DNA from: Chloroflexota bacterium
GTDB taxonomy: Bacteria > Chloroflexota > UBA11872 > VXOZ01
Direction of reading: 5' to 3'
DNA: 64,000 nucleotides
NCBI GenBank assembly: GCA_026710945.1
Contig: JAPOQA010000007.1
Span: 1 to 64,000 of the forward strand
Within the stretch, counting starts at the first letter, position 1, and every line of letters starts with the position of its first letter. The position numbers and the translations under genes are program-made. The notes beneath the pieces are model-generated. The model made no database searches, was not told where the DNA came from, and was given only the letters and a program-made list of their open reading frames with translations. Positions 1 through 64,000 of the stretch are shown in pieces.

Positions 1-90
1 CACGAACTGAACATGAGTATGTCGTGGTGCCTGGAACGTCTATTTCTCTGCCCAACCCAAAGCGCCCGAAGGTGTCAATCAGTACAATGT

Positions 91-128
91 GTAACCTATC
101 AACCCGAACACCTGTTACCTATCAGCCC
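91..128. repeat. pair of 15-bp near-identical direct repeats, possible IS-end remnant
   Basis: GTAACCTATCAACCC (91-105) and GTTACCTATCAGCCC (114-128) differ at two positions and start 23 bp apart. Direct repeats of this sort occur as transposase-binding sites at insertion sequence ends. The wording resembles ends I associate with IS481-type elements, but no transposase frame is present. This is suggestive only. Confidence 0.25.
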
Positions 129-245
129 AGTCTGTACAGGGGAGAGGGTTGGGGGTGAGGAGGTCTTTTTGCTACAATGGCCCTTTACGCTGGGAAGTGT
201 CAAGACGTATCAGGGCAGATTTGGTGTGCAAATGGAAAGATTTCA

Positions 246-346
246 GGAGATTCACCCTCACCCTCACCCGTCGAGGGAGAGGGGACATCCGCGCTGTGGC
301 GAGGGTTTTGCAATGGTCTCCTGGGGGAGAGGGCCGGGGTGAGGGG
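246..346. repeat. inverted CCCTCACC / GGTGAGGG intergenic repeat
   Basis: A CCCTCACCCTCACCC stretch near 253-268 faces a GGCCGGGGTGAGGGGG stretch near 332-347, with GGGAGAGG-type blocks inside. Such paired blocks form long imperfect hairpins and are common between genes in environmental bacterial genomes. There is no coding evidence. Confidence 0.4.
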
Positions 347-600
347 GAGATGCAGCGTTGCGGCAATGAAGAGAGACATGCAACCAGAAGGAACGCGTCC
401 CAGCCGGAGGACGCAGACGCAGAGCCTGCCCCGTACTTGATACGGGGTTACAAACGTGTCCTGAGCTTGTCGAAGGGCCTGCGCTACCGGGCAGGGCACC
501 GAGAACCGCATGTTCTTCACCCCGGCGGTTGATGCGACAACAGTGGGGACAAGCCCCGCGCAACGTGGAATCAGCGAGCCTGCTCTGCTAGTATTTTTCC

Positions 601-1932
601 CTAACGGGCTTCGGCAAGCGCGCCGCTCAGTTCATCCGCGTGGGCGGCCACTTTGGCAAAGGCAGCCACGTACTGGTCGATCAACTCATCCGCCGGACGG
701 GTGAAACTGGGCACACGAATTGAGTCATAAGGGATCTCGGGATCCTCGGTGACGGGGAGCGTGACGCTGCTGTAGTCAATTCTTGTGACGTTAGGACCCA
801 GGACCTCCCACAGTACGTCTCCTGTCCCGTGTTCGTTGCCCTGGAAAACCGGATGCTTGTGAAGCATGTGGGTAAGTCCGTTAGCGTGCGGCGTGAGTGT
901 GTCCTTTTGTGCGGGCGACGAGACTTGCGCCCCTTCGGCCTGCAGCACCTCCAGCAGCCGTGCGCGAGTAATGCCGCCGAGTTTGTCGGAATCGAACATG
1001 ATGCGTCCGCTTTGGTACGGCGATGGAAAGTAAGAGGGGAAGTCCGGTGCGGCGAAGCCTTCGATGGCAGCGATGGCCTCTCCCAGCTTGTCGGTGTTCG
1101 CATGGCGCACGGCAAGACGCTCTACCCAATACTTCATCTGAACGGCGCCGATGGCAGCGCTTATCGTCGCCATGCGATACTTCTCGCCAAAGCTGAAGCC
1201 GGTCATCGCGCGCCACTTGGGATTGGGCAATTCGCGCAGGCGTTCGTAATGCCCCAGGCAAGCAGCACGTTGGTACACCTCAGTGTCGTTGGTCATGAAG
1301 ACCCCGCCTTCACCGGCGGAGGTGCACTTGCCATGCTGGAAGCTGATGGCGGAGGCGTCACCGATAGATCCGGCCATGCGTCCGCGGTGCGTCGTTCCTT
1401 GGGAGATGCAATTGTCTTCCACTACGCGCAATGCGTGCCGGCCGGCGATGTTCATGATAGAGTCCATGTCCGCCGGGCAGCCGGGCCAATGCACGACCAT
1501 GATGGCTTTCGTGCGGGGCGTGATCTTCCGCTCCACGTCTGCGGGGTCGAGGGTAAGCGTAACCGGATCAATGTCGGCAAAGACCGGCACGGCGCCGCTG
1601 CCGACGATGGGCAAGCAGTTGAACGGATGGATGGCCGATTGCGCAATGACCTCGTCCCCCTTGCCGACACCAACGCCGAAGAGCGCTGCCCGCAACGATG
1701 CCGTTCCTGACGAATGCGCCAAGGCATGCTTAACGCCCCACGTTTCCGCTACCCGCCGTTCCAAGTCGGTGATCGGCCCCGGCCCGCCGAACTGGCTGGC
1801 GAGGGCATGATTGCGGATGAGATCTGAAACGACGTCTACCTCTTCCTCGGTGTAAATCGGCCACTGCACGTAGTAGTCGTGTTCCAACGTGACGGCCTGT
1901 TCGCCGCCCAGGATTGCGGGTAGTGCTGACAT
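601..1932 (-). CDS. DegT/DnrJ/EryC1/StrS-family PLP aminotransferase
   Basis: The protein is 443 aa, fold-type I PLP enzyme of the sugar-aminotransferase (DegT/AHBA synthase) family. Members transfer an amino group, usually from Glu or Gln, to a keto-sugar or keto-cyclitol. Visible motifs are the SSGTASL phosphate loop at about 74-80, VEDNC with the cofactor-nitrogen Asp at 173, and SFQHGKCTSAGEGG, in which Lys202 is the Schiff-base lysine. Length and motif order are complete. The start at 1932 is an ATG; upstream sequence is only moderately Shine-Dalgarno-like. It follows a TIM-barrel sugar isomerase on the same strand, about 100 bp upstream. The pair could interconvert and aminate a sugar or cyclitol, but the substrate cannot be read from the sequence. 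Confidence 0.9.
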   Translation of the reverse strand: MSALPAILGGEQAVTLEHDYYVQWPIYTEEEVDVVSDLIRNHALASQFGGPGPITDLERRVAETWGVKHALAHSSGTASLRAALFGVGVGKGDEVIAQSAIHPFNCLPIVGSGAVPVFADIDPVTLTLDPADVERKITPRTKAIMVVHWPGCPADMDSIMNIAGRHALRVVEDNCISQGTTHRGRMAGSIGDASAISFQHGKCTSAGEGGVFMTNDTEVYQRAACLGHYERLRELPNPKWRAMTGFSFGEKYRMATISAAIGAVQMKYWVERLAVRHANTDKLGEAIAAIEGFAAPDFPSYFPSPYQSGRIMFDSDKLGGITRARLLEVLQAEGAQVSSPAQKDTLTPHANGLTHMLHKHPVFQGNEHGTGDVLWEVLGPNVTRIDYSSVTLPVTEDPEIPYDSIRVPSFTRPADELIDQYVAAFAKVAAHADELSGALAEAR

Positions 1933-2031
1933 GGTCTTCCCTCGCTAAAGTTACGGACGATTTCTTGCCGTACAGTCCCCTATGCTACGTCTGCAATCAG
2001 TCTCGTGAGCAAGCGTCACGCTTTAAACCGG

Positions 2032-2892
2032 CTATGCGCCGTGTGGGATTCCCAGTTCCGCACAGATGCCCTTGACATAGGCGAAGTCCGCTTTCGTCTG
2101 CTCAATGAGTTCGTCGTGGTCCAGGCTCTTCCACGAGGCGGCGCCTTGGTATTCGCTATGGAAGGAGGCATAGCCGTCGTAGCCAATCTGCTTGAGGTAG
2201 CCGAATGCTTCGGTGTACGGCGTGAAGCCGCGATCGAGGGGAACGAGCTTCCGGTTCCACTTACACTCACCAGTCTTGGCGTCTTCTTCCCAGAACTGTC
2301 CCATGTTCTTCATCGCGAGCATCACCAGTCGGTCGGAGAGCAGGTCAAGGCCTTGAATCCAGCCGCCAAAGCTGCCTTCAATACCCATATGGCCCAGGTC
2401 GGCGTAGAGACCGATAGCCTGTGGATCGAAGCCCTCGATCTGCAGTCCGATGATGGGAGCCATCGCAGCCAAGTTTGGACCGGAGTGGACGTGCATGCCG
2501 CCGCACATGTCGTATTTGTGGCAGAGGCGTTCGATACTTTGGACGGCAACTCGCACCTCGGCAAGCTGGCGCTTGATATTACCGAAGCCGTCGTACTTGT
2601 GGTAGCCGAGCTTGAACTGCGATATACCCAGATCGCTGGCTGTTGCCAGGATGTCCTCGGCGTGGGGCGCATCGGCGCTGTAAATGTTGGTCGTAATCCA
2701 GCCGACTTCCAAGCCCCGATCTCGTATGGCTTTGACGGCTTTGGGAAGATCCGTCTTGACGTTTTCGGGCAGCACATGGCCGGGGCTGCGCACGGTCAGA
2801 TCGACGCCGTCAAAGCCGATGCCGGCAATCGTATCCGCCAGTTCCTCGTAGCTGAGATGCTCAAGATGCTTGGTGAACATGATGAACTTCAT
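2032..2892 (-). CDS. sugar phosphate isomerase/epimerase family (xylose-isomerase-like TIM barrel)
   Basis: The protein is 286 aa, AP-endonuclease-2 / IolE-type TIM barrel. It begins MKFIMFTKHLEHLSYEELAD and contains the IGFDGVDLTVR segment (about 27-37), a metal-site style GGMHVHSG (about 130-137), LYADLGHMG (about 163-171) and a late SFHSEYQG (about 245-252). The His, Glu and Asp residues of these motifs are the usual divalent-metal ligands. The family isomerises or epimerises sugars, inososes or hydroxypyruvate. It has no signal peptide and is probably cytoplasmic. The DegT aminotransferase lies 99 bp downstream, probably in the same transcript. Specific substrate unknown. Confidence 0.85.
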   Translation of the reverse strand: MKFIMFTKHLEHLSYEELADTIAGIGFDGVDLTVRSPGHVLPENVKTDLPKAVKAIRDRGLEVGWITTNIYSADAPHAEDILATASDLGISQFKLGYHKYDGFGNIKRQLAEVRVAVQSIERLCHKYDMCGGMHVHSGPNLAAMAPIIGLQIEGFDPQAIGLYADLGHMGIEGSFGGWIQGLDLLSDRLVMLAMKNMGQFWEEDAKTGECKWNRKLVPLDRGFTPYTEAFGYLKQIGYDGYASFHSEYQGAASWKSLDHDELIEQTKADFAYVKGICAELGIPHGA

Positions 2893-3100
2893 ATGAGTAG
2901 AAACTCCTTGCCGTAGTTAGGGAAAGTTGCTGCTGCGGGCTAGTTTAGCGATTTTTGCGCTCCCTGTCCATGTGTAATTGCATCATTGGGATGACGTATC
3001 TTCGGTCGCGGACGAGGCCATGTGGTTCAAAACCATCCAGGGCTGCGCTATACTAGGCAAGTGACGACTATCACAACTCTGTGGGAAGGAAGAGAGCGGC

Positions 3101-4288
3101 ATGACCGACTGGCCTGCCAAAGAGAAGCAGTATTACATGAACACATTCAACCGCCTACCGGTTACGTTGGTATCCGGCGATGGCTCATGGGTGTGGGATG
3201 ACCGCGGCAGGCGTTACCTGGACTTCTTGCAAGGCATTGCTGTAAATGCACTGGGACATGCGCATCCGGTACAGGTGAAAGCGATTGCCCAGCAAGCTAC
3301 AACTCTGCTCCATACTTCCTCGCTCTTTCATGTGCCGCGGCAGTATGAATTAGCCGAGCTACTGGTAGAAAACTCCGCGCTGGATCGGGTCTTCTTTGTG
3401 AATAGCGGTTCGGAGGCGCTCGAGACGACTATCAAGATCGTCAGAAAGTACGGCAAGTTGAACCGCGACGGGGCGCATGAAATTATCGTTATGAGCAACG
3501 CCTTTCACGGACGCACGATAGCTGCCGTGGCCGCCACAGCGAATCCGCACTACCAGGAAGACTTCGTCCCCATGCCGGCGGGTTTCGTGCGGGTGCCCTT
3601 CAACGACCTTGCGGCGGCACAAGCGGCGGTGGGACCGAAGACGGCCGGCATCTTGGTGGAGCTCATTCAGGGCGAGGGCGGCGTTTACGAGGCCGACCAG
3701 GATTACGTGCAAGGGCTGCGCAATCTCTGTGACGAAAACAATCTGCTGTTGGCGTTGGACGAAGTGCAGACCGGCATCGGCCGCACGGGACGAATGTTCG
3801 CTTACGAGCACTATGGCATTCAGCCGGACGTGATGGCGCTGGCAAAGGCGCTCGGCGGTGGATTGCCTATTGGAGCGTGTATGGTCAACGAGCGGGCCGC
3901 GGTCTTTGTGCCTGGCGATCACGGCTCCACGTTTGGCGGCAATCCGTTCATCTGCGCTGGCGCTGCGGCCGTGGTGCGGCATGTCATCGAGAATGAATTG
4001 TGGCAGAATGCCGCCCGCCAGGAAGGACGCATCAAGGCCGGACTTGCTGAAATCAGCGCCCGAAACGGCAACGCAATTACGAATATCCGCGGCAAGGGCT
4101 TGCTCCTGGCATTCGACTTAGGTGAAGAACGGGCGGAGAAGTTCTTGGCACACGCCTTGGAGTGCGGTCTCATTGTGAATCGCGTGGCGCCGCCCAGCAT
4201 CCGTATGGCTCCAGCTCTCACCCTGACCGATGCGGAAGCCGATGAGGGTCTGACGCGAATTGAGAAGACGCTGCAGGGGATCCTTTAG
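3101..4288 (+). CDS. argD: acetylornithine aminotransferase
   Basis: The protein is 395 aa, class III PLP aminotransferase. It converts N-acetylglutamate semialdehyde to N-acetylornithine in arginine biosynthesis, and the family often also makes succinyl-diaminopimelate. Diagnostic segments are FLQGIAVNALGH near the N terminus, VNSGSEALE (PLP phosphate contact), ALDEVQTGIGRTG, and ALAKALGGGLPIGA containing the Schiff-base lysine, then GDHGSTFGGNPF. The length is standard. A GGAAGGAAGAGAG stretch precedes the ATG. argG and argH lie downstream on the same strand, which supports the arginine role. N-acetylornithine and succinylornithine activity cannot be separated by eye. Confidence 0.93.
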   Translation: MTDWPAKEKQYYMNTFNRLPVTLVSGDGSWVWDDRGRRYLDFLQGIAVNALGHAHPVQVKAIAQQATTLLHTSSLFHVPRQYELAELLVENSALDRVFFVNSGSEALETTIKIVRKYGKLNRDGAHEIIVMSNAFHGRTIAAVAATANPHYQEDFVPMPAGFVRVPFNDLAAAQAAVGPKTAGILVELIQGEGGVYEADQDYVQGLRNLCDENNLLLALDEVQTGIGRTGRMFAYEHYGIQPDVMALAKALGGGLPIGACMVNERAAVFVPGDHGSTFGGNPFICAGAAAVVRHVIENELWQNAARQEGRIKAGLAEISARNGNAITNIRGKGLLLAFDLGEERAEKFLAHALECGLIVNRVAPPSIRMAPALTLTDAEADEGLTRIEKTLQGIL

Positions 4289-4351
4289 CGACTCCGGTAA
4301 CGAGCGATTTGGGATAGCAGACCCGTGTAAGTGGTAGAGAGAACAAGACAG

Positions 4352-4747
4352 ATGGCAATGCTCGATACCCACAAGGCGATAAAGACGCTCATCGGCGCAG
4401 GCTTTAGCGAAACGAAAGCCGAAGCCATGATCGACGCGATGGGCGAATCTCACGACGGTCTTGCTACCAAAGCGGATATATCCGCCGTTAAATCGGAAAT
4501 AGCCGCTGTGAAAGCGGATACAATGGTCGTGAAAGCGGATATAAGGGACTTAAGAGCCGATGTAACAGTCGTTAAAGCGGACATAGATGCAGTGCGCTCC
4601 GACCTGAAGGCGCTGGAAAATGCCGTGGATGAGCGTGCCACCAAAGCCGACTTGCGAGAGCAGGAGTTGCGCATGCGATTGCATCTGTACGCGGTTGCGA
4701 TTGTCGTCATCGGGGTCTTAGCCGCGCTTGAGCTGTTGCCCCGCTAG
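4352..4747 (+). CDS. small coiled-coil protein with C-terminal membrane anchor
   Basis: About 131 aa from the ATG at 4352; a GTG at 4331 and an ATG at 4358 are in-frame alternatives. The N-terminal half is a short helical region (HKAIKTLIGAGFSETKAEAMIDAM). It is followed by tandem heptad-like units built on (A/V)KADI-x-x-(V/L), mirrored in the DNA by repeated AAAGCGGATA units, and the protein ends in one hydrophobic helix (LHLYAVAIVVIGVLAALELL). This layout resembles the CCDC90/DUF1640-like coiled-coil membrane proteins, whose bacterial role is unclear. It sits between argD and argG, but nothing suggests a role in arginine synthesis. Repeat number may vary between strains. Confidence 0.7.
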   Translation: MAMLDTHKAIKTLIGAGFSETKAEAMIDAMGESHDGLATKADISAVKSEIAAVKADTMVVKADIRDLRADVTVVKADIDAVRSDLKALENAVDERATKADLREQELRMRLHLYAVAIVVIGVLAALELLPR

Positions 4748-4862
4748 GCGATGTGCCGTTTGGATCTACCAAGAAGTGGAGCAGATGCACAGTTGCTTTG
4801 TTTCGCTCCACTAATTTCGAGCCTAGTACTCAATTGACACGTGCAAAGAGGAGAATTCCACT

Positions 4863-6116
4863 ATGGCTACAGTCGTCCTGGCCTATTCTGGCGGCCTGGA
4901 CACCAGCGTATGCATACGCTGGCTGCAAGAACACTACGATATGGACGTGGTCACGCTTACCATCGATCTTGGGCACGAGCCGGACCTGCCTGCGATACGC
5001 GCCAAGGCAAAACAGACCGGCGCCCGCGAGGCGTACGTCGTGGATGCGCGTGATCTCTTCATCGATCACTTCATTTGGCCTGGGCTGAAGGCCGGCGCTG
5101 TGTACGAGAACGCCTATTACTTGGCGACGGCCCTGGGTCGTCCGCTGATTGCAAAGCTGCTCGTGGACGTAGCCCGTGAAGAAGGCGCTCAAGCCGTGGC
5201 GCACGGCTCCACCGGCAAGGGTAACGACCAGGTGCGCTTCGACGTCTCCGTACATGCGCTGGCACCAGAGTTGCAGGTGATTGCGCCGGTGCGCGAGTGG
5301 GGCTTGACCCGCGACCAGGAGGAGGCGTACGCCAAGGAGCACGGGATTCCGGTGCCTGAAGGATCGCGCCAGCCGTATAGCCTCGACCAGAATCTGTGGG
5401 GGCGCAGCATCGAATCGGGCCCGTTGGAAGACCCCTGGGTGGAACCGCCGGAGGATGCGTACGAGTGGACCGTCGCGCCGGAGGACGCACCCCAAACGCC
5501 AGCTTACATCGAGATTGGCTTCGAAGAGGGAATTCCAATCACCCTGAACGGCCAAGAGAAGGGCGGCGTCGATCTCATCCAAGAACTCAACGACTTGGGT
5601 GGCGCCCACGGCGTGGGCCGTGTGGACCACGTGGAGAATCGCGTGGTTGGCATCAAGTCGCGGGAGATCTATGAATGTCCGGCGGGTACGATCCTCTTCA
5701 AGGCCCATGAGGCTTTGGAGCAACTGACGCTCGCAAGCGACCAGTCGCACTTCAAGCGCGTGGTGGCGGAAGAGATTTCACGCCTTGTTTACGGCGGTCT
5801 CTGGTTTTCAACGCTCAACCGTGATCTGATGGCGTTTGTAGACAGCACCCAACGCTCGGTGAGCGGCACGGTGCGAGTGAAGCTCTACCGCGGTCAAGCT
5901 ACCGTTGTCGGACGGCAATCGCCGCATTCGCTCTACCGTGAAGACCTGGCGACCTACTTGAGCGGCGATGCCTTTGACCACCGCGCCGCGGAAGGCTTTG
6001 TGAAGATCTGGGGGCTGAGCACCCAGGTGCAAGCGCGTCAGCAATTGCACGGCGAGGACAAGCCGCTCTTGCCTCAAACCAAACGGCTTGAGTCGAGTGA
6101 TGCGGAGGACAAGTAG
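4863..6116 (+). CDS. argG: argininosuccinate synthase
   Basis: The protein is 417 aa and joins citrulline and aspartate using ATP to give argininosuccinate, the penultimate step of arginine synthesis. The N-terminal ATP pyrophosphatase loop is AYSGGLDTSVCI (residues 7-18). The HGSTGKGNDQVRF segment (about 118-130) and GRSIESGPLEDPW are characteristic of the family. The start is supported by AAAGAGGAGA ending 8 nt before the ATG. Full length, with no disruptions. It lies downstream of argD and upstream of argH. A cytoplasmic tetramer is expected from the family. Confidence 0.97.
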   Translation: MATVVLAYSGGLDTSVCIRWLQEHYDMDVVTLTIDLGHEPDLPAIRAKAKQTGAREAYVVDARDLFIDHFIWPGLKAGAVYENAYYLATALGRPLIAKLLVDVAREEGAQAVAHGSTGKGNDQVRFDVSVHALAPELQVIAPVREWGLTRDQEEAYAKEHGIPVPEGSRQPYSLDQNLWGRSIESGPLEDPWVEPPEDAYEWTVAPEDAPQTPAYIEIGFEEGIPITLNGQEKGGVDLIQELNDLGGAHGVGRVDHVENRVVGIKSREIYECPAGTILFKAHEALEQLTLASDQSHFKRVVAEEISRLVYGGLWFSTLNRDLMAFVDSTQRSVSGTVRVKLYRGQATVVGRQSPHSLYREDLATYLSGDAFDHRAAEGFVKIWGLSTQVQARQQLHGEDKPLLPQTKRLESSDAEDK

Positions 6117-6202
6117 CGGAGCGCAGACTTTGCCTGGAGGAGGGCTCCCCCGTACCATTTTGCCGGCGGACCTGCCTAGGGAGCGAGTGAGCGTACTGTA
6201 GC

Positions 6203-7036
6203 ATGGCTGTTGACGTTGGAGACGCTGTCTCGCCCGAGGTCCTTCAGGAAGAGCGCCGGCAGAAGTACTTTCTCGACGACGGTCGCGGAGTGCTCAATGA
6301 GGCCGATGCAGCGGCATACGTGGCGGAGCGGGGTTTTGTACACCTCTTTTCTCCAGGCGGGTTGCCATGGCCCAATGTGAGCGATGCAGAGCTGCGCGCC
6401 AGGGGTAGCCTCGAGACCTTTTCTGTGGAAGTGTGGCATTGGAAGAACACGCTGCCGGCAGCGAAGCGCTGCGCCTACGGCCACTATCTCCGCCACCGCG
6501 CCATCTTCATCGCTTGGCAGTTGTTCCCGGCATTCCGGATGCTGTGGGGACTGCATGAACCGGTTGATGTCGTGTTGGAGAGCAGCTTGTTAGGTCCGGT
6601 TGAGCGACACATGCTGCAGGTGGTCGCTGTCCAGGGCCCAATTCGGTCGCGCGACCTTCGCCGGGAAGTGCAATCGCTTTCTGGTGCGAGCAAACGGCAG
6701 TATCAGGCAGCGTTGCGCTCGCTTCAGGAACGATACTTGATCACTGTCGCCGGCGGCAGTGTGGAGGGCTTCTCTATGCACGACTGGGACTTAGTCGAGC
6801 GACACATTCCTCCAGAGCACTTGACCCTCGCTCTGTCAGAGGAAGAGGCACAAGTCCAGCTTGTACGCCAGGCGGTGGCCAATGCTCCGCTTAGCACGGC
6901 GCGGGAAATTGCGCTTCTTTTCGGCTGGAATCGTAAACCGGCTGAAGTCTTGCTTGGCGCGCAAGTAGAGAGCGGAGCGCTCATGCGGTGTAGAGTCGAT
7001 GGGCGGAAAGAACTGGGCTATCGCGTTGTCGGCTAA
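6203..7036 (+). CDS. winged-helix domain protein, possibly AlkZ/YcaQ-related
   Basis: The protein is 277 aa with no signal peptide or membrane segment. The central part (about 115-180) reads as a winged helix: LGPVERHMLQVVAVQGPIRSRDLRREVQ, then KRQYQAALRSLQERYLITVAGG. A second helical DNA-binding-like unit occurs near 225-275, where a PLSTAREIALLFGW segment is followed by a CRVDGRKELGYRV hairpin. Such an arrangement resembles the HTH_42 fold of AlkZ/YcaQ DNA glycosylases and their uncharacterised relatives, but I cannot see the QxD/QxQ catalytic motif of AlkZ. It lies between argG and argH in the same direction. It could be a regulator or a DNA-repair relative. Confidence 0.6.
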   Translation: MAVDVGDAVSPEVLQEERRQKYFLDDGRGVLNEADAAAYVAERGFVHLFSPGGLPWPNVSDAELRARGSLETFSVEVWHWKNTLPAAKRCAYGHYLRHRAIFIAWQLFPAFRMLWGLHEPVDVVLESSLLGPVERHMLQVVAVQGPIRSRDLRREVQSLSGASKRQYQAALRSLQERYLITVAGGSVEGFSMHDWDLVERHIPPEHLTLALSEEEAQVQLVRQAVANAPLSTAREIALLFGWNRKPAEVLLGAQVESGALMRCRVDGRKELGYRVVG

Positions 7037-7301
7037 GCGCAGGGCAGGAGAGTTGACGCACAGGCCGAGATTGAGAAGAGATCTTGACCGGCTTGAGTGA
7101 GAATGTATATTTCGGCGTTACATTGCTCCCTTGCACGCTGAAACTCAGACCTCCAATCCGTGTGCGCGGTGTCCCTGGCAGGAGGCAAGTCCTCACGCTG
7201 CATGTGACGGACACGCCTTGAGACTCAGGCCTCGCCCGGTTGGAGGCGGTGAAAAGCCGGTGACCATTGGGGCTGACTGAGGGAATTTGGATTAGGTATT
7301 C

Positions 7302-8723
7302 ATGGAAAAGTCTGAACACCCGTCCACCCTGTGGGGCGGGCGCTTTGCCAAACCAATAGCCGGTGACATGCTGGCGTTTTCTACGTCGTTGCCGGTGGAC
7401 TGGCGGCTCTACGGCGAGGACATTGCTGGCTCCTTGGCGCATTGCCGCATGCTTGCAAAGCAAGATATCATCTCGCGCGAGGATGCTGACGCGGTCTGCA
7501 CGGGACTTACGGCAATTCTGGAGGGCATTGAAAGCGGCGCAATCACCCCGGATGCTGAGCGCTGGGAGGACGTGCACTCAGCGGTGGAAGACCTCTTGGA
7601 GGAACGGGTGGGAGCTGCGGCAGGCAAGCTTCACACAGCGCGCAGCCGGAACGATCAGGTGGCGACCGATGTACGCCTGTGGTGCCGGGGGGCGCTGGAC
7701 TCGCTCGGTCAGCAACTGTGTAGGTTCCAAGAAACGCTGCTCGACCAAGCCGCGGCGCACGCTACTACCGCCATGCCTGGGTACACTCATTTGCAGCGTG
7801 CACAGCCTGTCACGTTCGGTCACCACTTGCTGGCGTACGTGGAGATGTTATCCCGTGATTTTGCACGGTCGCGGGAGTGCCGGACGCGCGTGAACGTCTT
7901 GCCTCTGGGCGCGGCGGCGCTGGCAGGCGCACCCTATCCGCTTGACAGGGAGTATGTGGCGCGAGAGCTTGGCTTTGCGGCGATTGCCGCGAATAGCATG
8001 GATGCCGTGAGCGACCGCGATTTCGCAATCGAAGTGCTGCACGTGTGCAGCCAAATCATGGTGCACCTCTCTCGGCTTGCTTCTGAAGTGATACTCTGGT
8101 CGTCAGCCGAATTCGGCTTCGTCGAACTTGACGACGCCTACGCCACAGGCTCCAGCATCATGCCCCAAAAGAAGAATCCCGATTCCGCGGAACTCACACG
8201 GGGTAAGGCCGGTCGCGTTTTCGGCGACCTCTTCTCTCTGCTCACGCTCATGGAGGGCTTGCCGCTGACCTACAATCGGGACTTGCAGGAAGACAAAGAA
8301 GCACTCTTTGATGGTGTGGATACAACGGTGGCATGTCTTGACATCATGAACGCCGTACTTGGGACGCTCCGGGTCGAGGCCGCGCGCATGGGAGAGGCCG
8401 CTGAGGGTGGGTTTTCAACTGCCACCGATCTTGCTGACTACCTTGTTCGCAAGGGGCTGCCGTTTCGCGAAGCGCACGCGGTAGTAGGCAGTATCGTGCG
8501 CCTTTGCCTCGAGCGGGGCTGCGGGCTTGCCGACCTTTCTCTTGCTGAATATCAAGAGGTCTGCAATCGCATCAGCGCAGAAGTGTTTGACGTGATTTCG
8601 GTGGAAGGATCAATTGCGGCCCGCGACATTCCTGGGGGCACCGCGCCTGTCCAGGTCATAGCAGCGATAGAGCATGCTCGGGAGCGTCTAAGAGAATCCC
8701 GATCCGCACTCGCCAACACTTGA
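7302..8723 (+). CDS. argH: argininosuccinate lyase
   Basis: The protein is 473 aa and splits argininosuccinate into arginine and fumarate. It belongs to the fumarase/aspartase superfamily: WGGRFAKP at 12-19, HTARSRNDQVATD at about 110-122, the GYTHLQRAQPVTFGHH block at about 159-174, and the GSSIMPQKKNPD signature near 284-295 that carries the catalytic serine loop. Length is typical. The start ATG follows a 265-bp gap after the winged-helix gene, so it may have its own promoter. With argG and argD it completes the late arginine pathway in this window. Confidence 0.97.
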   Translation: MEKSEHPSTLWGGRFAKPIAGDMLAFSTSLPVDWRLYGEDIAGSLAHCRMLAKQDIISREDADAVCTGLTAILEGIESGAITPDAERWEDVHSAVEDLLEERVGAAAGKLHTARSRNDQVATDVRLWCRGALDSLGQQLCRFQETLLDQAAAHATTAMPGYTHLQRAQPVTFGHHLLAYVEMLSRDFARSRECRTRVNVLPLGAAALAGAPYPLDREYVARELGFAAIAANSMDAVSDRDFAIEVLHVCSQIMVHLSRLASEVILWSSAEFGFVELDDAYATGSSIMPQKKNPDSAELTRGKAGRVFGDLFSLLTLMEGLPLTYNRDLQEDKEALFDGVDTTVACLDIMNAVLGTLRVEAARMGEAAEGGFSTATDLADYLVRKGLPFREAHAVVGSIVRLCLERGCGLADLSLAEYQEVCNRISAEVFDVISVEGSIAARDIPGGTAPVQVIAAIEHARERLRESRSALANT

Positions 8724-9163
8724 TGGCCCTCATCTCAGAGCTGGCTAGCGCAAAGTTCACACTGTTCGCGGCTCATTCCTCGAATGCTGTCTGATGCCAT
8801 TCCAACCTGTCTAGTCTGTCACAGTGCAATTTGACCGACAAAACGGCACATGCTACTGTGACTTTGTGAAACTTTGCACATACTTTGTCGTCCTTCCGCA
8901 ACTGCTACAGTTGCTTCTGCTTGTTCTGCTCGCGAGCTTCACCACGGTTGATGAGTAAATCGGTCTGTGAATTCAGTCCCGGATACGCGAGGGCTTGGCG
9001 GACAGGAAGAGGGTTCGGGCGTGCCGCGTTACAAGGTGCTGGCGCAAGTGTTGCTCGACATCATTGCGCACGATGCCAAGGTTAACCTGCGGCGGGGGTC
9101 TTGTTGCAGAGTTTACGGAGTGGTGCGAATACAGGTCTCAGGGAGTGACAGGTCCCTTGCATA
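8724..9163. other. 440-bp intergenic region, no gene seen
   Basis: Short open frames exist here but none has a credible start, domain or composition. No strong hairpin with a T-tract is visible after argH. Presumably it holds the promoter for the downstream heme O synthase, but no clear -35/-10 pair stands out. Confidence 0.5.
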
Positions 9164-10048
9164 GTGGCCCAAACAACTGAATTCTATAGCCAGATTCGCA
9201 ACTACGTGGCATTGACCAAGCCACGGATCATTTCATTGCTATTGGTTACTGCTTTGGGCGGCATGTTTCTCGCGAGCAATGGCGTACCGCACTGGATCCT
9301 AATTGTGGTTGTACTGAGTGGCGGTGCTCTCGGCTCTGGGGGTGCCAACGCGCTGAACCACTACATGGATCGAGACATCGATGAGCAGATGGCGCGCACC
9401 AGAAATCGGCCCATTGCCAGGGGAGCGATCAAGCCTCAGAACGCGCTTCTCTTTGGTGTGGCGCTCAATATTGCCGCCTTTGTACTCTTATTCACATTTG
9501 CCAACCTCCTGAGTGCGCTCCTGACGCTGGGCGCGACAATCTTCTACGTTTTTATTTACACCGGACTCCTAAAGCGCGCGACGCCGCAGAACATCGTCAT
9601 CGGAGGCGCTGCCGGCGCGATTCCGCCGATGGTGGGCTGGGCGGCGGTCACAGGAGATCTTGGCCTGCCGGCGTTCTTTCTCTTTGCCTTGATTTTCTTT
9701 TGGACGCCGCCACATTTCTGGGCCTTAGCACTCCTACTCAAGGATGACTACGCGAGTGCAGGGGTCCCCATGCTGCCAGTTGTTGCCGGTGTTGACAAGA
9801 CGAAGAAGCAAATCTTCCTCTATACGCTCCTCGTCGCCGCCCTCGCCATTGCGTTCTTCGCCACAGGGGAGTTGAGTGTTGTCTATTTAATTGCCGCGGT
9901 CATGCTTGGCGCCGGTTTCATTTATTGCGCTTGGCAGCTTTGGAATCAGCCGGACATAGTAAAGGCCAAGCCAATGTACCTTTACTCGCTGGCTTACCTT
10001 GCGCTATTGTTCCTTGCCATCATGGTTGATAGCTTGTTGCCTTTGTAG
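9164..10048 (+). CDS. ctaB: protoheme IX farnesyltransferase (heme O synthase)
   Basis: The protein is 294 aa, a polytopic UbiA-superfamily prenyltransferase. It attaches farnesyl diphosphate to heme B to make heme O for heme-copper terminal oxidases and acts in the cytoplasmic membrane. The first Asp-rich motif is NHYMDRDIDEQMARTRNRP (about 66-84). The second conserved loop includes the DDYASAGVPMLPVVAGVDKTK region (about 192-212). Around eight to nine hydrophobic helices are present. The start is a GTG at 9164. No cytochrome oxidase genes are adjacent, which is unusual for ctaB; they must lie elsewhere. Confidence 0.95.
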   Translation: MAQTTEFYSQIRNYVALTKPRIISLLLVTALGGMFLASNGVPHWILIVVVLSGGALGSGGANALNHYMDRDIDEQMARTRNRPIARGAIKPQNALLFGVALNIAAFVLLFTFANLLSALLTLGATIFYVFIYTGLLKRATPQNIVIGGAAGAIPPMVGWAAVTGDLGLPAFFLFALIFFWTPPHFWALALLLKDDYASAGVPMLPVVAGVDKTKKQIFLYTLLVAALAIAFFATGELSVVYLIAAVMLGAGFIYCAWQLWNQPDIVKAKPMYLYSLAYLALLFLAIMVDSLLPL

Positions 10049-10408
10049 CCCGCTGAGCGCGGGAGGCTTACAGAGTCTCGCTGGAGATTTAGACTTTGTC
10101 GCCGCATCACTGTAAGGGAGACTGACGAATTTGAAGTTTCGGGAAATTCCCCGCTTGCGACTATTCCCGGCGAGACTATGCCCGCTGCATTTTGATTCTA
10201 CATGCGCCAGTCGAGGGCGCTCCGGCAGCAAGTTTGTGTTCACTCTGTCCGCCGTGGCGGATAGAGTTTCCTGACACGTGTTCAAACAAGGGTTCTGCGT
10301 CGTATATTCTTGAAGAACTGTGGAAACTACCACTTCGCTCGCATAGTGGAATTTGACGCGGTCGTTGACCGGCTGCGCCGCGCGTTGGTACACTGGAATC
10401 GTCCGCAT
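10049..10408. other. 360-bp intergenic region upstream of tRNA-Asn
   Basis: Nothing coding is seen. A small GC hairpin (CCCGC-TGAGC-GCGGG) lies just after the ctaB stop but lacks a T-tract, so a terminator role is weak. The rest presumably carries the tRNA promoter. Confidence 0.45.
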
Positions 10409-10480
10409 TCCGCGGTAGCTCAATGGTAGAGCAGGCGGCTGTTAACCGTCTGGTTCGAGGTTCGAGTCCTCGCCGCGGAG
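10409..10480 (+). tRNA. tRNA-Asn (anticodon GTT)
   Basis: Folding by hand gives a 7-bp acceptor stem TCCGCGG/CCGCGGA (10409-10415 with 10473-10479) and a D arm GCTC/GAGC. The anticodon stem is GGCGG/CCGTC with loop CTGTTAA, so the anticodon GTT lies at 10441-10443. A TTCGAGT-type T loop and discriminator G follow at 10480. The 3' CCA is encoded at 10481-10483. All invariant positions look intact. Confidence 0.97.
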
Positions 10481-10530
10481 CCATAATTCTAATCACAGAT
10501 TTATTCCTTTCTTAGTGGTGCGTTTGGTAT

Positions 10531-11265
10531 ATGAACCTAGAGCAGCAACTGCGTACGCAGTGGACCAAGCACGCGCAAGATTGGGTGCAACAGGACCAGT
10601 CAGTCCGCACCGGCATGCTCGACACATGGATGCTTGGGGCGCTGGGAGATGTCGCCGGTCGTCGCGTGCTGGACGTCGGCTGTGGCGAAGGGCGGTTTTG
10701 CCGAGTCCTGGCCGCACTTGGCGCGAATGTCACCGGAATTGACCTCACCGAGCCCCTCATCGCGCAAGCGCGCGCGGCGGCGAGACTCACTGAATCCTAT
10801 TCGATCGAAAACGCCGAAGACCTTGCAGGTATAGACGATGAGAGTTTCGATCTCGCCGTCTCATACATTGTGCTTGTCGACGTGCAAGACTATGCACGGT
10901 CGGTCCGGGCCGCGTTTCGAGTCTTGAGGCCTGGAGGCCGCTTCATTGTGTGTAACGTACACCCGATGCGTATGGCGCAGCCCGACGGCTGGATTAGACA
11001 TGGTGACCGGAAGCTCTTTTATGCAATTGACAACTATACTGCCGAAGGGCCTCGGGAGTTCGAATGGTGGGGCGCGCCGTTCATCAACATGCACCGGACG
11101 CTCTCCAGCTACATCTCAGCCTTCTTGGAGGCGGGATTCGTGCTACTGTCCCTGCTGGAACCAACCCCTTCAGACGAACAGCTTGCCGCGAATCCCGAGT
11201 TCGCCGATGAATACCGCGTACCGAATTTCATCATCTATGAATTGCAGAAGCCTGAGCTCAAATAG
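10531..11265 (+). CDS. class I SAM-dependent methyltransferase
   Basis: The protein is 244 aa with a Rossmann-like methyltransferase fold. Motif I is VLDVGCGEGRFCRVL (46-60), a GIDLTEPLIAQAR acidic loop follows, then the LAVSYIVLVDVQD motif IV region and ALRVLRPGGRF-type motif VI (here FRVLRPGGRFIVCNVHP). This is the UbiG/BioC-like small-molecule group, and the substrate cannot be assigned. It starts 48 bp after the tRNA and ends about 270 bp before the promoter of the peptide/exporter locus on the same strand. It might be a tailoring enzyme for that peptide, but distance and the separate promoter make this uncertain. Confidence 0.85.
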   Translation: MNLEQQLRTQWTKHAQDWVQQDQSVRTGMLDTWMLGALGDVAGRRVLDVGCGEGRFCRVLAALGANVTGIDLTEPLIAQARAAARLTESYSIENAEDLAGIDDESFDLAVSYIVLVDVQDYARSVRAAFRVLRPGGRFIVCNVHPMRMAQPDGWIRHGDRKLFYAIDNYTAEGPREFEWWGAPFINMHRTLSSYISAFLEAGFVLLSLLEPTPSDEQLAANPEFADEYRVPNFIIYELQKPELK

Positions 11266-11536
11266 GTCTGTGAGATCAGCGGCAAGTTGTCAACAGAGCG
11301 CAGGCGTTGTTCACAATCTCAAGGTGGCCGTCACATTGAGTGAAGCTAGCTCCTGGAGCACTGCGCGCACTCATCACTTCCCAACTAGCCTCCAGAATAG
11401 TGCGCTCGCTTCGCCTTAAACCCATCGCACCCAAGTTACTCGAGTCACACAGCAATTTTGGACGGGCCCGGTGCTTTTCCACCTCCTAGACGAGTACAGA
11501 GGTACATGACAATCACAGGTAGACTGTGTAACAGGC

Positions 11537-11565
11537 TTGACGAGTAGCTAAGTGTGCTATAACAT
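11537..11565 (+). promoter_or_regulatory. candidate sigma-70-type promoter for the secreted-peptide gene
   Basis: TTGACG at 11537-11542 matches the -35 consensus at five of six bases. A -10-like TATAAC begins at 11558 (15-bp spacer), and overlapping TAACAT begins at 11560 (17-bp spacer). A transcript starting near 11572 would carry an untranslated leader of about 245 nt ahead of the peptide gene. Confidence 0.45.
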
Positions 11566-11571
11566 ACGGTT

Positions 11572-11816
11572 GCGGTCGAAGATGATCGTCCCTAACGTCA
11601 ACACCGGGAGACATTTAGAGATGCCAAAGGAGGTTACTCTACCAACGATTCTCTTGAGCAGCCGCCTTTGACTTGGATGCTTGTGAGACTTTGTGGTGAT
11701 GTGGTGTTGCATCGGCGAGAATTTGCCCTGAGGCGCTTTGGCGCAACATGGGACATCAGTAACTGTCGGTTAGGGTGCTGAGGACTTTGTAAAGCGTTTG
11801 TGCGGAGGAATCCAAA
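11572..11816 (+). other. long 5' leader of the peptide gene with two tiny open frames
   Basis: The leader contains a 16-codon frame at 11621-11671 (ATG to TGA, starting MPKEVTLP; GGGAG lies upstream). A second frame follows from ATG 11677, about 34 codons, ending LGC before TGA. Neither is recognisable. They could be leader peptides, a decayed gene or chance. The peptide gene itself starts at 11817 after GTGCGGAGGA, which is a good ribosome binding site. Confidence 0.3.
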
Positions 11817-12011
11817 ATGAGTAAAGAGAAGTCTGTTTCCACTGAGGAAGCCGTGGCTGCCGAAGCGGAACAAGTGGAACCTTCCAGTGGCGAATTGACC
11901 GAGGACGAGATGGACGATGCCGTAGGCGGAGTCGGGGCCGGCGATGACCAGGGTCCGCAGGATACCGACGACAGGTCCGGTAACGGTTGGTGGAACGATC
12001 CAAACTCGTAG
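11817..12011 (+). CDS. candidate double-glycine leader precursor peptide of the NHLM exporter
   Basis: The peptide is 64 aa. Residues 1-38 form an acidic leader ending in ELTEDEMDDAVGG (26-38), which fits the helical LxxxEL(D/E)xVxGG leader cut by C39 peptidases. The expected mature part is residues 39-64: 26 aa, rich in Asp, Gly and Asn, with a WW pair at 58-59 and an NDPNS end. It has no Cys, one Thr and two Ser, so lanthionine, thiopeptide or sactipeptide chemistry is unlikely. The start is supported by GGAGGA 8 nt upstream. A strong terminator follows the stop, and the matching exporter (fusion protein, peptidase ABC, second ABC) begins 520 bp downstream. Function, modification state and target are unknown. 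The assignment rests on the leader motif plus context. Confidence 0.75.
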   Translation: MSKEKSVSTEEAVAAEAEQVEPSSGELTEDEMDDAVGGVGAGDDQGPQDTDDRSGNGWWNDPNS

Positions 12012-12034
12012 ACTCTTCTTTAGCTAATGCATGT

Positions 12035-12080
12035 CAGGTACGATGGGCCCTGTCAATGGTCCATCGTACCTGTTTTTCTT
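12035..12080 (+). terminator. strong rho-independent terminator after the peptide gene
   Basis: CAGGTACGATGG (12035-12046) pairs perfectly with CCATCGTACCTG (12061-12072). The pairing can be extended by a wobble and two GC pairs, leaving a loop of about 8 nt, and TTTTTCTT follows at once. It lies 24 nt past the peptide stop and would make a short monocistronic mRNA. Confidence 0.9.
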
Positions 12081-12121
12081 GTTCAGGTGTCTGGCCATTG
12101 CTTGGTTCGTCTTAAGTGGGA

Positions 12122-12235
12122 ATGCCACTGCTTCGGCTTCGTGCCGCCGGCCAGTTGTGGGCAAGGCATCCGTGGGGCGAAGACCGTGACGCTTCCAGCG
12201 TAGAGGTGCTGGTCAAGAGTAGTCGCAGCGGCTAA
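12122..12235 (+). CDS. small open frame of 37 codons between peptide terminator and exporter (doubtful)
   Basis: ATG at 12122 to TAA at 12233. The product starts MPLLRLRAAGQLWARHPWGE and ends KSSRSG. The only ribosome-binding-like sequence is a GGGA abutting the ATG. No family is recognised and there is no double-glycine motif. It is listed because it is the only small frame with reasonable codon composition in this otherwise empty 450-bp interval; it may be chance. Confidence 0.15.
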   Translation: MPLLRLRAAGQLWARHPWGEDRDASSVEVLVKSSRSG

Positions 12236-12329
12236 TTCAGAACAGCGCATGGGGCGCTACTTGGCACCAGCCGTATCAGGGCGCACCGGCTTATTGCACG
12301 TTCAGCGACCATTCCCCGATTCGTTCTAG

Positions 12330-12371
12330 AGCCCGCTGCTGTTGCATCTATTCAGGCAACAGCAGCGGGCT
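12330..12371. terminator. 16-bp perfect hairpin upstream of the exporter genes
   Basis: AGCCCGCTGCTGTTGC (12330-12345) pairs without mismatch with GCAACAGCAGCGGGCT (12356-12371) around a 10-nt loop. No T-tract follows on either strand. It may be an mRNA stabiliser, attenuator element or protein-binding site rather than a classic terminator. The rest of 12081-12533 shows nothing else I can support. Confidence 0.5.
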
Positions 12372-12533
12372 AAACGTTGGCCTCTTCCTCACCTGATAAT
12401 CTGAGATTGGGCTCGATCCTGCAAGGCGCGCCGGGGATACACAGGGAGTGTGTTCTCGTCATTTCAATTAGCTCTGGCATTGCGATAGAATAGCCTTCAA
12501 CCGGGAATAGCCCTATCTGGAACGCTTGGAGCA

Positions 12534-13427
12534 GTGACGTTGACGAACAAGCAGCGTCTCTTTCGCGAGGAAGCCTTTGCGCGCAGAGGGAAAACGGAGC
12601 CCCTCAACGGCCTATTGCGTGTTACGGCGCCCCACGAATGGCTCTTGTTGGTCTGCCTGGGTTTTGCCATGCTGGGGTTTGTAGCTTGGGGCCTCTTCGG
12701 CAGCATTGAAGAGAGTGTCTCGGCACGATGCGTGCTCGCGCAAGCCGGCGACCGCTTTGTCGTGAACGCAGAATCCTCCGGCACTGTCGTCGAACTCCTC
12801 GTAGGCGTTGGCGATAGAGTGGAAGCAGGGCAGCCAATTGCCCGGCTCCGAATTCCCGAGCTCGGGCGCGAGATCTCAATTGCCCGCTCCCGGGTTGAGA
12901 TGCTGGAGAGTGCGGACGAAAAGCCTCCCGATGCCCTCGATGCGGCCCGTGCGGAGTTGATCGAGCTGGAAGCACTCGAGGCGGCCGGTCAGTTCCTTGC
13001 AACACCCTTTGCCGGTGTCATTGCGGCCGTTAGCTTGTCGCTCGGACAGGCGGTAGCGGCTGGCGCCACAGTGGCAAATGTCCGAGTTGATGCTGGGAAT
13101 GAGCTTGAGGCGATCGCAATGGTGTTGCCGGAGAATGCGAGGCGTCTTGCGGTCGGCATGGAAGCGCAGGTCCTGGCTTTGACCCAAAACCAGTTAGGTG
13201 CGGATGCGCTGGAAGCTGAGGTGAGCTACGTTTCGGCGCAAGCGGTCACACCTCCCCATTGGCTCGCAGCTCTCGGACTTCCCGCCCTGCCACGCGGCCA
13301 CATGGTTAGCTTGACCCTGAACGAGAGGCTTTCCTCTCCCTTGGCGGACGGATATCCGTGCGAGATGCGGATCATCCTGCGTAAGGTTTCACCGGCACGC
13401 CTCCTAATCTCGCTCGGTACCAATTGA
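12534..13427 (+). CDS. HlyD-like membrane-fusion protein of NHLM peptide export system
   Basis: The protein is 297 aa. An N-terminal cytoplasmic tail (about 1-38) is followed by one membrane helix (WLLLVCLGFAMLGFVAWGLF, about 39-58), then a lipoyl/barrel-sandwich hybrid region starting VVNAESSGTVVELLVGVGDRVEAGQPIARL. A short coiled segment and a C-terminal beta-barrel follow. The size and architecture match the 'NHLM bacteriocin system secretion protein' family, a shortened HlyD that links paired ABC transporters. The GTG at 12534 lies only 2 nt after GGAG, and the in-frame TTG at 12540 is better spaced, so the true start may be 12540. The stop overlaps the next gene's TTG, so the two are translationally coupled. 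Confidence 0.85.
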   Translation: MTLTNKQRLFREEAFARRGKTEPLNGLLRVTAPHEWLLLVCLGFAMLGFVAWGLFGSIEESVSARCVLAQAGDRFVVNAESSGTVVELLVGVGDRVEAGQPIARLRIPELGREISIARSRVEMLESADEKPPDALDAARAELIELEALEAAGQFLATPFAGVIAAVSLSLGQAVAAGATVANVRVDAGNELEAIAMVLPENARRLAVGMEAQVLALTQNQLGADALEAEVSYVSAQAVTPPHWLAALGLPALPRGHMVSLTLNERLSSPLADGYPCEMRIILRKVSPARLLISLGTN

Positions 13428-15637
13428 GGCGGCTGGAGAAGATGCCTGCAAGCCAAACGAAGTCAACTGCGAGAAAACGCGTACACACGCCACTGTTCCC
13501 TCAGCTTGAGACATCCGAGTGCGGTGCTGCCTGTTTGGGCATTTTGCTTGCTCACTTCGGCCGCTGGGTACCCATCGAAGAACTGCGCGACGCGTGTGGA
13601 GTGAGCCGAGACGGCACGAGCGCCGCGGACATCGTGAGAGCCGCCAGGAAGTTCGATTTAGAAGTCTCAGGCTGGCGCAAACAGGTCAGCGAATTGCAAG
13701 ACATAGCGTTGCCTGCAATTCTCTTCTGGGATTTCAATCACTTCTTGGTTCTTGAAGGGATAGCCAAAGGACGATTCTACCTAAATGACCCGGCCAATGG
13801 CCGTCGCACCGTGAGTGAAGAGACACTCGACCGGTCTTTCACCGGCGTGGTGCTCACGGCGAAGCCGGGGCCAAACTTTCGTACGGGGGGTTCTCCGCCC
13901 GGCGTCGTGCGCGAGCTTTGGCACTGGTTACGTGACGTTAGGTCGCCGCTCGCGTTTGTCGCCGCGTGCGGGATCCTGCTGGCGTCACCCGGTCTCTCTC
14001 TCCCCATCCTCTTGAGCATATTTGTCGACTATGTCCTGCGTGGATCGGAGAGAAATTGGGGTGTGTTCCTTGTAGCCGCCGCCGTTGCGACCGGTGTGCT
14101 GGTATACCTCCTCACTTGGCTCCAGCAACACTCGCTGCGCAGACTCTCTATTCGATTATCGGTAGTTCATGCGGAGCGCATGCTGTCGCGTCTCTTCCGT
14201 CTACCCGTAGGTTTTTTTGCGCACCGCTATGCCGGAGACCTAACATCCCGCGTTCAGTTGATCAATGAAGTTGCCAGCGGCTCGTCGCGGCAGTTCGTCG
14301 GCATCATGATCGAGCTCGTTATGAGTGGCCTCTTCTTGGTGTTGATGGTTTTCTTCGATCCGTTGCTGGCCGCGCTCATTGCAGGCTTGGGAATTGCGAA
14401 CCTTGTTCTCATGCGCATTCTCAGCCGCCTGCGCACCGACGAGAATCGCCAGTTGCGGCGCGAACAGGCATTACTCTTTGGTACCGGATCGTCGGTTGTA
14501 CGCGACATTGAGACGCTGCGCGCAACAGCTTCGGAGGATGACTTCTTCGCTCGCTGGACGGGATATCAAGCCCGGGAGCTCGTCGCTCGGCAGAAATTCG
14601 CAGAACTCGGCTCCATAATTGCATCGCTCCCAAGGTTCTTCTTAGTCCTGAGCGGCGTAACAGTCTTGGGCGTCGGCGGTTGGCAAGTCATGTCAGGCGA
14701 AATGACAATTGGCATGCTAATGGGATTCTATGTGGTTTCAGGCAGTTTCCTTCAGCCCATAAGCCGGTTCGTTCAGTTTACGGACGCCTTTCAGATTCTG
14801 GAGGCAGATCTGCGGCGCATCAACGACGTTCTAGACACGCCTGAAGACCCTGCGCTTGCAGAGTCAACCAATTCTGAACGCGGCAGAGTCTCCACCTTGG
14901 GAGGGCGCTTGCGTTTAACAGGGAGCATCGAGTTGCGCAATGTCACGTTTGGCTATCGTCCCAATCGTCCGCCGCTCATAGAGAACATCAACCTAACTAT
15001 TGCACCCGGCCAGCGGGTAGCATTGGTCGGCCCCACCGGTTCCGGCAAGTCGACGCTGCTTAAGCTGGTTAGCGGCGAATACACACCGTGGTCGGGTGAA
15101 ATACGCTTTGACGGGGTGCCCCGCAACCAAATCTCCCGCGAGATACTCACTCGTTCGGTCTCAATCGTCGATCAGCAGACTTTTCTGTTTGCTGCGTCAG
15201 TGCGTGACAATCTTACGATGTGGAACCCAACTGCGCTTGACGAACAGGTGGTCGCCGCTGCTCAGGACGCTTTAATTCACAGCGAGATCATGAGCCGCCA
15301 GTCCGGCTATGACTCTAATGTGGAAGAAGGGGGCACGAATTTCAGCGGCGGTCAACGCCAACGCATGGAGATCGCTCGTGCCCTAGTGGACAACCCTTCA
15401 GTGCTGTTTCTGGATGAAGCTACCAGTACGCTCGACGCAGTGAGCGAGATGCGCATCGATCACAATCTACGGCGGCGTGGATGTACCAGCTTGATCGTTG
15501 CCCACCGTCTGAGCACTATCCGCGATTGCGATCAGATAGTTGTGCTCGATCGCGGTCAGGAGATTCAGCGGGGTACCCACGAGGAACTCATCGCTGCAGA
15601 GACAGGCTTGTACTACAAGCTAATTCAGGCGCAGTAG
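13424..15637 (+). CDS. NHLM-type ABC transporter with N-terminal C39 peptidase
   Basis: The protein is 737 aa. Residues 25-150 are a C39 leader peptidase: SECGAAC with catalytic Cys33, NHFLVL with His106, and DPANG with Asp122. A six-helix exporter domain follows (about 165-460), then an ATPase with GPTGSGKST, SGGQRQRMEIARAL and VLFLDEATST. It should cut peptides after a double glycine and export the product through the inner membrane, fitting the 64-aa peptide upstream. The TTG start at 13424 overlaps the preceding stop (TTGA), and an ATG at 13442 is an alternative with a close GGAG. All catalytic residues are present, so the exporter looks functional. Confidence 0.93.
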   Translation: MRRLEKMPASQTKSTARKRVHTPLFPQLETSECGAACLGILLAHFGRWVPIEELRDACGVSRDGTSAADIVRAARKFDLEVSGWRKQVSELQDIALPAILFWDFNHFLVLEGIAKGRFYLNDPANGRRTVSEETLDRSFTGVVLTAKPGPNFRTGGSPPGVVRELWHWLRDVRSPLAFVAACGILLASPGLSLPILLSIFVDYVLRGSERNWGVFLVAAAVATGVLVYLLTWLQQHSLRRLSIRLSVVHAERMLSRLFRLPVGFFAHRYAGDLTSRVQLINEVASGSSRQFVGIMIELVMSGLFLVLMVFFDPLLAALIAGLGIANLVLMRILSRLRTDENRQLRREQALLFGTGSSVVRDIETLRATASEDDFFARWTGYQARELVARQKFAELGSIIASLPRFFLVLSGVTVLGVGGWQVMSGEMTIGMLMGFYVVSGSFLQPISRFVQFTDAFQILEADLRRINDVLDTPEDPALAESTNSERGRVSTLGGRLRLTGSIELRNVTFGYRPNRPPLIENINLTIAPGQRVALVGPTGSGKSTLLKLVSGEYTPWSGEIRFDGVPRNQISREILTRSVSIVDQQTFLFAASVRDNLTMWNPTALDEQVVAAAQDALIHSEIMSRQSGYDSNVEEGGTNFSGGQRQRMEIARALVDNPSVLFLDEATSTLDAVSEMRIDHNLRRRGCTSLIVAHRLSTIRDCDQIVVLDRGQEIQRGTHEELIAAETGLYYKLIQAQ

Positions 15638-15668
15638 CCGTGTATGCCTTGCATCAGAAGAGCAACTC

Positions 15669-18584
15669 ATGACATCGAGACGATTCCAACGGCTCGGCGA
15701 GCTCGCAATTGAGCTCGGTGAATCAGTGTCCGTCGCCGGTAATCGCCCCATCCGCTTGGATGATCCCGAGATCGCCTGGTTCGTCGAGAGCGGCGTGCTC
15801 GATGTATTTCTTGTCGAGTACCAAGGACAAGAGCAGTCATCTCACGCCAAACACCTGCTGCGCGCCGGTGAAGGCCGTCTAGTGTTTGGAGTTGGAGAGA
15901 GCGGACCATTGGTTCCAGTCGCCAAGGGCATGCCGGATTGCCGGCTGCGTCGCGTCGTGCTGAGTGAATTGCTGAAATACGAAATTGCAGAGCAACTGTC
16001 CGGGCAGGTCGATGCTTGGCTCACGGAGTTCGCAGCCGCCGTGGCAAAGGTAATTGAGCCGCGTCCCCGTCCCGATGTGCTGTTTGACCCCAAGAGTCCG
16101 GAAGACTCGCTGGACGCCGCGGTCGGCAGCGTTCTATCCGCCCGGCCGGGCGGGGTAGTGTGGGTCGACGTCGGCAGCGTCGATGCAGCATTCTTAGGCA
16201 CCGAAGAGCGAGATCCGGAAGGCACCGGTTTCGTCCCGCTCACTGCAGAGACGTGGATCACATTGCAAAGCACGAATCGAATAACCGGTTTGACCTCACG
16301 GGCGATGTTCGATGAAGGCGCACTGTTGCCTTCCCTCGCGGAATTCCACAAGCTCGCCCTCGGCGCTGAGCAAATCAATCGCCTTCTCCTGATAGCTGAC
16401 GAGGCAAACGAGCAGACGGCCCGTTCCATCTACCGTCGTCGGGACGAGGAACGCGCCAGACACGACCTCTTTAGCGTGCTCGGATCCTCCGCACCGACGA
16501 CCGCCACTGGTGATTCCGGTCTGTTGGCGGTGCTTGAAGTGATCGGCAAGCACGAAGGCATTGAATTTCGCCTTCCGGCGCGACGACGGGTCACGGTTGA
16601 TGAAGAACTAACCCTGCAAGAAATTCTGCATACATCAGGTGTGCGCAGCCGCAAGGTGCATCTTTCTGTCGAAGACCGGTGGTGGGTAGGAGACAGCGGG
16701 GCCATGCTGGGATACCGGCAAGAAGACGGTCGCCCGGTAGCCCTGCTGCCTCGCATGAACGGCCGCTACCGCGAGGTAGACCCGGTTGCGGGGCGGACGG
16801 ACCGCCTAAACGCAAGACGGGCAAGCGCTATGCATGAGGACGCATGGCTATTCTACCGGCCTCTGCCGCATGATAGACCGGCGGAATCAAAGGATGTCAT
16901 TAGCCTTGCCACTAAAGGCATGGCCAATGATCTTGCGCAGTTCGCGGTTACGGGCATTCTCGCCAGCCTTCTGGTGCTTGCTCCCGCGCTAGCGTTTGGG
17001 TTGCTGGCGGATTGGATTCTTCCGGCAGCCGTAGGCAGCATGCTAGCTCAGATAGTCATCGCATTGACTGCTCTTGCCATTGTGGGCACGCTGCTTCAAG
17101 TCCTGCGCGGTACCGCCATGATGCGTCTTGAAGGCCGGGCCGCGGCACGCCTGGGTGCAGCACTTTGGGACCGCTTGATTGGACTTCCGACAAGCTTCTT
17201 CAGAGATTTTACTGCTGGAGAGCTAGCAGTGCGGATGTCGGCGGTGCAAGTGCTGCGGGATCAGGTCTCGGGGGTTGTTGCTCATGCCCTTACTTCGTTT
17301 TTGTTTCTGCTGCCGATGCTTGCCCTGCTCTTTCTCTACGACGCCGCCCTGGCCTGGCTGAGTCTCGGGATCGGGCTCGTCTCCTTAACCGCAACCTGTG
17401 CTATTGGCTTGTTGCAGATTCAACCCCAACGCCGCTTCTGCGCCGCATCGCGGCATCTCGCCGGGGAGCTCTTCCAATTCATCAATGGCATCAGCAAATT
17501 GCGTTCTGCGGGCGCGGAATCGTCGGCTTTCGCCTCGTGGGCGCGCGGCTACCGAGAGCAGCAACTCGCCCAGTTGCAAATCAGCAAGCTGAACGAACAC
17601 CTGGTTGCATTCAGCGCCGCCATGCCGGCCTTCACAGGCGCAGCCCTCTTCGGGGCCGCACTTTGGAGGGGGCCCGACCAACTGGCCTTAGGGAGCTTCC
17701 TCGTCGTCTATGCAGTATCCATTACGCTCTATGCGTCGATCATCGGGCTGGGTTACTCGCTCGAAGCCATTGCCGCAGTGGTGCCGGTATACGAACAGAT
17801 TAAGCCGATTCTCGCTGCGGTCCCGGATAGCCGCCCGGCGCCGGCCGCCCCGGCGGAACTGAGCGGTGACATACGCTTCGATCACGTGAGTTTTCAGTAC
17901 ACCAAGGATGGGCCTCAAATCATCGATGATGTTTCAATTCACGCCCGTCCCGGCGAATTCATCGCGATCGTCGGCGAGTCCGGTGCGGGCAAGAGCACCT
18001 TGTTGCGGCTTGCTTTGGGTCTTGAAGAACCCTCTGCAGGAGGCATCTACTTCGACGGCCGCGACCTAACGAATCTCGATCGCAGGTCGGTTGGGCGCCA
18101 GACCGGCGTCGTGACGCAGGACGGCTCCCTCAAGCCCGGCAATTTGCTCGACAACATCATCGGCATTGGCGATGACTTGACGTTAGATGATGCCTGGCGG
18201 GCAGCCAAGCTCGCCGCCGTGGACTGCGACATTACCGAAATGCCAATGCAGATGTTTACCGCCGTGGGCGACAGTTCCTCGACATTCTCCGGCGGGCAGG
18301 TGCAACGCATCAGGATCGCGGCGGCGCTCGTACGCAACCCACGCATCGTGTTCCTCGATGAAGCCACCAGTTGGCTCGACGCGAATAGCCAGGCCCAGGT
18401 TATGGAGGGAATTGAGAGCCTTGCCGCTACCCGCATCGTAATTGCCCACCGGCTCTCCACCATCCGCAAAGCCCAGCGCATCTATGTAATTCACCAGGGA
18501 CGCGTCGTCCAGGAAGGCAGCTTCATTGCGCTCTACCAGATGGAAGGGCCATTCCGCGACCTGGTGCAGCGGCAGATGACGTGA
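15669..18584 (+). CDS. second NHLM-type ABC transporter (no peptidase)
   Basis: The protein is 971 aa and fits the long 'NHLM bacteriocin system ABC transporter, ATP-binding protein' family. A soluble N-terminal region of about 400 residues, with a cyclic-nucleotide-binding-like start, replaces a peptidase. It precedes a six-helix exporter domain (about 415-715) and an ATPase (GESGAGKST, FSGGQVQRIRIAAAL, IVFLDEATSWLD). It probably forms a heterodimer with the peptidase ABC encoded 31 bp upstream. The ATG at 15669 has only a weak GAAGAGCAA upstream. All nucleotide-binding motifs are intact. What the N-terminal domain does is not known. Confidence 0.9.
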   Translation: MTSRRFQRLGELAIELGESVSVAGNRPIRLDDPEIAWFVESGVLDVFLVEYQGQEQSSHAKHLLRAGEGRLVFGVGESGPLVPVAKGMPDCRLRRVVLSELLKYEIAEQLSGQVDAWLTEFAAAVAKVIEPRPRPDVLFDPKSPEDSLDAAVGSVLSARPGGVVWVDVGSVDAAFLGTEERDPEGTGFVPLTAETWITLQSTNRITGLTSRAMFDEGALLPSLAEFHKLALGAEQINRLLLIADEANEQTARSIYRRRDEERARHDLFSVLGSSAPTTATGDSGLLAVLEVIGKHEGIEFRLPARRRVTVDEELTLQEILHTSGVRSRKVHLSVEDRWWVGDSGAMLGYRQEDGRPVALLPRMNGRYREVDPVAGRTDRLNARRASAMHEDAWLFYRPLPHDRPAESKDVISLATKGMANDLAQFAVTGILASLLVLAPALAFGLLADWILPAAVGSMLAQIVIALTALAIVGTLLQVLRGTAMMRLEGRAAARLGAALWDRLIGLPTSFFRDFTAGELAVRMSAVQVLRDQVSGVVAHALTSFLFLLPMLALLFLYDAALAWLSLGIGLVSLTATCAIGLLQIQPQRRFCAASRHLAGELFQFINGISKLRSAGAESSAFASWARGYREQQLAQLQISKLNEHLVAFSAAMPAFTGAALFGAALWRGPDQLALGSFLVVYAVSITLYASIIGLGYSLEAIAAVVPVYEQIKPILAAVPDSRPAPAAPAELSGDIRFDHVSFQYTKDGPQIIDDVSIHARPGEFIAIVGESGAGKSTLLRLALGLEEPSAGGIYFDGRDLTNLDRRSVGRQTGVVTQDGSLKPGNLLDNIIGIGDDLTLDDAWRAAKLAAVDCDITEMPMQMFTAVGDSSSTFSGGQVQRIRIAAALVRNPRIVFLDEATSWLDANSQAQVMEGIESLAATRIVIAHRLSTIRKAQRIYVIHQGRVVQEGSFIALYQMEGPFRDLVQRQMT

Positions 18585-18713
18585 GTTAACACGCCGACAC
18601 GCCCGTTCACCCCGGCTCCCCTCCACAGGAAGAGGGGTTTCTGATACGGACTTAGGGCCTGTCCTAAAGATGAGATTCTTGCTACACTGGTTTTACGGAT
18701 ACAACACAGGCTC

Positions 18714-19439
18714 TTACTCTTTTTCCACCATCCGGCACGCCGGAAAGCCCTCACACCCCCAGAACCGCTTCCCCGCAAACTGTCCCCTTCGCGCCGTTCG
18801 CAGCACCATCTTTTGACCACAGCGTGGGCACCACCGCGTGGCCGATGGGCTTTCATTCTCCAAGCTCCGGATATGCCGCCGACTCGTCCTCCACGATGGC
18901 TCCATTCGCCTAGACTCGATCAATTCACAGATCATCGCTACCTGCGCTACTGACAGTGCACGATGCCTGAACGAACGTATATACCGAGAACCACCCAATC
19001 CCACCGTCACGTTCTCTGGCAATTCCCGCTTCAACTGCGCATTGCCTACGAATACCACAACAGACCTTACGACCCCTCTCGGTAACCCGTTGCTTGCAAG
19101 AGCTTCTTCTAACGCGCGAACGTGCCCGTAATTCTGTCGCAGAGGGTTCAGAAACTTGTACTTCTTCCCGCTCCGAAAGACCTGCATCCACTCTCGATCT
19201 CGCTCGCTGCCGTAAATCCACCCCACCATGTTCTTCGTCTCCACCACGAACACGCCAAACGCTGACACGAACACATGATCGATCTGCGTCGTTCCGCGGG
19301 GAGTCTGCAGCGTCACATTGTGATATTTTCGGTAATCCGACGATGGCAGTGTCAGCGCGGCCCCAACTTCTACCAGCTTCTCACCCCAAATTCCCTTAAC
19401 CGACGCCTTGAACGTCGACCAGAGCATCTTTAGCTGCAC
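18714..19439 (-). CDS. NERD-domain protein with topoisomerase-type zinc finger
   Basis: The protein is 241 aa. The N-terminal NERD domain (about 15-135) has GIWGEKLVE, the TQIDHVFVSAFGVFVVETKNM core with the Asp and the ExK of the nuclease-like fold, and a following VVVFVG strand. The C terminus has WCPRCGQKMVLRTARRG and FWGCEGFPACR, a four-Cys topoisomerase-DNA-binding zinc ribbon (about 202-235). NERD proteins are thought to be nucleases or nucleic-acid-processing proteins. It is transcribed toward the exporter genes (convergent), so it is unlikely to be part of that operon. Start is ATG at 19439. Confidence 0.88.
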   Translation of the reverse strand: MQLKMLWSTFKASVKGIWGEKLVEVGAALTLPSSDYRKYHNVTLQTPRGTTQIDHVFVSAFGVFVVETKNMVGWIYGSERDREWMQVFRSGKKYKFLNPLRQNYGHVRALEEALASNGLPRGVVRSVVVFVGNAQLKRELPENVTVGLGGSRYIRSFRHRALSVAQVAMICELIESRRMEPSWRTSRRHIRSLENESPSATRWCPRCGQKMVLRTARRGQFAGKRFWGCEGFPACRMVEKE

Positions 19440-19550
19440 TCCTTGTCTTGCAATTTCACCTCAATGCCACTGTTGCTCGCCACGCCACCACTACCCTCAT
19501 CCAAAGCACAGCGCAGTCAACAGCAATGCTGAAGGCTCTTCACAGGGAGC

Positions 19551-21386
19551 CTACACAATTGACATGAGACACAGGGTGCGTGGTGTTGTGGTGGTCAGGT
19601 CGATCGTGACCGCGCGCTGGCGACGACTTTCCAAAGTAACTTGCTGGATTGGCAAGGCCGCGCCGGTGCTCTTGTCCTGCACAGACGCAACGTTGTCAGG
19701 CAGCATGAGTGACAGTCCTGAAATGTCCGCGCTGGATTCGAGCGTGATGAAGTGGGTATTGCCCTGGGAATATGACTCAGTCAAGCGTACGCCTGCACGC
19801 GCCCGCGAAAAGCTGGAGAAGTTCTCTTGGTTTTCAAAGCGGCAGCCGGCCGCAATCGCCCCTTCCATGCCCAACTCCAAGGCGTGGCGGGAGGCTCTGA
19901 CGTGGTCTTGAGGCCCGGCGGCGTAGACGGGATGGAAGTTTGCGATCTGCATCACGTGCCAGCGTGTGGCCGCGGATTCGGCAAAGCGCGCGAGCTCCAC
20001 GCCATACTCTTCTGAGGTGAGACCTACCATGCCTTCGACCCGATCGGGTGTTGCTGCCATGGGGCCGGCCAACAGGTCCTCGTGCCGCCCAATGGTCTGG
20101 CTTTCGTCCCATTGCGCGGGCATGTGCCACATATCCGTAATACCAACGCCGTGCTGGAAGTATGGCATGCACAAACCGGTGCCGATCATGTAGGGGCCGT
20201 AGTTCTCTTCGCGCCGCATGCGGGGATCGTGGGAGGCGAAGTGTGTGGGTGTGTACCAGCCAAAGTCCAGCATGATCTGCAACAGCGGGTGGCCGGTCCA
20301 CTGACAGCCGTGGCTGCAAATGGTCTCCACGTCCAGGCCGGTCTCGCGCCGAAACACGTCCCATGATTCTTGCAGGTTCGCGCGGAGCGCGGGCAGGTAG
20401 TTTTCGTTCAGGTCTTCCGGCGTGCGGCCGTAACGCACCTGCGTGCCGTTTTCCTGCACGGCGTATTGCGTGATGCTCGTAAGGTCCACTTCTATGGAAA
20501 CGGCATGCCCGCGCGCGTGCCATTCTTTCATCAGGTCGCCCTCGTAGCGGCTGAAGGGCGCCCGGTAGAAGGTGAGCAACGCGCCATACGACTCCACAAT
20601 GTCTATTAACACGGGCGCGCCATTCTCGCCGCAGCCGTCGCCCTTGATGAACCACAAGGCCGGAGCCGCTTCGGGGAAGTACCAGAGACGCGGCAATGGC
20701 GTGGCGGACAGTGCTTCCGCCACTAGAGTGCGCAGGATGTCTTGATGAACGTCCGCCACGGGGATATCGCGGGTAGTTTTCTCGGAAAGCTCGAAGAAGC
20801 TGTAGAGATGGCGCGGACCCTTTAGCGGTCCCATGTCCTGCAGGGGTCGCTCGTGCAGGTCTCCGTCACCGTGCCGAAAGGTGACGACGGCCTGGCAGAG
20901 GTCATAGCCGTAGAGCCACGCCTTGCCTTCACCTAGCCGCACTTCCGCGATGCCCGCGCCGAGGAGTCCGCCGTCGGCATCCCGCAACTCAGCGACAGTC
21001 TCGCCGCCGCTCAAAGTCCGTGAAATGGCATCCGGGCAGAGCAGGGGCAGGCTCCCGTGTTCCCATTGGGGGAGTTGCCGTACCGTGAGCCACGCATCCG
21101 TTACTTGCTCTCCTGCCGTGACGCCAAGGGCGGTCAGCAGAGCGGGATCGGGAGCCAGGGCAATGAGAGATGTGCCACCTGCTACTGCGGCAGCGAGGCG
21201 CTCCGCGGTCTCGTTACCCATGCCGCTGCCTGCGACAACGATGAGTTCGACATCCGGCGGCGCGTCTACGAATGATGCCGCAGATTTCGCCTCCAGCCAG
21301 GGAAAACCCTCGCAGCGGAGGATCTCGGCACTTAAGGGCGTGGTGAGCGCATGGTCGGCATGCAGGAGCAAGATCGGCTGATTCAT
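19551..21386 (-). CDS. large protein with amidotransferase-like and deacetylase-like regions
   Basis: The protein is 611 aa with no signal peptide. Residues 1-185 resemble a class I glutamine-amidotransferase/ThuA-like Rossmann domain (VELIVVAGSGMGNE), without an obvious nucleophile cysteine. Residues about 235-480 look like a polysaccharide-deacetylase (NodB-like) barrel: ALWFIKGDGCGENG at the first metal motif, then ICSHGCQWTGH. A beta-rich tail of about 100 residues closes the protein. The DD of classic NodB motifs is replaced by KGD, so chemistry may differ. It is the last gene of a minus-strand cluster with a C45 hydrolase, 10 bp after that gene's stop. Function is not assigned. Confidence 0.65.
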   Translation of the reverse strand: MNQPILLLHADHALTTPLSAEILRCEGFPWLEAKSAASFVDAPPDVELIVVAGSGMGNETAERLAAAVAGGTSLIALAPDPALLTALGVTAGEQVTDAWLTVRQLPQWEHGSLPLLCPDAISRTLSGGETVAELRDADGGLLGAGIAEVRLGEGKAWLYGYDLCQAVVTFRHGDGDLHERPLQDMGPLKGPRHLYSFFELSEKTTRDIPVADVHQDILRTLVAEALSATPLPRLWYFPEAAPALWFIKGDGCGENGAPVLIDIVESYGALLTFYRAPFSRYEGDLMKEWHARGHAVSIEVDLTSITQYAVQENGTQVRYGRTPEDLNENYLPALRANLQESWDVFRRETGLDVETICSHGCQWTGHPLLQIMLDFGWYTPTHFASHDPRMRREENYGPYMIGTGLCMPYFQHGVGITDMWHMPAQWDESQTIGRHEDLLAGPMAATPDRVEGMVGLTSEEYGVELARFAESAATRWHVMQIANFHPVYAAGPQDHVRASRHALELGMEGAIAAGCRFENQENFSSFSRARAGVRLTESYSQGNTHFITLESSADISGLSLMLPDNVASVQDKSTGAALPIQQVTLESRRQRAVTIDLTTTTPRTLCLMSIV

Positions 21387-21396
21387 GAGTGCTTCC

Positions 21397-22437
21397 TCAA
21401 TTCGCGATTGCGGTCGCTTGGGCGTCGAATTTCAGCATCTCTAGTTCATTTTGGCAGGGGTAGCCGTCGCTTACGAGCAGGGTGCGATCACGAGAGACCA
21501 TGATGAGGCCGAAGACACTGTGCATCGGCCCGTGCTGGCAGAGTGAAACCGGATCGGCGTGAGCGCGTGCAATGCGTGTCACTTGCTCCAGGGTATGAAG
21601 CTCTTCTTCTGCCGTGAGCGCCGCGAGCAGCGCTGTGCGGCCCTCACTGTTCGCGCGAAAGTCGGCGTTTGACCGGTTGTCCACTGGCAGCAATTCCGGT
21701 GTTACGTAGTGGTTTGCGCACCAGATAGCGTCGTCTTCCATGCGGCGTACGGCCATGCGCGTGGCAGACCGTTCCACCACTACCGCGTTCTCTGCCGGAT
21801 CTGTCAGCATGATATTCATGCCGTGGTTCATCACCGGCGTGCTCTCGCAGAGCGCAATGCCCTCGTCTACGTCCGCGCAGTACTGCAAGAGGTAGCGCTG
21901 CAGGAGATTGGTAGGGATGCCGCGTTCCCAGTCCTGGTCGGTGTTCATAATGCTGCTGCCGCCAAATGTAAGGCCGGTATCGTTGAGGCCCGGTCCCATC
22001 CACGGTGCACCCGGCCCTGAAACGCATATGAGCGGATGGCCTTTATCGGGCCGGATATCCCAGAAGATATACGACCCAAGAGACTCCTTGCCCACGTCAT
22101 TCGACTTGTAGTGCACGACGCCGTGATCTGTTGTGCGCAGGGCGACGTTGGTGCAGCCCACCGCGCTGCGGCCGACTTCCATACACGACGTGTACGCCAG
22201 GATGTCTTCGCTCTTGAGACTCGCGCCGTCAGCGATGCCTTGTATCTCTTCGAGCGCCTCAGGGAAGACCCGATCGACGTTGCGCTCCATCTGTTGGACG
22301 ACACGTGCACGGTGAGCAGCAGCGACCCTTGACCCAGAGACTACTCGCTCAATCGCTGTATTGATGGCCTCAGCGCAGGCAGTGCCATGCTGCAGACCCA
22401 TCTCGTAAGGTGTGCCGGACAATTCTACACGCCGCAC
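21397..22437 (-). CDS. C45-family (penicillin acyltransferase-like) Ntn hydrolase
   Basis: About 346 aa. The family autocleaves before an internal Cys to expose an N-terminal nucleophile and hydrolyses or transfers acyl groups on amides. Visible features are GTPYEMGLQHG at the start, IADGASLKSEDILAYTSCMEVG, then VGCTNVAL, whose Cys is the expected nucleophile, and GMNIMLTDP further on. The frame is open far upstream, but that part overlaps the NIF3-like gene in a different frame and is not coding. I choose GTG 22437, preceded by AAAGGAGAAGGAAACT, over ATG 22467, which has no ribosome binding site. Substrate unknown; neighbours suggest amide or N-acyl amino acid metabolism. Confidence 0.8.
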   Translation of the reverse strand: MRRVELSGTPYEMGLQHGTACAEAINTAIERVVSGSRVAAAHRARVVQQMERNVDRVFPEALEEIQGIADGASLKSEDILAYTSCMEVGRSAVGCTNVALRTTDHGVVHYKSNDVGKESLGSYIFWDIRPDKGHPLICVSGPGAPWMGPGLNDTGLTFGGSSIMNTDQDWERGIPTNLLQRYLLQYCADVDEGIALCESTPVMNHGMNIMLTDPAENAVVVERSATRMAVRRMEDDAIWCANHYVTPELLPVDNRSNADFRANSEGRTALLAALTAEEELHTLEQVTRIARAHADPVSLCQHGPMHSVFGLIMVSRDRTLLVSDGYPCQNELEMLKFDAQATAIAN

Positions 22438-22486
22438 AGTTTCCTTCTCCTTTGCTAGCGGTCGCATCACACGTGATGCTCGCGCA

Positions 22487-23452
22487 CTACACATGCCGGA
22501 TACGCTCGAAATAATTGCACGGAATGATGTTGAGCGGCCCAAAGCGGCGCTCCACATCGTCGTAGAAGAGGTTGATGCCCAGGTTGTCCGCGGCGGCATG
22601 CGGCAAGCGCACCACTGAAACTCCGGCTTCCTTCCCCGCCTCCGCAACAGCCGCAGAGGCCCCGATTTGCAGCACGGTGTTAATGCCGGCCTTGGCGAAC
22701 AGCGGCTGCGCTTCCGGCGGCCACAGCCACCCGCCGGCATCTTGGATGAGGTAGCGTCCAAGTGGAGTATCGGGTTCGCCGGCAAGCACCATCGAGTATG
22801 CGCCGTGCCGCGCCGCGCCTTGAAATTCAGGAATTGACATAAGGGCTTCTTCAGCGTCGCCGAGAGTCTGCGGCTTGAGTTCATCGAATGCTTGCTTGAT
22901 GCCCACGCCAATATAGAGATCCTGGGGCGTGTGGATCTGCACGAAGGGTATTTCAAAGAGCCTCGACATGTCGGGTCCCATGCGGTGCGGCATGTCGTCG
23001 TAGCCGGTGCGCCACTCGTCTATCCAAGGCAAGAGCACCTTTTCCGCATCTTTGCGGGGAATGCCTTCCCGCACGAATATGTCGATGTTGATAAGGGTGA
23101 TGTCGTCGATGTGCGAGCGCCCGATGCCGGTGCCGCTGGTATGGTGGGCGATGATGGCATCAAGCGGTACGCCCTTGCCCTTGAGCCGGTCGGCGATAAG
23201 AAATTCGTCAGTTCCGATATTGATGCCTGCCAGCGCAGTGAAAACTTCGGCGTCATCCGGGCCGTTTACGATGCGCACGTCGCCATAAGGATTGCGCAGC
23301 CTCTCATGGTCGAAGTAGGGCTTTTTCCAGTCGGGCAAAGACTCAAACTCTCGCTTGCGCCGCGCAAGTTCTGCGTCGAGAGTCTCACGGCTGCGGGGAT
23401 CGAGGGCAATGCCGAGTTCAATGGCGGCTTCGTAAAGGTCACGGACAGTCAT
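22487..23452 (-). CDS. NIF3-like (DUF34) metal-binding protein
   Basis: The protein is 321 aa. The DUF34/NIF3 fold is shown by IIAHHTSG (about 99-106), where paired histidines bind metals, and by the late LPHAAADNLGINLFYDDVE segment (about 290-308), which carries the closing His-x-x-x-D ligands. The family is widespread and binds two metal ions, and annotation as GTP cyclohydrolase type 2 is not well supported. This one has a longer N-terminal helical extension than the compact form. It ends about 50 bp before the C45 hydrolase start. Role in the cluster is unknown. Confidence 0.75.
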   Translation of the reverse strand: MTVRDLYEAAIELGIALDPRSRETLDAELARRKREFESLPDWKKPYFDHERLRNPYGDVRIVNGPDDAEVFTALAGINIGTDEFLIADRLKGKGVPLDAIIAHHTSGTGIGRSHIDDITLINIDIFVREGIPRKDAEKVLLPWIDEWRTGYDDMPHRMGPDMSRLFEIPFVQIHTPQDLYIGVGIKQAFDELKPQTLGDAEEALMSIPEFQGAARHGAYSMVLAGEPDTPLGRYLIQDAGGWLWPPEAQPLFAKAGINTVLQIGASAAVAEAGKEAGVSVVRLPHAAADNLGINLFYDDVERRFGPLNIIPCNYFERIRHV

Positions 23453-23759
23453 TTAGGTGCCTCAGTGAGAAAGAGTAGTAAGTAGGGATTTTCAACCCAA
23501 GGTGTGTTCGGCAGCTTGAACTCAAGTTGATCATTCGCGTGAGCGGTTCTGGGACTCTAACGAAGAAGAGTTGGGCCGCCCACAAAGAGAATGTCCGCGT
23601 CACACTAATTCGTGACTCCCGCGAAAGCGGGAATCCATCCGCTATTGAACAGTGCCAAGCAACGCGGGTCACGCTCTTCTGCGCTCTAGATTCCTCGCTG
23701 CGCTCGGAATGACAGTAAACGTTAGCACTGTTGGGTTTCACAAGAGTCACGAGAAGTAA
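23453..23759. repeat. intergenic palindromic repeats between NIF3-like and solute-binding genes
   Basis: No gene is seen. TCCCGC-GAAA-GCGGGA (23617-23632) is a perfect hairpin with a GAAA tetraloop inside a GTGACTCCCGCGAAAGCGGG-type unit. ATTCC...GGAAT (23690-23710), embedded in CTCGCTGCGCTCGG, forms a second. Both sequence types recur between genes in many bacterial genomes as REP-like elements. Confidence 0.6.
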
Positions 23760-23789
23760 TAGCGGGGTGCGCCGAAACGCACCCCGCTA
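23760..23789 (-). terminator. 12-bp perfect hairpin after the solute-binding protein gene
   Basis: TAGCGGGGTGCG (23760-23771) pairs fully with CGCACCCCGCTA (23778-23789) around a 6-nt loop, about 10 nt past the stop of the minus-strand gene. On the minus strand it is followed by TTACTTCTC, only moderately T-rich, so it is a probable but imperfect terminator. Confidence 0.55.
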
Positions 23790-23798
23790 CCGACAAGG

Positions 23799-25175
23799 CT
23801 AATTCCAGTCATCCGGGCGCTGTGAGAAGAGGACGTTCACAGCGTCGGCAGACGTCTTCATGGCCTCTTGCACAGTGCTCTCACCGGTATACATCGGCTG
23901 GAGGTTGGAGTTTGCGGTATTCCAGAACTCTCCGGTTTCCGGCGTGAGGAAGAAGTCGCGTCCGCCGTCCCGCCAGTTATCCAGGACGATGTCCCAGTCC
24001 ATGCCCGGGTAGTTGCCCAAGAACACGTCGGCGGAGGCAAAGAGCCCGGGGTGGGCGTGCACGGCGTAAAGGTCTTGCGCCTCCTTCTGAGAAAGGACGT
24101 AGAATACGTCCCAGGCCGCATCAGGCACTTCGGTGAGCGACATGATACTCCAGGCGTTGCTACCAGTGGCCGGGCTGCGGGTGCCGGCCGGCCCGGTGGC
24201 GAGCGGCGCAATGCCCAGCCGGTCGCCAAGCACTTCGTACGCGCCCTTGAGCGGGATCAACGTAATCTGCGACATCGCGACTTTGCCGGTGCCGATGTGG
24301 CGGCCGCTGCCGCCCTCCTCGCGCAGCGCTTGCCGCTCCTCACCCCATGGCACCACCCGGTGCTTGAGGATCATGTCTACGTAGAACTGGGCGCCTGAGA
24401 TGGCGTTCTGGTCCTCGCCGTAGAGGGCCATGTCGCGCGCCTCATTGAGCACCTGTCCGCCGGAATCGAGGATGAAACTGCCCAGATTGACCTCCAGTGA
24501 GGAGTACCCAAAATTGTAGCCCCATTGGGTGGTCTCATCGCCGGTGCGTTTCGTCATCTTCGCAGCGCCATCGAGCAGTTGCTCGTAGGTTGTGCCCAAC
24601 TCCGGATACGGTACGCCGTCGTTATCAAACAAGTCCTTGTTGAAGTAGATGGCGTCGCCGCCGCCGAGGAATGCCAGGCCGTACATGACGCCGTTGACGT
24701 CCCAGGAAGAGGAGTCAAGGTAGTCATCGCGCGATACACCGTCGCGCTTCATATAGTCGCTGATTGGCAAGAACATTCCTTGCCGTGCGCCGGCCTGCAC
24801 CCAGTTGATCTGGTTCACGACAATGTCGTAGGTGGTTGTGCCGGCGACGTACTCTGTGCGAATCTTCTCCAGGAAATTCTCGGTGACGATCTCGAGTTTG
24901 GTGACTCGGTTCTCCAAGGTGTTATTGCAGACTTCCGCCATGTCCCGCAGGGTCTTATTGCGGTGCTCCTGCAGGTCGTAGCACGCCCACACCACTTCAA
25001 CGACTTCGGCCTGTGGCGCTGCTTCCGCTTCCTTGGGCGCTTCTTTCTCTTCCATCATCTCGCCGCTATCCGCGACCGGCACGGTCCCGCAGGCTGCGGC
25101 GATGGCGGCGGCTGATAGGCCGGCAACACCGGCTAAAAACCGACGTCTTGTCGTAAATCCATTGCCCATAGACAT
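23799..25175 (-). CDS. extracellular solute-binding lipoprotein (ABC transporter family 1)
   Basis: The protein is 458 aa. The N terminus has a Tat-like TTRRRFLAGVAGLSAAAIAAAC, with twin arginines and a lipobox whose Cys29 would be lipidated. A Glu-rich linker follows, then a sugar-type (SBP family 1) periplasmic-binding fold including GVMYGLAFLGGGDAIYFNKDLFD. It probably captures a carbohydrate, polyol or related ligand outside the membrane. No permease or ATPase genes lie beside it, so its transporter partners are elsewhere or this is an orphan receptor. GGGAGG upstream supports ATG 25175. It sits inside the HyuAB/oxidase cluster, which hints at an amide or N-methyl compound as ligand. Confidence 0.85.
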   Translation of the reverse strand: MSMGNGFTTRRRFLAGVAGLSAAAIAAACGTVPVADSGEMMEEKEAPKEAEAAPQAEVVEVVWACYDLQEHRNKTLRDMAEVCNNTLENRVTKLEIVTENFLEKIRTEYVAGTTTYDIVVNQINWVQAGARQGMFLPISDYMKRDGVSRDDYLDSSSWDVNGVMYGLAFLGGGDAIYFNKDLFDNDGVPYPELGTTYEQLLDGAAKMTKRTGDETTQWGYNFGYSSLEVNLGSFILDSGGQVLNEARDMALYGEDQNAISGAQFYVDMILKHRVVPWGEERQALREEGGSGRHIGTGKVAMSQITLIPLKGAYEVLGDRLGIAPLATGPAGTRSPATGSNAWSIMSLTEVPDAAWDVFYVLSQKEAQDLYAVHAHPGLFASADVFLGNYPGMDWDIVLDNWRDGGRDFFLTPETGEFWNTANSNLQPMYTGESTVQEAMKTSADAVNVLFSQRPDDWN

Positions 25176-25367
25176 TACTCTTGACCTCCCGTGGTCTCCG
25201 TTAACTGTGCCAATCTGCCAATTGACACACTCAAACTACATCACATTTGGTCTCCTGCGGGCGCTTGCTTGGTCACTCAATCCACCTCCTTTCTCAAAAC
25301 TCTGCCCGCTCGATGCACTGACCTAGAATTCGCTTTCGATTCCTTTACGCGGCCAAATTGGTGCTAA

Positions 25368-26546
25368 CTAAAGTGTTGAAATAGAGTATGCGTGGTGCGG
25401 CACAATCCGTCGTTCCTGGATGAAGCGCGCCGGATTGAACATCTCGATATCGAAGACCGAACTGCTACCTGTAAGCAATTGCTCAGCCAGCATCTGACTG
25501 AAGACGGGACTAAGTTTGAAACCATGGCCGCTGAGCCCAACGGCAAGGTGCAGGCCCGGCGCGTCAGGCACGGCGCCGAGCAACGGCTGCAGGTCCGGCG
25601 AACAGTCGTACAGGCCGGACGTGGCGCTGTTGACGGCGGGCGCACCTTGATTGGGGAACCGCCGTCGATACCGCTCAGCGAGAGTCTGGAGCATTTCAGG
25701 TCGCGCGGCGGGCCACGCATTGACGTTCGGATCTTCATCCCCGTCATACGGCGCGGTCTTGCCGACCATTGTGTGACCGTCCTCCCGGGGGCGGTAGTAG
25801 CTCCCTTGTACGCGATCGGAAATGATTGGATGTGGTTTGCCAAAGTGATTCGCCCGCTGCATGAATGCCACCCCATGCCGTATCGGCGTGAGAGGGAGCT
25901 CGATACCAAGGGGCGCTACCAAGCCGCGTGCGGAGAAACCGTTGGCGACCACGACCGAGCGTGTCGCAATCTGGCCGGTGTTGGTCTCGACACCTGCAAT
26001 GCCGCTTGCATCCGCCAAGAACCCCTCTGCTCCCACGCCAATGCGGAGGTCGGCGCCGTGCCGACGGGCAGCATCCGCAAAACTGAGGGTGGTGCGAACC
26101 GGGTCGGCATACCCGGATTCCGGTTCCCAGGCGGCGGCGCCAATGCCGAATAACGCCAGGCGCGGCTCCACGTCTCGAATTTCGTCCGGCGAGAGTATGT
26201 AGGCATTGATGCCAAGATCGCGGTGCATAGCGACGTTTGCGGCAACCGTCTCGACATCGTCCGAACCCAGCAACGCGAGAAAGCCGGCTTGCCGAAAGCC
26301 AGCATCGCCGCCGACTTCGTCGTCGAAGTTCTCAAAAACCTTCCGCGCGCGCAGAGCCATGCGTGCGAGAGTCTCATGGGTATAATGCGTGCGGACGATC
26401 CCCGCGGTGACGCCGGTGGCCTGGGCAGCAAGGCCGTGCTTTTCCAGCAAGACCACCCGGCCGGCGCCCATCTTTGCCAGTTGCCAGGCAATACTGGTAC
26501 CAGTGCTCCCGCCCCCAACTACGACGACATCGGCAGTCTCCGCCAT
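25368..26546 (-). CDS. FAD-dependent amine/amino-acid oxidase (DAO, sarcosine-oxidase-like)
   Basis: About 392 aa from ATG 26546, preceded by GAGGACGC; ATG 26558 is an alternative. The N-terminal dinucleotide fold is ADVVVVGGGSTGTSIAWQL, followed by ARMALRARKVFENF and typical DAO-family beta segments, and it ends with GLYDCSPDLQPLLG and GLSGHGFKLSP. The family includes sarcosine oxidase, glycine oxidase and D-amino acid dehydrogenases; no covalent-FAD Cys could be placed with confidence. It is encoded 76 bp after hyuA on the same strand. Since HyuAB can open N-methylhydantoin, a sarcosine-type substrate is a reasonable guess. Confidence 0.85.
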   Translation of the reverse strand: MAETADVVVVGGGSTGTSIAWQLAKMGAGRVVLLEKHGLAAQATGVTAGIVRTHYTHETLARMALRARKVFENFDDEVGGDAGFRQAGFLALLGSDDVETVAANVAMHRDLGINAYILSPDEIRDVEPRLALFGIGAAAWEPESGYADPVRTTLSFADAARRHGADLRIGVGAEGFLADASGIAGVETNTGQIATRSVVVANGFSARGLVAPLGIELPLTPIRHGVAFMQRANHFGKPHPIISDRVQGSYYRPREDGHTMVGKTAPYDGDEDPNVNAWPAARPEMLQTLAERYRRRFPNQGAPAVNSATSGLYDCSPDLQPLLGAVPDAPGLHLAVGLSGHGFKLSPVFSQMLAEQLLTGSSSVFDIEMFNPARFIQERRIVPHHAYSISTL

Positions 26547-26622
26547 GAGCGTCCTCATTTACTACTGGAGATTTGATGAATGCACCGACAATACCTAGCG
26601 TGTACTCTTTTTCAGCTTCCTG

Positions 26623-28728
26623 TCAGCTTACGTGGGTCACTAGTAGTGTACCGTATTGATCGACCACTGCGTAGTATTTAGGATGAATTACGGTCGTAGA
26701 ATCGTACTCCTCTATGATTGCGGGGCCGGGAATCTCGATTCCTGCGTTGAGCAGGTAGCGATCAAAGATTGGGCAGTCCACGAAGTCATTCGCTTCACCG
26801 AAGAAGACCGGACGGCTGCCAAGCCGGGCAGCCTGTACCGCATGCATACCTGGATCCTTAGCAAGCAGCGGCGGCTTGACGATGGTGCCAAGTGCGGTCA
26901 GTCGCAGGTTCACTGTCTCCACCGGCTCGCCGGGAACGCTATGGCCGTAAACGCGGTTGTGCTCTGCATGGAAGTCATCCAGGAGATCGGTAACGGCGAA
27001 GTCGGCGGCATCGCCATCGGAACAAGGTAGCGTGAGCTCGTAGCTTTGGCCGACGTAGCGTAAGTCCACCTGCTGCGCGAAAGCCATATCGGCCGGAGCT
27101 ACGCCTGCGGCGGTAAGAGCCTCCGTGCCCTGGTTGCGGAGGTCTGCGAATACTCCCGCCACCCTCCCTGGTTGGAGACGGTCAACTCGCTCAATGAGTG
27201 TCGTGGCATAGTCATAGGTTATGTCCGTGACCAGGAGACCCAGCGCCGAGGCTGTGCCCGGACTGGTGGGTATAACGGTGACGGGGATGTTCATTTCGTG
27301 CGCCAAGCGGTTGGCGTGCAGCGGTCCGGCCCCGCCAAAGGCAGTAAGCGCAAAGTCTCGCGGATCATGGCCGCGTTGCACCGAGACGAGACGCAGCGCG
27401 TTGATCATCGCCACGTTGGCGATTTCGACGATGCTGTGGGCGGCTTTCACCACGTTCAAGCCTAGCGGGTTGGCAATGCGTTCCTCGATTGCCGCATGCG
27501 CAAGCGCGCTATCCAGCTTGAGGTCGCCGCCAAGCAAGTAGCCGGGATTGAGACGGCCCAAAACGAGGTTGGCATCGGTTACTGTCGGCTCGCCGCCGCC
27601 GCGACCGTAGCAGGCGGGTCCGGGATCGGCGCCCGCGCTTTGGGGCCCTACCCGCAACACGCCACCAGAATCAATCCAAGCGATAGAGCCGCCGCCGGCG
27701 CCGATTTCCACCAGATCGATCACTGGCGTGCGGATAGGGTACCCTCCGGCGCGAAAGCCGCCGCTCCCCGGCTGGGCCACTGAGCCAACCTCATAGTCTT
27801 TGGTTATGCGCGGCGTGCCGTCTTGGACGAGACCCACCTTGGCGGTGGTGCCGCCCATATCGAAAGAGATGACATTTCTGTAATCCAATGCCTCACCCAG
27901 GTGTGCCGCCGTGATTACGCCCGCAGCCGGGCCGGACTCCACCATGAAGACTGGTCTGCGGCGCGCGTCGGCAAATGTCATGAGCCCGCCGCTGCTTTGC
28001 ATCACCAAGAGTTCTGACTGAATGCCTTGCGCGCGCAGTTGCTCCTCGATGTTTTCAAGGTAGCGCGAGACGATAGGACGTAGCGCAGCATTGATGACCG
28101 TAGTGCTGGCGCGAAAGTACTCCCTGATTTCCGGCGCTACGTCGGAGGAAAGGGAGATGGCAATGTCCGGTGCGAGGTCTCGCAGTAATTCACCGACGCG
28201 CTGTTCATGTTGCGAGTTTAGGTAGGAATGCAAGAAGCAGACGGCTATGGACTCTACCGCCGCTTCCTTGACGATGGCTGCGATGTGCGGAATGGCGTCT
28301 TCGTCCAATGGCGTGATGACGGCGCCGTTAGCGTCCAGGCGCTCGCGCACACCATAGCATCGATCGCGCGGCACGAGGGGTGTGGGTTTCTCAAATTGCG
28401 TGTCATAGAGCGAGGGGCGAATCTGGCGGGCAATCTCCAGGATGTCGCGAAAGCCCTCGGTCGTGATAAGCACAGTGGGCGCGACTTTGCCCTCGATGAT
28501 GGCATTCGTCGCCACGGTGGTCGCGTGGACGACGTAGCGCAGAGACGCGGGAGCCAACTTGGAATCTTCCAGAATGCGCCGGGTCGCGGAGAGAAAGCCC
28601 TGCGCCGGGTCGGTTGGGGTCGAGGAAACTTTGGCGTTCCAAAGACGGCCGGTGCTCTCATCCATCAATGCGGCGTCGGTGAACGTACCACCAATGTCAA
28701 CGCCGAGCCGAAATTTTGCCGCACTCAC
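26623..28728 (-). CDS. hyuA: hydantoinase/oxoprolinase A subunit
   Basis: The protein is 701 aa with an ASKHA-type ATPase fold: RLGVDIGGTFTDAAL (7-21), VISFDMGGTTAKVGL (about 288-302) and GAGGGSIAW. With HyuB it uses ATP to open 5-membered cyclic amides such as N-methylhydantoin or 5-oxoproline (acetone carboxylase relatives share the fold). The GTG start at 28728 overlaps the hyuB stop by 4 nt (GTGA), so the two are coupled. Full length and intact. Whether the substrate is oxoproline or an N-methylhydantoin is not decidable from motifs, but the adjacent DAO-type oxidase favours a product oxidised further, such as sarcosine. Confidence 0.92.
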   Translation of the reverse strand: MSAAKFRLGVDIGGTFTDAALMDESTGRLWNAKVSSTPTDPAQGFLSATRRILEDSKLAPASLRYVVHATTVATNAIIEGKVAPTVLITTEGFRDILEIARQIRPSLYDTQFEKPTPLVPRDRCYGVRERLDANGAVITPLDEDAIPHIAAIVKEAAVESIAVCFLHSYLNSQHEQRVGELLRDLAPDIAISLSSDVAPEIREYFRASTTVINAALRPIVSRYLENIEEQLRAQGIQSELLVMQSSGGLMTFADARRRPVFMVESGPAAGVITAAHLGEALDYRNVISFDMGGTTAKVGLVQDGTPRITKDYEVGSVAQPGSGGFRAGGYPIRTPVIDLVEIGAGGGSIAWIDSGGVLRVGPQSAGADPGPACYGRGGGEPTVTDANLVLGRLNPGYLLGGDLKLDSALAHAAIEERIANPLGLNVVKAAHSIVEIANVAMINALRLVSVQRGHDPRDFALTAFGGAGPLHANRLAHEMNIPVTVIPTSPGTASALGLLVTDITYDYATTLIERVDRLQPGRVAGVFADLRNQGTEALTAAGVAPADMAFAQQVDLRYVGQSYELTLPCSDGDAADFAVTDLLDDFHAEHNRVYGHSVPGEPVETVNLRLTALGTIVKPPLLAKDPGMHAVQAARLGSRPVFFGEANDFVDCPIFDRYLLNAGIEIPGPAIIEEYDSTTVIHPKYYAVVDQYGTLLVTHVS

Positions 28729-30500
28729 GCGTCACTCCCCCTCGCACTATGCTCGTCTTGGGGGTTTTCCCCCTGCATGGCCGCGCGCAACGCATCGGTT
28801 GCAATGGTGTCCACCGTCAATTGCTCTGGGTCGATGACTACTCCATAGGCTGCGCTCGCACGCTCGCGGCTGACTTTCCCTTGCCGCACGTCATTGAGCA
28901 CCCGTACCGGATCCCGCTGCCAGGGCGGGCCGTGACCGCCGCCACCGCAGGTCTCATAGCGGATGACTTCACCGGGACGGACGTCAATTGTCGTCTTGGA
29001 GCTCAGATGTTCCGTTGCGCCTTCTCGTTTGTGGAGGTAGAAGGCGGGGCGGCCGGCTTCGCCGCCAAACAGCCCCCAGGGACCCGCCTTGTCTCTATCG
29101 GCAAGCACGGTGAAGGTTACGTCATGATCGGGAAAGACATAGTCGCGGCGCAGGCCCAGTCCGCCGCGAAACTTACCCGGACCTTCTGAGTCGTCTACAA
29201 GCTCATAACGCAAGATGCGCACCGGATAGTAGCGTTCAGTTTCTTCGATCGGGGCGTTTTCAGTGTTTTGGCCGTGGGTTTGCACGGCATCCGGACCGTC
29301 GCTTTGGAATCTGCCGCCGTACCCACCGGCCAGGGTTTCAAGGAAACAGTAGTACTCGCCGTTGCGCGGATCGATGCCGCCGAAACCGGCGTGGCACTGC
29401 ATCGCTTTGCCTCCCGCGGGCGAACGCTCCGGCAGCACGGGCGCCAGCGCCTTGAAGATAACGTCGTTGAGGCGCGCGTGGGTCTCCCAGCCTCCCACCA
29501 CAGGAGCGGGCGGGCGGCAGTTCACAACGGTGCCCTCCGGCGCTTCGATGCGCACCATGCGGTAAAACCCTTGGTTGGGTGGGATGTCGGGGTCCATGAG
29601 GCACTTCAGGTTGTAAGCGCAGGCGGAAAAGGTCTGCGCAAACGTAGAGTTCACCGGTGCGCGGCGTTGCGGGTCGCAGCCGTTGAGGTCGAACAAAACG
29701 CCGTTTTCGTCGATAACTATCTTGGCAACCAGGCGTACGGGCTCATCGGTGTAGCCGTCGTTGTCCACGTAGCCGTCGGCCATGAACTCGCCCTGCGGCA
29801 GCTTGGCGATTTCGGCACGCGTGCGGCGCTCGGCATAGGTCATCAATTCCTGGATGTACTCATTTACCGTGTCGAGTCCGGTCTGCGCGATCAGCTCACG
29901 CAAGCGCCGCGTGCCGGTGGTGTTGGCCGCGATCTGGGCGCGAAAGTCGCCGGCTGTCTCCCGCTTGGAGCGGATTTGGCCGAGGATGAGCCGGAACACG
30001 TCATCAACGATCTCGTCGGCTGCGACAAGCTTGACCGGCGGAATGATGATGCCTTCCTGGTAGACTTCGCGAAACGCGCCGACACTGGCCGGCGCGCCGC
30101 CGCCCACGTCCACGTGATGCGCCATATTCGCTACATAGCCGAAGAGCTCGCCATCACAATACACCGGCGAGATGAGGCTAATGTCGTTCAAATGCACCCC
30201 GCCGAGATAGGGATCGTTGCAGAGAATGGCGTCGCCCGGGTTGAGGTTTTCCGGCCCGTAGGCGCGGATGGCAATCGGCACCAGGTGCACGAGGGAGCCA
30301 AGATGCACTGCTTGGCAAAACGCCTGGGCCACGACGTTCAAGTCGCGGTCAAAGAAGGCGCAGGAGAAGTCGGCGCGGGTCTTGATGTTTGTGGAGTAGG
30401 CGCTGCGCCGGAGCGCGACCGCCATTTCTTCCGTGGCCTCAGTCAACGCATGGCGCACGACTTCGAAGGTAATGGGATCGAATGCGGCTGTGCCGGCCAT
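28725..30500 (-). CDS. hyuB: hydantoinase/oxoprolinase B subunit
   Basis: About 591 aa from ATG 30500, preceded by GGAGGTCACTGCC; an upstream ATG at 30527 is less well placed. Features of the family are DPITFEVVRHAL (8-19), the SAYSTNIKTRADFSCAFFD block, ILCNDPYLGGVHLNDISLI and a Gly-rich GGYGGRFQSDG. It forms the amidohydrolase half of the ATP-dependent HyuAB enzyme. It is the first gene of the minus-strand catabolic cluster. No signal peptide; cytoplasmic. Confidence 0.92.
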   Translation of the reverse strand: MAGTAAFDPITFEVVRHALTEATEEMAVALRRSAYSTNIKTRADFSCAFFDRDLNVVAQAFCQAVHLGSLVHLVPIAIRAYGPENLNPGDAILCNDPYLGGVHLNDISLISPVYCDGELFGYVANMAHHVDVGGGAPASVGAFREVYQEGIIIPPVKLVAADEIVDDVFRLILGQIRSKRETAGDFRAQIAANTTGTRRLRELIAQTGLDTVNEYIQELMTYAERRTRAEIAKLPQGEFMADGYVDNDGYTDEPVRLVAKIVIDENGVLFDLNGCDPQRRAPVNSTFAQTFSACAYNLKCLMDPDIPPNQGFYRMVRIEAPEGTVVNCRPPAPVVGGWETHARLNDVIFKALAPVLPERSPAGGKAMQCHAGFGGIDPRNGEYYCFLETLAGGYGGRFQSDGPDAVQTHGQNTENAPIEETERYYPVRILRYELVDDSEGPGKFRGGLGLRRDYVFPDHDVTFTVLADRDKAGPWGLFGGEAGRPAFYLHKREGATEHLSSKTTIDVRPGEVIRYETCGGGGHGPPWQRDPVRVLNDVRQGKVSRERASAAYGVVIDPEQLTVDTIATDALRAAMQGENPQDEHSARGSDA

Positions 30501-30734
30501 GGCAGTGACCTCCGTGCAGCGGATCAAGACAGTGAGCCAACGTGACCATTTCGCAGACTAGGGCTTAGTATAGCGCGAATACGCCGGCACCGTTTGTGCG
30601 CCGAGAACTAAGTTCGCACTGATAGTGCGCCGAAGATTTCGCTCCCACAGTTGGCGTGCGGAAGACTACGCCCGCATTGTCTGCTCCGGGCAAACCCGAG
30701 AGTAACTGTCGGTTGACATCTCCGGCTCTTGCGC

Positions 30735-32147
30735 TCAGACCGCCGCAGGCTGATCTGCCTCCGGGCCGTAGCCTTCAGGACGGACCAGCAGTTTTTCTCC
30801 ATCGGAAAAGCCGTCCCCGCGCTCTCCCAGGTAGTCTATGAGGCGGTTGCGCCAGAGCGATACACGATCGGCATAGGCCGGATCATTCGCCCTGTCGTGA
30901 AGTTCCTGACGGTCGTTGGCAAGGTCGAAGAACTGTTCTTCACCGCGCACGGGGAACCAGAGGTACTTCTCCTTACCGTCGGTGAGGTACTGCACAGCAT
31001 TGTCCTCGCTGTAGACTGGCGAATGCTCCCCGTGAACGTACTCGCGCCACGGTTCGCCGCGCGCCGCTTTCAGAACGCTCGTGCCGGTCACGGAATCGGG
31101 GATAGGCGTGCCGGTTGCCTCGAGAATCGTCGGCATGACGTCTTGCAGCCCGACCGGATGCTCGAACGTACCGGACGGCACGTCGAGGCTATTCGGATAT
31201 TTGATGACAAATGGAATGCGGGCCGATCCTTCATATGCGTAGCACTTGCGCAGTAAATTGTGGTCGCCCATCATATCGCCGTGGTCCGCCGTGTATACGA
31301 TCATGAGATTGCGGTCCAACGCCCCTTGCACGAGTTCCAGCAAGTAGCCGAGCTGATAGTCGAGGTGGGTGATGCAGCCCATGTACGCTGCCCGCATGCG
31401 CTGCAACTGTTCGTCAGTCAACCGGCCGTACCACGCTTGGCGAGGCAGGCCGGGCTGGGGCACGTTGTACCGCTCAGCCCAATCGCCAACGGGAATCTCC
31501 GGCAGTTGCCGGTTGATGTACATGTCCCAGAAGAATTGCGGTGGGTCATATGGGGAGTGAGGACGGAGTTGCGAGCACCAGACAAAGACGGGTCGCGTAG
31601 GATCGCGCTTTCTGATCTGCTCAATCGTCACGTCTACGGTCCAGTTCGTGCAGTGATAGCGCTCTTCGTATATCCAGGGACGCGCCAGCCAACCATTGGC
31701 ATCCGATCCGACCGTGCGCTCGTGGGCGTACGGGCCAAGCTCTTGGCGGAGCCAGTCCCAATAGTCATCCTCTCCCTCGCGAATTTCGTGAGGGATGACC
31801 GTGTGGAAGCCGTAGAGCTTGCGCCGTGGGTGCATGTTGCGCCAACCGACGTTGATGCAGTGATACCCGGCATCGGCCAGCACCGCCGCCAGGGTGTTTG
31901 GCTCGTGCCACTCTGACGCGGAGTAGCCAATCAGGCCGCAATCGTAGCTGCGCTGACCCCCATGCATAATGCGCCTTGCGCCGGTCGTGGAGGGAATCTC
32001 CGTATACGCGTTGGGAAAGTAAGCCCCGTGCTCGACGAACGCGTCCACATTGGGCGTCTCAATCACCGGATGGCCGGCAATGCCGAGGTGGTCGCCCCGT
32101 TGCTGGTCGGTGGTATAGAGGATGATATTCGGTCGTTGGTCTTTCAT
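30735..32147 (-). CDS. sulfatase-superfamily hydrolase with Thr at the nucleophile site
   Basis: About 470 aa from ATG 32147 (GGAAAGGAA upstream), alkaline-phosphatase superfamily. The metal motif TTDQQRGDH is at 12-20 and the second metal region ADHGDMMGDHN further on. The usual C/S-x-P-x-R formylglycine signature is replaced by Thr54-Thr-Gly-Ala-Arg58, so no Cys or Ser can be turned into formylglycine. Threonine nucleophiles occur in related phosphodiesterases and phosphatases of this superfamily, so it may be a phosphoester hydrolase rather than a sulfatase. No anaerobic sulfatase-maturing enzyme or export signal is seen nearby. The substrate is unknown. Confidence 0.8.
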   Translation of the reverse strand: MKDQRPNIILYTTDQQRGDHLGIAGHPVIETPNVDAFVEHGAYFPNAYTEIPSTTGARRIMHGGQRSYDCGLIGYSASEWHEPNTLAAVLADAGYHCINVGWRNMHPRRKLYGFHTVIPHEIREGEDDYWDWLRQELGPYAHERTVGSDANGWLARPWIYEERYHCTNWTVDVTIEQIRKRDPTRPVFVWCSQLRPHSPYDPPQFFWDMYINRQLPEIPVGDWAERYNVPQPGLPRQAWYGRLTDEQLQRMRAAYMGCITHLDYQLGYLLELVQGALDRNLMIVYTADHGDMMGDHNLLRKCYAYEGSARIPFVIKYPNSLDVPSGTFEHPVGLQDVMPTILEATGTPIPDSVTGTSVLKAARGEPWREYVHGEHSPVYSEDNAVQYLTDGKEKYLWFPVRGEEQFFDLANDRQELHDRANDPAYADRVSLWRNRLIDYLGERGDGFSDGEKLLVRPEGYGPEADQPAAV

Positions 32148-32411
32148 GCGATGTTCCTTTCCCCTTTTTCCAATGACGGATACCGGTGTAGCCAACTGCC
32201 TCAACTATAGGGCAAATTGGGCGATGCGTTGCTTGCTGGCGGGATCATCTGCTGCTGTCGTTCTTGCGCGGCTCTAGTATTGAAACTCAACACTAATTGT
32301 CGGGCCGTCGCAGCGGGGGCATATGTAAGAGTGCGCAGATCGCGCCTGACTCAGCTGAATCGTCGTCTTCCGGTCGCGCGCCACTGAGCCGACAGTGCTG
32401 CCGGCCAACTC

Positions 32412-32864
32412 TTAGCTTGTAATCCAGCGATCGCCATCCCGTGTGTAGTCCACCAATTCATCCTGTTGGAAGAAGAGATTGACCTCTTTATCCGCAGTGT
32501 CGGGGGCATCGGAGGCATGAATCAGATTCATCGTGAGGTCAAGGGCAAAGTCGCCCCGAATTGAACCCGGCTCGGCCTCGGTAAACCGCGTGGCTCCTAC
32601 CAGACTCCGCACCACCGCAATCGCCTCGGGACCCTCTATCACGGCGCAAACTACGGGGGCGGCGGTAATGAATTCAATCAGGTCGGCAAAGAACGGCTTC
32701 TCTTGGTGTACGGCATAGTGGACTTCGGCAAGAGATCTATCGACCGACATAAGCTTCAGTCCGACGAGCTTGAGGCCGCGCTGTTCGAAGCGGCCCAGGA
32801 TCTCCCCGACGAGCCCGCGTTGGACGCCATCCGGCTTAATAATTACAAGGGTTCGTTGCGCCAC
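32412..32864 (-). CDS. ndk: nucleoside diphosphate kinase
   Basis: The protein is 150 aa and moves the gamma phosphate between nucleoside triphosphates and diphosphates through a phosphohistidine. TLVIIKPDGVQRGLVGEI opens the protein, and His116 in NLIHASDAP is the phosphorylated residue. Length fits the family. The start is a GTG at 32864 with AAAGGAGATG upstream. It follows the heptose genes on the same strand, though it is probably a general housekeeping gene. Confidence 0.96.
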   Translation of the reverse strand: MAQRTLVIIKPDGVQRGLVGEILGRFEQRGLKLVGLKLMSVDRSLAEVHYAVHQEKPFFADLIEFITAAPVVCAVIEGPEAIAVVRSLVGATRFTEAEPGSIRGDFALDLTMNLIHASDAPDTADKEVNLFFQQDELVDYTRDGDRWITS

Positions 32865-32903
32865 GATTCGTTCATCTCCTTTTTCTGTGGTGGGTCTTAT
32901 TCG

Positions 32904-33389
32904 CTACGCTTCTTCATTGGCAATGATACGCTGCAGGAGGTCGGTCGTGCTGTACCCTGCAGTGAACGGCAGAATTCGCACGCTGCCGCCATACTCTCTG
33001 ACCGTGGCGGCTTCGACCGGCTCGGAACGCGTGTAGTCTCCGCCTTTGACATAAATGTCGGGTTGCTGCTTGCTTAGCAAGCGTTCCGCCGTATCGTCGT
33101 CGAAGACGATCACCCAATCCACACACGCCAGCGCCGCAAGTAGACGAGACCTGTCTCGGGCACGAGTGATGGGACGTGTCGGCCCTTTGAGCGCGCGCAC
33201 GGATCGATCACTATTGACAGCGACGACGAGTGCATCGCCAAGGGCTCGCGCGCGCTCCAGGTAGGCGACGTGGCCCGCGTGGAGCAGGTCGAAACAGCCA
33301 TTGGTAAAGACGACAACCTTCCCTTGTTGCCGGAGGGCGTCGACCTGGCGCTGCAGCTCTGATTCGGAAAGGATCTTTGCTGCTGTCAC
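32904..33389 (-). CDS. rfaE2: heptose 1-phosphate adenylyltransferase (RfaE2-type)
   Basis: The protein is 161 aa, a nucleotidyltransferase with VFTNGCFDLLHAGHVAYLERAR (HxGH motif), VAVNSDRSVRALKG and KGGDYTRSEPVEA segments. It activates D-glycero-beta-D-manno-heptose 1-phosphate to ADP-heptose. In many bacteria it is fused to the kinase as HldE; here it is a separate protein whose GTG start overlaps the kinase stop by 4 nt. Such split forms are known. gmhA, gmhB and hldD are not in the window. Confidence 0.9.
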   Translation of the reverse strand: MTAAKILSESELQRQVDALRQQGKVVVFTNGCFDLLHAGHVAYLERARALGDALVVAVNSDRSVRALKGPTRPITRARDRSRLLAALACVDWVIVFDDDTAERLLSKQQPDIYVKGGDYTRSEPVEAATVREYGGSVRILPFTAGYSTTDLLQRIIANEEA

Positions 33390-34399
33390 GTGCCCGGGCC
33401 TTCCACAGATGCCAGCACCGCCAGAATTTCAGCATGGGTAGGTATCGCCGCGCCGAGCTTGCGCACCACGATGCTTGCTGCTGCTGCTGCCAGCATAGCA
33501 GCGCGAGTAGGCGGCAAACCAGCCAGCAGCGCCAGCGTGAGCACCGCTGAGACCGTATCGCCTGCACCCGTGGGATCGATCACCCGGTCCTCGCCCAGGG
33601 CCGGTATGTGACAGGGGGCCGTACTCTCGGTGAAGAGCGACATGCCCTCATTGCCGCGAGTTACAAGCAGCACACTTGTCTCGAGTAACTGGAGTAGGTC
33701 GGCTCCCGCCTCTTCCAATTCCGCAATTGACTGAAGCGCTCGTCCCAGCGTGAACTCCACTTCCGGTTGGTTTGGCGTGAATGTGTGGGCTCCGGGGAAG
33801 CGCGTGAGGTTGCCGTGTGAGTCCACGGTCACCGGCTTGCCCTCTGCGCGGGCAAGGCTTAGGACTGCCTCGATAACGGCATCGTCGATCATACTTATTT
33901 CGTAGTCGGCCACGACAATAGCGTCGACTTGAGCAATGCGGTCCCGCAGCCCCGAAATAATCCGCTGGCACAGGTCTGACGAGACGGCGTCTCTCTCGAC
34001 GCGATCAATGCGGCAGACCTGCTGCTGCACGGGTTGCTGGTCACCGCCGGCCCAAATGCGGGTCTTGGTTGAAGTTAGGCGATCCTCTGCGGCAAGAAGC
34101 TGACTACAGTGAATGCCGTCATTCTCCAGCAAATGTCGGAGATCGCGCCCTACGTGGTCGCTCCCGATTACGCCCGACACCCAAACTTCCGCACCGAGCG
34201 CGCGGGCATTGCGAGCAACGTTCGTTGCCCCTCCGGGAACGAGCTTTCGGTCTACATAATGCAGGACCGGCAACGGCGCTTCGCGCGACATGCCGCTTGC
34301 GCGCGTAAAGATGTGCTCGTCGGCTACCATGTCGCCAATTACGAGAATCCGCTGGGTTGCAAAGCGCTCCAGGGCGTCTTGCCATTGAGGTGTTGTCAT
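33386..34399 (-). CDS. rfaE1: heptose 7-phosphate kinase (RfaE1-type, PfkB family)
   Basis: About 337 aa from ATG 34399, supported by GGAGG 7 nt before it; an upstream frame overlaps the ribokinase gene and is not coding. RILVIGDMVADEHIF, the substrate-binding LVPGGATNVARNARALGAEV and the late DPTGAGDTVSAVLTLALLAG motif, with catalytic Asp, mark a PfkB kinase. The RfaE1-like inserts (GGDQQPVQQQVCRID) set it apart from ribokinase. It phosphorylates heptose 7-phosphate at O1. Paired and coupled with rfaE2, it implies ADP-heptose synthesis for a surface glycan. Confidence 0.88.
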   Translation of the reverse strand: MTTPQWQDALERFATQRILVIGDMVADEHIFTRASGMSREAPLPVLHYVDRKLVPGGATNVARNARALGAEVWVSGVIGSDHVGRDLRHLLENDGIHCSQLLAAEDRLTSTKTRIWAGGDQQPVQQQVCRIDRVERDAVSSDLCQRIISGLRDRIAQVDAIVVADYEISMIDDAVIEAVLSLARAEGKPVTVDSHGNLTRFPGAHTFTPNQPEVEFTLGRALQSIAELEEAGADLLQLLETSVLLVTRGNEGMSLFTESTAPCHIPALGEDRVIDPTGAGDTVSAVLTLALLAGLPPTRAAMLAAAAASIVVRKLGAAIPTHAEILAVLASVEGPGT

Positions 34400-34421
34400 C
34401 GGAGCGCCTCCAGTGGAACGT

Positions 34422-35423
34422 TCACGTGCAGTTCCTCTCCTCATGTTGGCAGCCGCTGGCGCGTTCAGCAAGAGGCGGATGAGCGAGAAAAGCGGCGACT
34501 TCATGGCCGGTAGGCAGCGACGGTTGCGCGCCGAAACGGCCGACTGCGATTGCGGCCGACGCTGTGGCGTAGCGGGCGGCGTCTGCTAGCTCTTCACCGC
34601 GCGCGAGCGCTGCTGCCAACGCGCCGACAAAGGCGTCACCCGCGGCAGTGGCGTCAACCGTAGGCACCCGCCAGGCCGGGACGTGCGACACACTGTCATG
34701 TGTAGCAAGGATGCTGCCCTCCGCGCCAAGTGTAAGGACGGCTGCGCGCCGAACGTGTTTGCTTAGCTCTTGGGCGGCCACCTGCGCTGCGGCTGCCGTC
34801 TGCACCGGACGGCCGACAAGACTCGCGGCCTCTGCTCGATTCACGACAAGTATGTCTGTCAAAGGCAGTAGAGCCGCTGCCTCGGCGGTGCCGGGTGCGG
34901 CGTTCAATATGGTTGCCATGTTGTGTGCGCGGGCCTGCTCAAGGGCGGTACGTACCGTATCGAGCGGGATTTCAAGTTGGCAGACGAGCACGCTGCTGTG
35001 CGCAAAGAGCGCCTTCGCGTCAATAATATGAGACGGCGTGAGCGCGGCGTTGGCGCCAGGGGAGACGGCAATGGCATTCTCACCATGGCAGTCCACGAGA
35101 ATGAGCGCCGTTCCCGTCGGGCGAACAGGGTCTTCAATTACAGAGTCAACGCGTACACCGTAAGACTCTAGCTCTGCCTTGCGCGCATTGCCAAACGCGT
35201 CGGCGCCGATGCAGCCGAGGAAAGCGGTGCGCGCCCCCAAGCGCGCGGCAGCTACTGCCTGATTGGCTCCCTTGCCACCGCCAATTCGCTGCAAGTCGTC
35301 GCCGAGCACGGTCTCTCCCGCTTGGGGGAGCGCTGGCACCGTCACCACGAGGTCTGTGTTGATGCTGCCAACTACCAGCACCTCATTGTGTATTCGTGTG
35401 TCCTCTTGGGTGGGGACTTTCAT
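34422..35423 (-). CDS. rbsK: ribokinase
   Basis: The protein is 333 aa, PfkB family: VLVVGSINTDLVVTVPALPQAGETV, GGGKGANQAVAAARLGA, a central FNAAPGTAEA-like loop (here LNAAPGTAEA) and DATAAGDAFVGALAAALARG with the catalytic Asp. Phosphorylates D-ribose at O5 or a similar pentose. It lies 22 bp upstream of rfaE1 in the same direction, so it is probably cotranscribed with the heptose genes; because the two kinases are related, a duplication could explain the neighbourhood. The C terminus is a little longer than typical ribokinase. Confidence 0.88.
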   Translation of the reverse strand: MKVPTQEDTRIHNEVLVVGSINTDLVVTVPALPQAGETVLGDDLQRIGGGKGANQAVAAARLGARTAFLGCIGADAFGNARKAELESYGVRVDSVIEDPVRPTGTALILVDCHGENAIAVSPGANAALTPSHIIDAKALFAHSSVLVCQLEIPLDTVRTALEQARAHNMATILNAAPGTAEAAALLPLTDILVVNRAEAASLVGRPVQTAAAAQVAAQELSKHVRRAAVLTLGAEGSILATHDSVSHVPAWRVPTVDATAAGDAFVGALAAALARGEELADAARYATASAAIAVGRFGAQPSLPTGHEVAAFLAHPPLAERASGCQHEERNCT

Positions 35424-35540
35424 CGGTTCTCATCATTGGTGCGCGTTACTGGGATCACTCAGTGCGCATGCTGGAATTGCGAGCGATCGGACAGCATCCA
35501 AGGTGCATTATAGCCGCCCACACCGCTCGGCTCATCGAGA

Positions 35541-36245
35541 CTATTTCTCACGCAAGACTTTCCACAGGTAGGCGATGAGCACACGCTGGCGGCGCCAGCG
35601 CCAGGGCTGCCGCACCAAACGATAGCACCATTCAAGGTTCATCCGCTGAATCCAAAGTGGAGCGCGCGCCACTGTGCCGGAGACATAGTCAAAGCTCCCG
35701 CCGACGCCCATTGCCAAGCGCGCGCCAGTTTTCTCCTGGTACTTCTGAATCCAGAAATCCTGCGCCGGACAGCCAAAGGCAACGAAGAGCATGCCAGCGC
35801 CTGACTCGCGGACCTGCGCGCAGAGTCCGGGCGCTTGATCGGGATCAGGTGCGCCGACGGCCGTGCCGGCGATCACGAGGCCGGGTATCTTTGCTTGCAA
35901 CGTTGCTGCCGCTTGTGCGGCAATCCCAGGAGCCGCGCCGAGTAGAAACACAGCTATTTGCTGCTGAGCGGCCTGGATACAAAGATCTTGCATCAAGTCA
36001 ACGCCCGTCACGCGTTCGATATTGGCTTTGCCTTGGCGGCGTACAGCCCACACGATGCCGGCGCCGTCCGGTACGACGAGGTCGGTCTCGCGAACAAGCG
36101 CGCGAAAGGAAGCGTCGTGCTGGGCGTACATCACGAACTCAGAGTTGAGCGTGACCACCTGGTGGTGGCCGTCGGTGTTGAGCAACTGTACGCAACGGTC
36201 GAGCGCCTGGGATACGGTTACGCAGTCCACGCGCACGCCCAGCAC
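35541..36245 (-). CDS. WecG/TagA/CpsF-family glycosyltransferase
   Basis: The protein is 234 aa. The family transfers N-acetylmannosamine(uronate) or a related sugar to polyprenyl-linked intermediates. Visible signatures are LNSEFVMYAQHD, VVPDGAGIVWA, RVTGVDLMQDLC, FLLGAAPGIA and FVAFGCPAQDFWI, followed by GVGGSFDYVSGTVARAP. The start is a GTG at 36245. The frame stays open a few codons upstream without a better start, right at the edge of a repeat element (36279-36537). It probably acts with the GT4 enzyme upstream on a surface glycan. Confidence 0.9.
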   Translation of the reverse strand: MLGVRVDCVTVSQALDRCVQLLNTDGHHQVVTLNSEFVMYAQHDASFRALVRETDLVVPDGAGIVWAVRRQGKANIERVTGVDLMQDLCIQAAQQQIAVFLLGAAPGIAAQAAATLQAKIPGLVIAGTAVGAPDPDQAPGLCAQVRESGAGMLFVAFGCPAQDFWIQKYQEKTGARLAMGVGGSFDYVSGTVARAPLWIQRMNLEWCYRLVRQPWRWRRQRVLIAYLWKVLREK

Positions 36246-36278
36246 TGTGGCACTGGTGGGTTTGCTATCGTTCGTTTT

Positions 36279-36537
36279 GATAGGAACTTGCCTCGAATGT
36301 ACATGGCTCTGTGTAGACCTGCCCTTCGACAGGCTCAGGACGAACGGAATTCGACAGGCTCAGGGTGAAGGGAATAGGCAGGAAACTGTTCGTGCTGAGT
36401 ACTGGGCGAAGACCTTGGCGGTCCTGAGCACTGCGACAAAACCTGTACTGAGCTTGTCGAAGTACTCAGCACAAGCGTGCCGAAAGGTTGAATCACGATT
36501 TGGCTTAGCGGACAGTTCTATGGGATAGCTCCTAGTT
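36279..36537. repeat. MITE-like repeat element, copy A
   Basis: About 259 bp. It shares with the segment at 61990-62226 the internal block CTCTGTGT..ACCTGCCCTTCGACAGGCTCAGG and the closing GATAGCT(C/T)CTAGT. It also carries several CTTCGACAGGCTCAGG / CCTGAGC..TGTCGAAG inverted units. Its ends are imperfect inverted repeats (TAGGAACTTGCC near 36281, TAGGAGCTATCCC read from 36535 inward). The right end supplies the stop codon of the GT4 gene. No transposase is inside, so any movement would depend on another element. Confidence 0.55.
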
Positions 36538-37644
36538 GTCTTGAATGTCCTGTTTGAACTCAGTCCACTTTGCTTCGACGAATTCCTTGAACTTGCCGGC
36601 AAACACAGATTCGTCAAAACGTGCGGCAGTTTTGCGGCATACGTCAGGTGCGAATCGATCTGGGTCGAAGTCCCGGAGCACTTGTGCAAACGCGGTCCCG
36701 GACTGCTCCGGTACGAACACGCCGTTTACGCCCGGCTGCACGATTTCGGTTGCGCCGCCCGCGCCAAAGGCGATGACGGGCTTGCCGGCGCTCAGGGCTT
36801 CCACCATGACGATGCCAAAGTCCTCTTCACCCGGAAAGAGCAGGGCACGGCAGCCGGCAAGTTGTGCGGCCAACTCCTGCTCCGGCAGCCAGCCAAGGAT
36901 TGATACGTTGGCTGGCGCCGATTTGGTCAGAGTCTCTCGTAGAGGACCGTCGCCGATCACGCGCAAGGGAACGTGCGCTTCCTGAGCGGCAGCGACTGCG
37001 AGGTCCACGTGCTTGTGGGCTTCCAGCCTCCCTACAAATGCATAATACCCGTCATCGCGGCAGGGCTGCGAGCCAAAGCGGCCCGTGGCGACGGGCGGAT
37101 AGATGACGGGCGCCTCGATGCCGTAGACGCGGCGAATGCGTGCCGCCACGGTGCGCGAGATCGCCACCAGATGGTGCGGCTGCGCCGCCGCCCAAAGGTC
37201 CCAACGACGCAAAGGCGGGCGGAGCAAGGCGTCGAGGCTGCGGAGCGGCCGGGACATCTGACTGCGGTCTGTGGCCGGTGTCATGCCCCAAAGGAAGCGC
37301 GGGGGCGTATAGCAGTAGCTGATGTGCAAGGTGTTTGGCCGCCGTGGAATGCCCTTCGCGGCGAAACTGGCCGATGAGATGACCACGTCGAACGGCTCCA
37401 TGTCAAAGCTGCGAAAAACAAGCGGGTAGAGCGGTGTGAGCAGCTTTTGCACGCGCGCCGGATGAGGAATGCGCTGGAGAAACGAGGTCCGCATGTCCCA
37501 CGCGGTCACGTCCACCGGGAACGTGCCACGGTCTATGAAAGAAGTGTATACGGGCGCTTGGGGCCAAAGCCCGTGCATGACCGCCACGGTCTGCTCGGCG
37601 CCCCCCAGGGCAAAGAAGTAATCGTGCGCTAGTGCCACTCGCAT
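36532..37644 (-). CDS. GT4-family glycosyltransferase
   Basis: The protein is 370 aa, a GT-B fold. RVALAHDYFFALGGAEQTVAV begins the acceptor domain, and YYAFVGRLEAHKHVDLAV and the nucleotide-sugar site region FGIVMVEALSAGKPVIAFGAGGATE form the donor domain. The product resembles mannosyltransferases of capsule and O-antigen pathways. Its last codons and TAG overlap the end of the repeat element, so the C terminus may have been reset by insertion. It starts with ATG at 37644, about 90 bp past the end of the Dnd-like operon on the same strand. Confidence 0.9.
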   Translation of the reverse strand: MRVALAHDYFFALGGAEQTVAVMHGLWPQAPVYTSFIDRGTFPVDVTAWDMRTSFLQRIPHPARVQKLLTPLYPLVFRSFDMEPFDVVISSASFAAKGIPRRPNTLHISYCYTPPRFLWGMTPATDRSQMSRPLRSLDALLRPPLRRWDLWAAAQPHHLVAISRTVAARIRRVYGIEAPVIYPPVATGRFGSQPCRDDGYYAFVGRLEAHKHVDLAVAAAQEAHVPLRVIGDGPLRETLTKSAPANVSILGWLPEQELAAQLAGCRALLFPGEEDFGIVMVEALSAGKPVIAFGAGGATEIVQPGVNGVFVPEQSGTAFAQVLRDFDPDRFAPDVCRKTAARFDESVFAGKFKEFVEAKWTEFKQDIQDN

Positions 37645-37731
37645 GTTGGCTCTATGCTAGCTGAGACCCAGGTACAAGAACGAGAGCTAGAAAACATGGG
37701 GAAAGTGGCGAGAGCGGCTTTGAGTCCCAGG

Positions 37732-39018
37732 TCAGTTTACATACCTTGGGGGCAGATCTTTGCCTTCCCTCTCGGTATCTGGAAATTGCGCACGGTATTT
37801 TTCTAGCAACTCGGCTTTGCTTTCATCGCTGAGCTTCTCCCCGGCAAAGTAGGCTATCAAATCTGTTGCTAAATTGCGGTTCTTTGTGTCGATCTTTCCA
37901 TCTGTTCCGCCCATCCAGAGCACGCGATCCCACACCCTCAAGTTGTCTGCGGTAATCGCCCAAGGTAATTTGTTAAGGTTATCGCAGGCCTCTTGCTTTG
38001 AGAGATTGGTCGATGGATCTACTAGGCGCAAATAGGTACGCACCAAACACTCCTGTGCGACAGGTTTACCAAGTAGACTTTCCATTCGAATTTCGCATCG
38101 CTTTTCGTCACCTGTGATTTCCTTGTCGTTGAGGGCATCTCTAAAGGCCTCTATGCCTTCAAGCAACTGCGCCCAAACTTGCCTTACTGCATTCCGATAC
38201 ATTCTTGTCTTCTCAGGTTTTGGAAGTTGGGCTTTGTCTGCTGGCTTAAGTTTTTGACCCGTTATAGCAGTGATAATAGCTTCGTTGCAGTTGTAAATGG
38301 TTGAAAGTGTGGTGAAATGGTAGTCTCTTTCGGTCAAGGTATTGCTTTGAAACTTGACCAGCCGGGCACCGACTAGATCATTAGCAATTTCACGCCCAAG
38401 TATAGCTACAACGTCGTCGTCATTTGTAACGATATTCTGCCCAGTCGTCGGTTTTCTAGCATGGAGATTTACATGCGTGAAGATTTGACGTGCTTTCTTT
38501 CTTTCGAATGGTACAAGTATTACAGTAACGTCCTCCTGCGCGAGTTCTGAGCAAGGAAATGCAATCTTATCGATCTCTTTGTCCTGTTCGTCGCGTCCGC
38601 TGATGGCGAACTTGATCGCCTTTACACGATGTTGTCCGTCAAGAGGATAAAGTACCTCACCACCGCTAAACGTAAGAAGACCAATTTTGTTAGTCTCTGC
38701 CTTGGGCCAACCCGTTAATCCCCGCGTGGTCACGTCGGACAGGGCCTGAAATTCAAAGGTATCCTCGAAATTCTCCGCGGCGACAATTATTGCTCCAAAA
38801 AACCGGGACTTGTTGTTAGCAAGATATGGGGCAATGTGCTGCTTGACCCGACTGTAGGCAATTTCCCTTTGGTAGCGTTCCTCTATGGACAGTGCCTTCC
38901 ATTCTTCCGATTCTCGGGGAATTACAACCTTGTCGGATAACTCTTTGGCTTTCATTGAAAGGATAAAGTAGTCAGTATCGCCCAGTCGGGCCTTCATAGC
39001 TGCCACAGGTGTCGCCAT
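37732..39018 (-). CDS. dndB: DndB-like DGQHR-domain protein
   Basis: The protein is 428 aa. Asp127-Gly-Gln-His-Arg131 sits in VLYPLDGQHRVKAIKFA, the hallmark of the DndB family. An upstream FFGAIIVAAEN and a downstream VTVILVPFERKKARQIFTHVNLHARKP with a KPT..N motif also fit. In classical dnd loci DndB represses or tunes the modification operon and may bind DNA. It ends the five-gene operon, starting 13 bp after the GIY-YIG stop. The gene is AT-richer than the GT4 gene downstream. A role as modulator or as a ParB/Srx-like nucleotide-binding enzyme is possible. Confidence 0.85.
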   Translation of the reverse strand: MATPVAAMKARLGDTDYFILSMKAKELSDKVVIPRESEEWKALSIEERYQREIAYSRVKQHIAPYLANNKSRFFGAIIVAAENFEDTFEFQALSDVTTRGLTGWPKAETNKIGLLTFSGGEVLYPLDGQHRVKAIKFAISGRDEQDKEIDKIAFPCSELAQEDVTVILVPFERKKARQIFTHVNLHARKPTTGQNIVTNDDDVVAILGREIANDLVGARLVKFQSNTLTERDYHFTTLSTIYNCNEAIITAITGQKLKPADKAQLPKPEKTRMYRNAVRQVWAQLLEGIEAFRDALNDKEITGDEKRCEIRMESLLGKPVAQECLVRTYLRLVDPSTNLSKQEACDNLNKLPWAITADNLRVWDRVLWMGGTDGKIDTKNRNLATDLIAYFAGEKLSDESKAELLEKYRAQFPDTEREGKDLPPRYVN

Positions 39019-39031
39019 ACTCTAGTCTCCC

Positions 39032-39361
39032 TCAACGAGTGTTATATTGCACATTTGCTTCAGGATTCCACATTCTTATCAGGCGTCGCTCAAGCGCGTC
39101 GATCTTACCTCTTTCAACTGAGATATAACATACGTCCAAAATTTCGCCAAAAGCTTCAAGCCATAGCCTCAAGGATTCATTGTGAGACCTGTTCCAATGT
39201 TCTCTAAGACGCTCTCGAATTGGGCGTTCCCTCGCTTTACCAACGTAGATGCACTTCCCATTCGTACGGCACCAAAAAGCGTAGACCCCGACAGTTTCCA
39301 TTGGAATCTGCTGAATAGCGCTATATGACCAGTGGGAAACTGTTCTCCTATGCATCTTCAT
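39032..39361 (-). CDS. GIY-YIG nuclease domain protein
   Basis: The protein is 109 aa, essentially one GIY-YIG domain. GVYAFW (25-30) and IYVGKA (38-43) form the two-strand motif, followed by RERLREHW with the conserved Arg. Glu91 in ALERRLIRMWNP is the metal ligand, and Asn residues lie near 99-107. This fold makes a single-strand cut per active site. Its ATG overlaps the stop of the DUF262 gene by 4 nt. Stand-alone GIY-YIG proteins are not part of canonical dnd or ssp sets, so it may supply the nick normally made by SspB or DndD/E, or act as a second effector. Confidence 0.88.
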   Translation of the reverse strand: MKMHRRTVSHWSYSAIQQIPMETVGVYAFWCRTNGKCIYVGKARERPIRERLREHWNRSHNESLRLWLEAFGEILDVCYISVERGKIDALERRLIRMWNPEANVQYNTR

Positions 39362-41172
39362 TGTACATTAGGTAGACGCCAAACTTCAGAGGCGAGCTTG
39401 GCCAATCGGTCTTGCCGCCTTTCAATCTCCGCAGGAGACCAGTCGTTAACTTGGGAAATCTCCCGTGACATCAGAATAGCACTACTCTTATAGATGTCCT
39501 TCTTGCGAGAAAAGCTGCGATTATCATTTGGCCTGGGACTGTTTTCTGCATTCGCTAGTAGAGTGAGGTTACCAATCCTGTCAACATAGTCTGCGTGGTC
39601 GCTTAGATCGAATTTTGGCCATCCTGAAATATAGGAATCTGATTTAGGTAGAATGTGCTCCACCGTGTATCGCCGCTCGTTGATCACCACACTGTCCGGC
39701 TGCTGATAGTATGCAAGTCCGAGTAACAGGCGCTTTGCATATGCGGGCTGGCGTGTGACAGTTTGCTTCATCCTCTCGATAAACACCGTATCATCGAAGA
39801 TGCTCTGCTCATCGCTTTCCTCAAGCGCTGAGTTAAATGGAACGGAATTCAAAGGATCTCCGTCCAAAATCTGTTTCGCTAAGGCCGAGAACGCACTTTC
39901 AAAGTGCGATGATTCGAACTTCTTTGCCACAAATGCTGTGCGCATCACAAACGAGGTCAGCACATGCAATCTTTCGTGTACTTGGCGCGCAACAGAGGGC
40001 TTCTTTCTTCCATCAGCCTCCCGCACGTATTTAAGTAGCAATGCGTATACAATCGGCTGCGTGACTGTATATCTCTTGAGATCACAAAGCAATGCAAATA
40101 ACTCTCGAGGAGACTCTCTCTTCTTTAGCCTCGAAGACCTATTCTTCCTGGAGTCTTTGGTGAAGCTTTCGATTAAAGAGTCATTCTCGCTAGGCGCCGA
40201 GATTGTGCGAAATAGCTCAACTTTGTCCTTTCGAGAAAGGTTCTCTACTAAGTCAAACACATAGTTGCTCAAACTTTGCGCACTCTTGCTGCCGCAGTCG
40301 GCCTTAATCTTTGCTTTCATCTCACGGTAGAAACGGTCCTTCCTCAAGAAGCCGTATTTGCACTGAAGGAAGCAACGAAAATATTCAGCCGATTTCGAGT
40401 CTGCAGAGAGTTGACTTCGTACACTTTCCAGGCTGTCATGAACTGTTTCCCTGCGCGGGTTTGTATCCTGACCACTAAAGAAGGAATAGAAGTGATTGCG
40501 AATGAGGTCAAGTTGGCTCAGTGGCTTACCTCTGGCATTGAGCGTTTCAAAAACTGAGCTTGGGTCGAGCTTTCTTGGTACGTATAGACACGCGACCTCT
40601 AGTTTTCTGAGCACGAAGTCAAAGAAATCCTTGGCTTTCTCGGTATCCATAGACGCTAGATATGTGTTTATCTCACCCCATGCGTCCGTGAGATTTCCAT
40701 TTGGACTAATGTCTCTACCGCGAATCAACTGATAGTATCGGTTTTTGTCATTTCGCGGTGGTGTGAGCCTCGGAACAAGACTATCCCCAGCAGTGAGGTT
40801 TTGGGTATGGTTCTCATTCAAATCAAAGAGAACCCTGAGTGCCAATGCTTCACGTAACGGATCGCCATTGTCACCAAATGTGCGTGCTAACTTGGCGCAG
40901 ATAAGAGAGTAAGTAACCATTCGTTGCTGACCGTCGTTGATCTCCCAAAGACCATCGGACCTTTCTACCAGCATTACGGCACCAAGAAAGTAACAATCAC
41001 GCTGTTCTCTAAACGCTTCTTCAAGGTCCATTAGCAATTCACTTACGTGCTCTCTCTTCCAGTCGTAGTACCTCTGGTGCCAGGGGACTTGAAACCTGCC
41101 CTTGTGAAAGAGCAGGGAGAGCACTGAAGACTCGACTTTGACGACTGTTGGCGTAGAACTCGGAGAATTCAT
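39358..41172 (-). CDS. DUF262/DUF1524 HNH nuclease (SspE/GmrSD-like)
   Basis: The protein is 604 aa. The N-terminal DUF262 domain carries Asp80-Gly-Gln-Gln-Arg84 in WEINDGQQRMVTYSLI and a FQVPWHQRYYDW opening. The C-terminal DUF1524 HNH-type nuclease has VEHILPKS (His506) and IGNLTLLANAEN (Asn535). This is the architecture of GmrSD type IV restriction enzymes and of SspE, which senses phosphorothioate DNA and nicks invading DNA. It overlaps dndC upstream and the GIY-YIG gene downstream by 4 nt each, so it is made with the modification enzymes. I read it as the effector, although a role in modification cannot be excluded. Confidence 0.88.
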   Translation of the reverse strand: MNSPSSTPTVVKVESSVLSLLFHKGRFQVPWHQRYYDWKREHVSELLMDLEEAFREQRDCYFLGAVMLVERSDGLWEINDGQQRMVTYSLICAKLARTFGDNGDPLREALALRVLFDLNENHTQNLTAGDSLVPRLTPPRNDKNRYYQLIRGRDISPNGNLTDAWGEINTYLASMDTEKAKDFFDFVLRKLEVACLYVPRKLDPSSVFETLNARGKPLSQLDLIRNHFYSFFSGQDTNPRRETVHDSLESVRSQLSADSKSAEYFRCFLQCKYGFLRKDRFYREMKAKIKADCGSKSAQSLSNYVFDLVENLSRKDKVELFRTISAPSENDSLIESFTKDSRKNRSSRLKKRESPRELFALLCDLKRYTVTQPIVYALLLKYVREADGRKKPSVARQVHERLHVLTSFVMRTAFVAKKFESSHFESAFSALAKQILDGDPLNSVPFNSALEESDEQSIFDDTVFIERMKQTVTRQPAYAKRLLLGLAYYQQPDSVVINERRYTVEHILPKSDSYISGWPKFDLSDHADYVDRIGNLTLLANAENSPRPNDNRSFSRKKDIYKSSAILMSREISQVNDWSPAEIERRQDRLAKLASEVWRLPNVQ

Positions 41173-42344
41173 ACTGTTTCCATATTGAGCTGTTCAATTA
41201 GGGCAAGACGCCCTTCTTCTCTGGTTCTATCGCGCCACCAAATATCCTCGATGAATTCAATCTCAGACTGGGAAATCAGCTCTTCTCCAAACTGTGCTTC
41301 AATTTCCTGTAATCGAACTAAAATCCTCCGACGAACTTCAAGCCGAAACGGCCCAAAAACTCGGGACCCGTCAACACGGGTCTTTGTACGTCCGTCACGG
41401 CGCACTGGTAAACGGTTTGCATCGTCTTCGCGAAGTTCAATTAGCCACTCTCGGAAATTGAATAATTCTTCCAATTTGTCGCGCTCAGGATGGCCAGAGT
41501 CTATTGTCCCGCGCATGCTCCTATCTTTCGTAACGACAGTGCAAGTCCAGCAGCCAAAGCGGGGCGAGGTTGTACCGCATGATGGCGCATCCTCTTTGGT
41601 CAATACAAGCGGACACTCCCCGCCACCAGCATTGCGATACAGTGTTATTAGGTTACGATGGGAACCGCCCCAAGGCGGCTTTCTCTGCATCAGAATCATC
41701 CACACGTCGTCGTCTTGTAAGTCCGCAAGCGGCGCAAACATACGACACCCTTTGATCGAACTGTGCGGATTCATCTCATTGGCCCTCACGCGATGCTTCT
41801 GCATGTTGCGGCGGCGGGTCTGCGACTCGCTACGACGTGTTCCCACAAGCAAGATTGCGCGCTTGTGCCGGGCAACAAGCTCCTCAATTAGGCGATTTGT
41901 GGGCTGTATTTTCATCCTGTCCGTGCACCAGCGAAAGTTGCGCGTCGGCGGAATATAACCGCGTCCTATAACATTGACCCAAAAAGTTTGGTCTACATAG
42001 GGTTTGGTGATTTGTGTGGCAATAGGCAATCCCATCCCCTCTGCCGCTCGGCGAATGACATCGATGCTATTCTTCAAATGCTCGATGACAAGGGGAGATT
42101 CGACCAGCGTGTCGTTGGCTACGACATAGACCATGCGATGGCGCTCTTCCGGATCAAGCGATAAGAGCATCTCCCAAACCAACTGCATCAGCAAAGTCGA
42201 GTCTTTGCCCCCAGAATAAGCGACGATCCAAGGATCGGAGTGGTTCTTGCGATACTCAGTCTGAATTACTTCGCGCACGGAGGCGAGCTGGTCGGTGATA
42301 CTGTGAGGAGCCGGCCCACCACTGTCACTGTATGCAGTACTCAT
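41169..42344 (-). CDS. dndC: DndC-like PAPS-reductase-family sulfurtransferase
   Basis: The protein is 391 aa. An ATP pyrophosphatase loop lies at SGGKDST (44-50), [14 protein letters not shown] follows, then [10 protein letters not shown] (Cys140). A Cys cluster at 244, 256, 265 and 268 ([14 protein letters not shown]) fits the [4Fe-4S] site of DndC. It is longer than plain PAPS reductase and includes the [11 protein letters not shown] tail typical of DndC. DndC adenylates the DNA backbone or carries sulfur to it, using sulfur from the desulfurase. The ATG overlaps the desulfurase stop (ATGA), showing coupling. Confidence 0.92.
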
Positions 42345-43534
42345 GCTTCTATCCTGTTGCGATGTTCAATCCAAGTGGGAGAAATACTGCGCAATTCGTC
42401 TACGGCGCCCGTGATCTGTTCAGCCGCATAGTCTATCTCTTCAACAGTGGTAAACCTACCGAGACTGAGACGAAGAGAACTGTGTGCGGCTTCTTCATCC
42501 ACTCCAAGCGCCATCAGGACGTGAGAGGGCTTTACACTTGCCGAAGTACACGCAGACCCAGTAGATATGGCTATATTACCTTTGAGCATCATGATCAGCG
42601 ACTCACTTTCAACGGATGCAATTGTCACATTTATAATACCTGGCACACAATGTCTGCGTTTTCCGTTGACTGAGAGTTGCTCTATCAGGCTAAGACGACC
42701 CATGAGTCGCTTCGACAAGAGACATATTCTGCTGAGATCACTCTCGAACTGCTCTCTCACAAGGCGGGCTGCCTCACCCATACCTACAATCTGATGGGTT
42801 GGTAGAGTTCCCGATCGCATGCCGCGTTCGTGTCCTCCGCCATGTATCTGGGCCTCCAGCCGTGTCCGTGGATTGCGCCTAACATACAACGCCCCGATAC
42901 CTTTAGGACCGTACATTTTGTGACCACTCAGGGATAAGAGATCAGCCTGGATACTTTGCATGTCTAGCGTCAGGCGTGCCGCACTCTGTGCGGCGTCAAC
43001 ATGGAAGGGGATCTTGCGTTCACGAGTGATTTCCGCAATGGCCTGTATGTCAGTTACAGTTCCAAGCTCATTGTTGACGTGCATCAGAGAGACTAAGATC
43101 GTATCAGACCGTAGGGCTGCACTTACTTGGTCAGGACTAATGACCCCATCAATGCTCGGCTTTAGGTACGTGACATCATACCCTTGGCCCTCCAAATAAC
43201 GACATGAGTCGAGTACAGCTTTATGCTCAATTGTCGAAGTAACTATATGCCGCCCACGGTCAGCGTAAGCATTGGCCACACCTTTGATTGCCAAGTTGTC
43301 CGATTCTGTGGCTCCCGATGCCCAGATGACTTCATCTGGTTCGGCATTGATTAGACCCGCCAATTCCTGGCGGGCGTTTTCAACCGCCTTTTCGGCTTCC
43401 CAACCAAAGCGGTGTGTACGTGAAGCTGGATTGCCAAATATCCCGTCAGTTCCCAAGAAACCCATCATAGTTTCCGCAACTTGGGGATCGACGGGAGTAG
43501 TTGCCGCATAGTCCAGGTAAATGGCTCTCTGCAA
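42341..43534 (-). CDS. dndA: DndA/IscS-type cysteine desulfurase of the modification operon
   Basis: The protein is 397 aa. It has the [14 protein letters not shown] opening, Lys206 in [10 protein letters not shown] (PLP Schiff base) and Cys329 in [16 protein letters not shown] (persulfide carrier). It frees sulfur from cysteine for transfer. The window has a second, housekeeping desulfurase at 54603-55790. The position of this one, coupled to dndC, shows it is dedicated to the Dnd-like pathway. The start is a TTG at 43534 with AAGG 7 nt upstream. The gene is clearly AT-richer than the inositol operon across the divergent gap. Confidence 0.9.
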
Positions 43535-43598
43535 TGATTACCTTCTATTCGCTTAGGCGAAGAGACTGATTGAATTACCGCAGACTTTGTGCAAGTCC

Positions 43599-43628
43599 AG
43601 TCTATCAACGCAGGTCACACACGGTCAA
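43599..43628 (-). promoter_or_regulatory. candidate promoter of the Dnd-like operon
   Basis: On the minus strand TTGACC (plus coordinates 43623-43628) and TAGACT (43599-43604) are 18 bp apart, giving a start near 43592 and a leader of roughly 58 nt. The surrounding intergenic DNA is AT-rich. Confidence 0.4.
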
Positions 43629-43689
43629 CGTTAGATTCAATTGACGTAAGCATGAGAAGAAGATAATATAAAGAAAAATCACTTCAACG

Positions 43690-43705
43690 ATAATTGATAT
43701 ATTAT
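43690..43705. promoter_or_regulatory. ATAAT-N6-ATTAT inverted repeat, possible ArsR operator
   Basis: ATAAT (43690-43694) and ATTAT (43701-43705) flank TGATAT, 36 bp before the ArsR-family gene and between two divergent transcription units. AT-rich imperfect dyads are typical ArsR/SmtB operators. It could control either side. Confidence 0.35.
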
Positions 43706-43740
43706 TTGTGTGATGGTCGCATGTTTGACGAGGAGTAGTA

Positions 43741-44067
43741 ATGCAACCGGTTCGAGACCTCAGCAGGCAACTTCGCGCGCTTGCCAGTCGTTCTCGCTTG
43801 GAGATTCTTCATCTCCTGGCCGCTGAAGAGAGCATGACGGTGACCGAATTGCGGGTGCAAATACGGCTTAGCCAGCCCTTGCTTTCGTGGCACTTGAGCA
43901 TTTTGCGCCGTGCCAACCTGGTGGATGCGCGGAAGGACGGGCGACAGGTGCACTACGCGCTGAACCGGACCGGATTCCAGCAGGTCTCCCAGGGACTAGA
44001 CGATCTGTTGGCAACCGAACAGGATACGGAGGCGGCGCTCGCTGAGCAGACTGCGAGTTCGTCTTAG
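43741..44067 (+). CDS. ArsR-family transcriptional regulator
   Basis: The protein is 108 aa, a winged helix with LASRSRLEILHLLAAEESMTVTELRVQIRLSQPLLSWHLSILRRANLVDARKDGRQVHYALN in the standard order (recognition helix near 42-57). No Cys-based metal site is seen, so the signal is not the arsenic/metal type. GAGGAG lies 6 nt upstream of the ATG. The gene faces away from the Dnd-like operon and reads toward ino1 about 100 bp ahead. Its base composition resembles ino1, so it is more likely the regulator of inositol-lipid synthesis. Confidence 0.9.
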   Translation: MQPVRDLSRQLRALASRSRLEILHLLAAEESMTVTELRVQIRLSQPLLSWHLSILRRANLVDARKDGRQVHYALNRTGFQQVSQGLDDLLATEQDTEAALAEQTASSS

Positions 44068-44173
44068 CTAGAGCGACGAAACCTAGCGGAGGACATGGGT
44101 GTGTGCGCCGTGGAGATTGCACACACAAGAGTCGACAGGAAGAATTGCAACAAACTTAGGGAGAGAAGTACCG

Positions 44174-45292
44174 GTGAGTAGTAAGGTACGGGTGGCGATA
44201 GTCGGCGTGGGAAACTGCGCGTCGTCTCTGATTCAAGGGGTCCAATATTACCGAAACGCAGCGGACACGGATTTCGTTCCCGGTCTCATGCACGTGCGGC
44301 TGGGTGATTATCACGTGAGCGACATTGAGTTTTCCGCCGCCTTTGACGTTGACGAAAACAAGGTTGGCAAGGAGCTTGGCGAGGCGATCTGGCAGCCACC
44401 GAATAACACGATCAAGTTTTCGGAGGTAGAGCCGCTCGGCGTGTCGGTCCATCGCGGCATGACCCACGATGGTATCGGTCAGTATCTCAGCGAGGTCGTG
44501 CACAAAGCGCCCGGGTCCACGGACGATATTGTGAGCATTTTGAAAGACACCGGCACGGATGTCCTCGTAAGTTATCTGCCGGTAGGCAGCGAAGAAGCGA
44601 CGAAGTGGTACGTGGAGCAGGTATTGCGCGCCGGTTGCGCTTTCGTGAACTGCATTCCGGTCTTTATCGGCCGTGAGCCCTACTGGCAGCGGCGCTTCCA
44701 TGAAGCAGGGGTCCCAATTGTTGGCGATGACATCAAGTCCCAGGTTGGGGCAACGATTGTCCATCGCACCTTGGCGCGGCTCTTCCGGGACCGCGGTGTA
44801 CGCTTGGAGGAGACGAGCCAGCTCAACGTCGGAGGCAATACCGACTTTCTCAACATGTTGGAGCGCTCTCGTTTGAGCTCCAAGAAGGAATCCAAGACGA
44901 ACGCGGTAACCTCGCTGTTGGATTACGATCCCGGCGAAGGCAACGTTTACATTGGTCCCAGCGACCACGTGCCGTTTCTGCAGGACCGCAAGTGGGCATA
45001 CATTCATATGAACGGTAAGGCCTTTGGCGACGTCCCACTGCGGGCAGAGATCAAGCTGGAGGTGTGGGACTCACCGAATTCGGCGGGTGTGGTCATCGAT
45101 GCCGTGCGCCTGGCCAAAATCGGGCTCGACCGCAGTCTCAGCGGCACATTGGTCGCGGCGTCGGCCTATCTCATGAAGTCGCCCCCACAGCAGATTACTG
45201 ATGAGCGGGCGCGGGAAATGCTCGAGGAATTCATTGCCGGAACCGGTGATGATGCGGGCTACGTCCTCCAGGGCGGGGAGCAACAGTCATAG
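44174..45292 (+). CDS. ino1: myo-inositol-1-phosphate synthase
   Basis: About 372 aa from GTG 44174, preceded by AGGGAGAGAAG; the frame is open further upstream without good signals. It turns glucose 6-phosphate into inositol 1-phosphate using [20 protein letters not shown] is the NAD site, and [18 protein letters not shown] and [12 protein letters not shown] are catalytic-region signatures of the actinobacterial/archaeal form, whose size it matches. It heads an operon with lipid enzymes, so the inositol is destined for phosphatidylinositol. Confidence 0.93.
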
Positions 45293-45307
45293 CTGAGAGT
45301 TCGTGTC

Positions 45308-46219
45308 ATGACGATGAGTGGCCTGACAGGACGGCTCTTGTTAGTAACGGGCGCCACACTTGACGGCGCTTTGCCGCAATCTATCAAGTATCGCATGGCG
45401 AGTCTGCTGGCCCGGGCGGTCTTTCGTGTTTGGCGGACTGGTCGCGAAAACGCAATGGCCAATATGTCCCATGTGTTGGGAAAGCCGTTGCTGCATCCGG
45501 ATACGCGGCGAGTGGCCATGAAGTCTATGGAGAACTACGGCTGGTACTTAGCCGACTTTCTGAGCTGGATGCGGATGACCCCAGAGCGCTTGGAGCAGCG
45601 GGTGCGCGAGTTTCAAGGGGAAGAATATCTCACTGAGGCCCTGAAGGCAGGCAAGGGCGTGATTTTTCTCTCCGGTCACTTTGGGCTCTGGGACTTAGGC
45701 GGCGCAATGCTTGCACAACGATTTCCGGTTCTGATTCCGGTGGACCAGTTTGGTAGTGGGACGATTGATTGGATCGTGCGCAGAGTGCGTGAGCGTTTAG
45801 GTATCGATACGGTGCCGGTGGAGAGCGGGCTGCGCGCCATGTTGCGGCAACTACAAGCCAATCGTGTGGTAGGACTGCTGTTTGATCGGCCGATGGGCGG
45901 CCGCGGCGTTCCTGTTACATTTTTTGGGAGTCAGGCGTTTCTTCCCGCCGGCCCGGCCGCGCTGGCATTGCGCACCGGAGCTCCGCTCGTGATGTGTCAG
46001 TGCCGGCGCAGTGAGGGAAATGGCTTGGCTGTCACCGTCTACCCGCCCATTTACGCCGTTCCCAGTGACGATGAGAAGAGCGACATTCAAGCCACCATGC
46101 AGCAACTTGCGGGATTGTTGGAAGAGATGATTCGCTCGTGTCCGGAGCAGTGGTACATGTTTCGTCCTATGTGGGCCCGACCTCTTTGCGCCGAGGCCCC
46201 CGGCACGGGACAGGCATAG
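45308..46219 (+). CDS. LPLAT-family acyltransferase (HtrB/PatA-like)
   Basis: The protein is 303 aa, lysophospholipid/lipid A acyltransferase family. The His-x4-Asp motif is HFGLWD in FLSGHFGLWDLGGAML (about 119-134), and FDRPMGGRGVPVTFFG is the second conserved block. In mycobacteria the related PatA acylates phosphatidylinositol mannosides and lies beside pimA and pgsA; the same gene company occurs here. It begins 16 bp after ino1. Membrane-associated, inner leaflet expected. A role in lipid A acylation is less likely given the context. Confidence 0.85.
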   Translation: MTMSGLTGRLLLVTGATLDGALPQSIKYRMASLLARAVFRVWRTGRENAMANMSHVLGKPLLHPDTRRVAMKSMENYGWYLADFLSWMRMTPERLEQRVREFQGEEYLTEALKAGKGVIFLSGHFGLWDLGGAMLAQRFPVLIPVDQFGSGTIDWIVRRVRERLGIDTVPVESGLRAMLRQLQANRVVGLLFDRPMGGRGVPVTFFGSQAFLPAGPAALALRTGAPLVMCQCRRSEGNGLAVTVYPPIYAVPSDDEKSDIQATMQQLAGLLEEMIRSCPEQWYMFRPMWARPLCAEAPGTGQA

Positions 46220-46230
46220 GTAGGAGGGGT

Positions 46231-46974
46231 ATGCGAATGCGACCGTCTCCAGAAGAATCGTTAGACCCGACCCTTGCCAGCAAGGCGGACTTGCACATCC
46301 ACACGAAGGCGAGTGACGGCACGTTCACGCCCTATGAGATGCTGGAATATGTGAGTGCCGAGACAGATATAGCGGTTCTTGCGGTCACGGACCACGATGA
46401 AATTGACGGCGCACTTGAGGCGGAGGCGCTTGCCGACCAATTTCCGGGTGTGGAGGTGATCCCAGGTATCGAGGTATCCACCTTCGACGGCCACCTCATA
46501 GGTCTGTGGGTAGAGACGGCGTTTCCGGTCTTGCGCAGTGCTGAGTGGACCATCGATGCCATACGAGAGCAGGGCGGATTGGTGATTGTTCCTCACCCGA
46601 TGTCTTGGTTGACCCTAAGCTTTCGGCAGTACACTTTCAAACGCTTGGCGAGAAAAGGGTACTGGTTCGACGCTATTGAAGTCATGAACGCGAGCCCGGC
46701 GGGCAAGATGAGCTACGAAAAGGCGCTAGAGATCCAGCAAAGACTTGACCTGCCTCAGGTTGGCGGCAGTGACGCGCACATTTTGGAGGGGATCGGCAAG
46801 GCGCACACCGTCTTTCCCGGCAAGACAGCCAATGACGTGCGGGAAGCAATCAAACACAAGACGACGGTGGCATGCGGCGGGTACTTTGATCTAGATGAAT
46901 CTATGCTCTACTTTCGGCGCAAAATGCAACGGTATGCGGATTGGCTGGGACAGACGCTCGTTCCCGGAAAGTGA
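46231..46974 (+). CDS. PHP-domain phosphoesterase
   Basis: About 247 aa from ATG 46231, which has the strong site AGGAGGGG; an upstream open stretch overlaps the acyltransferase and is not coding. ADLHIHTKASDGTF has the PHP metal His residues, AVTDHDEIDGA the next ligands, and GGSDAHILEG a later Asp-His. PHP proteins of this TrpH type remove phosphate from nucleotides or small molecules. It sits between the acyltransferase and PimA-like genes. An inositol- or sugar-phosphatase role is possible but not shown. Confidence 0.85.
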   Translation: MRMRPSPEESLDPTLASKADLHIHTKASDGTFTPYEMLEYVSAETDIAVLAVTDHDEIDGALEAEALADQFPGVEVIPGIEVSTFDGHLIGLWVETAFPVLRSAEWTIDAIREQGGLVIVPHPMSWLTLSFRQYTFKRLARKGYWFDAIEVMNASPAGKMSYEKALEIQQRLDLPQVGGSDAHILEGIGKAHTVFPGKTANDVREAIKHKTTVACGGYFDLDESMLYFRRKMQRYADWLGQTLVPGK

Positions 46975-46982
46975 GGCGGAGC

Positions 46983-48164
46983 ATGAAGATTGCCCTCGTT
47001 TCACCATACGACTATGCATATCCCGGTGGTGTGACCGAGCACATCAGTCACCTCAATGGGCAGTTTCAAGGTATGGGGCATGAGGTCCGCATACTTGCGC
47101 CTTCATCCCAGCCTGAAGAAGAATTGCCCTACGATAACCTTTACCGGGTTGGGAAGACGATCGTCAGGGTTCCGACGAATGCCTCAGTGGCGCGCATTTC
47201 GCTCTCGCTCACGCTCTCGCGTCAGGTGAAGGAAATTCTCGCCAATGAGCGGTTCGACGTGGTGCACCTGCACGAGCCGCTCGCACCGGCGTTGCCTATC
47301 ACGGTGCTCCGTCACTCCCGGACAGTAAACGTCGGGACATTCCATACTTACCGGCGCTCCCACTTCGCGTATCTTTACGGCAAACCATTGTTGAAGCGGT
47401 ACTTCAATCGATTGCAGGGACGGGTTGCCGTATCTGATGCGGCCCGCGAGTTGATTGAACGCTATTTCCCCGCCAGGTACCGCATCATTCCCAATGGCAT
47501 CGACATGCAGCTCTTCCAAAGCGCGTTGCCTCCTTTTCCCAATCTAGATGACGGTATGCTCAACATACTGTTTGTCGGACGGCTGGAGAAGCGCAAAGGA
47601 TTGACATACCTTTTGCAGGCACTGCGAATTGTGCAGGAGAGCGGCACCTATGACGTTCGCCTTATTGTTGTGGGTGCGTTCACAGAGGAACAGCGCGGCG
47701 AGTATGAGAAGAGAGTTACTCAGCTTGGCTTGTCGAATGTGCTTTTCATCGGGTTTGTAAGTAGAGAAGAGAAGGTACGTTACTACAAGTCATGCCATGT
47801 GTTTTGCGCGCCGTCTACCGGCGGCGAAAGCCAGGGCATCGTTTTGCTCGAGGCCATGGCTGCCGGCAAGCCGGTCGTGGCGTCCAGCATTGAAGGGTAT
47901 CGTGGAGTGCTGGATGGCACAGGAGCCGGCGAGCTGGTTCCCCCGCAAGATGAAGCAGCATTGGCTCGGGCGCTCATGCGCTTCCTTGGCCATGAATCGC
48001 TTCGCGACGAGACTGGCGCCAGGGGATTACTCGCGGCGCAAGGCTATTCTTGGGAGAAGATCGCGACTCAGTTGGTTGCGTTCTATGAAGAGACCATCGC
48101 CAGCGCAAGGCCGCGCAGCCGCCGCTTTGACTGGGCAAGAGTAGAACGGCGGAGGAAGGAATGA
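46983..48164 (+). CDS. pimA: GT4 glycosyltransferase, PimA-like mannosyltransferase
   Basis: About 393 aa from ATG 46983, 8 nt after the PHP stop with GAGGCGGAG upstream. A GT-B enzyme: SPYDYAYPGGVTEHISHLNGQ is close to the PimA acceptor loop, then VGTFHTY, FVGRLEKRKGLTYLLQA, and ESQGIVLLEAMAAGKPVVAS in the donor site. PimA adds the first mannose to phosphatidylinositol using GDP-mannose at the inner face of the membrane. Context (ino1, phosphatidyltransferase, acyltransferase) agrees. The exact acceptor is inferred. Confidence 0.82.
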   Translation: MKIALVSPYDYAYPGGVTEHISHLNGQFQGMGHEVRILAPSSQPEEELPYDNLYRVGKTIVRVPTNASVARISLSLTLSRQVKEILANERFDVVHLHEPLAPALPITVLRHSRTVNVGTFHTYRRSHFAYLYGKPLLKRYFNRLQGRVAVSDAARELIERYFPARYRIIPNGIDMQLFQSALPPFPNLDDGMLNILFVGRLEKRKGLTYLLQALRIVQESGTYDVRLIVVGAFTEEQRGEYEKRVTQLGLSNVLFIGFVSREEKVRYYKSCHVFCAPSTGGESQGIVLLEAMAAGKPVVASSIEGYRGVLDGTGAGELVPPQDEAALARALMRFLGHESLRDETGARGLLAAQGYSWEKIATQLVAFYEETIASARPRSRRFDWARVERRRKE

Positions 48165-48186
48165 GCACGGTGATCCTGGACTGCAG

Positions 48187-48822
48187 ATGCCAAACGAGGG
48201 TACGGCGCGCGTCAAGGGAGCGGTGGATATCATGATTCATCCAGGCGTCCGTGCATGGGCGCAGAATGCCATGGAGGCGCTGGTTCGCCCACTCGCACGT
48301 ATTGGTATTCAGCCAAATACAATCACGACACTTGGCTTTGTACTTAGCCTCGTGGCGGCTGCGGCGGTCTGGCAGGGAATGTGGCCCTGGGCCGCGTTTC
48401 TCGTGCTGGTTGCCAGTGCATTCGATATGTTGGATGGCGCGCTGGCGCGGGTGAGTGACCGGGGCACCACTTTCGGGGCATTCTTTGACTCGACCCTGGA
48501 CAGGCTGTCTGAAGCTGCGATTTGCCTGGGGTTGATCGGGTACTTTCTCGCCCGGCAAGACGACCAGACTGTGCTAGGCGTCGTGCTCATGCTTGTAGGG
48601 TCCCAGATGGTGAGCTACACGCGCGCTCGCGCGGAGGGGTTAGGACTCTCCTGCACCGTAGGATGGTTTCAGCGTCCGGAACGCGTTATCGCGCTCGGCT
48701 TGGCGTTGTTGTTCCCGGACTCTCTAGGTATTGTGCTAGAGATCGTCATATGGATGCTGGCGGTACTCACGTTGCTCACGACCGTACAGCGCGTCTTCCA
48801 TGTCTGGTACCAGTCCCGCTAA
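48187..48822 (+). CDS. CDP-alcohol phosphatidyltransferase, probable phosphatidylinositol-phosphate synthase
   Basis: Up to 211 aa, polytopic. The family signature D-x2-DG-x2-AR-x8-G-x3-D-x3-D is complete in FDMLDGALARVSDRGTTFG and the FFDSTLDR that follows. It joins CDP-diacylglycerol with an alcohol; next to ino1 and pimA the alcohol is most likely inositol 1-phosphate. ATG 48187 has a weak site, and ATG 48232 (MIHPGVRAW) could be the real start. Last gene of the operon. Phosphatidylglycerophosphate synthase is the main alternative. Confidence 0.85.
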   Translation: MPNEGTARVKGAVDIMIHPGVRAWAQNAMEALVRPLARIGIQPNTITTLGFVLSLVAAAAVWQGMWPWAAFLVLVASAFDMLDGALARVSDRGTTFGAFFDSTLDRLSEAAICLGLIGYFLARQDDQTVLGVVLMLVGSQMVSYTRARAEGLGLSCTVGWFQRPERVIALGLALLFPDSLGIVLEIVIWMLAVLTLLTTVQRVFHVWYQSR

Positions 48823-48844
48823 AGGAAATGGCCGGGCACCACAG

Positions 48845-48873
48845 GCGCCTTGCTCACCACGTTGCAAAGGCGC
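48845..48873. terminator. candidate bidirectional hairpin between convergent operons
   Basis: GCGCCTTGC (48845-48853) can pair with GCAAAGGCGC (48864-48873) with a one-base bulge. It lies between the convergent ends of the phosphatidyltransferase gene and metK. No clear T-tract. Confidence 0.35.
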
Positions 48874-48900
48874 ACTTCGGACCGGCGCAGCAGCGGCGGG

Positions 48901-50082
48901 CTATGTGGTGGCGCCTGAGAGATTACCGGCCGCGTTGCGAAGCAGCTCCGCTTTGTCAATTCGTTCCCACGGCACGTCGATGTCAGGGCGCCCAAAGTGT
49001 CCGTATGCTGCCGTTTGGCGATAGATGGGTTGCCGCAGATCCAGATCGCGGATGATTGCCGCCGGGCGAAGATCGAAGTGATCGCGAATGATGGCGACGA
49101 GTTCGTCATCAGCCACTCTTCCCGTCCCAAAGGTGTCTACCATAATGGAAACGGGATTCGCTGTACCAATGGCGTAGGCGATTTGAATCTCACAGCGATC
49201 GGCCAGCCCCGCCGCGACAATGTTCTTTGCCACGTAGCGCGTAGCGTAGGCGGCGGAGCGGTCCACTTTGGTGGGGTCTTTGCCGGAAAACGCGCCGCCG
49301 CCGTGGCGGGCCATCCCCCCGTACGTATCAACGATGATCTTGCGACCGGTCAAACCCGCATCACCCAGCGGCCCGCCGGTGACGAATCTTCCGGTTGGGT
49401 TGATTAAGAATCGCGTATCGTCATCCAGCCACTTGGCAGGAATTACGGCGCGGGCGCAGTGTTCGATGAGGTCACGGCGGATTGTCTCCTGGTCGACATC
49501 CGGATGGTGTTGCGCGGATAGCACGACAGTGTCTATGCGAACCGGCTTGCCATAACTGTACTCGACAGTGACTTGCGACTTGCCGTCGGGGCGGAGATAC
49601 GAAAGCGCCCCGTCTTTGCGGAGCGCTGTGAGTTTGCGGACGAGATTATGAGCCCACATGATAGGCGCGGGCATGAGCTCCGGCGTTTCATTGCAGGCAT
49701 AGCCAATCATCATACCCTGGTCCCCGGCGCCAGCTTTGTCCACCCCTAGCGCAATGTCGGATGACTGTTCTCTTACGGACACAATCACTTCACACGTCTC
49801 GTTGTCTAAGCCAAAATCTTCCGACGTGTAGCCGATCTCTCCGGCAACGGCGCGGGCTACCTCGGCAATATTTACGTTGGCCTTGGCCGTTATTTCGCCG
49901 AGAACCACAATCAACCCCGCTGTTGTAGCCGTTTCGCACGCGACCCGCGCTTCGGGGTACTGTTCGATGAATGCATCCAGCACCGCGTCCGAGATCGCAT
50001 CGCACATCTTGTCAGGATGACCTTCCGTCACTGACTCAGATGTGAATAGTACTTTGGCTGATGAGCCAATGCCCAAACTCAT
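48901..50082 (-). CDS. metK: S-adenosylmethionine synthetase
   Basis: About 393 aa from ATG 50082, where AAGGAG lies 7 nt upstream; an earlier ATG at 50106 lacks this. Makes SAM from methionine and [35 protein letters not shown] and the phosphate loop [19 protein letters not shown] are all intact. It closes a minus-strand SAM-cycle operon with ahcY, a PfkB kinase and mtnP. Confidence 0.97.
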
Positions 50083-50154
50083 TCTAGTCTCCTTACTCAT
50101 CCTCACATACCTGATGGTTCGCTGTAGCGCCGTACGGAGGCGCCGGCGTGGCTT

Positions 50155-52363
<2,209 letters not shown>

Positions 52364-52462
52364 TTTGCTGCCAGGATACTCCAGCTTTGAAGATGGGACC
52401 GCAGCGCATGTACAGAGGTGATGCCTTTGGCTCCTACAAGCATGCGCCTATCTTTCTCCGGT

Positions 52463-53335
52463 CTATATGTATTTACCGACAATCAGGTCTAGCGCGGCCC
52501 GTTGCGCTGCCGGAATGCTGTCCGGCGACGTGATGATGGCATTGGCAAGCGCCTCAGGGCAGGGACAACCGCCGCGCACGTCCGGGAGTGTCGTCAAGGC
52601 ACGCCGGACAATCTCCTTGGCATGATCCACGTTCTGCTGCAGATTCTCAACTACCATGTCAACGGTAACCTCGCCCGCTGTATCGTGCCACACGTCATAA
52701 TCCGTGACACACGCGAGCGTGCCGTAGCAGATTTCCGCCTCCCGCGCTAACTTGGCTTCCGGCACCGCAGTCATGCCAATTACATCCATGCCCCAACCGC
52801 GGTAGACTTCCGATTCGGCCTTTGTGGAGAATTGTGGACCCTCAATGCAGATGTATGTGCCTTTACCGTGCATTGCTATGCCGGCCGTTTCGCCGGTCTG
52901 ATAGAGCACGCTTCTAAGCACCGGACAGAACGGTTGCGCAAAGCCGACATGGGCGACGATGCCGTCGCCAAAAAAGGTGCTAACACGCCGCTTCGTATGG
53001 TCGTAGAGCTGGTCCGGTACGAGAATGTGCTGGGGAGCCAGGTCTTCGCGCAGTGAGCCGCAGGCGGAGATGGAAATGAGATACTCGACCCCGAGGCGCT
53101 TGAAACCGTAGACGTTCGCTCGGGCATTGAGATCACTGGGCTGGACTCCGTGGCCCCGGCCGTGCCGGGGGAGAAATGCAAGAGGGATGCCGTCCAACGT
53201 GCCCAGGGTGAATGCATCGCTTGGCGGCCCAAAGGGTGTTGCTATGTGTACGTCCCGGCGGTCTTGCAGTCCCTCGATGTCTGCAAATCCCGTACCCCCG
53301 ATGACGCCCACTCTCGCAGCGGCCTGCATCCCCAT
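52463..53335 (-). CDS. mtnP: S-methyl-5'-thioadenosine phosphorylase
   Basis: The protein is 290 aa, a purine nucleoside phosphorylase family member. VGVIGGTGFADIEGL and FLPRHGRGHGVQPSDLNARANVYGFK are phosphate- and base-binding signatures; CIEGPQFSTKAESEVYRGWGMDVIGMTAVPEAKLA is the MTAP block. Cleaves methylthioadenosine (from polyamine or quorum-signal synthesis) to adenine and methylthioribose 1-phosphate. The start is ATG 53335; an in-frame ATG at 53329 is close by. First gene of the SAM-cycle operon. Confidence 0.94.
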   Translation of the reverse strand: MGMQAAARVGVIGGTGFADIEGLQDRRDVHIATPFGPPSDAFTLGTLDGIPLAFLPRHGRGHGVQPSDLNARANVYGFKRLGVEYLISISACGSLREDLAPQHILVPDQLYDHTKRRVSTFFGDGIVAHVGFAQPFCPVLRSVLYQTGETAGIAMHGKGTYICIEGPQFSTKAESEVYRGWGMDVIGMTAVPEAKLAREAEICYGTLACVTDYDVWHDTAGEVTVDMVVENLQQNVDHAKEIVRRALTTLPDVRGGCPCPEALANAIITSPDSIPAAQRAALDLIVGKYI

Positions 53336-53809
53336 TTGGCTTGAATTCTCTCTTTCGGTACACCTGGCAATCTTGCCTAGGTGTGCTCTCGCCCCCTTGC
53401 CTGCTCGCAGCTGGCAGCAATTACCGAGCCGACCTGCACAGGACCGATAGGGAGCGCCAGTACCCGTGTTGCAGTGGCAATCGCCGCTATGACTTGGTTT
53501 TGAGTTTCAGCTTAAACGAAATGCCTTCCCATGAAGACACGGGAAGGCTCGGCGATGTTTCTTCTAAAGAGAACGTTCTCTCCCCGCTTATCCTTGCTGA
53601 CTGCACTGCCTTAAGCTCGGGTAAGCAATGCTTGTATTCAGTCTACGATCTGTTGACTGCCGCCGTTTTTCGCCGCGCGGGGCGCCTGTTACCGAACAGA
53701 TACCCTTAGGAGGGTCAGGCCAAGCTCCAACCCATTCCTCATCGTAGGCAAAAGAGTGTGTGAACGAAGCCCAGTGACGAGTGTCGAATTGGTGCGAGAC
53801 AAAACCCGC
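53336..53809. other. 474-bp intergenic region with hairpin and palindrome
   Basis: No convincing gene. GCCTTCCC (53523-53530) pairs with GGGAAGGC (53541-53548) in an 8-bp hairpin. AGAGAACGTTCTCT (53568-53581) is a perfect 14-bp palindrome of the kind bound by dimeric regulators. It lies about 230 bp upstream of mtnP in its direction of transcription and could be an operator for that operon. Confidence 0.45.
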
Positions 53810-54148
53810 CTAGACCTGGGGCTGCACGCGTTCCGGCTGCTGCTCGGGTGTGGGCTGTGGCTCCGGTGCGGTTTCCTGCTCAGGCGCGGGCTGCTCAGTG
53901 CCGTGAATGGCGTGGAGACGAGTCTGCGCGTCTTCCGCAAAGCTGCGGCCACGATCCACGATGCCGGCGGTACTCTCACGCGCACGCTCGACTGCGTCTT
54001 CCGCGCCCTTCCTAAAGTCATCAGTCTTCTTGCCAAGGAGTTCGCGCGTTTCCTCGCCACTCTGGGGGGTCAAGAGCAGTGCCATGACTACCCCGCAAAG
54101 CGCGCCGAATGTCAGTCCGAATATGAAGCTTCCCGTATTCTTGGGCAT
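53810..54148 (-). CDS. YtxH-domain protein
   Basis: The protein is 112 aa. An N-terminal membrane helix with Gly-rich face (GSFIFGLTFGALCGVVMALLLTPQSGEETRE) is the YtxH signature. An amphipathic helical stretch follows (about 35-85), and a Pro/Glu/Gln-rich tail (PAPEQETAPEPQPTPEQQ) ends the protein. Family members are general-stress or envelope-associated proteins of unknown mechanism. It stands alone, transcribed away from mtnP's upstream region. Confidence 0.8.
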   Translation of the reverse strand: MPKNTGSFIFGLTFGALCGVVMALLLTPQSGEETRELLGKKTDDFRKGAEDAVERARESTAGIVDRGRSFAEDAQTRLHAIHGTEQPAPEQETAPEPQPTPEQQPERVQPQV

Positions 54149-54215
54149 ACTAGCCTTCCTGCACTAAACTATACTGATTAGAGTCTCATAGCCATTGTTC
54201 TCTATTAAAATTGTA

Positions 54216-54521
54216 TCAACTGCGCACGTAATCCGCAATGTAGAGCAACGTAACACACGCCGCCGAAGCTTCCCCAGCGTGGAGTAGACCCACCGGTGGA
54301 AAGATGGCGCCAATGTACTCGGCTGCGACGTGACCGAGCCAGAACCCCGCGAGTCCGATTCCTAAGTACCAGAATGTCGTGCGGTCGCCCCGGCCAAAGA
54401 AGACATGGTAGGCAGCCGCTTCCAAGCTTCCCAATAGGATGCCAAGGACTATTACCGGCGGCACGAGGGCTAAGTAGTCGCCGAGTGTGTGCGAAAAGAC
54501 CTCTAGGTCAAGAAAGTTCAT
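54216..54521 (-). CDS. small integral membrane protein
   Basis: About 101 aa from ATG 54521 (MNFLDLEVFSHTLGDYLAL); an ATG at 54554 is also in frame. Three hydrophobic helices are visible: LVPPVIVLGILLGSLEAAAYHVFF, FWYLGIGLAGFWLGHVAAEYI, and a C-terminal AACVTLLYIADYV. A charged RGDRTT turn lies between the first two. No family recognised. Codon use matches its neighbours, so it is likely real. It may be cotranscribed with the cysteine desulfurase that ends before it on the same strand order. Confidence 0.6.
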   Translation of the reverse strand: MNFLDLEVFSHTLGDYLALVPPVIVLGILLGSLEAAAYHVFFGRGDRTTFWYLGIGLAGFWLGHVAAEYIGAIFPPVGLLHAGEASAACVTLLYIADYVRS

Positions 54522-54602
54522 CGTAGCGTAAGTGGGTAATTGCAAACGCCGCAAGAGAAGAGACGCTGGCGTGAATTGTCGCTGAGTGAGGCGCCTGTCC
54601 TC

Positions 54603-55790
54603 TCAAGACAAGCTGCTGCCCTGCACAGACGCTGCCGTCTCTGCGCGCAAGGCGTGAATGGTGCTTTCCAAGACTTCTAAGGTATCGTCGATGTCCGCGC
54701 ACGTGGTGTCTTTGCCTATGCTGAAACGGAGCGCGCTGTTTGCCAAGTCGTCCGGTTTTCCCAATGCACGCAGCACGTGTGACGGTTCGACAGTACCGGA
54801 CGTGCACGCTGCGCCGTTTGAGACGTCTATCCCAGCCAGATCCATACGCAGGAGGAGAATCTCGTTTGATATGCCGGGAAACGAGATGTTCGCTATACCG
54901 GCAACCCGCCTGGTGGAGTGTCCATTCTTCTGTATCCACGGCATGTGAGCCTCGACCCCTTTCTCTAATCGATCTCGCAGCGCTTGGGCGTGGATAACGC
55001 GATCTGCGCGCTCGTCCTGGGCGAGTTGGAGCGCTTTCGCCATGCCCACAATTGCGGCGACGTTCTCAGTGCCGGGCCGTTGCTCGCGTTCTTGACCGCC
55101 GCCGGCCAGCAACGGCTGAAACGGCAGGCCGTGGCGCAATACAAGCAACCCAATACCCTTTGGCCCATAGCACTTGTGGGCGGTGAGTGAAAGCGCGTCA
55201 ACGCCCCAATCCGCAACACTCACGGGCAAATAGCCGAATGCCTGGATTGCGTCCGAATGCACAGGGATGTTCCGTGCCCGGCAAATTGACGCGATCTCCG
55301 CTAGGGGCTCGATGACGCCGATCTCGTTGTTCACTGCCATGACCGAGACGAGCGCCGTGTCGTCGCGCAGCGCGGCTTCCACTGCCAGCGGGTCTACCGT
55401 CCCATGCTCGTCAACCGGTACGTAGGTTACGCGGAAGCCTTCTACTTCTAGCTGTGCGCACGCGTGGAGCACGGCGTGATGCTCGATTTGGCTGGTGACG
55501 ACGTGGTTGCCCCGGCCGGCTGTCCGCTGTGCGCGGGCAATGCCCAGAACCGCGCTATTGTCGCTCTCTGTGCCGCCGCTTGTGAAGATTATCTCCGTAG
55601 GTTGACATGCGAGAGTGGCAGCAAGTTGCTCCCGGGCGTCCTCTATGGCCTGGCGGGCGCGCCGTCCGGTCGCGTGCAGACTGGAAGGATTGCCATACGA
55701 GTCGGTGAGATACGGTAGCATTGCTGCCACTACCCGTGGGTCAAGCGGAGTAGTGGCGGCGTAATCCAGATAAATCCGGCGCTGTGGCAT
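54603..55790 (-). CDS. cysteine desulfurase (housekeeping IscS/NifS type)
   Basis: About 395 aa from ATG 55790; a GTG nine bases earlier (VKA-MPQRR) is a possible start, and the further upstream frame is not supported. [14 protein letters not shown] opens it. Lys206 in LTAHKCYGPKG holds PLP, and Cys329 in VSNGAACTSGTVEPSHV carries persulfide. It supplies sulfur for Fe-S clusters, thio-tRNA and cofactors. It is distinct from the desulfurase at 42341-43534, which is tied to the Dnd-like operon. No iscU or thiouridylase gene is next to it within the window. Confidence 0.92.
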   Translation of the reverse strand: MPQRRIYLDYAATTPLDPRVVAAMLPYLTDSYGNPSSLHATGRRARQAIEDAREQLAATLACQPTEIIFTSGGTESDNSAVLGIARAQRTAGRGNHVVTSQIEHHAVLHACAQLEVEGFRVTYVPVDEHGTVDPLAVEAALRDDTALVSVMAVNNEIGVIEPLAEIASICRARNIPVHSDAIQAFGYLPVSVADWGVDALSLTAHKCYGPKGIGLLVLRHGLPFQPLLAGGGQEREQRPGTENVAAIVGMAKALQLAQDERADRVIHAQALRDRLEKGVEAHMPWIQKNGHSTRRVAGIANISFPGISNEILLLRMDLAGIDVSNGAACTSGTVEPSHVLRALGKPDDLANSALRFSIGKDTTCADIDDTLEVLESTIHALRAETAASVQGSSLS

Positions 55791-56067
55791 TGCTTTCACG
55801 TAGTCGGCGCTTGGACGTCCTAAGTTAAGAGCGGAGATCAGGCTGCGCGGTGAAGCGATAACTATGCTGAGGGGAAGGATACCTTGCGATGATGCGGGCA
55901 CACCTGCAGCGCAATCAGAGCGCTTCGGTGTAATATGCTCATACTATACCATGAAGTGCGGACCTGAAGTGTGCGTGAGCCGGGCACTCTTGTTACTCCA
56001 GAAGCACTGCGGAAGACGAGAGTCGCAGCCCCGTCCCTCTCAAACGTAGCGAGGTAAAGGAATTGCC

Positions 56068-56847
56068 ATGCGGAGATTCGTCATCGCCGGAAACTGGAAG
56101 ATGAACAAGACTCTCGGGGAAGCCGTCGCGTTGGCAAAAGACCTGAAGGATGGATGTGGCTTGCGGGATGAAGTGGACATAATTGTCTGTCCGCCGTTTG
56201 TGGCCCTTGCCGCCGTACGAGATGCCCTGCAGAACTCTTTGGTTGCAATTGGTGCGCAGAACATGCATTGGGAGGCCGCCGGGGCCTTTACGGGCGAGGT
56301 TTCCCCGCAGATGGTGCAGAATCTTTGTTCGCACGTCATCCTCGGCCATTCCGAGCGGCGCAGTCACTTTGGCGAGACTGACGCGATGGTGAACCGGAAG
56401 GTTATCGCGGCAATCGCCCACGGCTTGACCCCCATTGTTTGTGTTGGGGAGACTGATGCCGAGAACCAAGCAGGCATGACACAGGAAGTACTCGACCGCC
56501 AAACCACACGAGCGCTCTCAGGGTTGTCGTCACAGCAAGCCGCGTCAGTCATTCTGGCCTATGAGCCGATATGGGCCATTGGCACCGGCCGCGCCGCGGC
56601 GCCGGAGGAGGCCAATGCGACAATTGGTCTCGTGCGCGCTGTGGTTGGGCGTGAATTCGAAGCTTCCACCGCGGAGGACATTCGAATCCTCTATGGCGGC
56701 AGCATCAATCCTAGCGTATGGCCCGAAATCATTGCCCAGCCGGACGTGGATGGCGGCCTGGTTGGCGGCGCGAGCCTGAATGCCGAGGACTTCGTCGCAC
56801 TCTCCGCCCAGACGCGCGACGCATCAGTGGCACGTGCCGGGACGTAA
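56068..56847 (+). CDS. tpiA: triosephosphate isomerase
   Basis: The protein is 259 aa and interconverts dihydroxyacetone phosphate and glyceraldehyde 3-phosphate. GNWKMNK (8-14) carries the active-site Asn and Lys, ILGHSERR the electrophile His, and VILAYEPIWAIGTG the catalytic Glu, followed by the flexible loop and the ILYGGSINP phosphate site. GAGGTAAAGG lies before the ATG. Stands alone; other glycolysis genes are not in the window. Confidence 0.97.
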   Translation: MRRFVIAGNWKMNKTLGEAVALAKDLKDGCGLRDEVDIIVCPPFVALAAVRDALQNSLVAIGAQNMHWEAAGAFTGEVSPQMVQNLCSHVILGHSERRSHFGETDAMVNRKVIAAIAHGLTPIVCVGETDAENQAGMTQEVLDRQTTRALSGLSSQQAASVILAYEPIWAIGTGRAAAPEEANATIGLVRAVVGREFEASTAEDIRILYGGSINPSVWPEIIAQPDVDGGLVGGASLNAEDFVALSAQTRDASVARAGT

Positions 56848-56984
56848 ATTGGGGTCGGGATGACCGAAGGCAGCAGGCGCGGCGTCAGTTTCCTGCTATG
56901 GCATGCGAAGTCCGTTTTCTTAGCTAAAGTCTTGCCGCATGGTAATTCGTCCACGACTCTTGATTGGCTCTATGCCTGTTAGCC

Positions 56985-59141
56985 TCACTGGACATGCAGG
57001 GCTGCCAGTTGTGAACGTCCTAGCGTCGTGATAATCAGGTTGTCCCTCGTACGTACGGGCCCACCGCTCCACACTTCCTCTACGGAGAGCCTTGACACGC
57101 TCCCGGACGTGGCAGACGGCATCTCTATCAGGATGTCCTGCTCGTCGTCAGCCCCATTGAGCACGAGCAGCAGGATTGCCCCGGAAGCGCTTTGCCAGTA
57201 ACCGAAGTACGTACTGGTCGGCTGGACGATAAGCTGCTGTTGGCGTTCCCAATACGGGTGCCATGCTGCATCGCCAAAGCCAAGGCTTGACCGCAGTTGC
57301 TCCAAGCGAGCAAGGTTTTCAAAGGAAGCGGTAGGTGTGAGTTCCTCCGGCCAAAGCGACGTATTGTGCACTGCAGCCAGGCCGAATAACTCCTGGTCGG
57401 TCGTCAATTCTTCGCGCGTGTAGCTCTCAACAGTGCCTCGGAAGCGCGTATCGGACGCAGGAACTTGGAAAAGCGTTGGTACCCTATGGGTCACGTCGCC
57501 GTAGAGAAAGGGAATTTCTTCGGGTTGCCAGCGTTCGGCCAGCGCCTCGCCGCTGACGCGACGAAAGGCAATAGCTCGGTAAAGGTGGGTTCCCGTCACG
57601 ATCAGGTCGGCAAAGCCGTGAATCATGTTCCAGGGCATAGACGTCTGCGCAATCACGATGCCATCTTCATCTCTCTCTCGCAGGCCGCCGTGGAAGAGCG
57701 CGTAGAGGCGTCGCAAGAGGTCGCGCCGGCCATAAGTGTCTAAGGCGGCTCCGGCCCCTGGCCGGCGTTCGTTCTGAAGCAGCAGTCGCGCCGTCGGTTC
57801 TCCGATACGCACGTTCACACCGTCAATCGGAAACTTCTCGGCAAATGCGCGCAAGGCCTGTTCGAAGAACGCAGCCGTAGCCTCTGTGTGGAACAGTGCC
57901 GGAACCTGATCGCTTGGCGCTTGCGTCACAACGATTACAGTCGGATTAAGTGGCAGCGGCATATCTGCTATTACTTCTGCCGCTCCGGGGGCTTTGATTG
58001 AAAGAGAATCAGCCGAAATCGTGGGGATCACCTTGAGTCCGGCGTCGTGGGCCAGGTCCACCAGGTCGCGAAACCTGCGCTCATTCTCTGCGCTAGCGAA
58101 GTGCGGGAATCCCGGAACGTCCGACCAGCCCTCGTCCAGAATGATAGCCTGTGCGCCTTGGTCCCGCAGCGACTCGAGAGTCTTGCGCGTATCGCCAGTT
58201 GTACGCATGGGATACTGCGCTATTATGCGGTTATCTTCCGGCCACCATTCCACGCGTACCGGCTTCACGGCGCTCTTTGGGCTTTCCGGCGGTCTTACCG
58301 GGGTCGGCTGCAGGCCGAAATCGAGATGCACCGTGTTCGGCATGTCCAGCGGGTCGGTGGTGAGTTCCACGAGGAGGCGCATGGCCCCTTCTACCGGCCG
58401 TAACTGCAGTTGGGGAAACGTCTGCTGTTGGATTTCTCCAATGGCGATCAGGTCGGTAGACCAGACAATGCCTCGCTCAGGATTGCCTACCCAAAAGAAC
58501 GGGGTAATATCTCCCGACCAGCCGTTATCAGGAACGCGGCCGCCGCCCCACACATCCTGCGGTTCTCCCAGGAATTCCGTCCAGGTATAGGAGGTAGAGT
58601 CGACTCCCAGCAGGTGATGGGCGTAGTGAGTTGTCTCGGTGCGGAGAATAGGTACGTCGAGCAGGATGGAGTCTATGGTGACAATCCCTTGGGGTATCAG
58701 GCTGACGCGAACCCGATACAGACCGTCGTAGCTGATTGTAACCCGCGCCTGGGCTATGAGATCACTGGCGTTGCCACGCGCCAGCAGTTCAACCTGCGCC
58801 GCGTCGACAGAGATGGTGCGTGCCCGCTGCCAGACAAGCAGCTCGTCTTGCACGCGGATATCCAACTTCATCGCATCGAAGAGCAGCTCGGCGCCGTTCA
58901 CTTCGAGACTGGTCGGGAGCGGACCGGCGTCAAACCGGTAGCGATGGCCGGCAACCTCGACCGCCGTGCCCCGCACGACGATGGGTTTCCAAGGGGGTGG
59001 CAGCGGTGCGGCGGCCAAGCCCTGATGGACAGAATCGAGTGGGTCGCGTCCACGGGGCGGCCCGCCGCACGCGGCCAAGCCGAGGGCGACGCCGCTAGCG
59101 AGTATCGCGCGTCGCCCAAGAATAGGAGAAGGTCTTCTCAT
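56985..59141 (-). CDS. lipoprotein with glycosidase-like TIM barrel
   Basis: The protein is 718 aa. The N terminus has RR, a hydrophobic stretch and a lipobox (ASGVALGLAACGG), so it is likely an exported lipoprotein. Residues about 45-300 are beta-rich. A barrel begins near VRVEWWPEDN with GAQAIILDEGWSDVPGF and LVDLAHDAGLKVIPTISADS, in the style of family 31/36/97-type glycosidases. A C-terminal beta domain closes the protein (GAILLLVLNGADDEQDILIEMP). The catalytic acid pair cannot be placed by eye. It may act on galactoside-like or other polymers. It is flanked by an unrelated tpiA and by empty DNA, so context gives no substrate. Confidence 0.65.
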   Translation of the reverse strand: MRRPSPILGRRAILASGVALGLAACGGPPRGRDPLDSVHQGLAAAPLPPPWKPIVVRGTAVEVAGHRYRFDAGPLPTSLEVNGAELLFDAMKLDIRVQDELLVWQRARTISVDAAQVELLARGNASDLIAQARVTISYDGLYRVRVSLIPQGIVTIDSILLDVPILRTETTHYAHHLLGVDSTSYTWTEFLGEPQDVWGGGRVPDNGWSGDITPFFWVGNPERGIVWSTDLIAIGEIQQQTFPQLQLRPVEGAMRLLVELTTDPLDMPNTVHLDFGLQPTPVRPPESPKSAVKPVRVEWWPEDNRIIAQYPMRTTGDTRKTLESLRDQGAQAIILDEGWSDVPGFPHFASAENERRFRDLVDLAHDAGLKVIPTISADSLSIKAPGAAEVIADMPLPLNPTVIVVTQAPSDQVPALFHTEATAAFFEQALRAFAEKFPIDGVNVRIGEPTARLLLQNERRPGAGAALDTYGRRDLLRRLYALFHGGLRERDEDGIVIAQTSMPWNMIHGFADLIVTGTHLYRAIAFRRVSGEALAERWQPEEIPFLYGDVTHRVPTLFQVPASDTRFRGTVESYTREELTTDQELFGLAAVHNTSLWPEELTPTASFENLARLEQLRSSLGFGDAAWHPYWERQQQLIVQPTSTYFGYWQSASGAILLLVLNGADDEQDILIEMPSATSGSVSRLSVEEVWSGGPVRTRDNLIITTLGRSQLAALHVQ

Positions 59142-59436
59142 TGCGCGCCTCCCTTCTAGCTGAATCCTCGATGATTCAGACTGTACCCAGGGCAGACCTA
59201 AGCAGCCTTAGCACTGCGGTCCACCAGCCAACTGTGAATTTGCACAGATCGCACGGCACCCCGGCCTTGGCTAGCTGTCAATCCCTAAAATGCTGGGACA
59301 CATTGGGTCTAGCGATTGCTTGCCGGTGGGAACTACAGACTGTGCTGAGTCTCGCTCCTGCATCCTCATGTGTTCGTTTTGGCTAGCGTCCAGTCCCCCT
59401 GGCAGAGGCTGGTGAGGACTGCGGCAGAAATCAATG

Positions 59437-59859
59437 CTACTCTGTGGAGAGTTCGTAATTCAACTGCCAATGGATGCCGAACCTGTCGGTGCATGACCCA
59501 AAGTAAGCGCCCCAAAACATTTCTGCCAGCGGCATGTTTACGTTCCCGCCCTCGGAGAGTTTGGCAAATATCTCGTCAGCTTCTTCTCTGCTTGCGGGCG
59601 TATAAGAGAGTGAGAAATTGTTGCCCGGAGTGAGCGCCTGGGAATAGTTCGAAGGAGTGTCACTGCCCATTAGGATACTATCGCCGAGCGACACCGTGGC
59701 ATGCATGATCCTGTCCCCATCAGACTCGGGTACTCCCATGTCACCCGGACCGTCGGCGAAAGTCTGAACGATCAGATACTCGCCACCAAACACTGATAGG
59801 TAGAAGTCGAAGGCTTCGCGGCATTTGTCTTCGAATGTCAGATACACATTTAGTGGCAT
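59437..59859 (-). CDS. VOC-family (PhnB/glyoxalase-like) protein
   Basis: The protein is 140 aa from ATG 59859, preceded by GGAGG; the frame upstream of this is not coding. Begins MPLNVYLTFEDKCREAFDFY, then HATVSLGDSILMGSD and WGAYFGSCTDRFGIHWQLNYE, the usual PhnB-type VOC segments. This subfamily often lacks complete metal ligands and has no settled function; some members bind antibiotics or act on small molecules. It is divergent from the methyltransferase at 60142. Confidence 0.88.
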   Translation of the reverse strand: MPLNVYLTFEDKCREAFDFYLSVFGGEYLIVQTFADGPGDMGVPESDGDRIMHATVSLGDSILMGSDTPSNYSQALTPGNNFSLSYTPASREEADEIFAKLSEGGNVNMPLAEMFWGAYFGSCTDRFGIHWQLNYELSTE

Positions 59860-60141
59860 GAAGTCCTCCAATCCACTGATTCTGCGACTGCAAAGCGTCC
59901 GCCTGTATGGGCTGCGAACGGCTGGGTGGGGGCAACGCTGCGTTTCACAGGTTGGCCAATCGTGCATTCTGCCCCTAAGATTCAGTCTACCGCAAATGTG
60001 GCTGCCGTGGTTGGGAGCGACCCCTGAAGCTGCCGCCAACGCGCATGGACACCATGCAATCCGTCGCTTAGAATGGGAGCACCCGTGGCCAATCGCAGTG
60101 CAGAGTTTGCGCATTTGGATGTTAGCAACAAAGGAGTATGC

Positions 60142-60966
60142 ATGATGTCCGATCAGACCCCGGCGGAATCCTCCTACACGATGGGTTATGGCGAGGAGTT
60201 CCTCCAGCTTCTCGACGAACGCAGCGCACAGACACATGCTGCGCGGCTGCTTCCCCACCTCAAGCCGGGCCAGCGGCTACTAGATTTTGGTTGTGGTCCG
60301 GGGACGATTTCAGTTGGTCTTGCCAAAGCGGTCGAGCCCGGTGAGTTTCACGGCATCGACATGGAAGAGTCTCAGATTGCCATCGCTCGCTCTGCCGCCA
60401 AAGCCGGCGGTCACGCCAACGCGACCTTCCACGTAGGGGACGCGACGAAGCTGCCCTTTGCAGACGACTACTTTGACGTTGCTTTTTGCCACACCGTCCT
60501 CACCCACGTGCCGGATACCGCAGCGGCGTTGAACGAGGCAAGACGCGTATTGAAGCCGGGCGGTCTCATCTTCAGTCGCGAAATCATCGTCTCGTCCTCC
60601 TTTATCGAACCGGGAGAGGACAAGATGCGGTTTGCCTGGAACACATTTGCCATGCTGCTGGCGGGCAATGGCGGCCATCCGGAGATGGGAAAGGAGTTAA
60701 GGGCGCACTTTCTCGCGGCAGGCTTTGTTGATGTGCGCGGGGCTGCTTCTTTTGATTCTTTTGGCACAGCGCAAGAAGTGGGATTCTTCTGTCAGTTTGT
60801 GCTGGACTGGTTCATCGCCCCCGAAATCGTGGAGGTGGCAACCAAGCACGGTCTGGCTACGCGCGAGCAGTTCGACGAGTGGCGCAAGGATCTTGACGAG
60901 TGGAAAGACCTTCCCGGCGGCTTGGCAGCCCTCGCGTTTGGCGAATGCATGGCAACGAGCCCCTAG
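60142..60966 (+). CDS. class I SAM-dependent methyltransferase
   Basis: About 274 aa from ATG 60142 (AAGGAG 5 nt before; the next ATG at 60145 is also well spaced). RLLDFGCGPGTISVGLA (45-61) is motif I, FHGIDMEESQIAIAR the acidic loop, and DVAFCHTVLTHVPD motif IV, then ARRVLKPGGLIFSREI. Ubiquinone/menaquinone-biosynthesis-like family (UbiE/Coq5 type), with an unidentified acceptor. The long C-terminal part (about 170-274) includes a GFFCQFVLDWF segment that may bind a hydrophobic substrate. Confidence 0.85.
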   Translation: MMSDQTPAESSYTMGYGEEFLQLLDERSAQTHAARLLPHLKPGQRLLDFGCGPGTISVGLAKAVEPGEFHGIDMEESQIAIARSAAKAGGHANATFHVGDATKLPFADDYFDVAFCHTVLTHVPDTAAALNEARRVLKPGGLIFSREIIVSSSFIEPGEDKMRFAWNTFAMLLAGNGGHPEMGKELRAHFLAAGFVDVRGAASFDSFGTAQEVGFFCQFVLDWFIAPEIVEVATKHGLATREQFDEWRKDLDEWKDLPGGLAALAFGECMATSP

Positions 60967-61097
60967 GCGCGTTTGAGTGGGCTAGACTTCATCTCAGCCA
61001 CACCGAGCGCAATTGCCTATGCCACATGCTCATGATTGCCCAATCAGAAGCAGAATACTCCTTGGCACGTGAGGGAGTTTAGCAGGCAGCCACGCGG

Positions 61098-61688
61098 CTA
61101 TTTGTCGAAGAAGTCCAGATCAATCGAGATCGCGCTGGCGAGCATGAGCAGCGAGAAGTCCTGGTCTGCGCGGCCGGTGTCCACTTCCACTTTGAACGTG
61201 TCGGCGTCGGTGAAGGCCTCCCGGCCGAGGCCGCTCCACTGCTTCGTTACGCGGCCGATTTCCTGCCCTTGTTGGTAGACCATGAAGGTGAAGGGCCGGA
61301 AGATTGGTCCGCGCATTTCCGCGACTACGCTGCCTGTTGCGTCCATCAGATCGAATTTGCGCGTGAGGAGTGAGAAGCGCCGCTGCATTGAGCCAATGCG
61401 CCGGCCCGCGCCGTCGCTGACGTGCAGGTGGGAGAGGAACCAGAAGAAGCTCCGGCTGGCGTTGATGACTTCCGTGTTGTTCCGGTCCACCACGTGGATT
61501 GTCAGAGGTCGATGGGAGCTGAGGACGTTGCGCCCCAGCAGGCCCGACTCCTCGAAGGCATAGAGAAGCTGCACTCCACCGGGCGTTCTCACGCTGTAGC
61601 GGTTCTGGGTCTCCAGGCCCGTAAAGACTTCCAGGTGCTCGATTTCCTGGCGGACGTAGAGTTCCGGGTGCTGGGAGAGATCAGTCAT
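61098..61688 (-). CDS. phospholipid scramblase-like protein
   Basis: About 196 aa from ATG 61688 (GGAGG upstream). YVRQEIEHLEVFTGLETQNRYSVRTPGG and LLYAFEESG begin a LURP-one/scramblase beta-barrel, then FSLLTRKFDLMDATGSVVAEMRGPIF and EIGRVTKQWSG, ending in the buried C-terminal helix FSLLMLASAISIDLDFF. Bacterial members of this fold are of unknown role and lack most of the calcium-site and palmitoylation features of animal scramblases. Stands alone between a methyltransferase (convergent) and a repeat element. Confidence 0.8.
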   Translation of the reverse strand: MTDLSQHPELYVRQEIEHLEVFTGLETQNRYSVRTPGGVQLLYAFEESGLLGRNVLSSHRPLTIHVVDRNNTEVINASRSFFWFLSHLHVSDGAGRRIGSMQRRFSLLTRKFDLMDATGSVVAEMRGPIFRPFTFMVYQQGQEIGRVTKQWSGLGREAFTDADTFKVEVDTGRADQDFSLLMLASAISIDLDFFDK

Positions 61689-61724
61689 GTGGCCTCCAAT
61701 GCCCCGGCATACGGGGCTGCTCAA

Positions 61725-61989
61725 CGGCGAGCTTCACTACTTGGCTTTCAGGTGGGACGAAGCAACCAAAGATAGACGCTTCTCTTTGTGGCGGCACGGT
61801 CAGCGTGTTCGATATGGTCGCTCGGAGGCGTGTGACCGAGGAGGGTTAGTTGAAGCAATCTAGCTTGATTATACTTGCTCAGGCCCAGGCTCGTCTCTTC
61901 CGCATGTAGGAAAGAGGTCGATCCGCCGACATCTTGGGCTGTGCAAAGTCCTGCGGACTGGCACACACTTCATATCTGCTTGCAGTGCA
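61725..61989. other. intergenic stretch, nothing seen
   Basis: It lies between the scramblase-like gene start and repeat copy B. No gene, promoter pair or hairpin stands out. Confidence 0.4.
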
Positions 61990-62226
61990 ACTAGAACTCA
62001 TCGCATAAACACATCGCTCTGTGTGAACCTGCCCTTCGACAGGCTCAGGGCGAACGAAAAAGATAAAAACCCGTTCGTGCTGAGGGCTGCGCGAAGCCTG
62101 CTGCGCGAAGCCTGCTGCGCGAAGCCCTTGCCTGTCCTGAGTACTTCGACAAGCTCAGTACAGGCTTTGCCGAAGGGTCGAAGCACGAGTTGGCGTATCG
62201 AGCCGATTTATGAGATAGCTTCTAGT
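61990..62226. repeat. MITE-like repeat element, copy B
   Basis: About 237 bp, similar to the segment at 36279-36537. ACTAGAA (61990-61996) faces TTCTAGT (62220-62226) as a perfect 7-bp inverted end, and the similarity extends inward (CTCATCGCATAAA against CTATCTCATAAA). Inside are CCTGCCCTTCGACAGGCTCAGG units and three tandem GCGCGAAGCC(T)GCT units near 62092-62130, then CCTGAGTACTTCGACAAGCTCAG. No coding region. Probably a non-autonomous repeat family. Confidence 0.55.
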
Positions 62227-62304
62227 GACGACAAAAGGCTTAGAGTTCCAAACGCCTTGCAAACCCACGCCAGAAGAACGTCCCAAGGAACTTACAGAGA
62301 TTGG

Positions 62305-63462
62305 CTAACGCGCGACGAACGTCTGACTGTTTTCCCCGTTTACACTCACGGTGTATTCCACACCTTGCTCAAAGTCGGAACCGAGAGGGACGACGGTCTC
62401 GATAATGGGATAGTCCATTGTGCAGGCGACATCTCTATCCACGACGTAGTGATGGGTGATGCGGACGTCAATCGCGTTGGAGTTGTCCCGCCGGATTTCG
62501 AACCCGTTGAAGTGCGAGCAACTGCCGCTGGGCATGCCGGAAACGACGCGCAGTTGGTACTCTGTCGGCGTGCGCTCTAGCACTTCGATCTCTGTGTGCT
62601 CAATTGGCGATTCTCGAATTTCCGAGGCGGGGAAGCCTACCCTCGGCAGAGAAAACGTCGTCGTTATTCGATCGTTGACTATGACGCGATAGGTTTGTTC
62701 CGGTTCGAGAGCGGCATCAACCGGTAACACCGTGTCGAGTTCCACCACCTGCTCGTGGCACGAAATGGCCCACGAGGTTGGTGGCGGCTGCATTAACGTA
62801 ACCCGGGCAATGATGTCGGTGCCCGCAACGCTCAGTCCCTCATTGCCGGGACGGGCGCAGCCCTCGATGGTTGACTGGTAATAGGCTATCCGCAGGAAGT
62901 GATCGGCTTCGTTTGGAATCAGGTTGGCCCATAGCACCGGCGCCGGCGCCTCCACCCACGTGCGCCAGTCCTGCCCTTCCTCTATCTGATCGGGCGGCGG
63001 CTCCACCAATACCAGGAGCATGTCGACCCTAGTGGGATTGCCGCGGGTGATGACGTCATAGGCGGTATCGTTGATGAAGGCGAGCCGGCCGTCGGATTCG
63101 ATGATTTTGGCTTGTATCGCATACGTGTTGCGGGAGTTGATATCGTCGCGGTTGTACTCCACGTTGAACGCGATCGGCACCTGACCGGGGCTTTCAATCG
63201 TCTGCCGCGCGATGAGCGGCGCCGCGGCGTCCTGCAAAGACACGTCTCGCAGCTCCACCACCAGCCTCGCCCCCGGCGTGAGCGCAATCCGCTCCCGATA
63301 CGTCACCGTCCCACTCACCACCGCATTCGGCTCTCGGCCGGAGGGAATCTCCAATGTCCCATCCATCGACCCCGGCGCGGTCTGACAGCCAACGGCTACG
63401 AGTAAGAAGACCAGAATTCCAACGGTCAGAAGTAGAGTCCGACTAGTGTAAAGCTTCACCAA
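62305..63462 (-). CDS. YbaY-type lipoprotein with duplicated C-terminal domain
   Basis: The protein is 385 aa. Signal peptide with lipobox LLVAVGC (Cys26), then a YbaY/type III secretion lipoprotein-like beta domain (about 45-150): VVSGTVTYRERIALTPGARLVVELRDVS and IAFNVEYNRDDINSRNTYAIQAKI. The C-terminal 200 residues hold two related units, each with a Cys pair and ending in EQTYRVIVNDR or EQGVEYTVSVNGE. YbaY domains are membrane-surface proteins of unclear role, often next to protease-inhibitor-like modules. Anchored on the outer face of the cytoplasmic membrane by prediction. Confidence 0.8.
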   Translation of the reverse strand: MVKLYTSRTLLLTVGILVFLLVAVGCQTAPGSMDGTLEIPSGREPNAVVSGTVTYRERIALTPGARLVVELRDVSLQDAAAPLIARQTIESPGQVPIAFNVEYNRDDINSRNTYAIQAKIIESDGRLAFINDTAYDVITRGNPTRVDMLLVLVEPPPDQIEEGQDWRTWVEAPAPVLWANLIPNEADHFLRIAYYQSTIEGCARPGNEGLSVAGTDIIARVTLMQPPPTSWAISCHEQVVELDTVLPVDAALEPEQTYRVIVNDRITTTFSLPRVGFPASEIRESPIEHTEIEVLERTPTEYQLRVVSGMPSGSCSHFNGFEIRRDNSNAIDVRITHHYVVDRDVACTMDYPIIETVVPLGSDFEQGVEYTVSVNGENSQTFVAR

Positions 63463-63537
63463 TAACCCCCAAACTCACAATAGTGTTGAGACCAGATTCG
63501 TGTCGCTCCTATGCGCCGTAATCGATGCGGTGATGGG

Positions 63538-63813
63538 CTAGCGTTTCTCGGTCAGCCGACCGGAGAGGTATTTATGAATCACACTGGAGAGCAGGGTCTG
63601 ATAGGGTATGCCCTCTTCCCGGGCGCGGGAGTGAGCGAGGTTGAAGTCGCGCTCGGTTACACGCAGGTTCACGCGCTTAGTCTTGTTGAACGTATTTCGC
63701 GCCGCCTGACGGGCGGTCTCGACCTCGCGCTCAGCGTCAGGCGTGGAATGCAACTCGCCCCGTTCAAAGCGAGCGAGAATGTCACGCTCTTCCGCGTTTG
63801 TCTCGTCGTTCAC
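63538..63813 (-). CDS. CopG-type antitoxin
   Basis: The protein is 91 aa. A variable charged N-terminal half is followed by a ribbon-helix-helix region: KRVNLRVTERDFNLAHSRAREEGIPYQTLLSSVIHKYLSG. The (E)EGIPYQTL..S..HKY signature is typical of antitoxins paired with small RelE/BrnT-like toxins. Its GTG start overlaps the toxin stop by 4 nt, which is the toxin-first order common for this pair. It would bind the toxin and repress the operon. Confidence 0.85.
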   Translation of the reverse strand: MNDETNAEERDILARFERGELHSTPDAEREVETARQAARNTFNKTKRVNLRVTERDFNLAHSRAREEGIPYQTLLSSVIHKYLSGRLTEKR

Positions 63814-64000
63814 GGTAGTCTCCTCCGATACTCTCGCATCGACTTCCGGCTGGGAATAATCGTCTTCAGAAAGCGTGTGCCGTCAGCCTGCGTGACGAAT
63901 GGCACAAGATGAAGGTAGTCATCTAAATCCACGACGTAGATCATTTGCCCCGGGTAGCGATCCTGGTTTGGGTGCTCCAACACGTCTACCAAGTTGCCTT
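63810..64000 (-). CDS. small toxin of a type II toxin-antitoxin pair, 5' end outside window
   Basis: The frame runs off the window edge, so only the last 63 codons are present. The visible part has VDVLEHPNQDRYPGQMIYVV, then DYLHLVPFV and the FLKTIIPSRK motif, which is characteristic of a widespread small toxin family (RelE/BrnT-like, COG2929 neighbours) found next to CopG-type antitoxins. It is probably an mRNA interferase. A TTG at 63992 could pass as a start but homologous proteins extend further upstream, so this is read as partial. Confidence 0.75.
   Translation of the reverse strand, partial: GNLVDVLEHPNQDRYPGQMIYVVDLDDYLHLVPFVTQADGTRFLKTIIPSRKSMREYRRRLP

What the first reader, a model, noticed from the sequence alone, without database searches (positions are those of the whole stretch)
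11817..18584. NHLM exporter with an orphan acidic, cysteine-free precursor peptide
A complete NHLM secretion set with intact C39 catalytic residues sits beside a 64-aa peptide whose leader ends ELTEDEMDDAVGG. The predicted 26-aa product is rich in Asp, Gly and Asn, carries a Trp pair and has no Cys. No lanthipeptide synthetase, radical SAM, YcaO or nitrile hydratase-type gene is near. This may be an unmodified secreted peptide or an unknown modification class; the only nearby tailoring candidate is the methyltransferase at 10531.
Basis: partly seen in the sequence, partly recalled or inferred. Interest (0 to 1): 0.75.

Follow-up and report, generated by a model that had tools for sequence, protein, structure and literature searches.

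The report
Exported short acidic peptide with exporter
A Chloroflexota genome carries a small self-contained gene unit that makes a 64-residue peptide, which a dedicated exporter most likely cuts to a 26-residue acidic product and releases; all six sequenced members of its genus keep it, and no chemistry-adding enzyme of five tested types was found in any of them.

Summary
Confirmed: a complete NHLM-type exporter (HlyD, C39-ABC, ABC) with intact catalytic residues sits beside a 64-aa double-glycine precursor. The peptide is a real gene. It occurs beside the exporter in 6/6 genomes of the genus, shows purifying selection (dN/dS about 0.2 where estimable) and has an invariant WWxDP near its C-terminus. 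It has its own Shine-Dalgarno, promoter, conserved upstream dyad and a terminator in every genome, so it is a separate transcription unit. The leader is not NHLP or Nif11 type. Exporters linked to such short, Cys-free, hydrophilic precursors fall in one supported clade (99/98) spanning Chloroflexota and Actinomycetota. Other exporters of the wider group use NHLP leaders, often beside an unannotated gene that models as an ABBA-type prenyltransferase. The window genus lacks that gene, and also lacks YcaO, LanC-like, Trp-halogenase and over-cutoff SPASM radical-SAM genes. The methyltransferase is not linked: it occurs without the exporter and stays put when the cassette is inverted. Best explanation: a ribosomal peptide cleaved after Gly38 and exported, most likely unmodified, acting as a secreted signal or class II microcin-like peptide. 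The activity is unknown, and modification in trans is not excluded.

The parts
11537..11565 (+). Sigma-70-like promoter TTGACG-N17-TAACAT
   Evidence: Only promoter-like match in 11250-12650; hexamers and 17-nt spacer kept in G001, G002, G003 and G004, unclear in G005
11572..11589 (.). Conserved dyad (consensus GCGATCA-N4-TGATCGT), probable operator just downstream of the promoter
   Evidence: Best-conserved stretch of the upstream region in six genomes; the strict pattern was found only in loci that hold this cassette, among 169 loci; one arm is degenerate in the window copy
11804..11809 (+). Shine-Dalgarno GGAGGA, fixing ATG 11817 as start
   Evidence: Located; aligned SD-like sequence in relatives
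11817..11930 (+). Precursor leader, 38 aa, ends ELTEDEMDDAVGG; non-NHLP, non-Nif11
   Evidence: no NCBIfam or Pfam family; canonical double-glycine pattern
11931..12008 (+). Predicted product VGAGDDQGPQDTDDRSGNGWWNDPNS, 26 aa, average mass 2760.7, Cys-free, 6 acidic and 1 basic residue
   Evidence: core length is 26 in all six genomes; WW and DP invariant
12035..12082 (+). Intrinsic terminator directly after the precursor
   Evidence: 15-bp stem plus T-run; stem-loop just after the stop in 6/6 genomes, with different stem sequences in G003 and G005
12534..13427 (+). HlyD-type adaptor without coiled-coil hairpin (297 aa)
   Evidence: TIGR03794 100 bits, below cut-off; alignment
13424..15637 (+). 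NHLM exporter subunit 1: C39 peptidase-ABC; C39 domain about 13493-13873
   Evidence: TIGR03796 911.7 bits, PF03412; catalytic residues
15669..18584 (+). NHLM exporter subunit 2: ABC permease/ATPase
   Evidence: TIGR03797 733 bits

Best explanation
The locus is a two-transcription-unit peptide secretion cassette. A regulated promoter with an operator-like dyad drives a monocistronic precursor gene that stops at its own terminator. The exporter genes follow as a second unit. The C39 domain recognises the short acidic double-glycine leader and cuts after Gly38, and the ABC1/ABC2/HlyD complex exports the 26-residue, disordered, acidic, Cys-free peptide. The product is most likely not enzymatically modified and acts outside the cell, more likely as a signal or other secreted ligand recognised through the invariant WWxDP end than as a membrane-disrupting bacteriocin. 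Shown: gene reality, conservation, linkage, intact catalytic residues, and absence of five tailoring families. Inferred: cleavage, export, lack of modification, and activity.
For: 6/6 genus genomes keep precursor plus exporter (in G001 the contig ends inside ABC1). dN/dS about 0.2 overall and about 0.1 at the leader end where estimable. Own promoter, dyad, SD and terminator. Only one C39-ABC exporter in the genome: the second C39 hit is a 427-aa non-ABC ORF. No second leader relative. No YcaO, LanC-like, Trp halogenase, over-cutoff SPASM radical SAM or c2 prenyltransferase-like gene in six genomes. Exporters linked to analogous short-leader Cys-free precursors (L048, L051, L056, L065) fall in the same supported clade, and no shared tailoring gene recurs beside them. 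Net negative, very hydrophilic cores in the genus (GRAVY -1.25 to -1.78) argue against pore formation.
Against: Tailoring can be in trans: in the related genome G016 the exporter (C18) and the prenyltransferase-like gene (C2) lie on different contigs. P450s, MNIO/DUF692, ATP-grasp ligases, 2OG oxygenases, isoprenyl-synthase-type peptide prenyltransferases and glycosyltransferases were not tested genome-wide. An invariant Trp pair is a plausible modification target. Position -4 is Ala in the whole genus, weaker than the usual Val/Ile/Met. Two other clade members (L049, L050) have no precursor found nearby. G004's C39-ABC carries a frameshift. No receptor, immunity gene or activity was identified.
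Confidence: 0.62

Rival explanations
1. A true RiPP whose tailoring enzyme is encoded in trans and acts on the conserved Trp-Trp or acidic residues (for example prenylation, oxidation or macrocyclisation).
For: Other exporters of the wider group use NHLP precursors with short Trp/Tyr cores beside an ABBA-prenyltransferase-like gene. In G016 that gene is unlinked to the exporter. WW is invariant.
Against: c2, YcaO, LanC-like, Trp halogenase and over-cutoff SPASM radical-SAM genes are absent in the genus. The leader lacks the structured NHLP/Nif11 domain that modifying enzymes often bind (general knowledge).
Confidence: 0.23
2. A class II microcin or bacteriocin: an unmodified antibacterial peptide with a linked immunity function.
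For: Double-glycine leader, C39 exporter and no tailoring gene match the class II architecture.
Against: Core is only 26 aa, acidic and very hydrophilic, unlike typical cationic or amphipathic bacteriocins. No convincing immunity ORF was recognised next to the precursor. No sign of diversifying selection in the core.
Confidence: 0.12
3. The methyltransferase at 10531 modifies the peptide.
For: Lies next to the precursor in the window and in G001, G002 and G004; near the exporter's other end in G003 and G005.
Against: Orthologues at 68% identity in G026 and G027 without an NHLM-grade exporter. The cassette inverts independently of it. Other members of the exporter clade show no such neighbour.
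Confidence: 0.03

Closest known systems
NHLM export system (TIGR03794/TIGR03796/TIGR03797; Haft et al. 2010, PMC2887384)
   Same: Three-gene HlyD/C39-ABC/ABC exporter next to a double-glycine precursor; ABC1 and ABC2 pass the curated cut-offs.
   Different: Precursor leader is not NHLP or Nif11; HlyD lacks the hairpin and misses the cut-off; no TOMM, LanM or radical-SAM partner.
Class II (unmodified) bacteriocins and microcins, TIGR01847-type leader
   Same: Short leader with the L-x3-E-L/M-x4-GG double-glycine pattern, C39 exporter, no tailoring gene found.
   Different: 26-aa acidic Cys-free core; two-ABC NHLM exporter rather than a single C39-ABC transporter; no immunity gene seen.
Streptococcal double-glycine pheromones (ComC/BlpC type; reviewed in PMC7595303)
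   Same: Short unmodified peptide cut at GG and exported by a C39-ABC transporter; regulated peptide gene.
   Different: No sensor kinase recognised adjacent; different phylum and exporter type.
Proteusins / NHLP peptides of sponge symbionts (srp and others; PMC9426513)
   Same: Double-glycine precursors predicted in MAGs of marine sponge-associated bacteria, as in the wider exporter group here.
   Different: Window precursor has no NHLP domain and no tailoring enzymes of the tested classes.

Membership tests
NHLM export system | C39-containing ABC1 (TIGR03796) above cut-off | tested here: met
   911.7 bits vs 853.3
NHLM export system | ABC2 (TIGR03797) above cut-off | tested here: met
   733 bits vs 709.4
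NHLM export system | HlyD (TIGR03794) above cut-off | tested here: not met
   100 vs 156.2 bits; best-matching family all the same; hairpin missing, as also in L047 and L054
NHLP / Nif11 precursor families | TIGR03793, TIGR03798 or NHase-alpha leader domain | tested here: not met
   No NCBIfam or Pfam family at E<=0.001; NHLP-like hits elsewhere in the genome are a CTPCSC-bearing NHase-type protein
Lanthipeptide, TOMM, sactipeptide/ranthipeptide, brominated proteusin | LanC-like, YcaO, SPASM radical SAM or Trp halogenase present | tested here: not met
   Absent or below cut-off in six genomes
Prenylated NHLP peptides (c2-type) | c2 ABBA-prenyltransferase-like gene in genome | tested here: not met
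   No match in G000-G005
Class II microcin/bacteriocin | Double-glycine leader plus C39 exporter | tested here: met
Class II microcin/bacteriocin | No post-translational modification | tested here: inconclusive
   Five tailoring families absent or below cut-off; others not tested
Class II microcin/bacteriocin | Immunity gene adjacent | tested here: inconclusive
   No convincing conserved ORF in the alignment of the precursor region
Class II microcin/bacteriocin | Antibacterial activity | not testable with these tools
   Needs bioassay
Double-glycine pheromone | Cognate sensor kinase or receptor | tested here: inconclusive
   None among the neighbouring genes scanned; receptor could be unlinked

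The most novel reading that the evidence does not exclude
A lineage of NHLM exporters moved from structured NHLP leaders to short double-glycine leaders and now exports acidic Cys-free peptides with a conserved Trp-Trp-x-Asp-Pro end. These form a new class of secreted signal (between bacteria or toward a host) with a modification chemistry not among the known RiPP classes, or with none.
Probability: 0.2. Interest if true: 0.8.

Novelty: new variant of a known kind. Interest (0 to 1): 0.55.

Why it matters
NHLM exporters were defined by their link to NHLP/Nif11 precursors of heavily modified peptides (PMC2887384). This clade shows the exporter with short, apparently unmodified, acidic peptides across Chloroflexota and Actinomycetota. 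It gives a directly testable case (one synthesised 26-mer of known mass) of what these exporters secrete in uncultured marine bacteria, and warns that an NHLM exporter alone does not imply a modified product.

Tried and rejected
1. Methyltransferase as tailoring enzyme: rejected. 2. A 'true' NHLP precursor elsewhere: hits turned out to be a CTPCSC-bearing NHase/thiocyanate-hydrolase-type protein in G000 and G005; the second G002 place (C24) was not resolved further. 3. Second C39 hit (C21): a 427-aa ORF without ABC domains. 4. Class-wide profile search outside the genus gave only weak leader hits; the best, in G007, lies near a c2 gene. 5. Rfam on 10000-19600 gave only a tRNA. 6. Plasmid collection: no homologue. 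7. Precursors for L049, L050 and L120 not found; L122 ends at the contig edge. 9. Graspetide idea (acidic core): no ATP-grasp recognised nearby and no conserved core motif; not tested genome-wide. 10. L055 (68% identical exporter, similar precursor) was left out of the tree by the script's coverage filter.

Full report
What is there. The window lies at the start of contig C7 of a 3.52-Mb, 70-contig genome. ABC1 and ABC2 pass the curated NHLM cut-offs; HlyD does not. Catalytic residues of the C39 domain (Gln27, Cys33, His106, Asp122) and the ATPase motifs are intact.

The peptide is a gene. All six genomes of the GTDB family (one genus) have it beside the exporter (in G001 the contig ends inside ABC1). 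The alignment shows invariant VE...GE.TEDE...AVGG, Q.P, WW and DP, with a 26-aa core every time. Divergence is concentrated at third codon positions (0.25/0.16/0.45) and dN/dS is about 0.1-0.3 where dS is not saturated, lowest at the leader end. A strict leader pattern occurs once in 64 kb, here. In 867 kb of loci it hits 19 times, nearly all near exporters, against 3 in the reversed control and 0 in triplet shuffles.

It is its own transcription unit. Upstream lie TTGACG-N17-TAACAT at 11537-11565 and a dyad (consensus GCGATCA-N4-TGATCGT), which is the best-conserved upstream DNA. The strict dyad pattern occurred only in loci holding this cassette. GGAGGA precedes ATG 11817. A strong stem-loop follows the stop codon in all six genomes, with different stem sequences in G003 and G005. 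Separate high expression of the peptide relative to its exporter is the natural reading (inference).

The cassette is mobile relative to its flanks. In G003 and G005 it is inverted with respect to neighbouring genes, while the methyltransferase stays with its own flank. The methyltransferase has 68% orthologues in G026 and G027, where no exporter reaches NHLM scores. It is therefore a neighbour, not a partner.

Is there a tailoring enzyme or another precursor? Across the six genomes there is no YcaO, LanC-like or Trp-halogenase match, and no SPASM radical SAM over cut-off. The NHLP-profile hits in the genus trace to a protein with the CTPCSC metal-site motif of nitrile hydratase/thiocyanate hydrolase, not a precursor. 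The only other C39 hit is not an ABC exporter.

Relatives. A genome-collection scan and class-level search gave exporters at about 35-80% identity, many from marine MAGs (several bin names match, from memory, a reef-sponge MAG set). Searching around them found short-leader, Cys-free hydrophilic precursors in L048, L051, L055, L056 (two or three) and L065 (two). On the ABC1 tree the window genus, L048, L051, L056 and L065 fall in one clade (99/98, 12 rows), together with L049 and L050 (no precursor found) and L122 (contig edge). Other exporters of the wider group have NHLP leaders with very short Trp/Tyr cores (L047, L052, L060, L076) or CCC-containing cores (L057, L087, L121).

Side finding. 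Seven loci carry a recurrent neighbour (c2) without Pfam or NCBIfam assignment. Its model (pLDDT 86.7, pTM 0.88) matches ABBA/DMATS aromatic prenyltransferases (best E 1.2e-5, TM about 0.5). NHLP peptides with these short Trp/Tyr cores are therefore predicted to be prenylated. Known NHLP-linked Trp prenylation by PalQ uses a different fold (isoprene-synthase superfamily, PMC10853753). The window genus lacks c2. In G016 c2 is on another contig than the exporter, which shows why modification in trans cannot be excluded for the window peptide.

Mechanism. Best reading: regulated expression, C39 cleavage after Gly38, NHLM export of an unmodified 26-mer with a conserved WWxDP recognition end. Gene reality, linkage, conservation and absence of five tailoring families are shown; cleavage, export, lack of modification and activity are inferred. 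The acidic hydrophilic core favours a ligand or signal over a pore-former. The short HlyD without hairpin suggests export without a TolC-type outer-membrane duct (inference).

Known or new. It works like a class II double-glycine peptide system but uses an NHLM exporter. It fails the NHLP/Nif11 precursor test and the tested RiPP-enzyme tests. I file it as a new variant of a known kind.

Noticed in passing
L047:13163-14233(-), L052:13927-15048(-), L053:11585-12703(-), L054:15812-16909(-), L060:15034-16230(+), L076:4650-5711(-), L087:499-1713(+): Unannotated protein family (no Pfam/NCBIfam) recurring beside NHLM exporters with NHLP precursors; predicted structure matches ABBA/DMATS aromatic prenyltransferases. 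Possible new peptide Trp/Tyr prenyltransferases; a FAD-binding oxidase gene accompanies three of them.
   Followed up: partly
L052:15038-15628, L053:12666-13283, L076:18-1049, L047:14230-14802, L060:6047-6310 and 13296-13652: NHLP-leader precursors with cores of only about 6-13 residues (VDVYPV, IDYDPNIS, VDVNWDTVNIS, GQYLWE, FGAFWG), often several per locus.
   Followed up: partly
L057:6728-6982, L087:6458-6790, L121:601-972: NHLP-type precursors ending in CCC cores (AGWCCCGN, AGLCCCGL, AGLCCCW) with a separate exporter clade.
   Followed up: no
L042:13200-13720 (G004): The C39-ABC gene of G004 changes frame before the Walker B motif; either an assembly error or a recently broken exporter.
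   Followed up: no
L043 and L044 versus window 4000-25000: The precursor-exporter cassette is inverted relative to conserved flanking genes in two of six genomes.
   Followed up: partly
window 11600-11800: About 230-nt 5' leader between promoter and start with a conserved AAGGAGGTTAC not followed by an obvious start codon; purpose unknown.
   Followed up: no
G000:C14:105924-106301: Nitrile-hydratase/thiocyanate-hydrolase-type subunit (CTPCSC motif) that scores sub-threshold with the NHLP leader model in the genus.
   Followed up: yes

Follow-up and report, generated by a model that had tools for sequence, protein, structure and literature searches.

All phosphorothioation (PT) systems described to date depend on two components, DndD or SspC as the ATPase and DndE or SspB for DNA recognition (PMC12707154), and the DndD/DndE pair has been presented as the functional core of phosphorothioation (PMC10853773). 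DndI and SspE are PT-dependent antiphage effectors, in which a tyrosine serves as the phosphorothioate sensor (PMC11662687; PMC13251355). The window analyzed here, a stretch of 64,000 nucleotides, carries an operon that resembles several of these systems and matches none of them. It shares a cysteine desulfurase, DndC, and a DUF262/DUF1524 effector with the IscS-DndBCDE-DndI system of Salmonella (PMC11662687). Unlike that system, however, the window genome lacks DndD and DndE, the Tyr25 column of the effector is occupied by His32, a GIY-YIG protein is added, and the DndB-like protein scores below the DndB equivalog cut-off. A desulfurase, a PAPS-reductase-like sulfurtransferase, and a DGQQR/HNH effector are common to our locus and SspABCD-SspE (PMC13251355), but SspB and SspC are missing from the window genome, the sulfurtransferase is of the DndC rather than the SspD type (389 vs 34 bits with PADLOC models), and the effector is devoid of the sensor tyrosine of SspE. 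With canonical DndABCDE (PMC10853773), the locus has DndA, DndC, and a DndB-superfamily protein in common; it differs in the absence of DndD/DndE, and a fully supported stem separates its DndC clade from the sampled DndD-associated DndCs. Type 4 BREX (PMC12839542) also combines a cysteine desulfurase with a PAPS-reductase-like sulfurtransferase, but the latter belongs to the BrxP/SspD branch and is accompanied by DUF4007 and BrxC, with PglZ and BrxL also among the components of that system, whereas the window DndC reaches only 49 bits with the PADLOC BrxP model; DUF4007 was not found anywhere in the window genome.

In sponge Thaumarchaeota, dndA/B/C-like genes with DUF262/DUF1524 have been mentioned in passing (PMC6790972; PMC7848895), the former paper noting loci of Cenarchaeum and Nitrosospongia. 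Compared by description only, those genes were not set apart as a DndD/E-free system and were not linked to GIY-YIG or SNF2 proteins. A sequence-only reading of the window had raised the possibility of a new minimal system; no named description of such a system was found in the literature searched, and the multi-phylum family reported below is previously unnamed. We consider the operon, with a probability of roughly 0.6, to belong to a family of phosphorothioation-type (DNA-sulfur) restriction systems that do without DndD/DndE and SspB/SspC and share a desulfurase–DndC–GmrSD core.

Operon layout, acquisition, and sulfur enzymes

The five open reading frames occupy positions 37732–43534 (Table 1) and run in a single direction in the order DndA, DndC, GmrSD (DUF262/DUF1524), GIY-YIG, and DndB. 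The first four are coupled through three 4-nt ATGA overlaps (42341–42344, 41169–41172, and 39358–39361), an arrangement that the sequence-only reading had described correctly. A residue check likewise confirmed the desulfurase cysteine, the PP-loop and Cys cluster of DndC, the DGQQR/HNH effector, the GIY-YIG nuclease, and the DGQHR protein that it had named.

Table 1. Positions of the operon genes and associated features in the window
Feature	Positions	Strand	Remarks
Cysteine desulfurase (DndA/IscS type)	42341..43534	-	TTG start; nucleophile Cys329; PLP Lys in SGHK (203-206)
DndC	41169..42344	-	PP-loop SGGKDST (44-50); Cys140/244/256/265/268, all invariant across the clade
GmrSD-type effector	39358..41172	-	DUF262 NTPase (DGQQR 80-84); C-terminal HNH/DUF1524 (E505-H506, N535); PT-sensor column His32
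GmrSD His32 codon CAC	41077..41079	-	Column of the PT-sensing Tyr: DndI Y25, SspE Y30/Y63
Stand-alone GIY-YIG nuclease, 109 aa	39032..39361	-	Carries GVY, YVG, and the Glu of ERRL
13-nt gap between GIY-YIG and DndB	39019..39031	-	GGGAGACTAGAGT, Shine-Dalgarno-like
DndB-superfamily (DGQHR, ParB-like) protein	37732..39018	-	DGQHR at 127
Acquired insert, approximate extent	37662..43633		Empty site in genus relative G036

The five-gene operon is horizontally acquired, at a clean site. The GC content of the insert is 48.9%, compared with 60.8% and 57.2% in the flanks; a relative from the same genus shows a clean empty site where the window genome has the operon, and a second species of the genus retains the cassette at the identical site. 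No operon members were found in viral contigs, and the plasmids searched held no relative of the GIY-YIG protein or of ParB-HTH and only distant relatives of DndB, GmrSD, and DndC.

The desulfurase matched PRK14012/IscS at 580 bits (cut-off 548) and the PADLOC SspA and DndA models at 545 and 534 bits, and its nucleophile lies within GSACT. Copies that are 54–68% identical adjoin DndC in 18 of 25 related loci. The window DndC scored 344 bits with TIGR03183 (cut-off 290.4), and its five invariant cysteines match the 4Fe-4S ligands of DndC (PMC12193691). In Escherichia coli, DndC binds DndD via residues 433–482 and its C-terminal helix (PMC12193691); both elements are missing from the window DndC (391 aa). 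This shortness was dropped as proof of independence from DndD because equally short DndCs adjoin DndD. The catalytic residues of DndC and the desulfurase are intact throughout the clade.

Genome-wide searches for the DNA-handling parts and the DndC clade

The window genome is 98.4% complete. Its best DndD match reached 19 bits against a cut-off of 245.85, while the same family was matched in G404, G415, and G422, which served as positive controls. A profile derived from 54 DndD sequences found no DndD in the window or in any of the 25 related loci. DndE gave zero matches at E ≤ 10 in the window genome, with positive controls matched elsewhere. Since PF13182 alone gave no positive control for SspB (DUF4007), that search was repeated with PDLC02765; neither profile found SspB in the window genome, and PDLC02765 matched five other genomes. 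The SspC ATPase was likewise absent from the window genome with PDLC02776, which also matched five other genomes. Hence, dndD/E or sspB/C genes hidden elsewhere in this genome were rejected, and the earlier statement that none lies in the 64 kb extends to the whole genome.

Among the relatives, DndD/DndE above the cut-off were absent from 22 of 25 host genomes. SspB/SspC were searched for in genomes other than G404, G415, and G422; they were missing from 17 of those 22 host genomes, as from the window genome, and were present elsewhere in the genome in five relatives. Most relatives are metagenome bins, so a gene missing from any one of these genomes counts for little. These observations also bear against our main reading: neither the required ATPase nor the DNA-recognition part is present, and the replacement is only putative.

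On the DndC tree, the window protein belongs to a clade (SH-aLRT 100, long stem) whose 26 loci come from about ten phyla. DndD lies near none of these 26 loci but near 54 of the remaining DndC loci in the comparison, and the DndD label corresponds to one change on the tree, a value that none of 500 shuffles equaled or undercut. The pairwise distances of DndA, DndC, and GmrSD correlate (r = 0.88–0.94, p = 0.001), most closely for GmrSD with DndC (r = 0.94). The divergences of the three genes thus track each other, indicating that they move together. Chance association or a pseudogene was rejected on the basis of residue conservation and this co-inheritance, and the data support an operon of the modification type that is genuine and conserved and that lacks both DndD/E and SspB/C.

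The loss of DndD and DndE could alternatively have left a decayed, functionless Dnd operon. The absence of both genes from the window genome would suit such decay, as would locus L043, in which an in-frame GmrSD-DndB fusion lacks the HNH and GIY-YIG parts. However, none of the five window genes is interrupted, and their catalytic residues are conserved. The DndD-free clade extends over about ten phyla on a single long, supported stem, and the cassette is kept at the same site in a second species of the genus, all of which makes decay highly improbable.

The GmrSD effector and its phosphorothioate-sensor column

Both domains of SspE and DndI, the DUF262 DGQQR NTPase and the DUF1524 HNH nuclease, are present in one window protein (GmrSD_N 89.6 bits, cut-off 33.2; GmrSD_C 83.7 bits, cut-off 23). 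DndI is its nearest solved relative (sequence E = 5.9e-29; Foldseek E = 1.1e-14), and DndI and SspE are the only PDB folds matching it at E ≤ 0.001, with SspE second in both sequence and fold. GmrSD is present, whole or split, in 22 of the 25 related loci, and its NTPase and HNH residues are invariant among the members compared. The sensor column was assigned by aligning GmrSD to Tyr25 of DndI and Tyr30/Tyr63 of SspE. In this column (motif P-x-Y-Q-R), 20 of 22 GmrSDs have histidine; L065 has arginine and L049 tyrosine. The family's reader therefore may not recognize phosphorothioate in the manner known for DndI and SspE, as judged from this alignment. The earlier comparison with SspE thus stands for the DGQQR/HNH build, but the nearest solved relative is DndI and the sensor tyrosine is replaced by histidine. 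His32 was rejected as a strict family marker; histidine also occupies this position in L147, one of six unrelated DUF262 proteins examined.

The missing reader tyrosine is one of several features that would suit GmrSD being part of the writer, its NTPase scanning DNA and its HNH domain nicking it so that DndC could insert sulfur. This would account for GmrSD, and not GIY-YIG or SNF2, being the constant partner of DndC and for the dispensability of DndDE and SspBC. In its favor, GmrSD is the constant neighbor of DndC and the gene whose divergence tracks it best, it is translationally coupled to DndC in the window, and its HNH and DGQQR residues do not vary. On the other hand, every relative matched by structure is a restriction effector, and L064, which retains DndC and DndB with an unrelated HNH-like protein in place of GmrSD, fits a replaceable effector. 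We therefore regard a writer role as unlikely.

The sulfur might also go elsewhere, to RNA or small-molecule thiolation or to a non-phosphorothioate DNA mark, with GmrSD sensing the product or an invading nucleic acid. PP-loop enzymes include tRNA thiolases, no known DNA-handling part is present, and the tyrosine-to-histidine change is compatible with this idea. Against it, DndC exceeds its equivalog cut-off while a TilS model gave only 16 bits, it is partnered by DNA nucleases, ParB-type proteins, and SNF2 helicases, and the GmrSD fold resembles DNA-nicking effectors. A non-DNA or non-phosphorothioate target appears unlikely, though it retains some probability, and a restriction system of the phosphorothioation type remains our preferred reading.

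The exchangeable second half and the proposed system

The GIY-YIG protein matched PF01541 at 25.8 bits (cut-off 22.6) as well as PF20815, with GVY25 and YVG39, and the motif is kept in the five copies compared. The neighboring protein exceeded the PF14072 cut-off (100.8 vs 29.1 bits) but missed that of the DndB equivalog TIGR03233 (56.5 vs 328 bits); it is therefore a DGQHR/DndB-superfamily member and not a close DndB orthologue, so that its earlier designation as DndB holds only at the level of motif and superfamily. DndB-like copies that are 47–64% identical adjoin GIY-YIG in L042, L045, L062, L065, and L137, and GIY-YIG is always accompanied by DndB in these loci and the window. The second half of the operon thus takes two forms, GIY-YIG plus DndB in six loci and SNF2 helicase, ParB, ParB-HTH, and a beta-CASP nuclease in 18. 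The conserved unit is cysteine desulfurase, DndC, and GmrSD, not the five genes first proposed, and the second half is exchangeable.

This distribution bears on the suggestion that GIY-YIG is a nickase replacing DndE or SspB in a minimal five-gene phosphorothioation system. Its motifs are intact, its pairing with DndB is constant, and nicks made by SspB or DndE are believed to ready DNA for phosphorothioation (PMC12707154). Nevertheless, GIY-YIG is missing from about four fifths of the family, most of those loci retaining DndA-DndC-GmrSD, which rules it out as the general substitute. Loci without it carry the beta-CASP nuclease, which makes an accessory effector an equally good role for GIY-YIG, and L064 has DndC and DndB in its absence. 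A stand-in nickase is accordingly very unlikely.

The family most likely represents phosphorothioation-type restriction assembled in a third way, its reader having been retuned. In the proposed working, the desulfurase would pass sulfur from cysteine via Cys329 to DndC, and DndC would use a PP-loop ATP site and an Fe-S/Cys cluster to transfer it to DNA; the product would most likely be a phosphorothioate or a close relative. The DUF262 NTPase of GmrSD would read the mark, and its HNH domain would nick unmarked or wrongly marked DNA, presumably in defense. Either accessory half, GIY-YIG with DndB or the SNF2 motor with ParB, ParB-HTH, and beta-CASP, could provide DNA engagement for marking, added nuclease activity, or both. 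More tentatively, at somewhat under even odds, DndA-DndC-GmrSD with interchangeable helpers may represent a third independent route to sulfur on DNA that both makes and reads its mark without DndD/DndE or SspB/SspC, the His-for-Tyr change reflecting a different mark or mode of recognition.

The prevailing view is that phosphorothioation depends on an ATPase and its DNA-recognition partner, whether DndD with DndE or SspC with SspB, and this family suggests an exception. A family spread over about ten phyla that combines sulfur chemistry with an effector, mostly without either pair, allows a test of which component is truly indispensable, and the conserved tyrosine-to-histidine change offers a single-residue test of mark recognition by such effectors. 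That the second half can be exchanged suggests that one job has been solved in two ways. If the bins are mostly marine-sponge symbionts, as their names suggest, the family would be a candidate for a major defense system of the marine sponge habitat.

The operon and its chromosomal site

The sequence-only reading had proposed a reduced phosphorothioation-like operon, and all five of its minus-strand open reading frames (ORFs) were found at the claimed positions. The first three junctions are ATGA overlaps, and a 13-nt gap containing a Shine-Dalgarno-like GGGAG lies 5' of DndB. Catalytic residues were found in the operon proteins, among them the desulfurase Cys329 claimed earlier. The genome encodes ten class-V aminotransferase-family proteins, so the operon desulfurase is unlikely to be its only one.

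Genes of the operon, with window coordinates
Product	Position	Strand	Domain evidence
Desulfurase (IscS type)	42341-43534	minus	Curated cut-off passed for IscS
DndC	41169-42344	minus	TIGR03183 above curated cut-off
GmrSD (DUF262/DUF1524)	39358-41172	minus	GmrSD_N and GmrSD_C above curated cut-offs
GIY-YIG	39032-39361	minus	Domain score above curated cut-off
DndB/DGQHR	37732-39018	minus	PF14072 above curated cut-off

The operon is an acquired insert. In a relative from the same genus (G036), the genes flanking it (window 36532-37661 and 43634 onward) are only 115 bp apart, and the GC content of the insert (~37662-43633) is 48.9%, versus 60.8% and 57.2% in the flanks. A different species of the genus (G039) has the DndB-GIY-YIG-GmrSD genes at this same chromosomal position, with identities of 64, 61, and 58%, respectively, up to a contig end that truncates GmrSD; DndC had no match in any other sampled genome of the class. 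The site is a small insertion hot spot among congeners: 1.1-1.6 kb of other small ORFs separates the same flanking genes in G037, G038, and G040. By inspection, these are a RusA-like ORF plus one unknown ORF in G037 (L134) and aspartyl-protease-like ORFs in G040 (L135) and G038 (L138).

Window 36278-36536 is a dispersed short intergenic repeat that recurs at many sites in the genome; across the genus, querying with 35541-37700 yielded 20-59 matches in each genome, mostly at query positions 738-996. Past DndA, inositol-3-phosphate synthase-like, acyltransferase-like, and PHP-domain-like ORFs with a glycosyltransferase (44099-48164) are, by inspection only, reminiscent of a phosphatidylinositol-mannoside cluster.

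A DndD-free DndC clade

A DndC scan using one genome per species yielded 80 loci. The 25 closest to the window DndC (60-75% identity; two basal ones ~60%) carry bin labels of Chloroflexi, Nitrospinota, Nitrospirales, Acidobacteria, Binatia, Gammaproteobacteria, Dadabacteria, Rhodothermales, Gemmatimonadota, and Bacteroidota. DndD was found at 0/25 loci within the flanking DNA examined, both by BLAST and with a profile based on 54 DndD sequences from the other DndC loci. In the DndC tree, the 25 loci and the window form one group versus the other DndCs (SH-aLRT 100, stem 0.88); the operon belongs to this clade and is not a wrecked Dnd operon. Three more distantly related DndCs that fall outside this group (L012, L013, and L100) likewise had no DndD in their examined flanks, so DndD-less DndC loci may have more than one origin, and these three are possibly other DndD-free systems.

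The lack of DndD, DndE, SspB, and SspC noted in the sequence-only reading extended to the full assembly that contains the window (3.52 Mb; completeness 98.4%): model searches gave zero matches for DndE, SspB, and SspC, and the best DndD score, 19 bits, fell below the cut-off (245.85). These searches work, because the same four models gave matches in other genomes. Among the 25 host genomes, 22 had no DndD/DndE above cut-off, and three (G404, G415, and G422) had the pair on a different contig. SspB and SspC occur elsewhere in the genome in five of those 22; at L050 (G408 contig 3, near 2481363-2485567), homologs of both apparently lie ~10 kb from DndC on the same contig, beside a DGQHR gene. 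None of the four partners was found in 17 host genomes and the window genome.

The PP-loop and five cysteines of DndC are invariant across the clade. By order and context, C140, C256, C265, and C268 match the four proposed 4Fe-4S ligands of Escherichia coli DndC, and C244 corresponds to its extra conserved cysteine (PMC12193691). Judged from these residues, the window DndC should be active.

Conserved core and exchangeable second half

GmrSD lies downstream of DndC, whole or in two frames, at 22/25 loci, and the desulfurase adjoins DndC at 18/25. L046, one of the three loci without such a GmrSD, ends at a contig edge. At L043 (9482-11251), the NTPase half of GmrSD (residues 9-217) continues in frame into DndB, with no HNH or GIY-YIG part, reflecting either degeneration, a genuine fusion, or an assembly error. 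At L064 (11150-12277; gammaproteobacterial bin), DndC and DndB are separated not by GmrSD and GIY-YIG but by an unrelated protein of 375 aa that bears an HNH-like motif. At L061, the first operon is followed downstream by another GmrSD of the same type (VPWHQR, NDGQQR; 10673-12601), encoded on the same contig but on the opposite strand.

The second half of the operon takes one of two forms, here called kind A and kind B. Kind A, present at 18 loci (incomplete at a few of them), comprises an SNF2 helicase (~460 aa), a ParB_N protein (~275 aa), a ParB-HTH protein (~240 aa), and a metallo-beta-lactamase nuclease (~345 aa) with HxHxDH and SGD/DSTYG motifs; the ParB parts match Noc/Spo0J, and the nuclease matches FttA/CPSF and SNM1-type beta-CASP nucleases. 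Kind B, GIY-YIG plus DndB, occurs in the window, L042, L045, L062, L065, and L137 (in G039), and the five-gene operon of the window is matched exactly, gene order included, at L062 (Holophagales). Explaining the distribution of the two kinds on the DndC tree takes several switches. DndA, DndC, and GmrSD diverge in step: their pairwise distances show correlations of 0.88-0.94 with one another and of 0.58-0.88 with those of the kind-A genes (p = 0.001 throughout); thus, the operon genes travel between phyla as a unit. The kind-A module acts as a separable unit at L051, where it lies inverted upstream of DndA-DndC-GmrSD (4154-8148).

The nearest solved proteins to the window GmrSD by profile are DndI (9jfl, E 5.9e-29) and SspE (6jiv, E 4.2e-18), and its AlphaFold2 model (pLDDT 86.7) had no matches at E <= 0.001 other than chains of DndI and SspE. 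The tyrosine of P-x-Y-Q-R that is needed for the phosphorothioate response (DndI Y25, StSspE Y30, and EcSspE Y63; PMC11662687, PMC13251355) aligns in the profile alignment with His32 of the window protein. By this alignment, the known sensor residue is missing; the column holds His in 20/22 copies, with Tyr in L049 and Arg in basal L065. Unrelated DUF262 proteins have Tyr, Phe, Asn, and, in one case, His there, which rules out His as a trait unique to the family.

Proposed mechanism and relation to known systems

With gene content, coupling, conservation, co-inheritance, partner absence, and fold kinship established here, we propose mechanism steps in falling order of confidence: sulfur flow, DNA product, GmrSD restriction, and accessory role. 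From family knowledge, the desulfurase would hand sulfur to DndC. The company of nuclease, ParB, and SNF2 proteins suggests that the DndC product sits on DNA. GmrSD would, like DndI and SspE, restrict DNA in an NTPase-controlled manner, and GIY-YIG/DndB or SNF2/ParB/beta-CASP may aid DNA access or serve as added effectors. DndD/DndE form the functional core of Dnd systems (PMC10853773), and a 2025 review lists DndD/E and SspB/C as the only two alternatives (PMC12707154); access of DndC to DNA without either pair is the least certain step.

Full-text searches of openly available journal papers found no named system of this type. The operon is not categorically new, because all of its parts come from known families and its logic is likely that of phosphorothioation systems. 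dndA/B/C-like genes with DUF262/DUF1524 have been mentioned in sponge Thaumarchaeota (PMC6790972, PMC7848895) and are very probably the same core, noticed there in passing. Among L042-L066, the bin prefixes COS, RHO, STY, and CAR (probably also SB06xx and PNG) fit marine-sponge metagenomes (e.g. PMC8163846). Most carriers of the family may be sponge symbionts.
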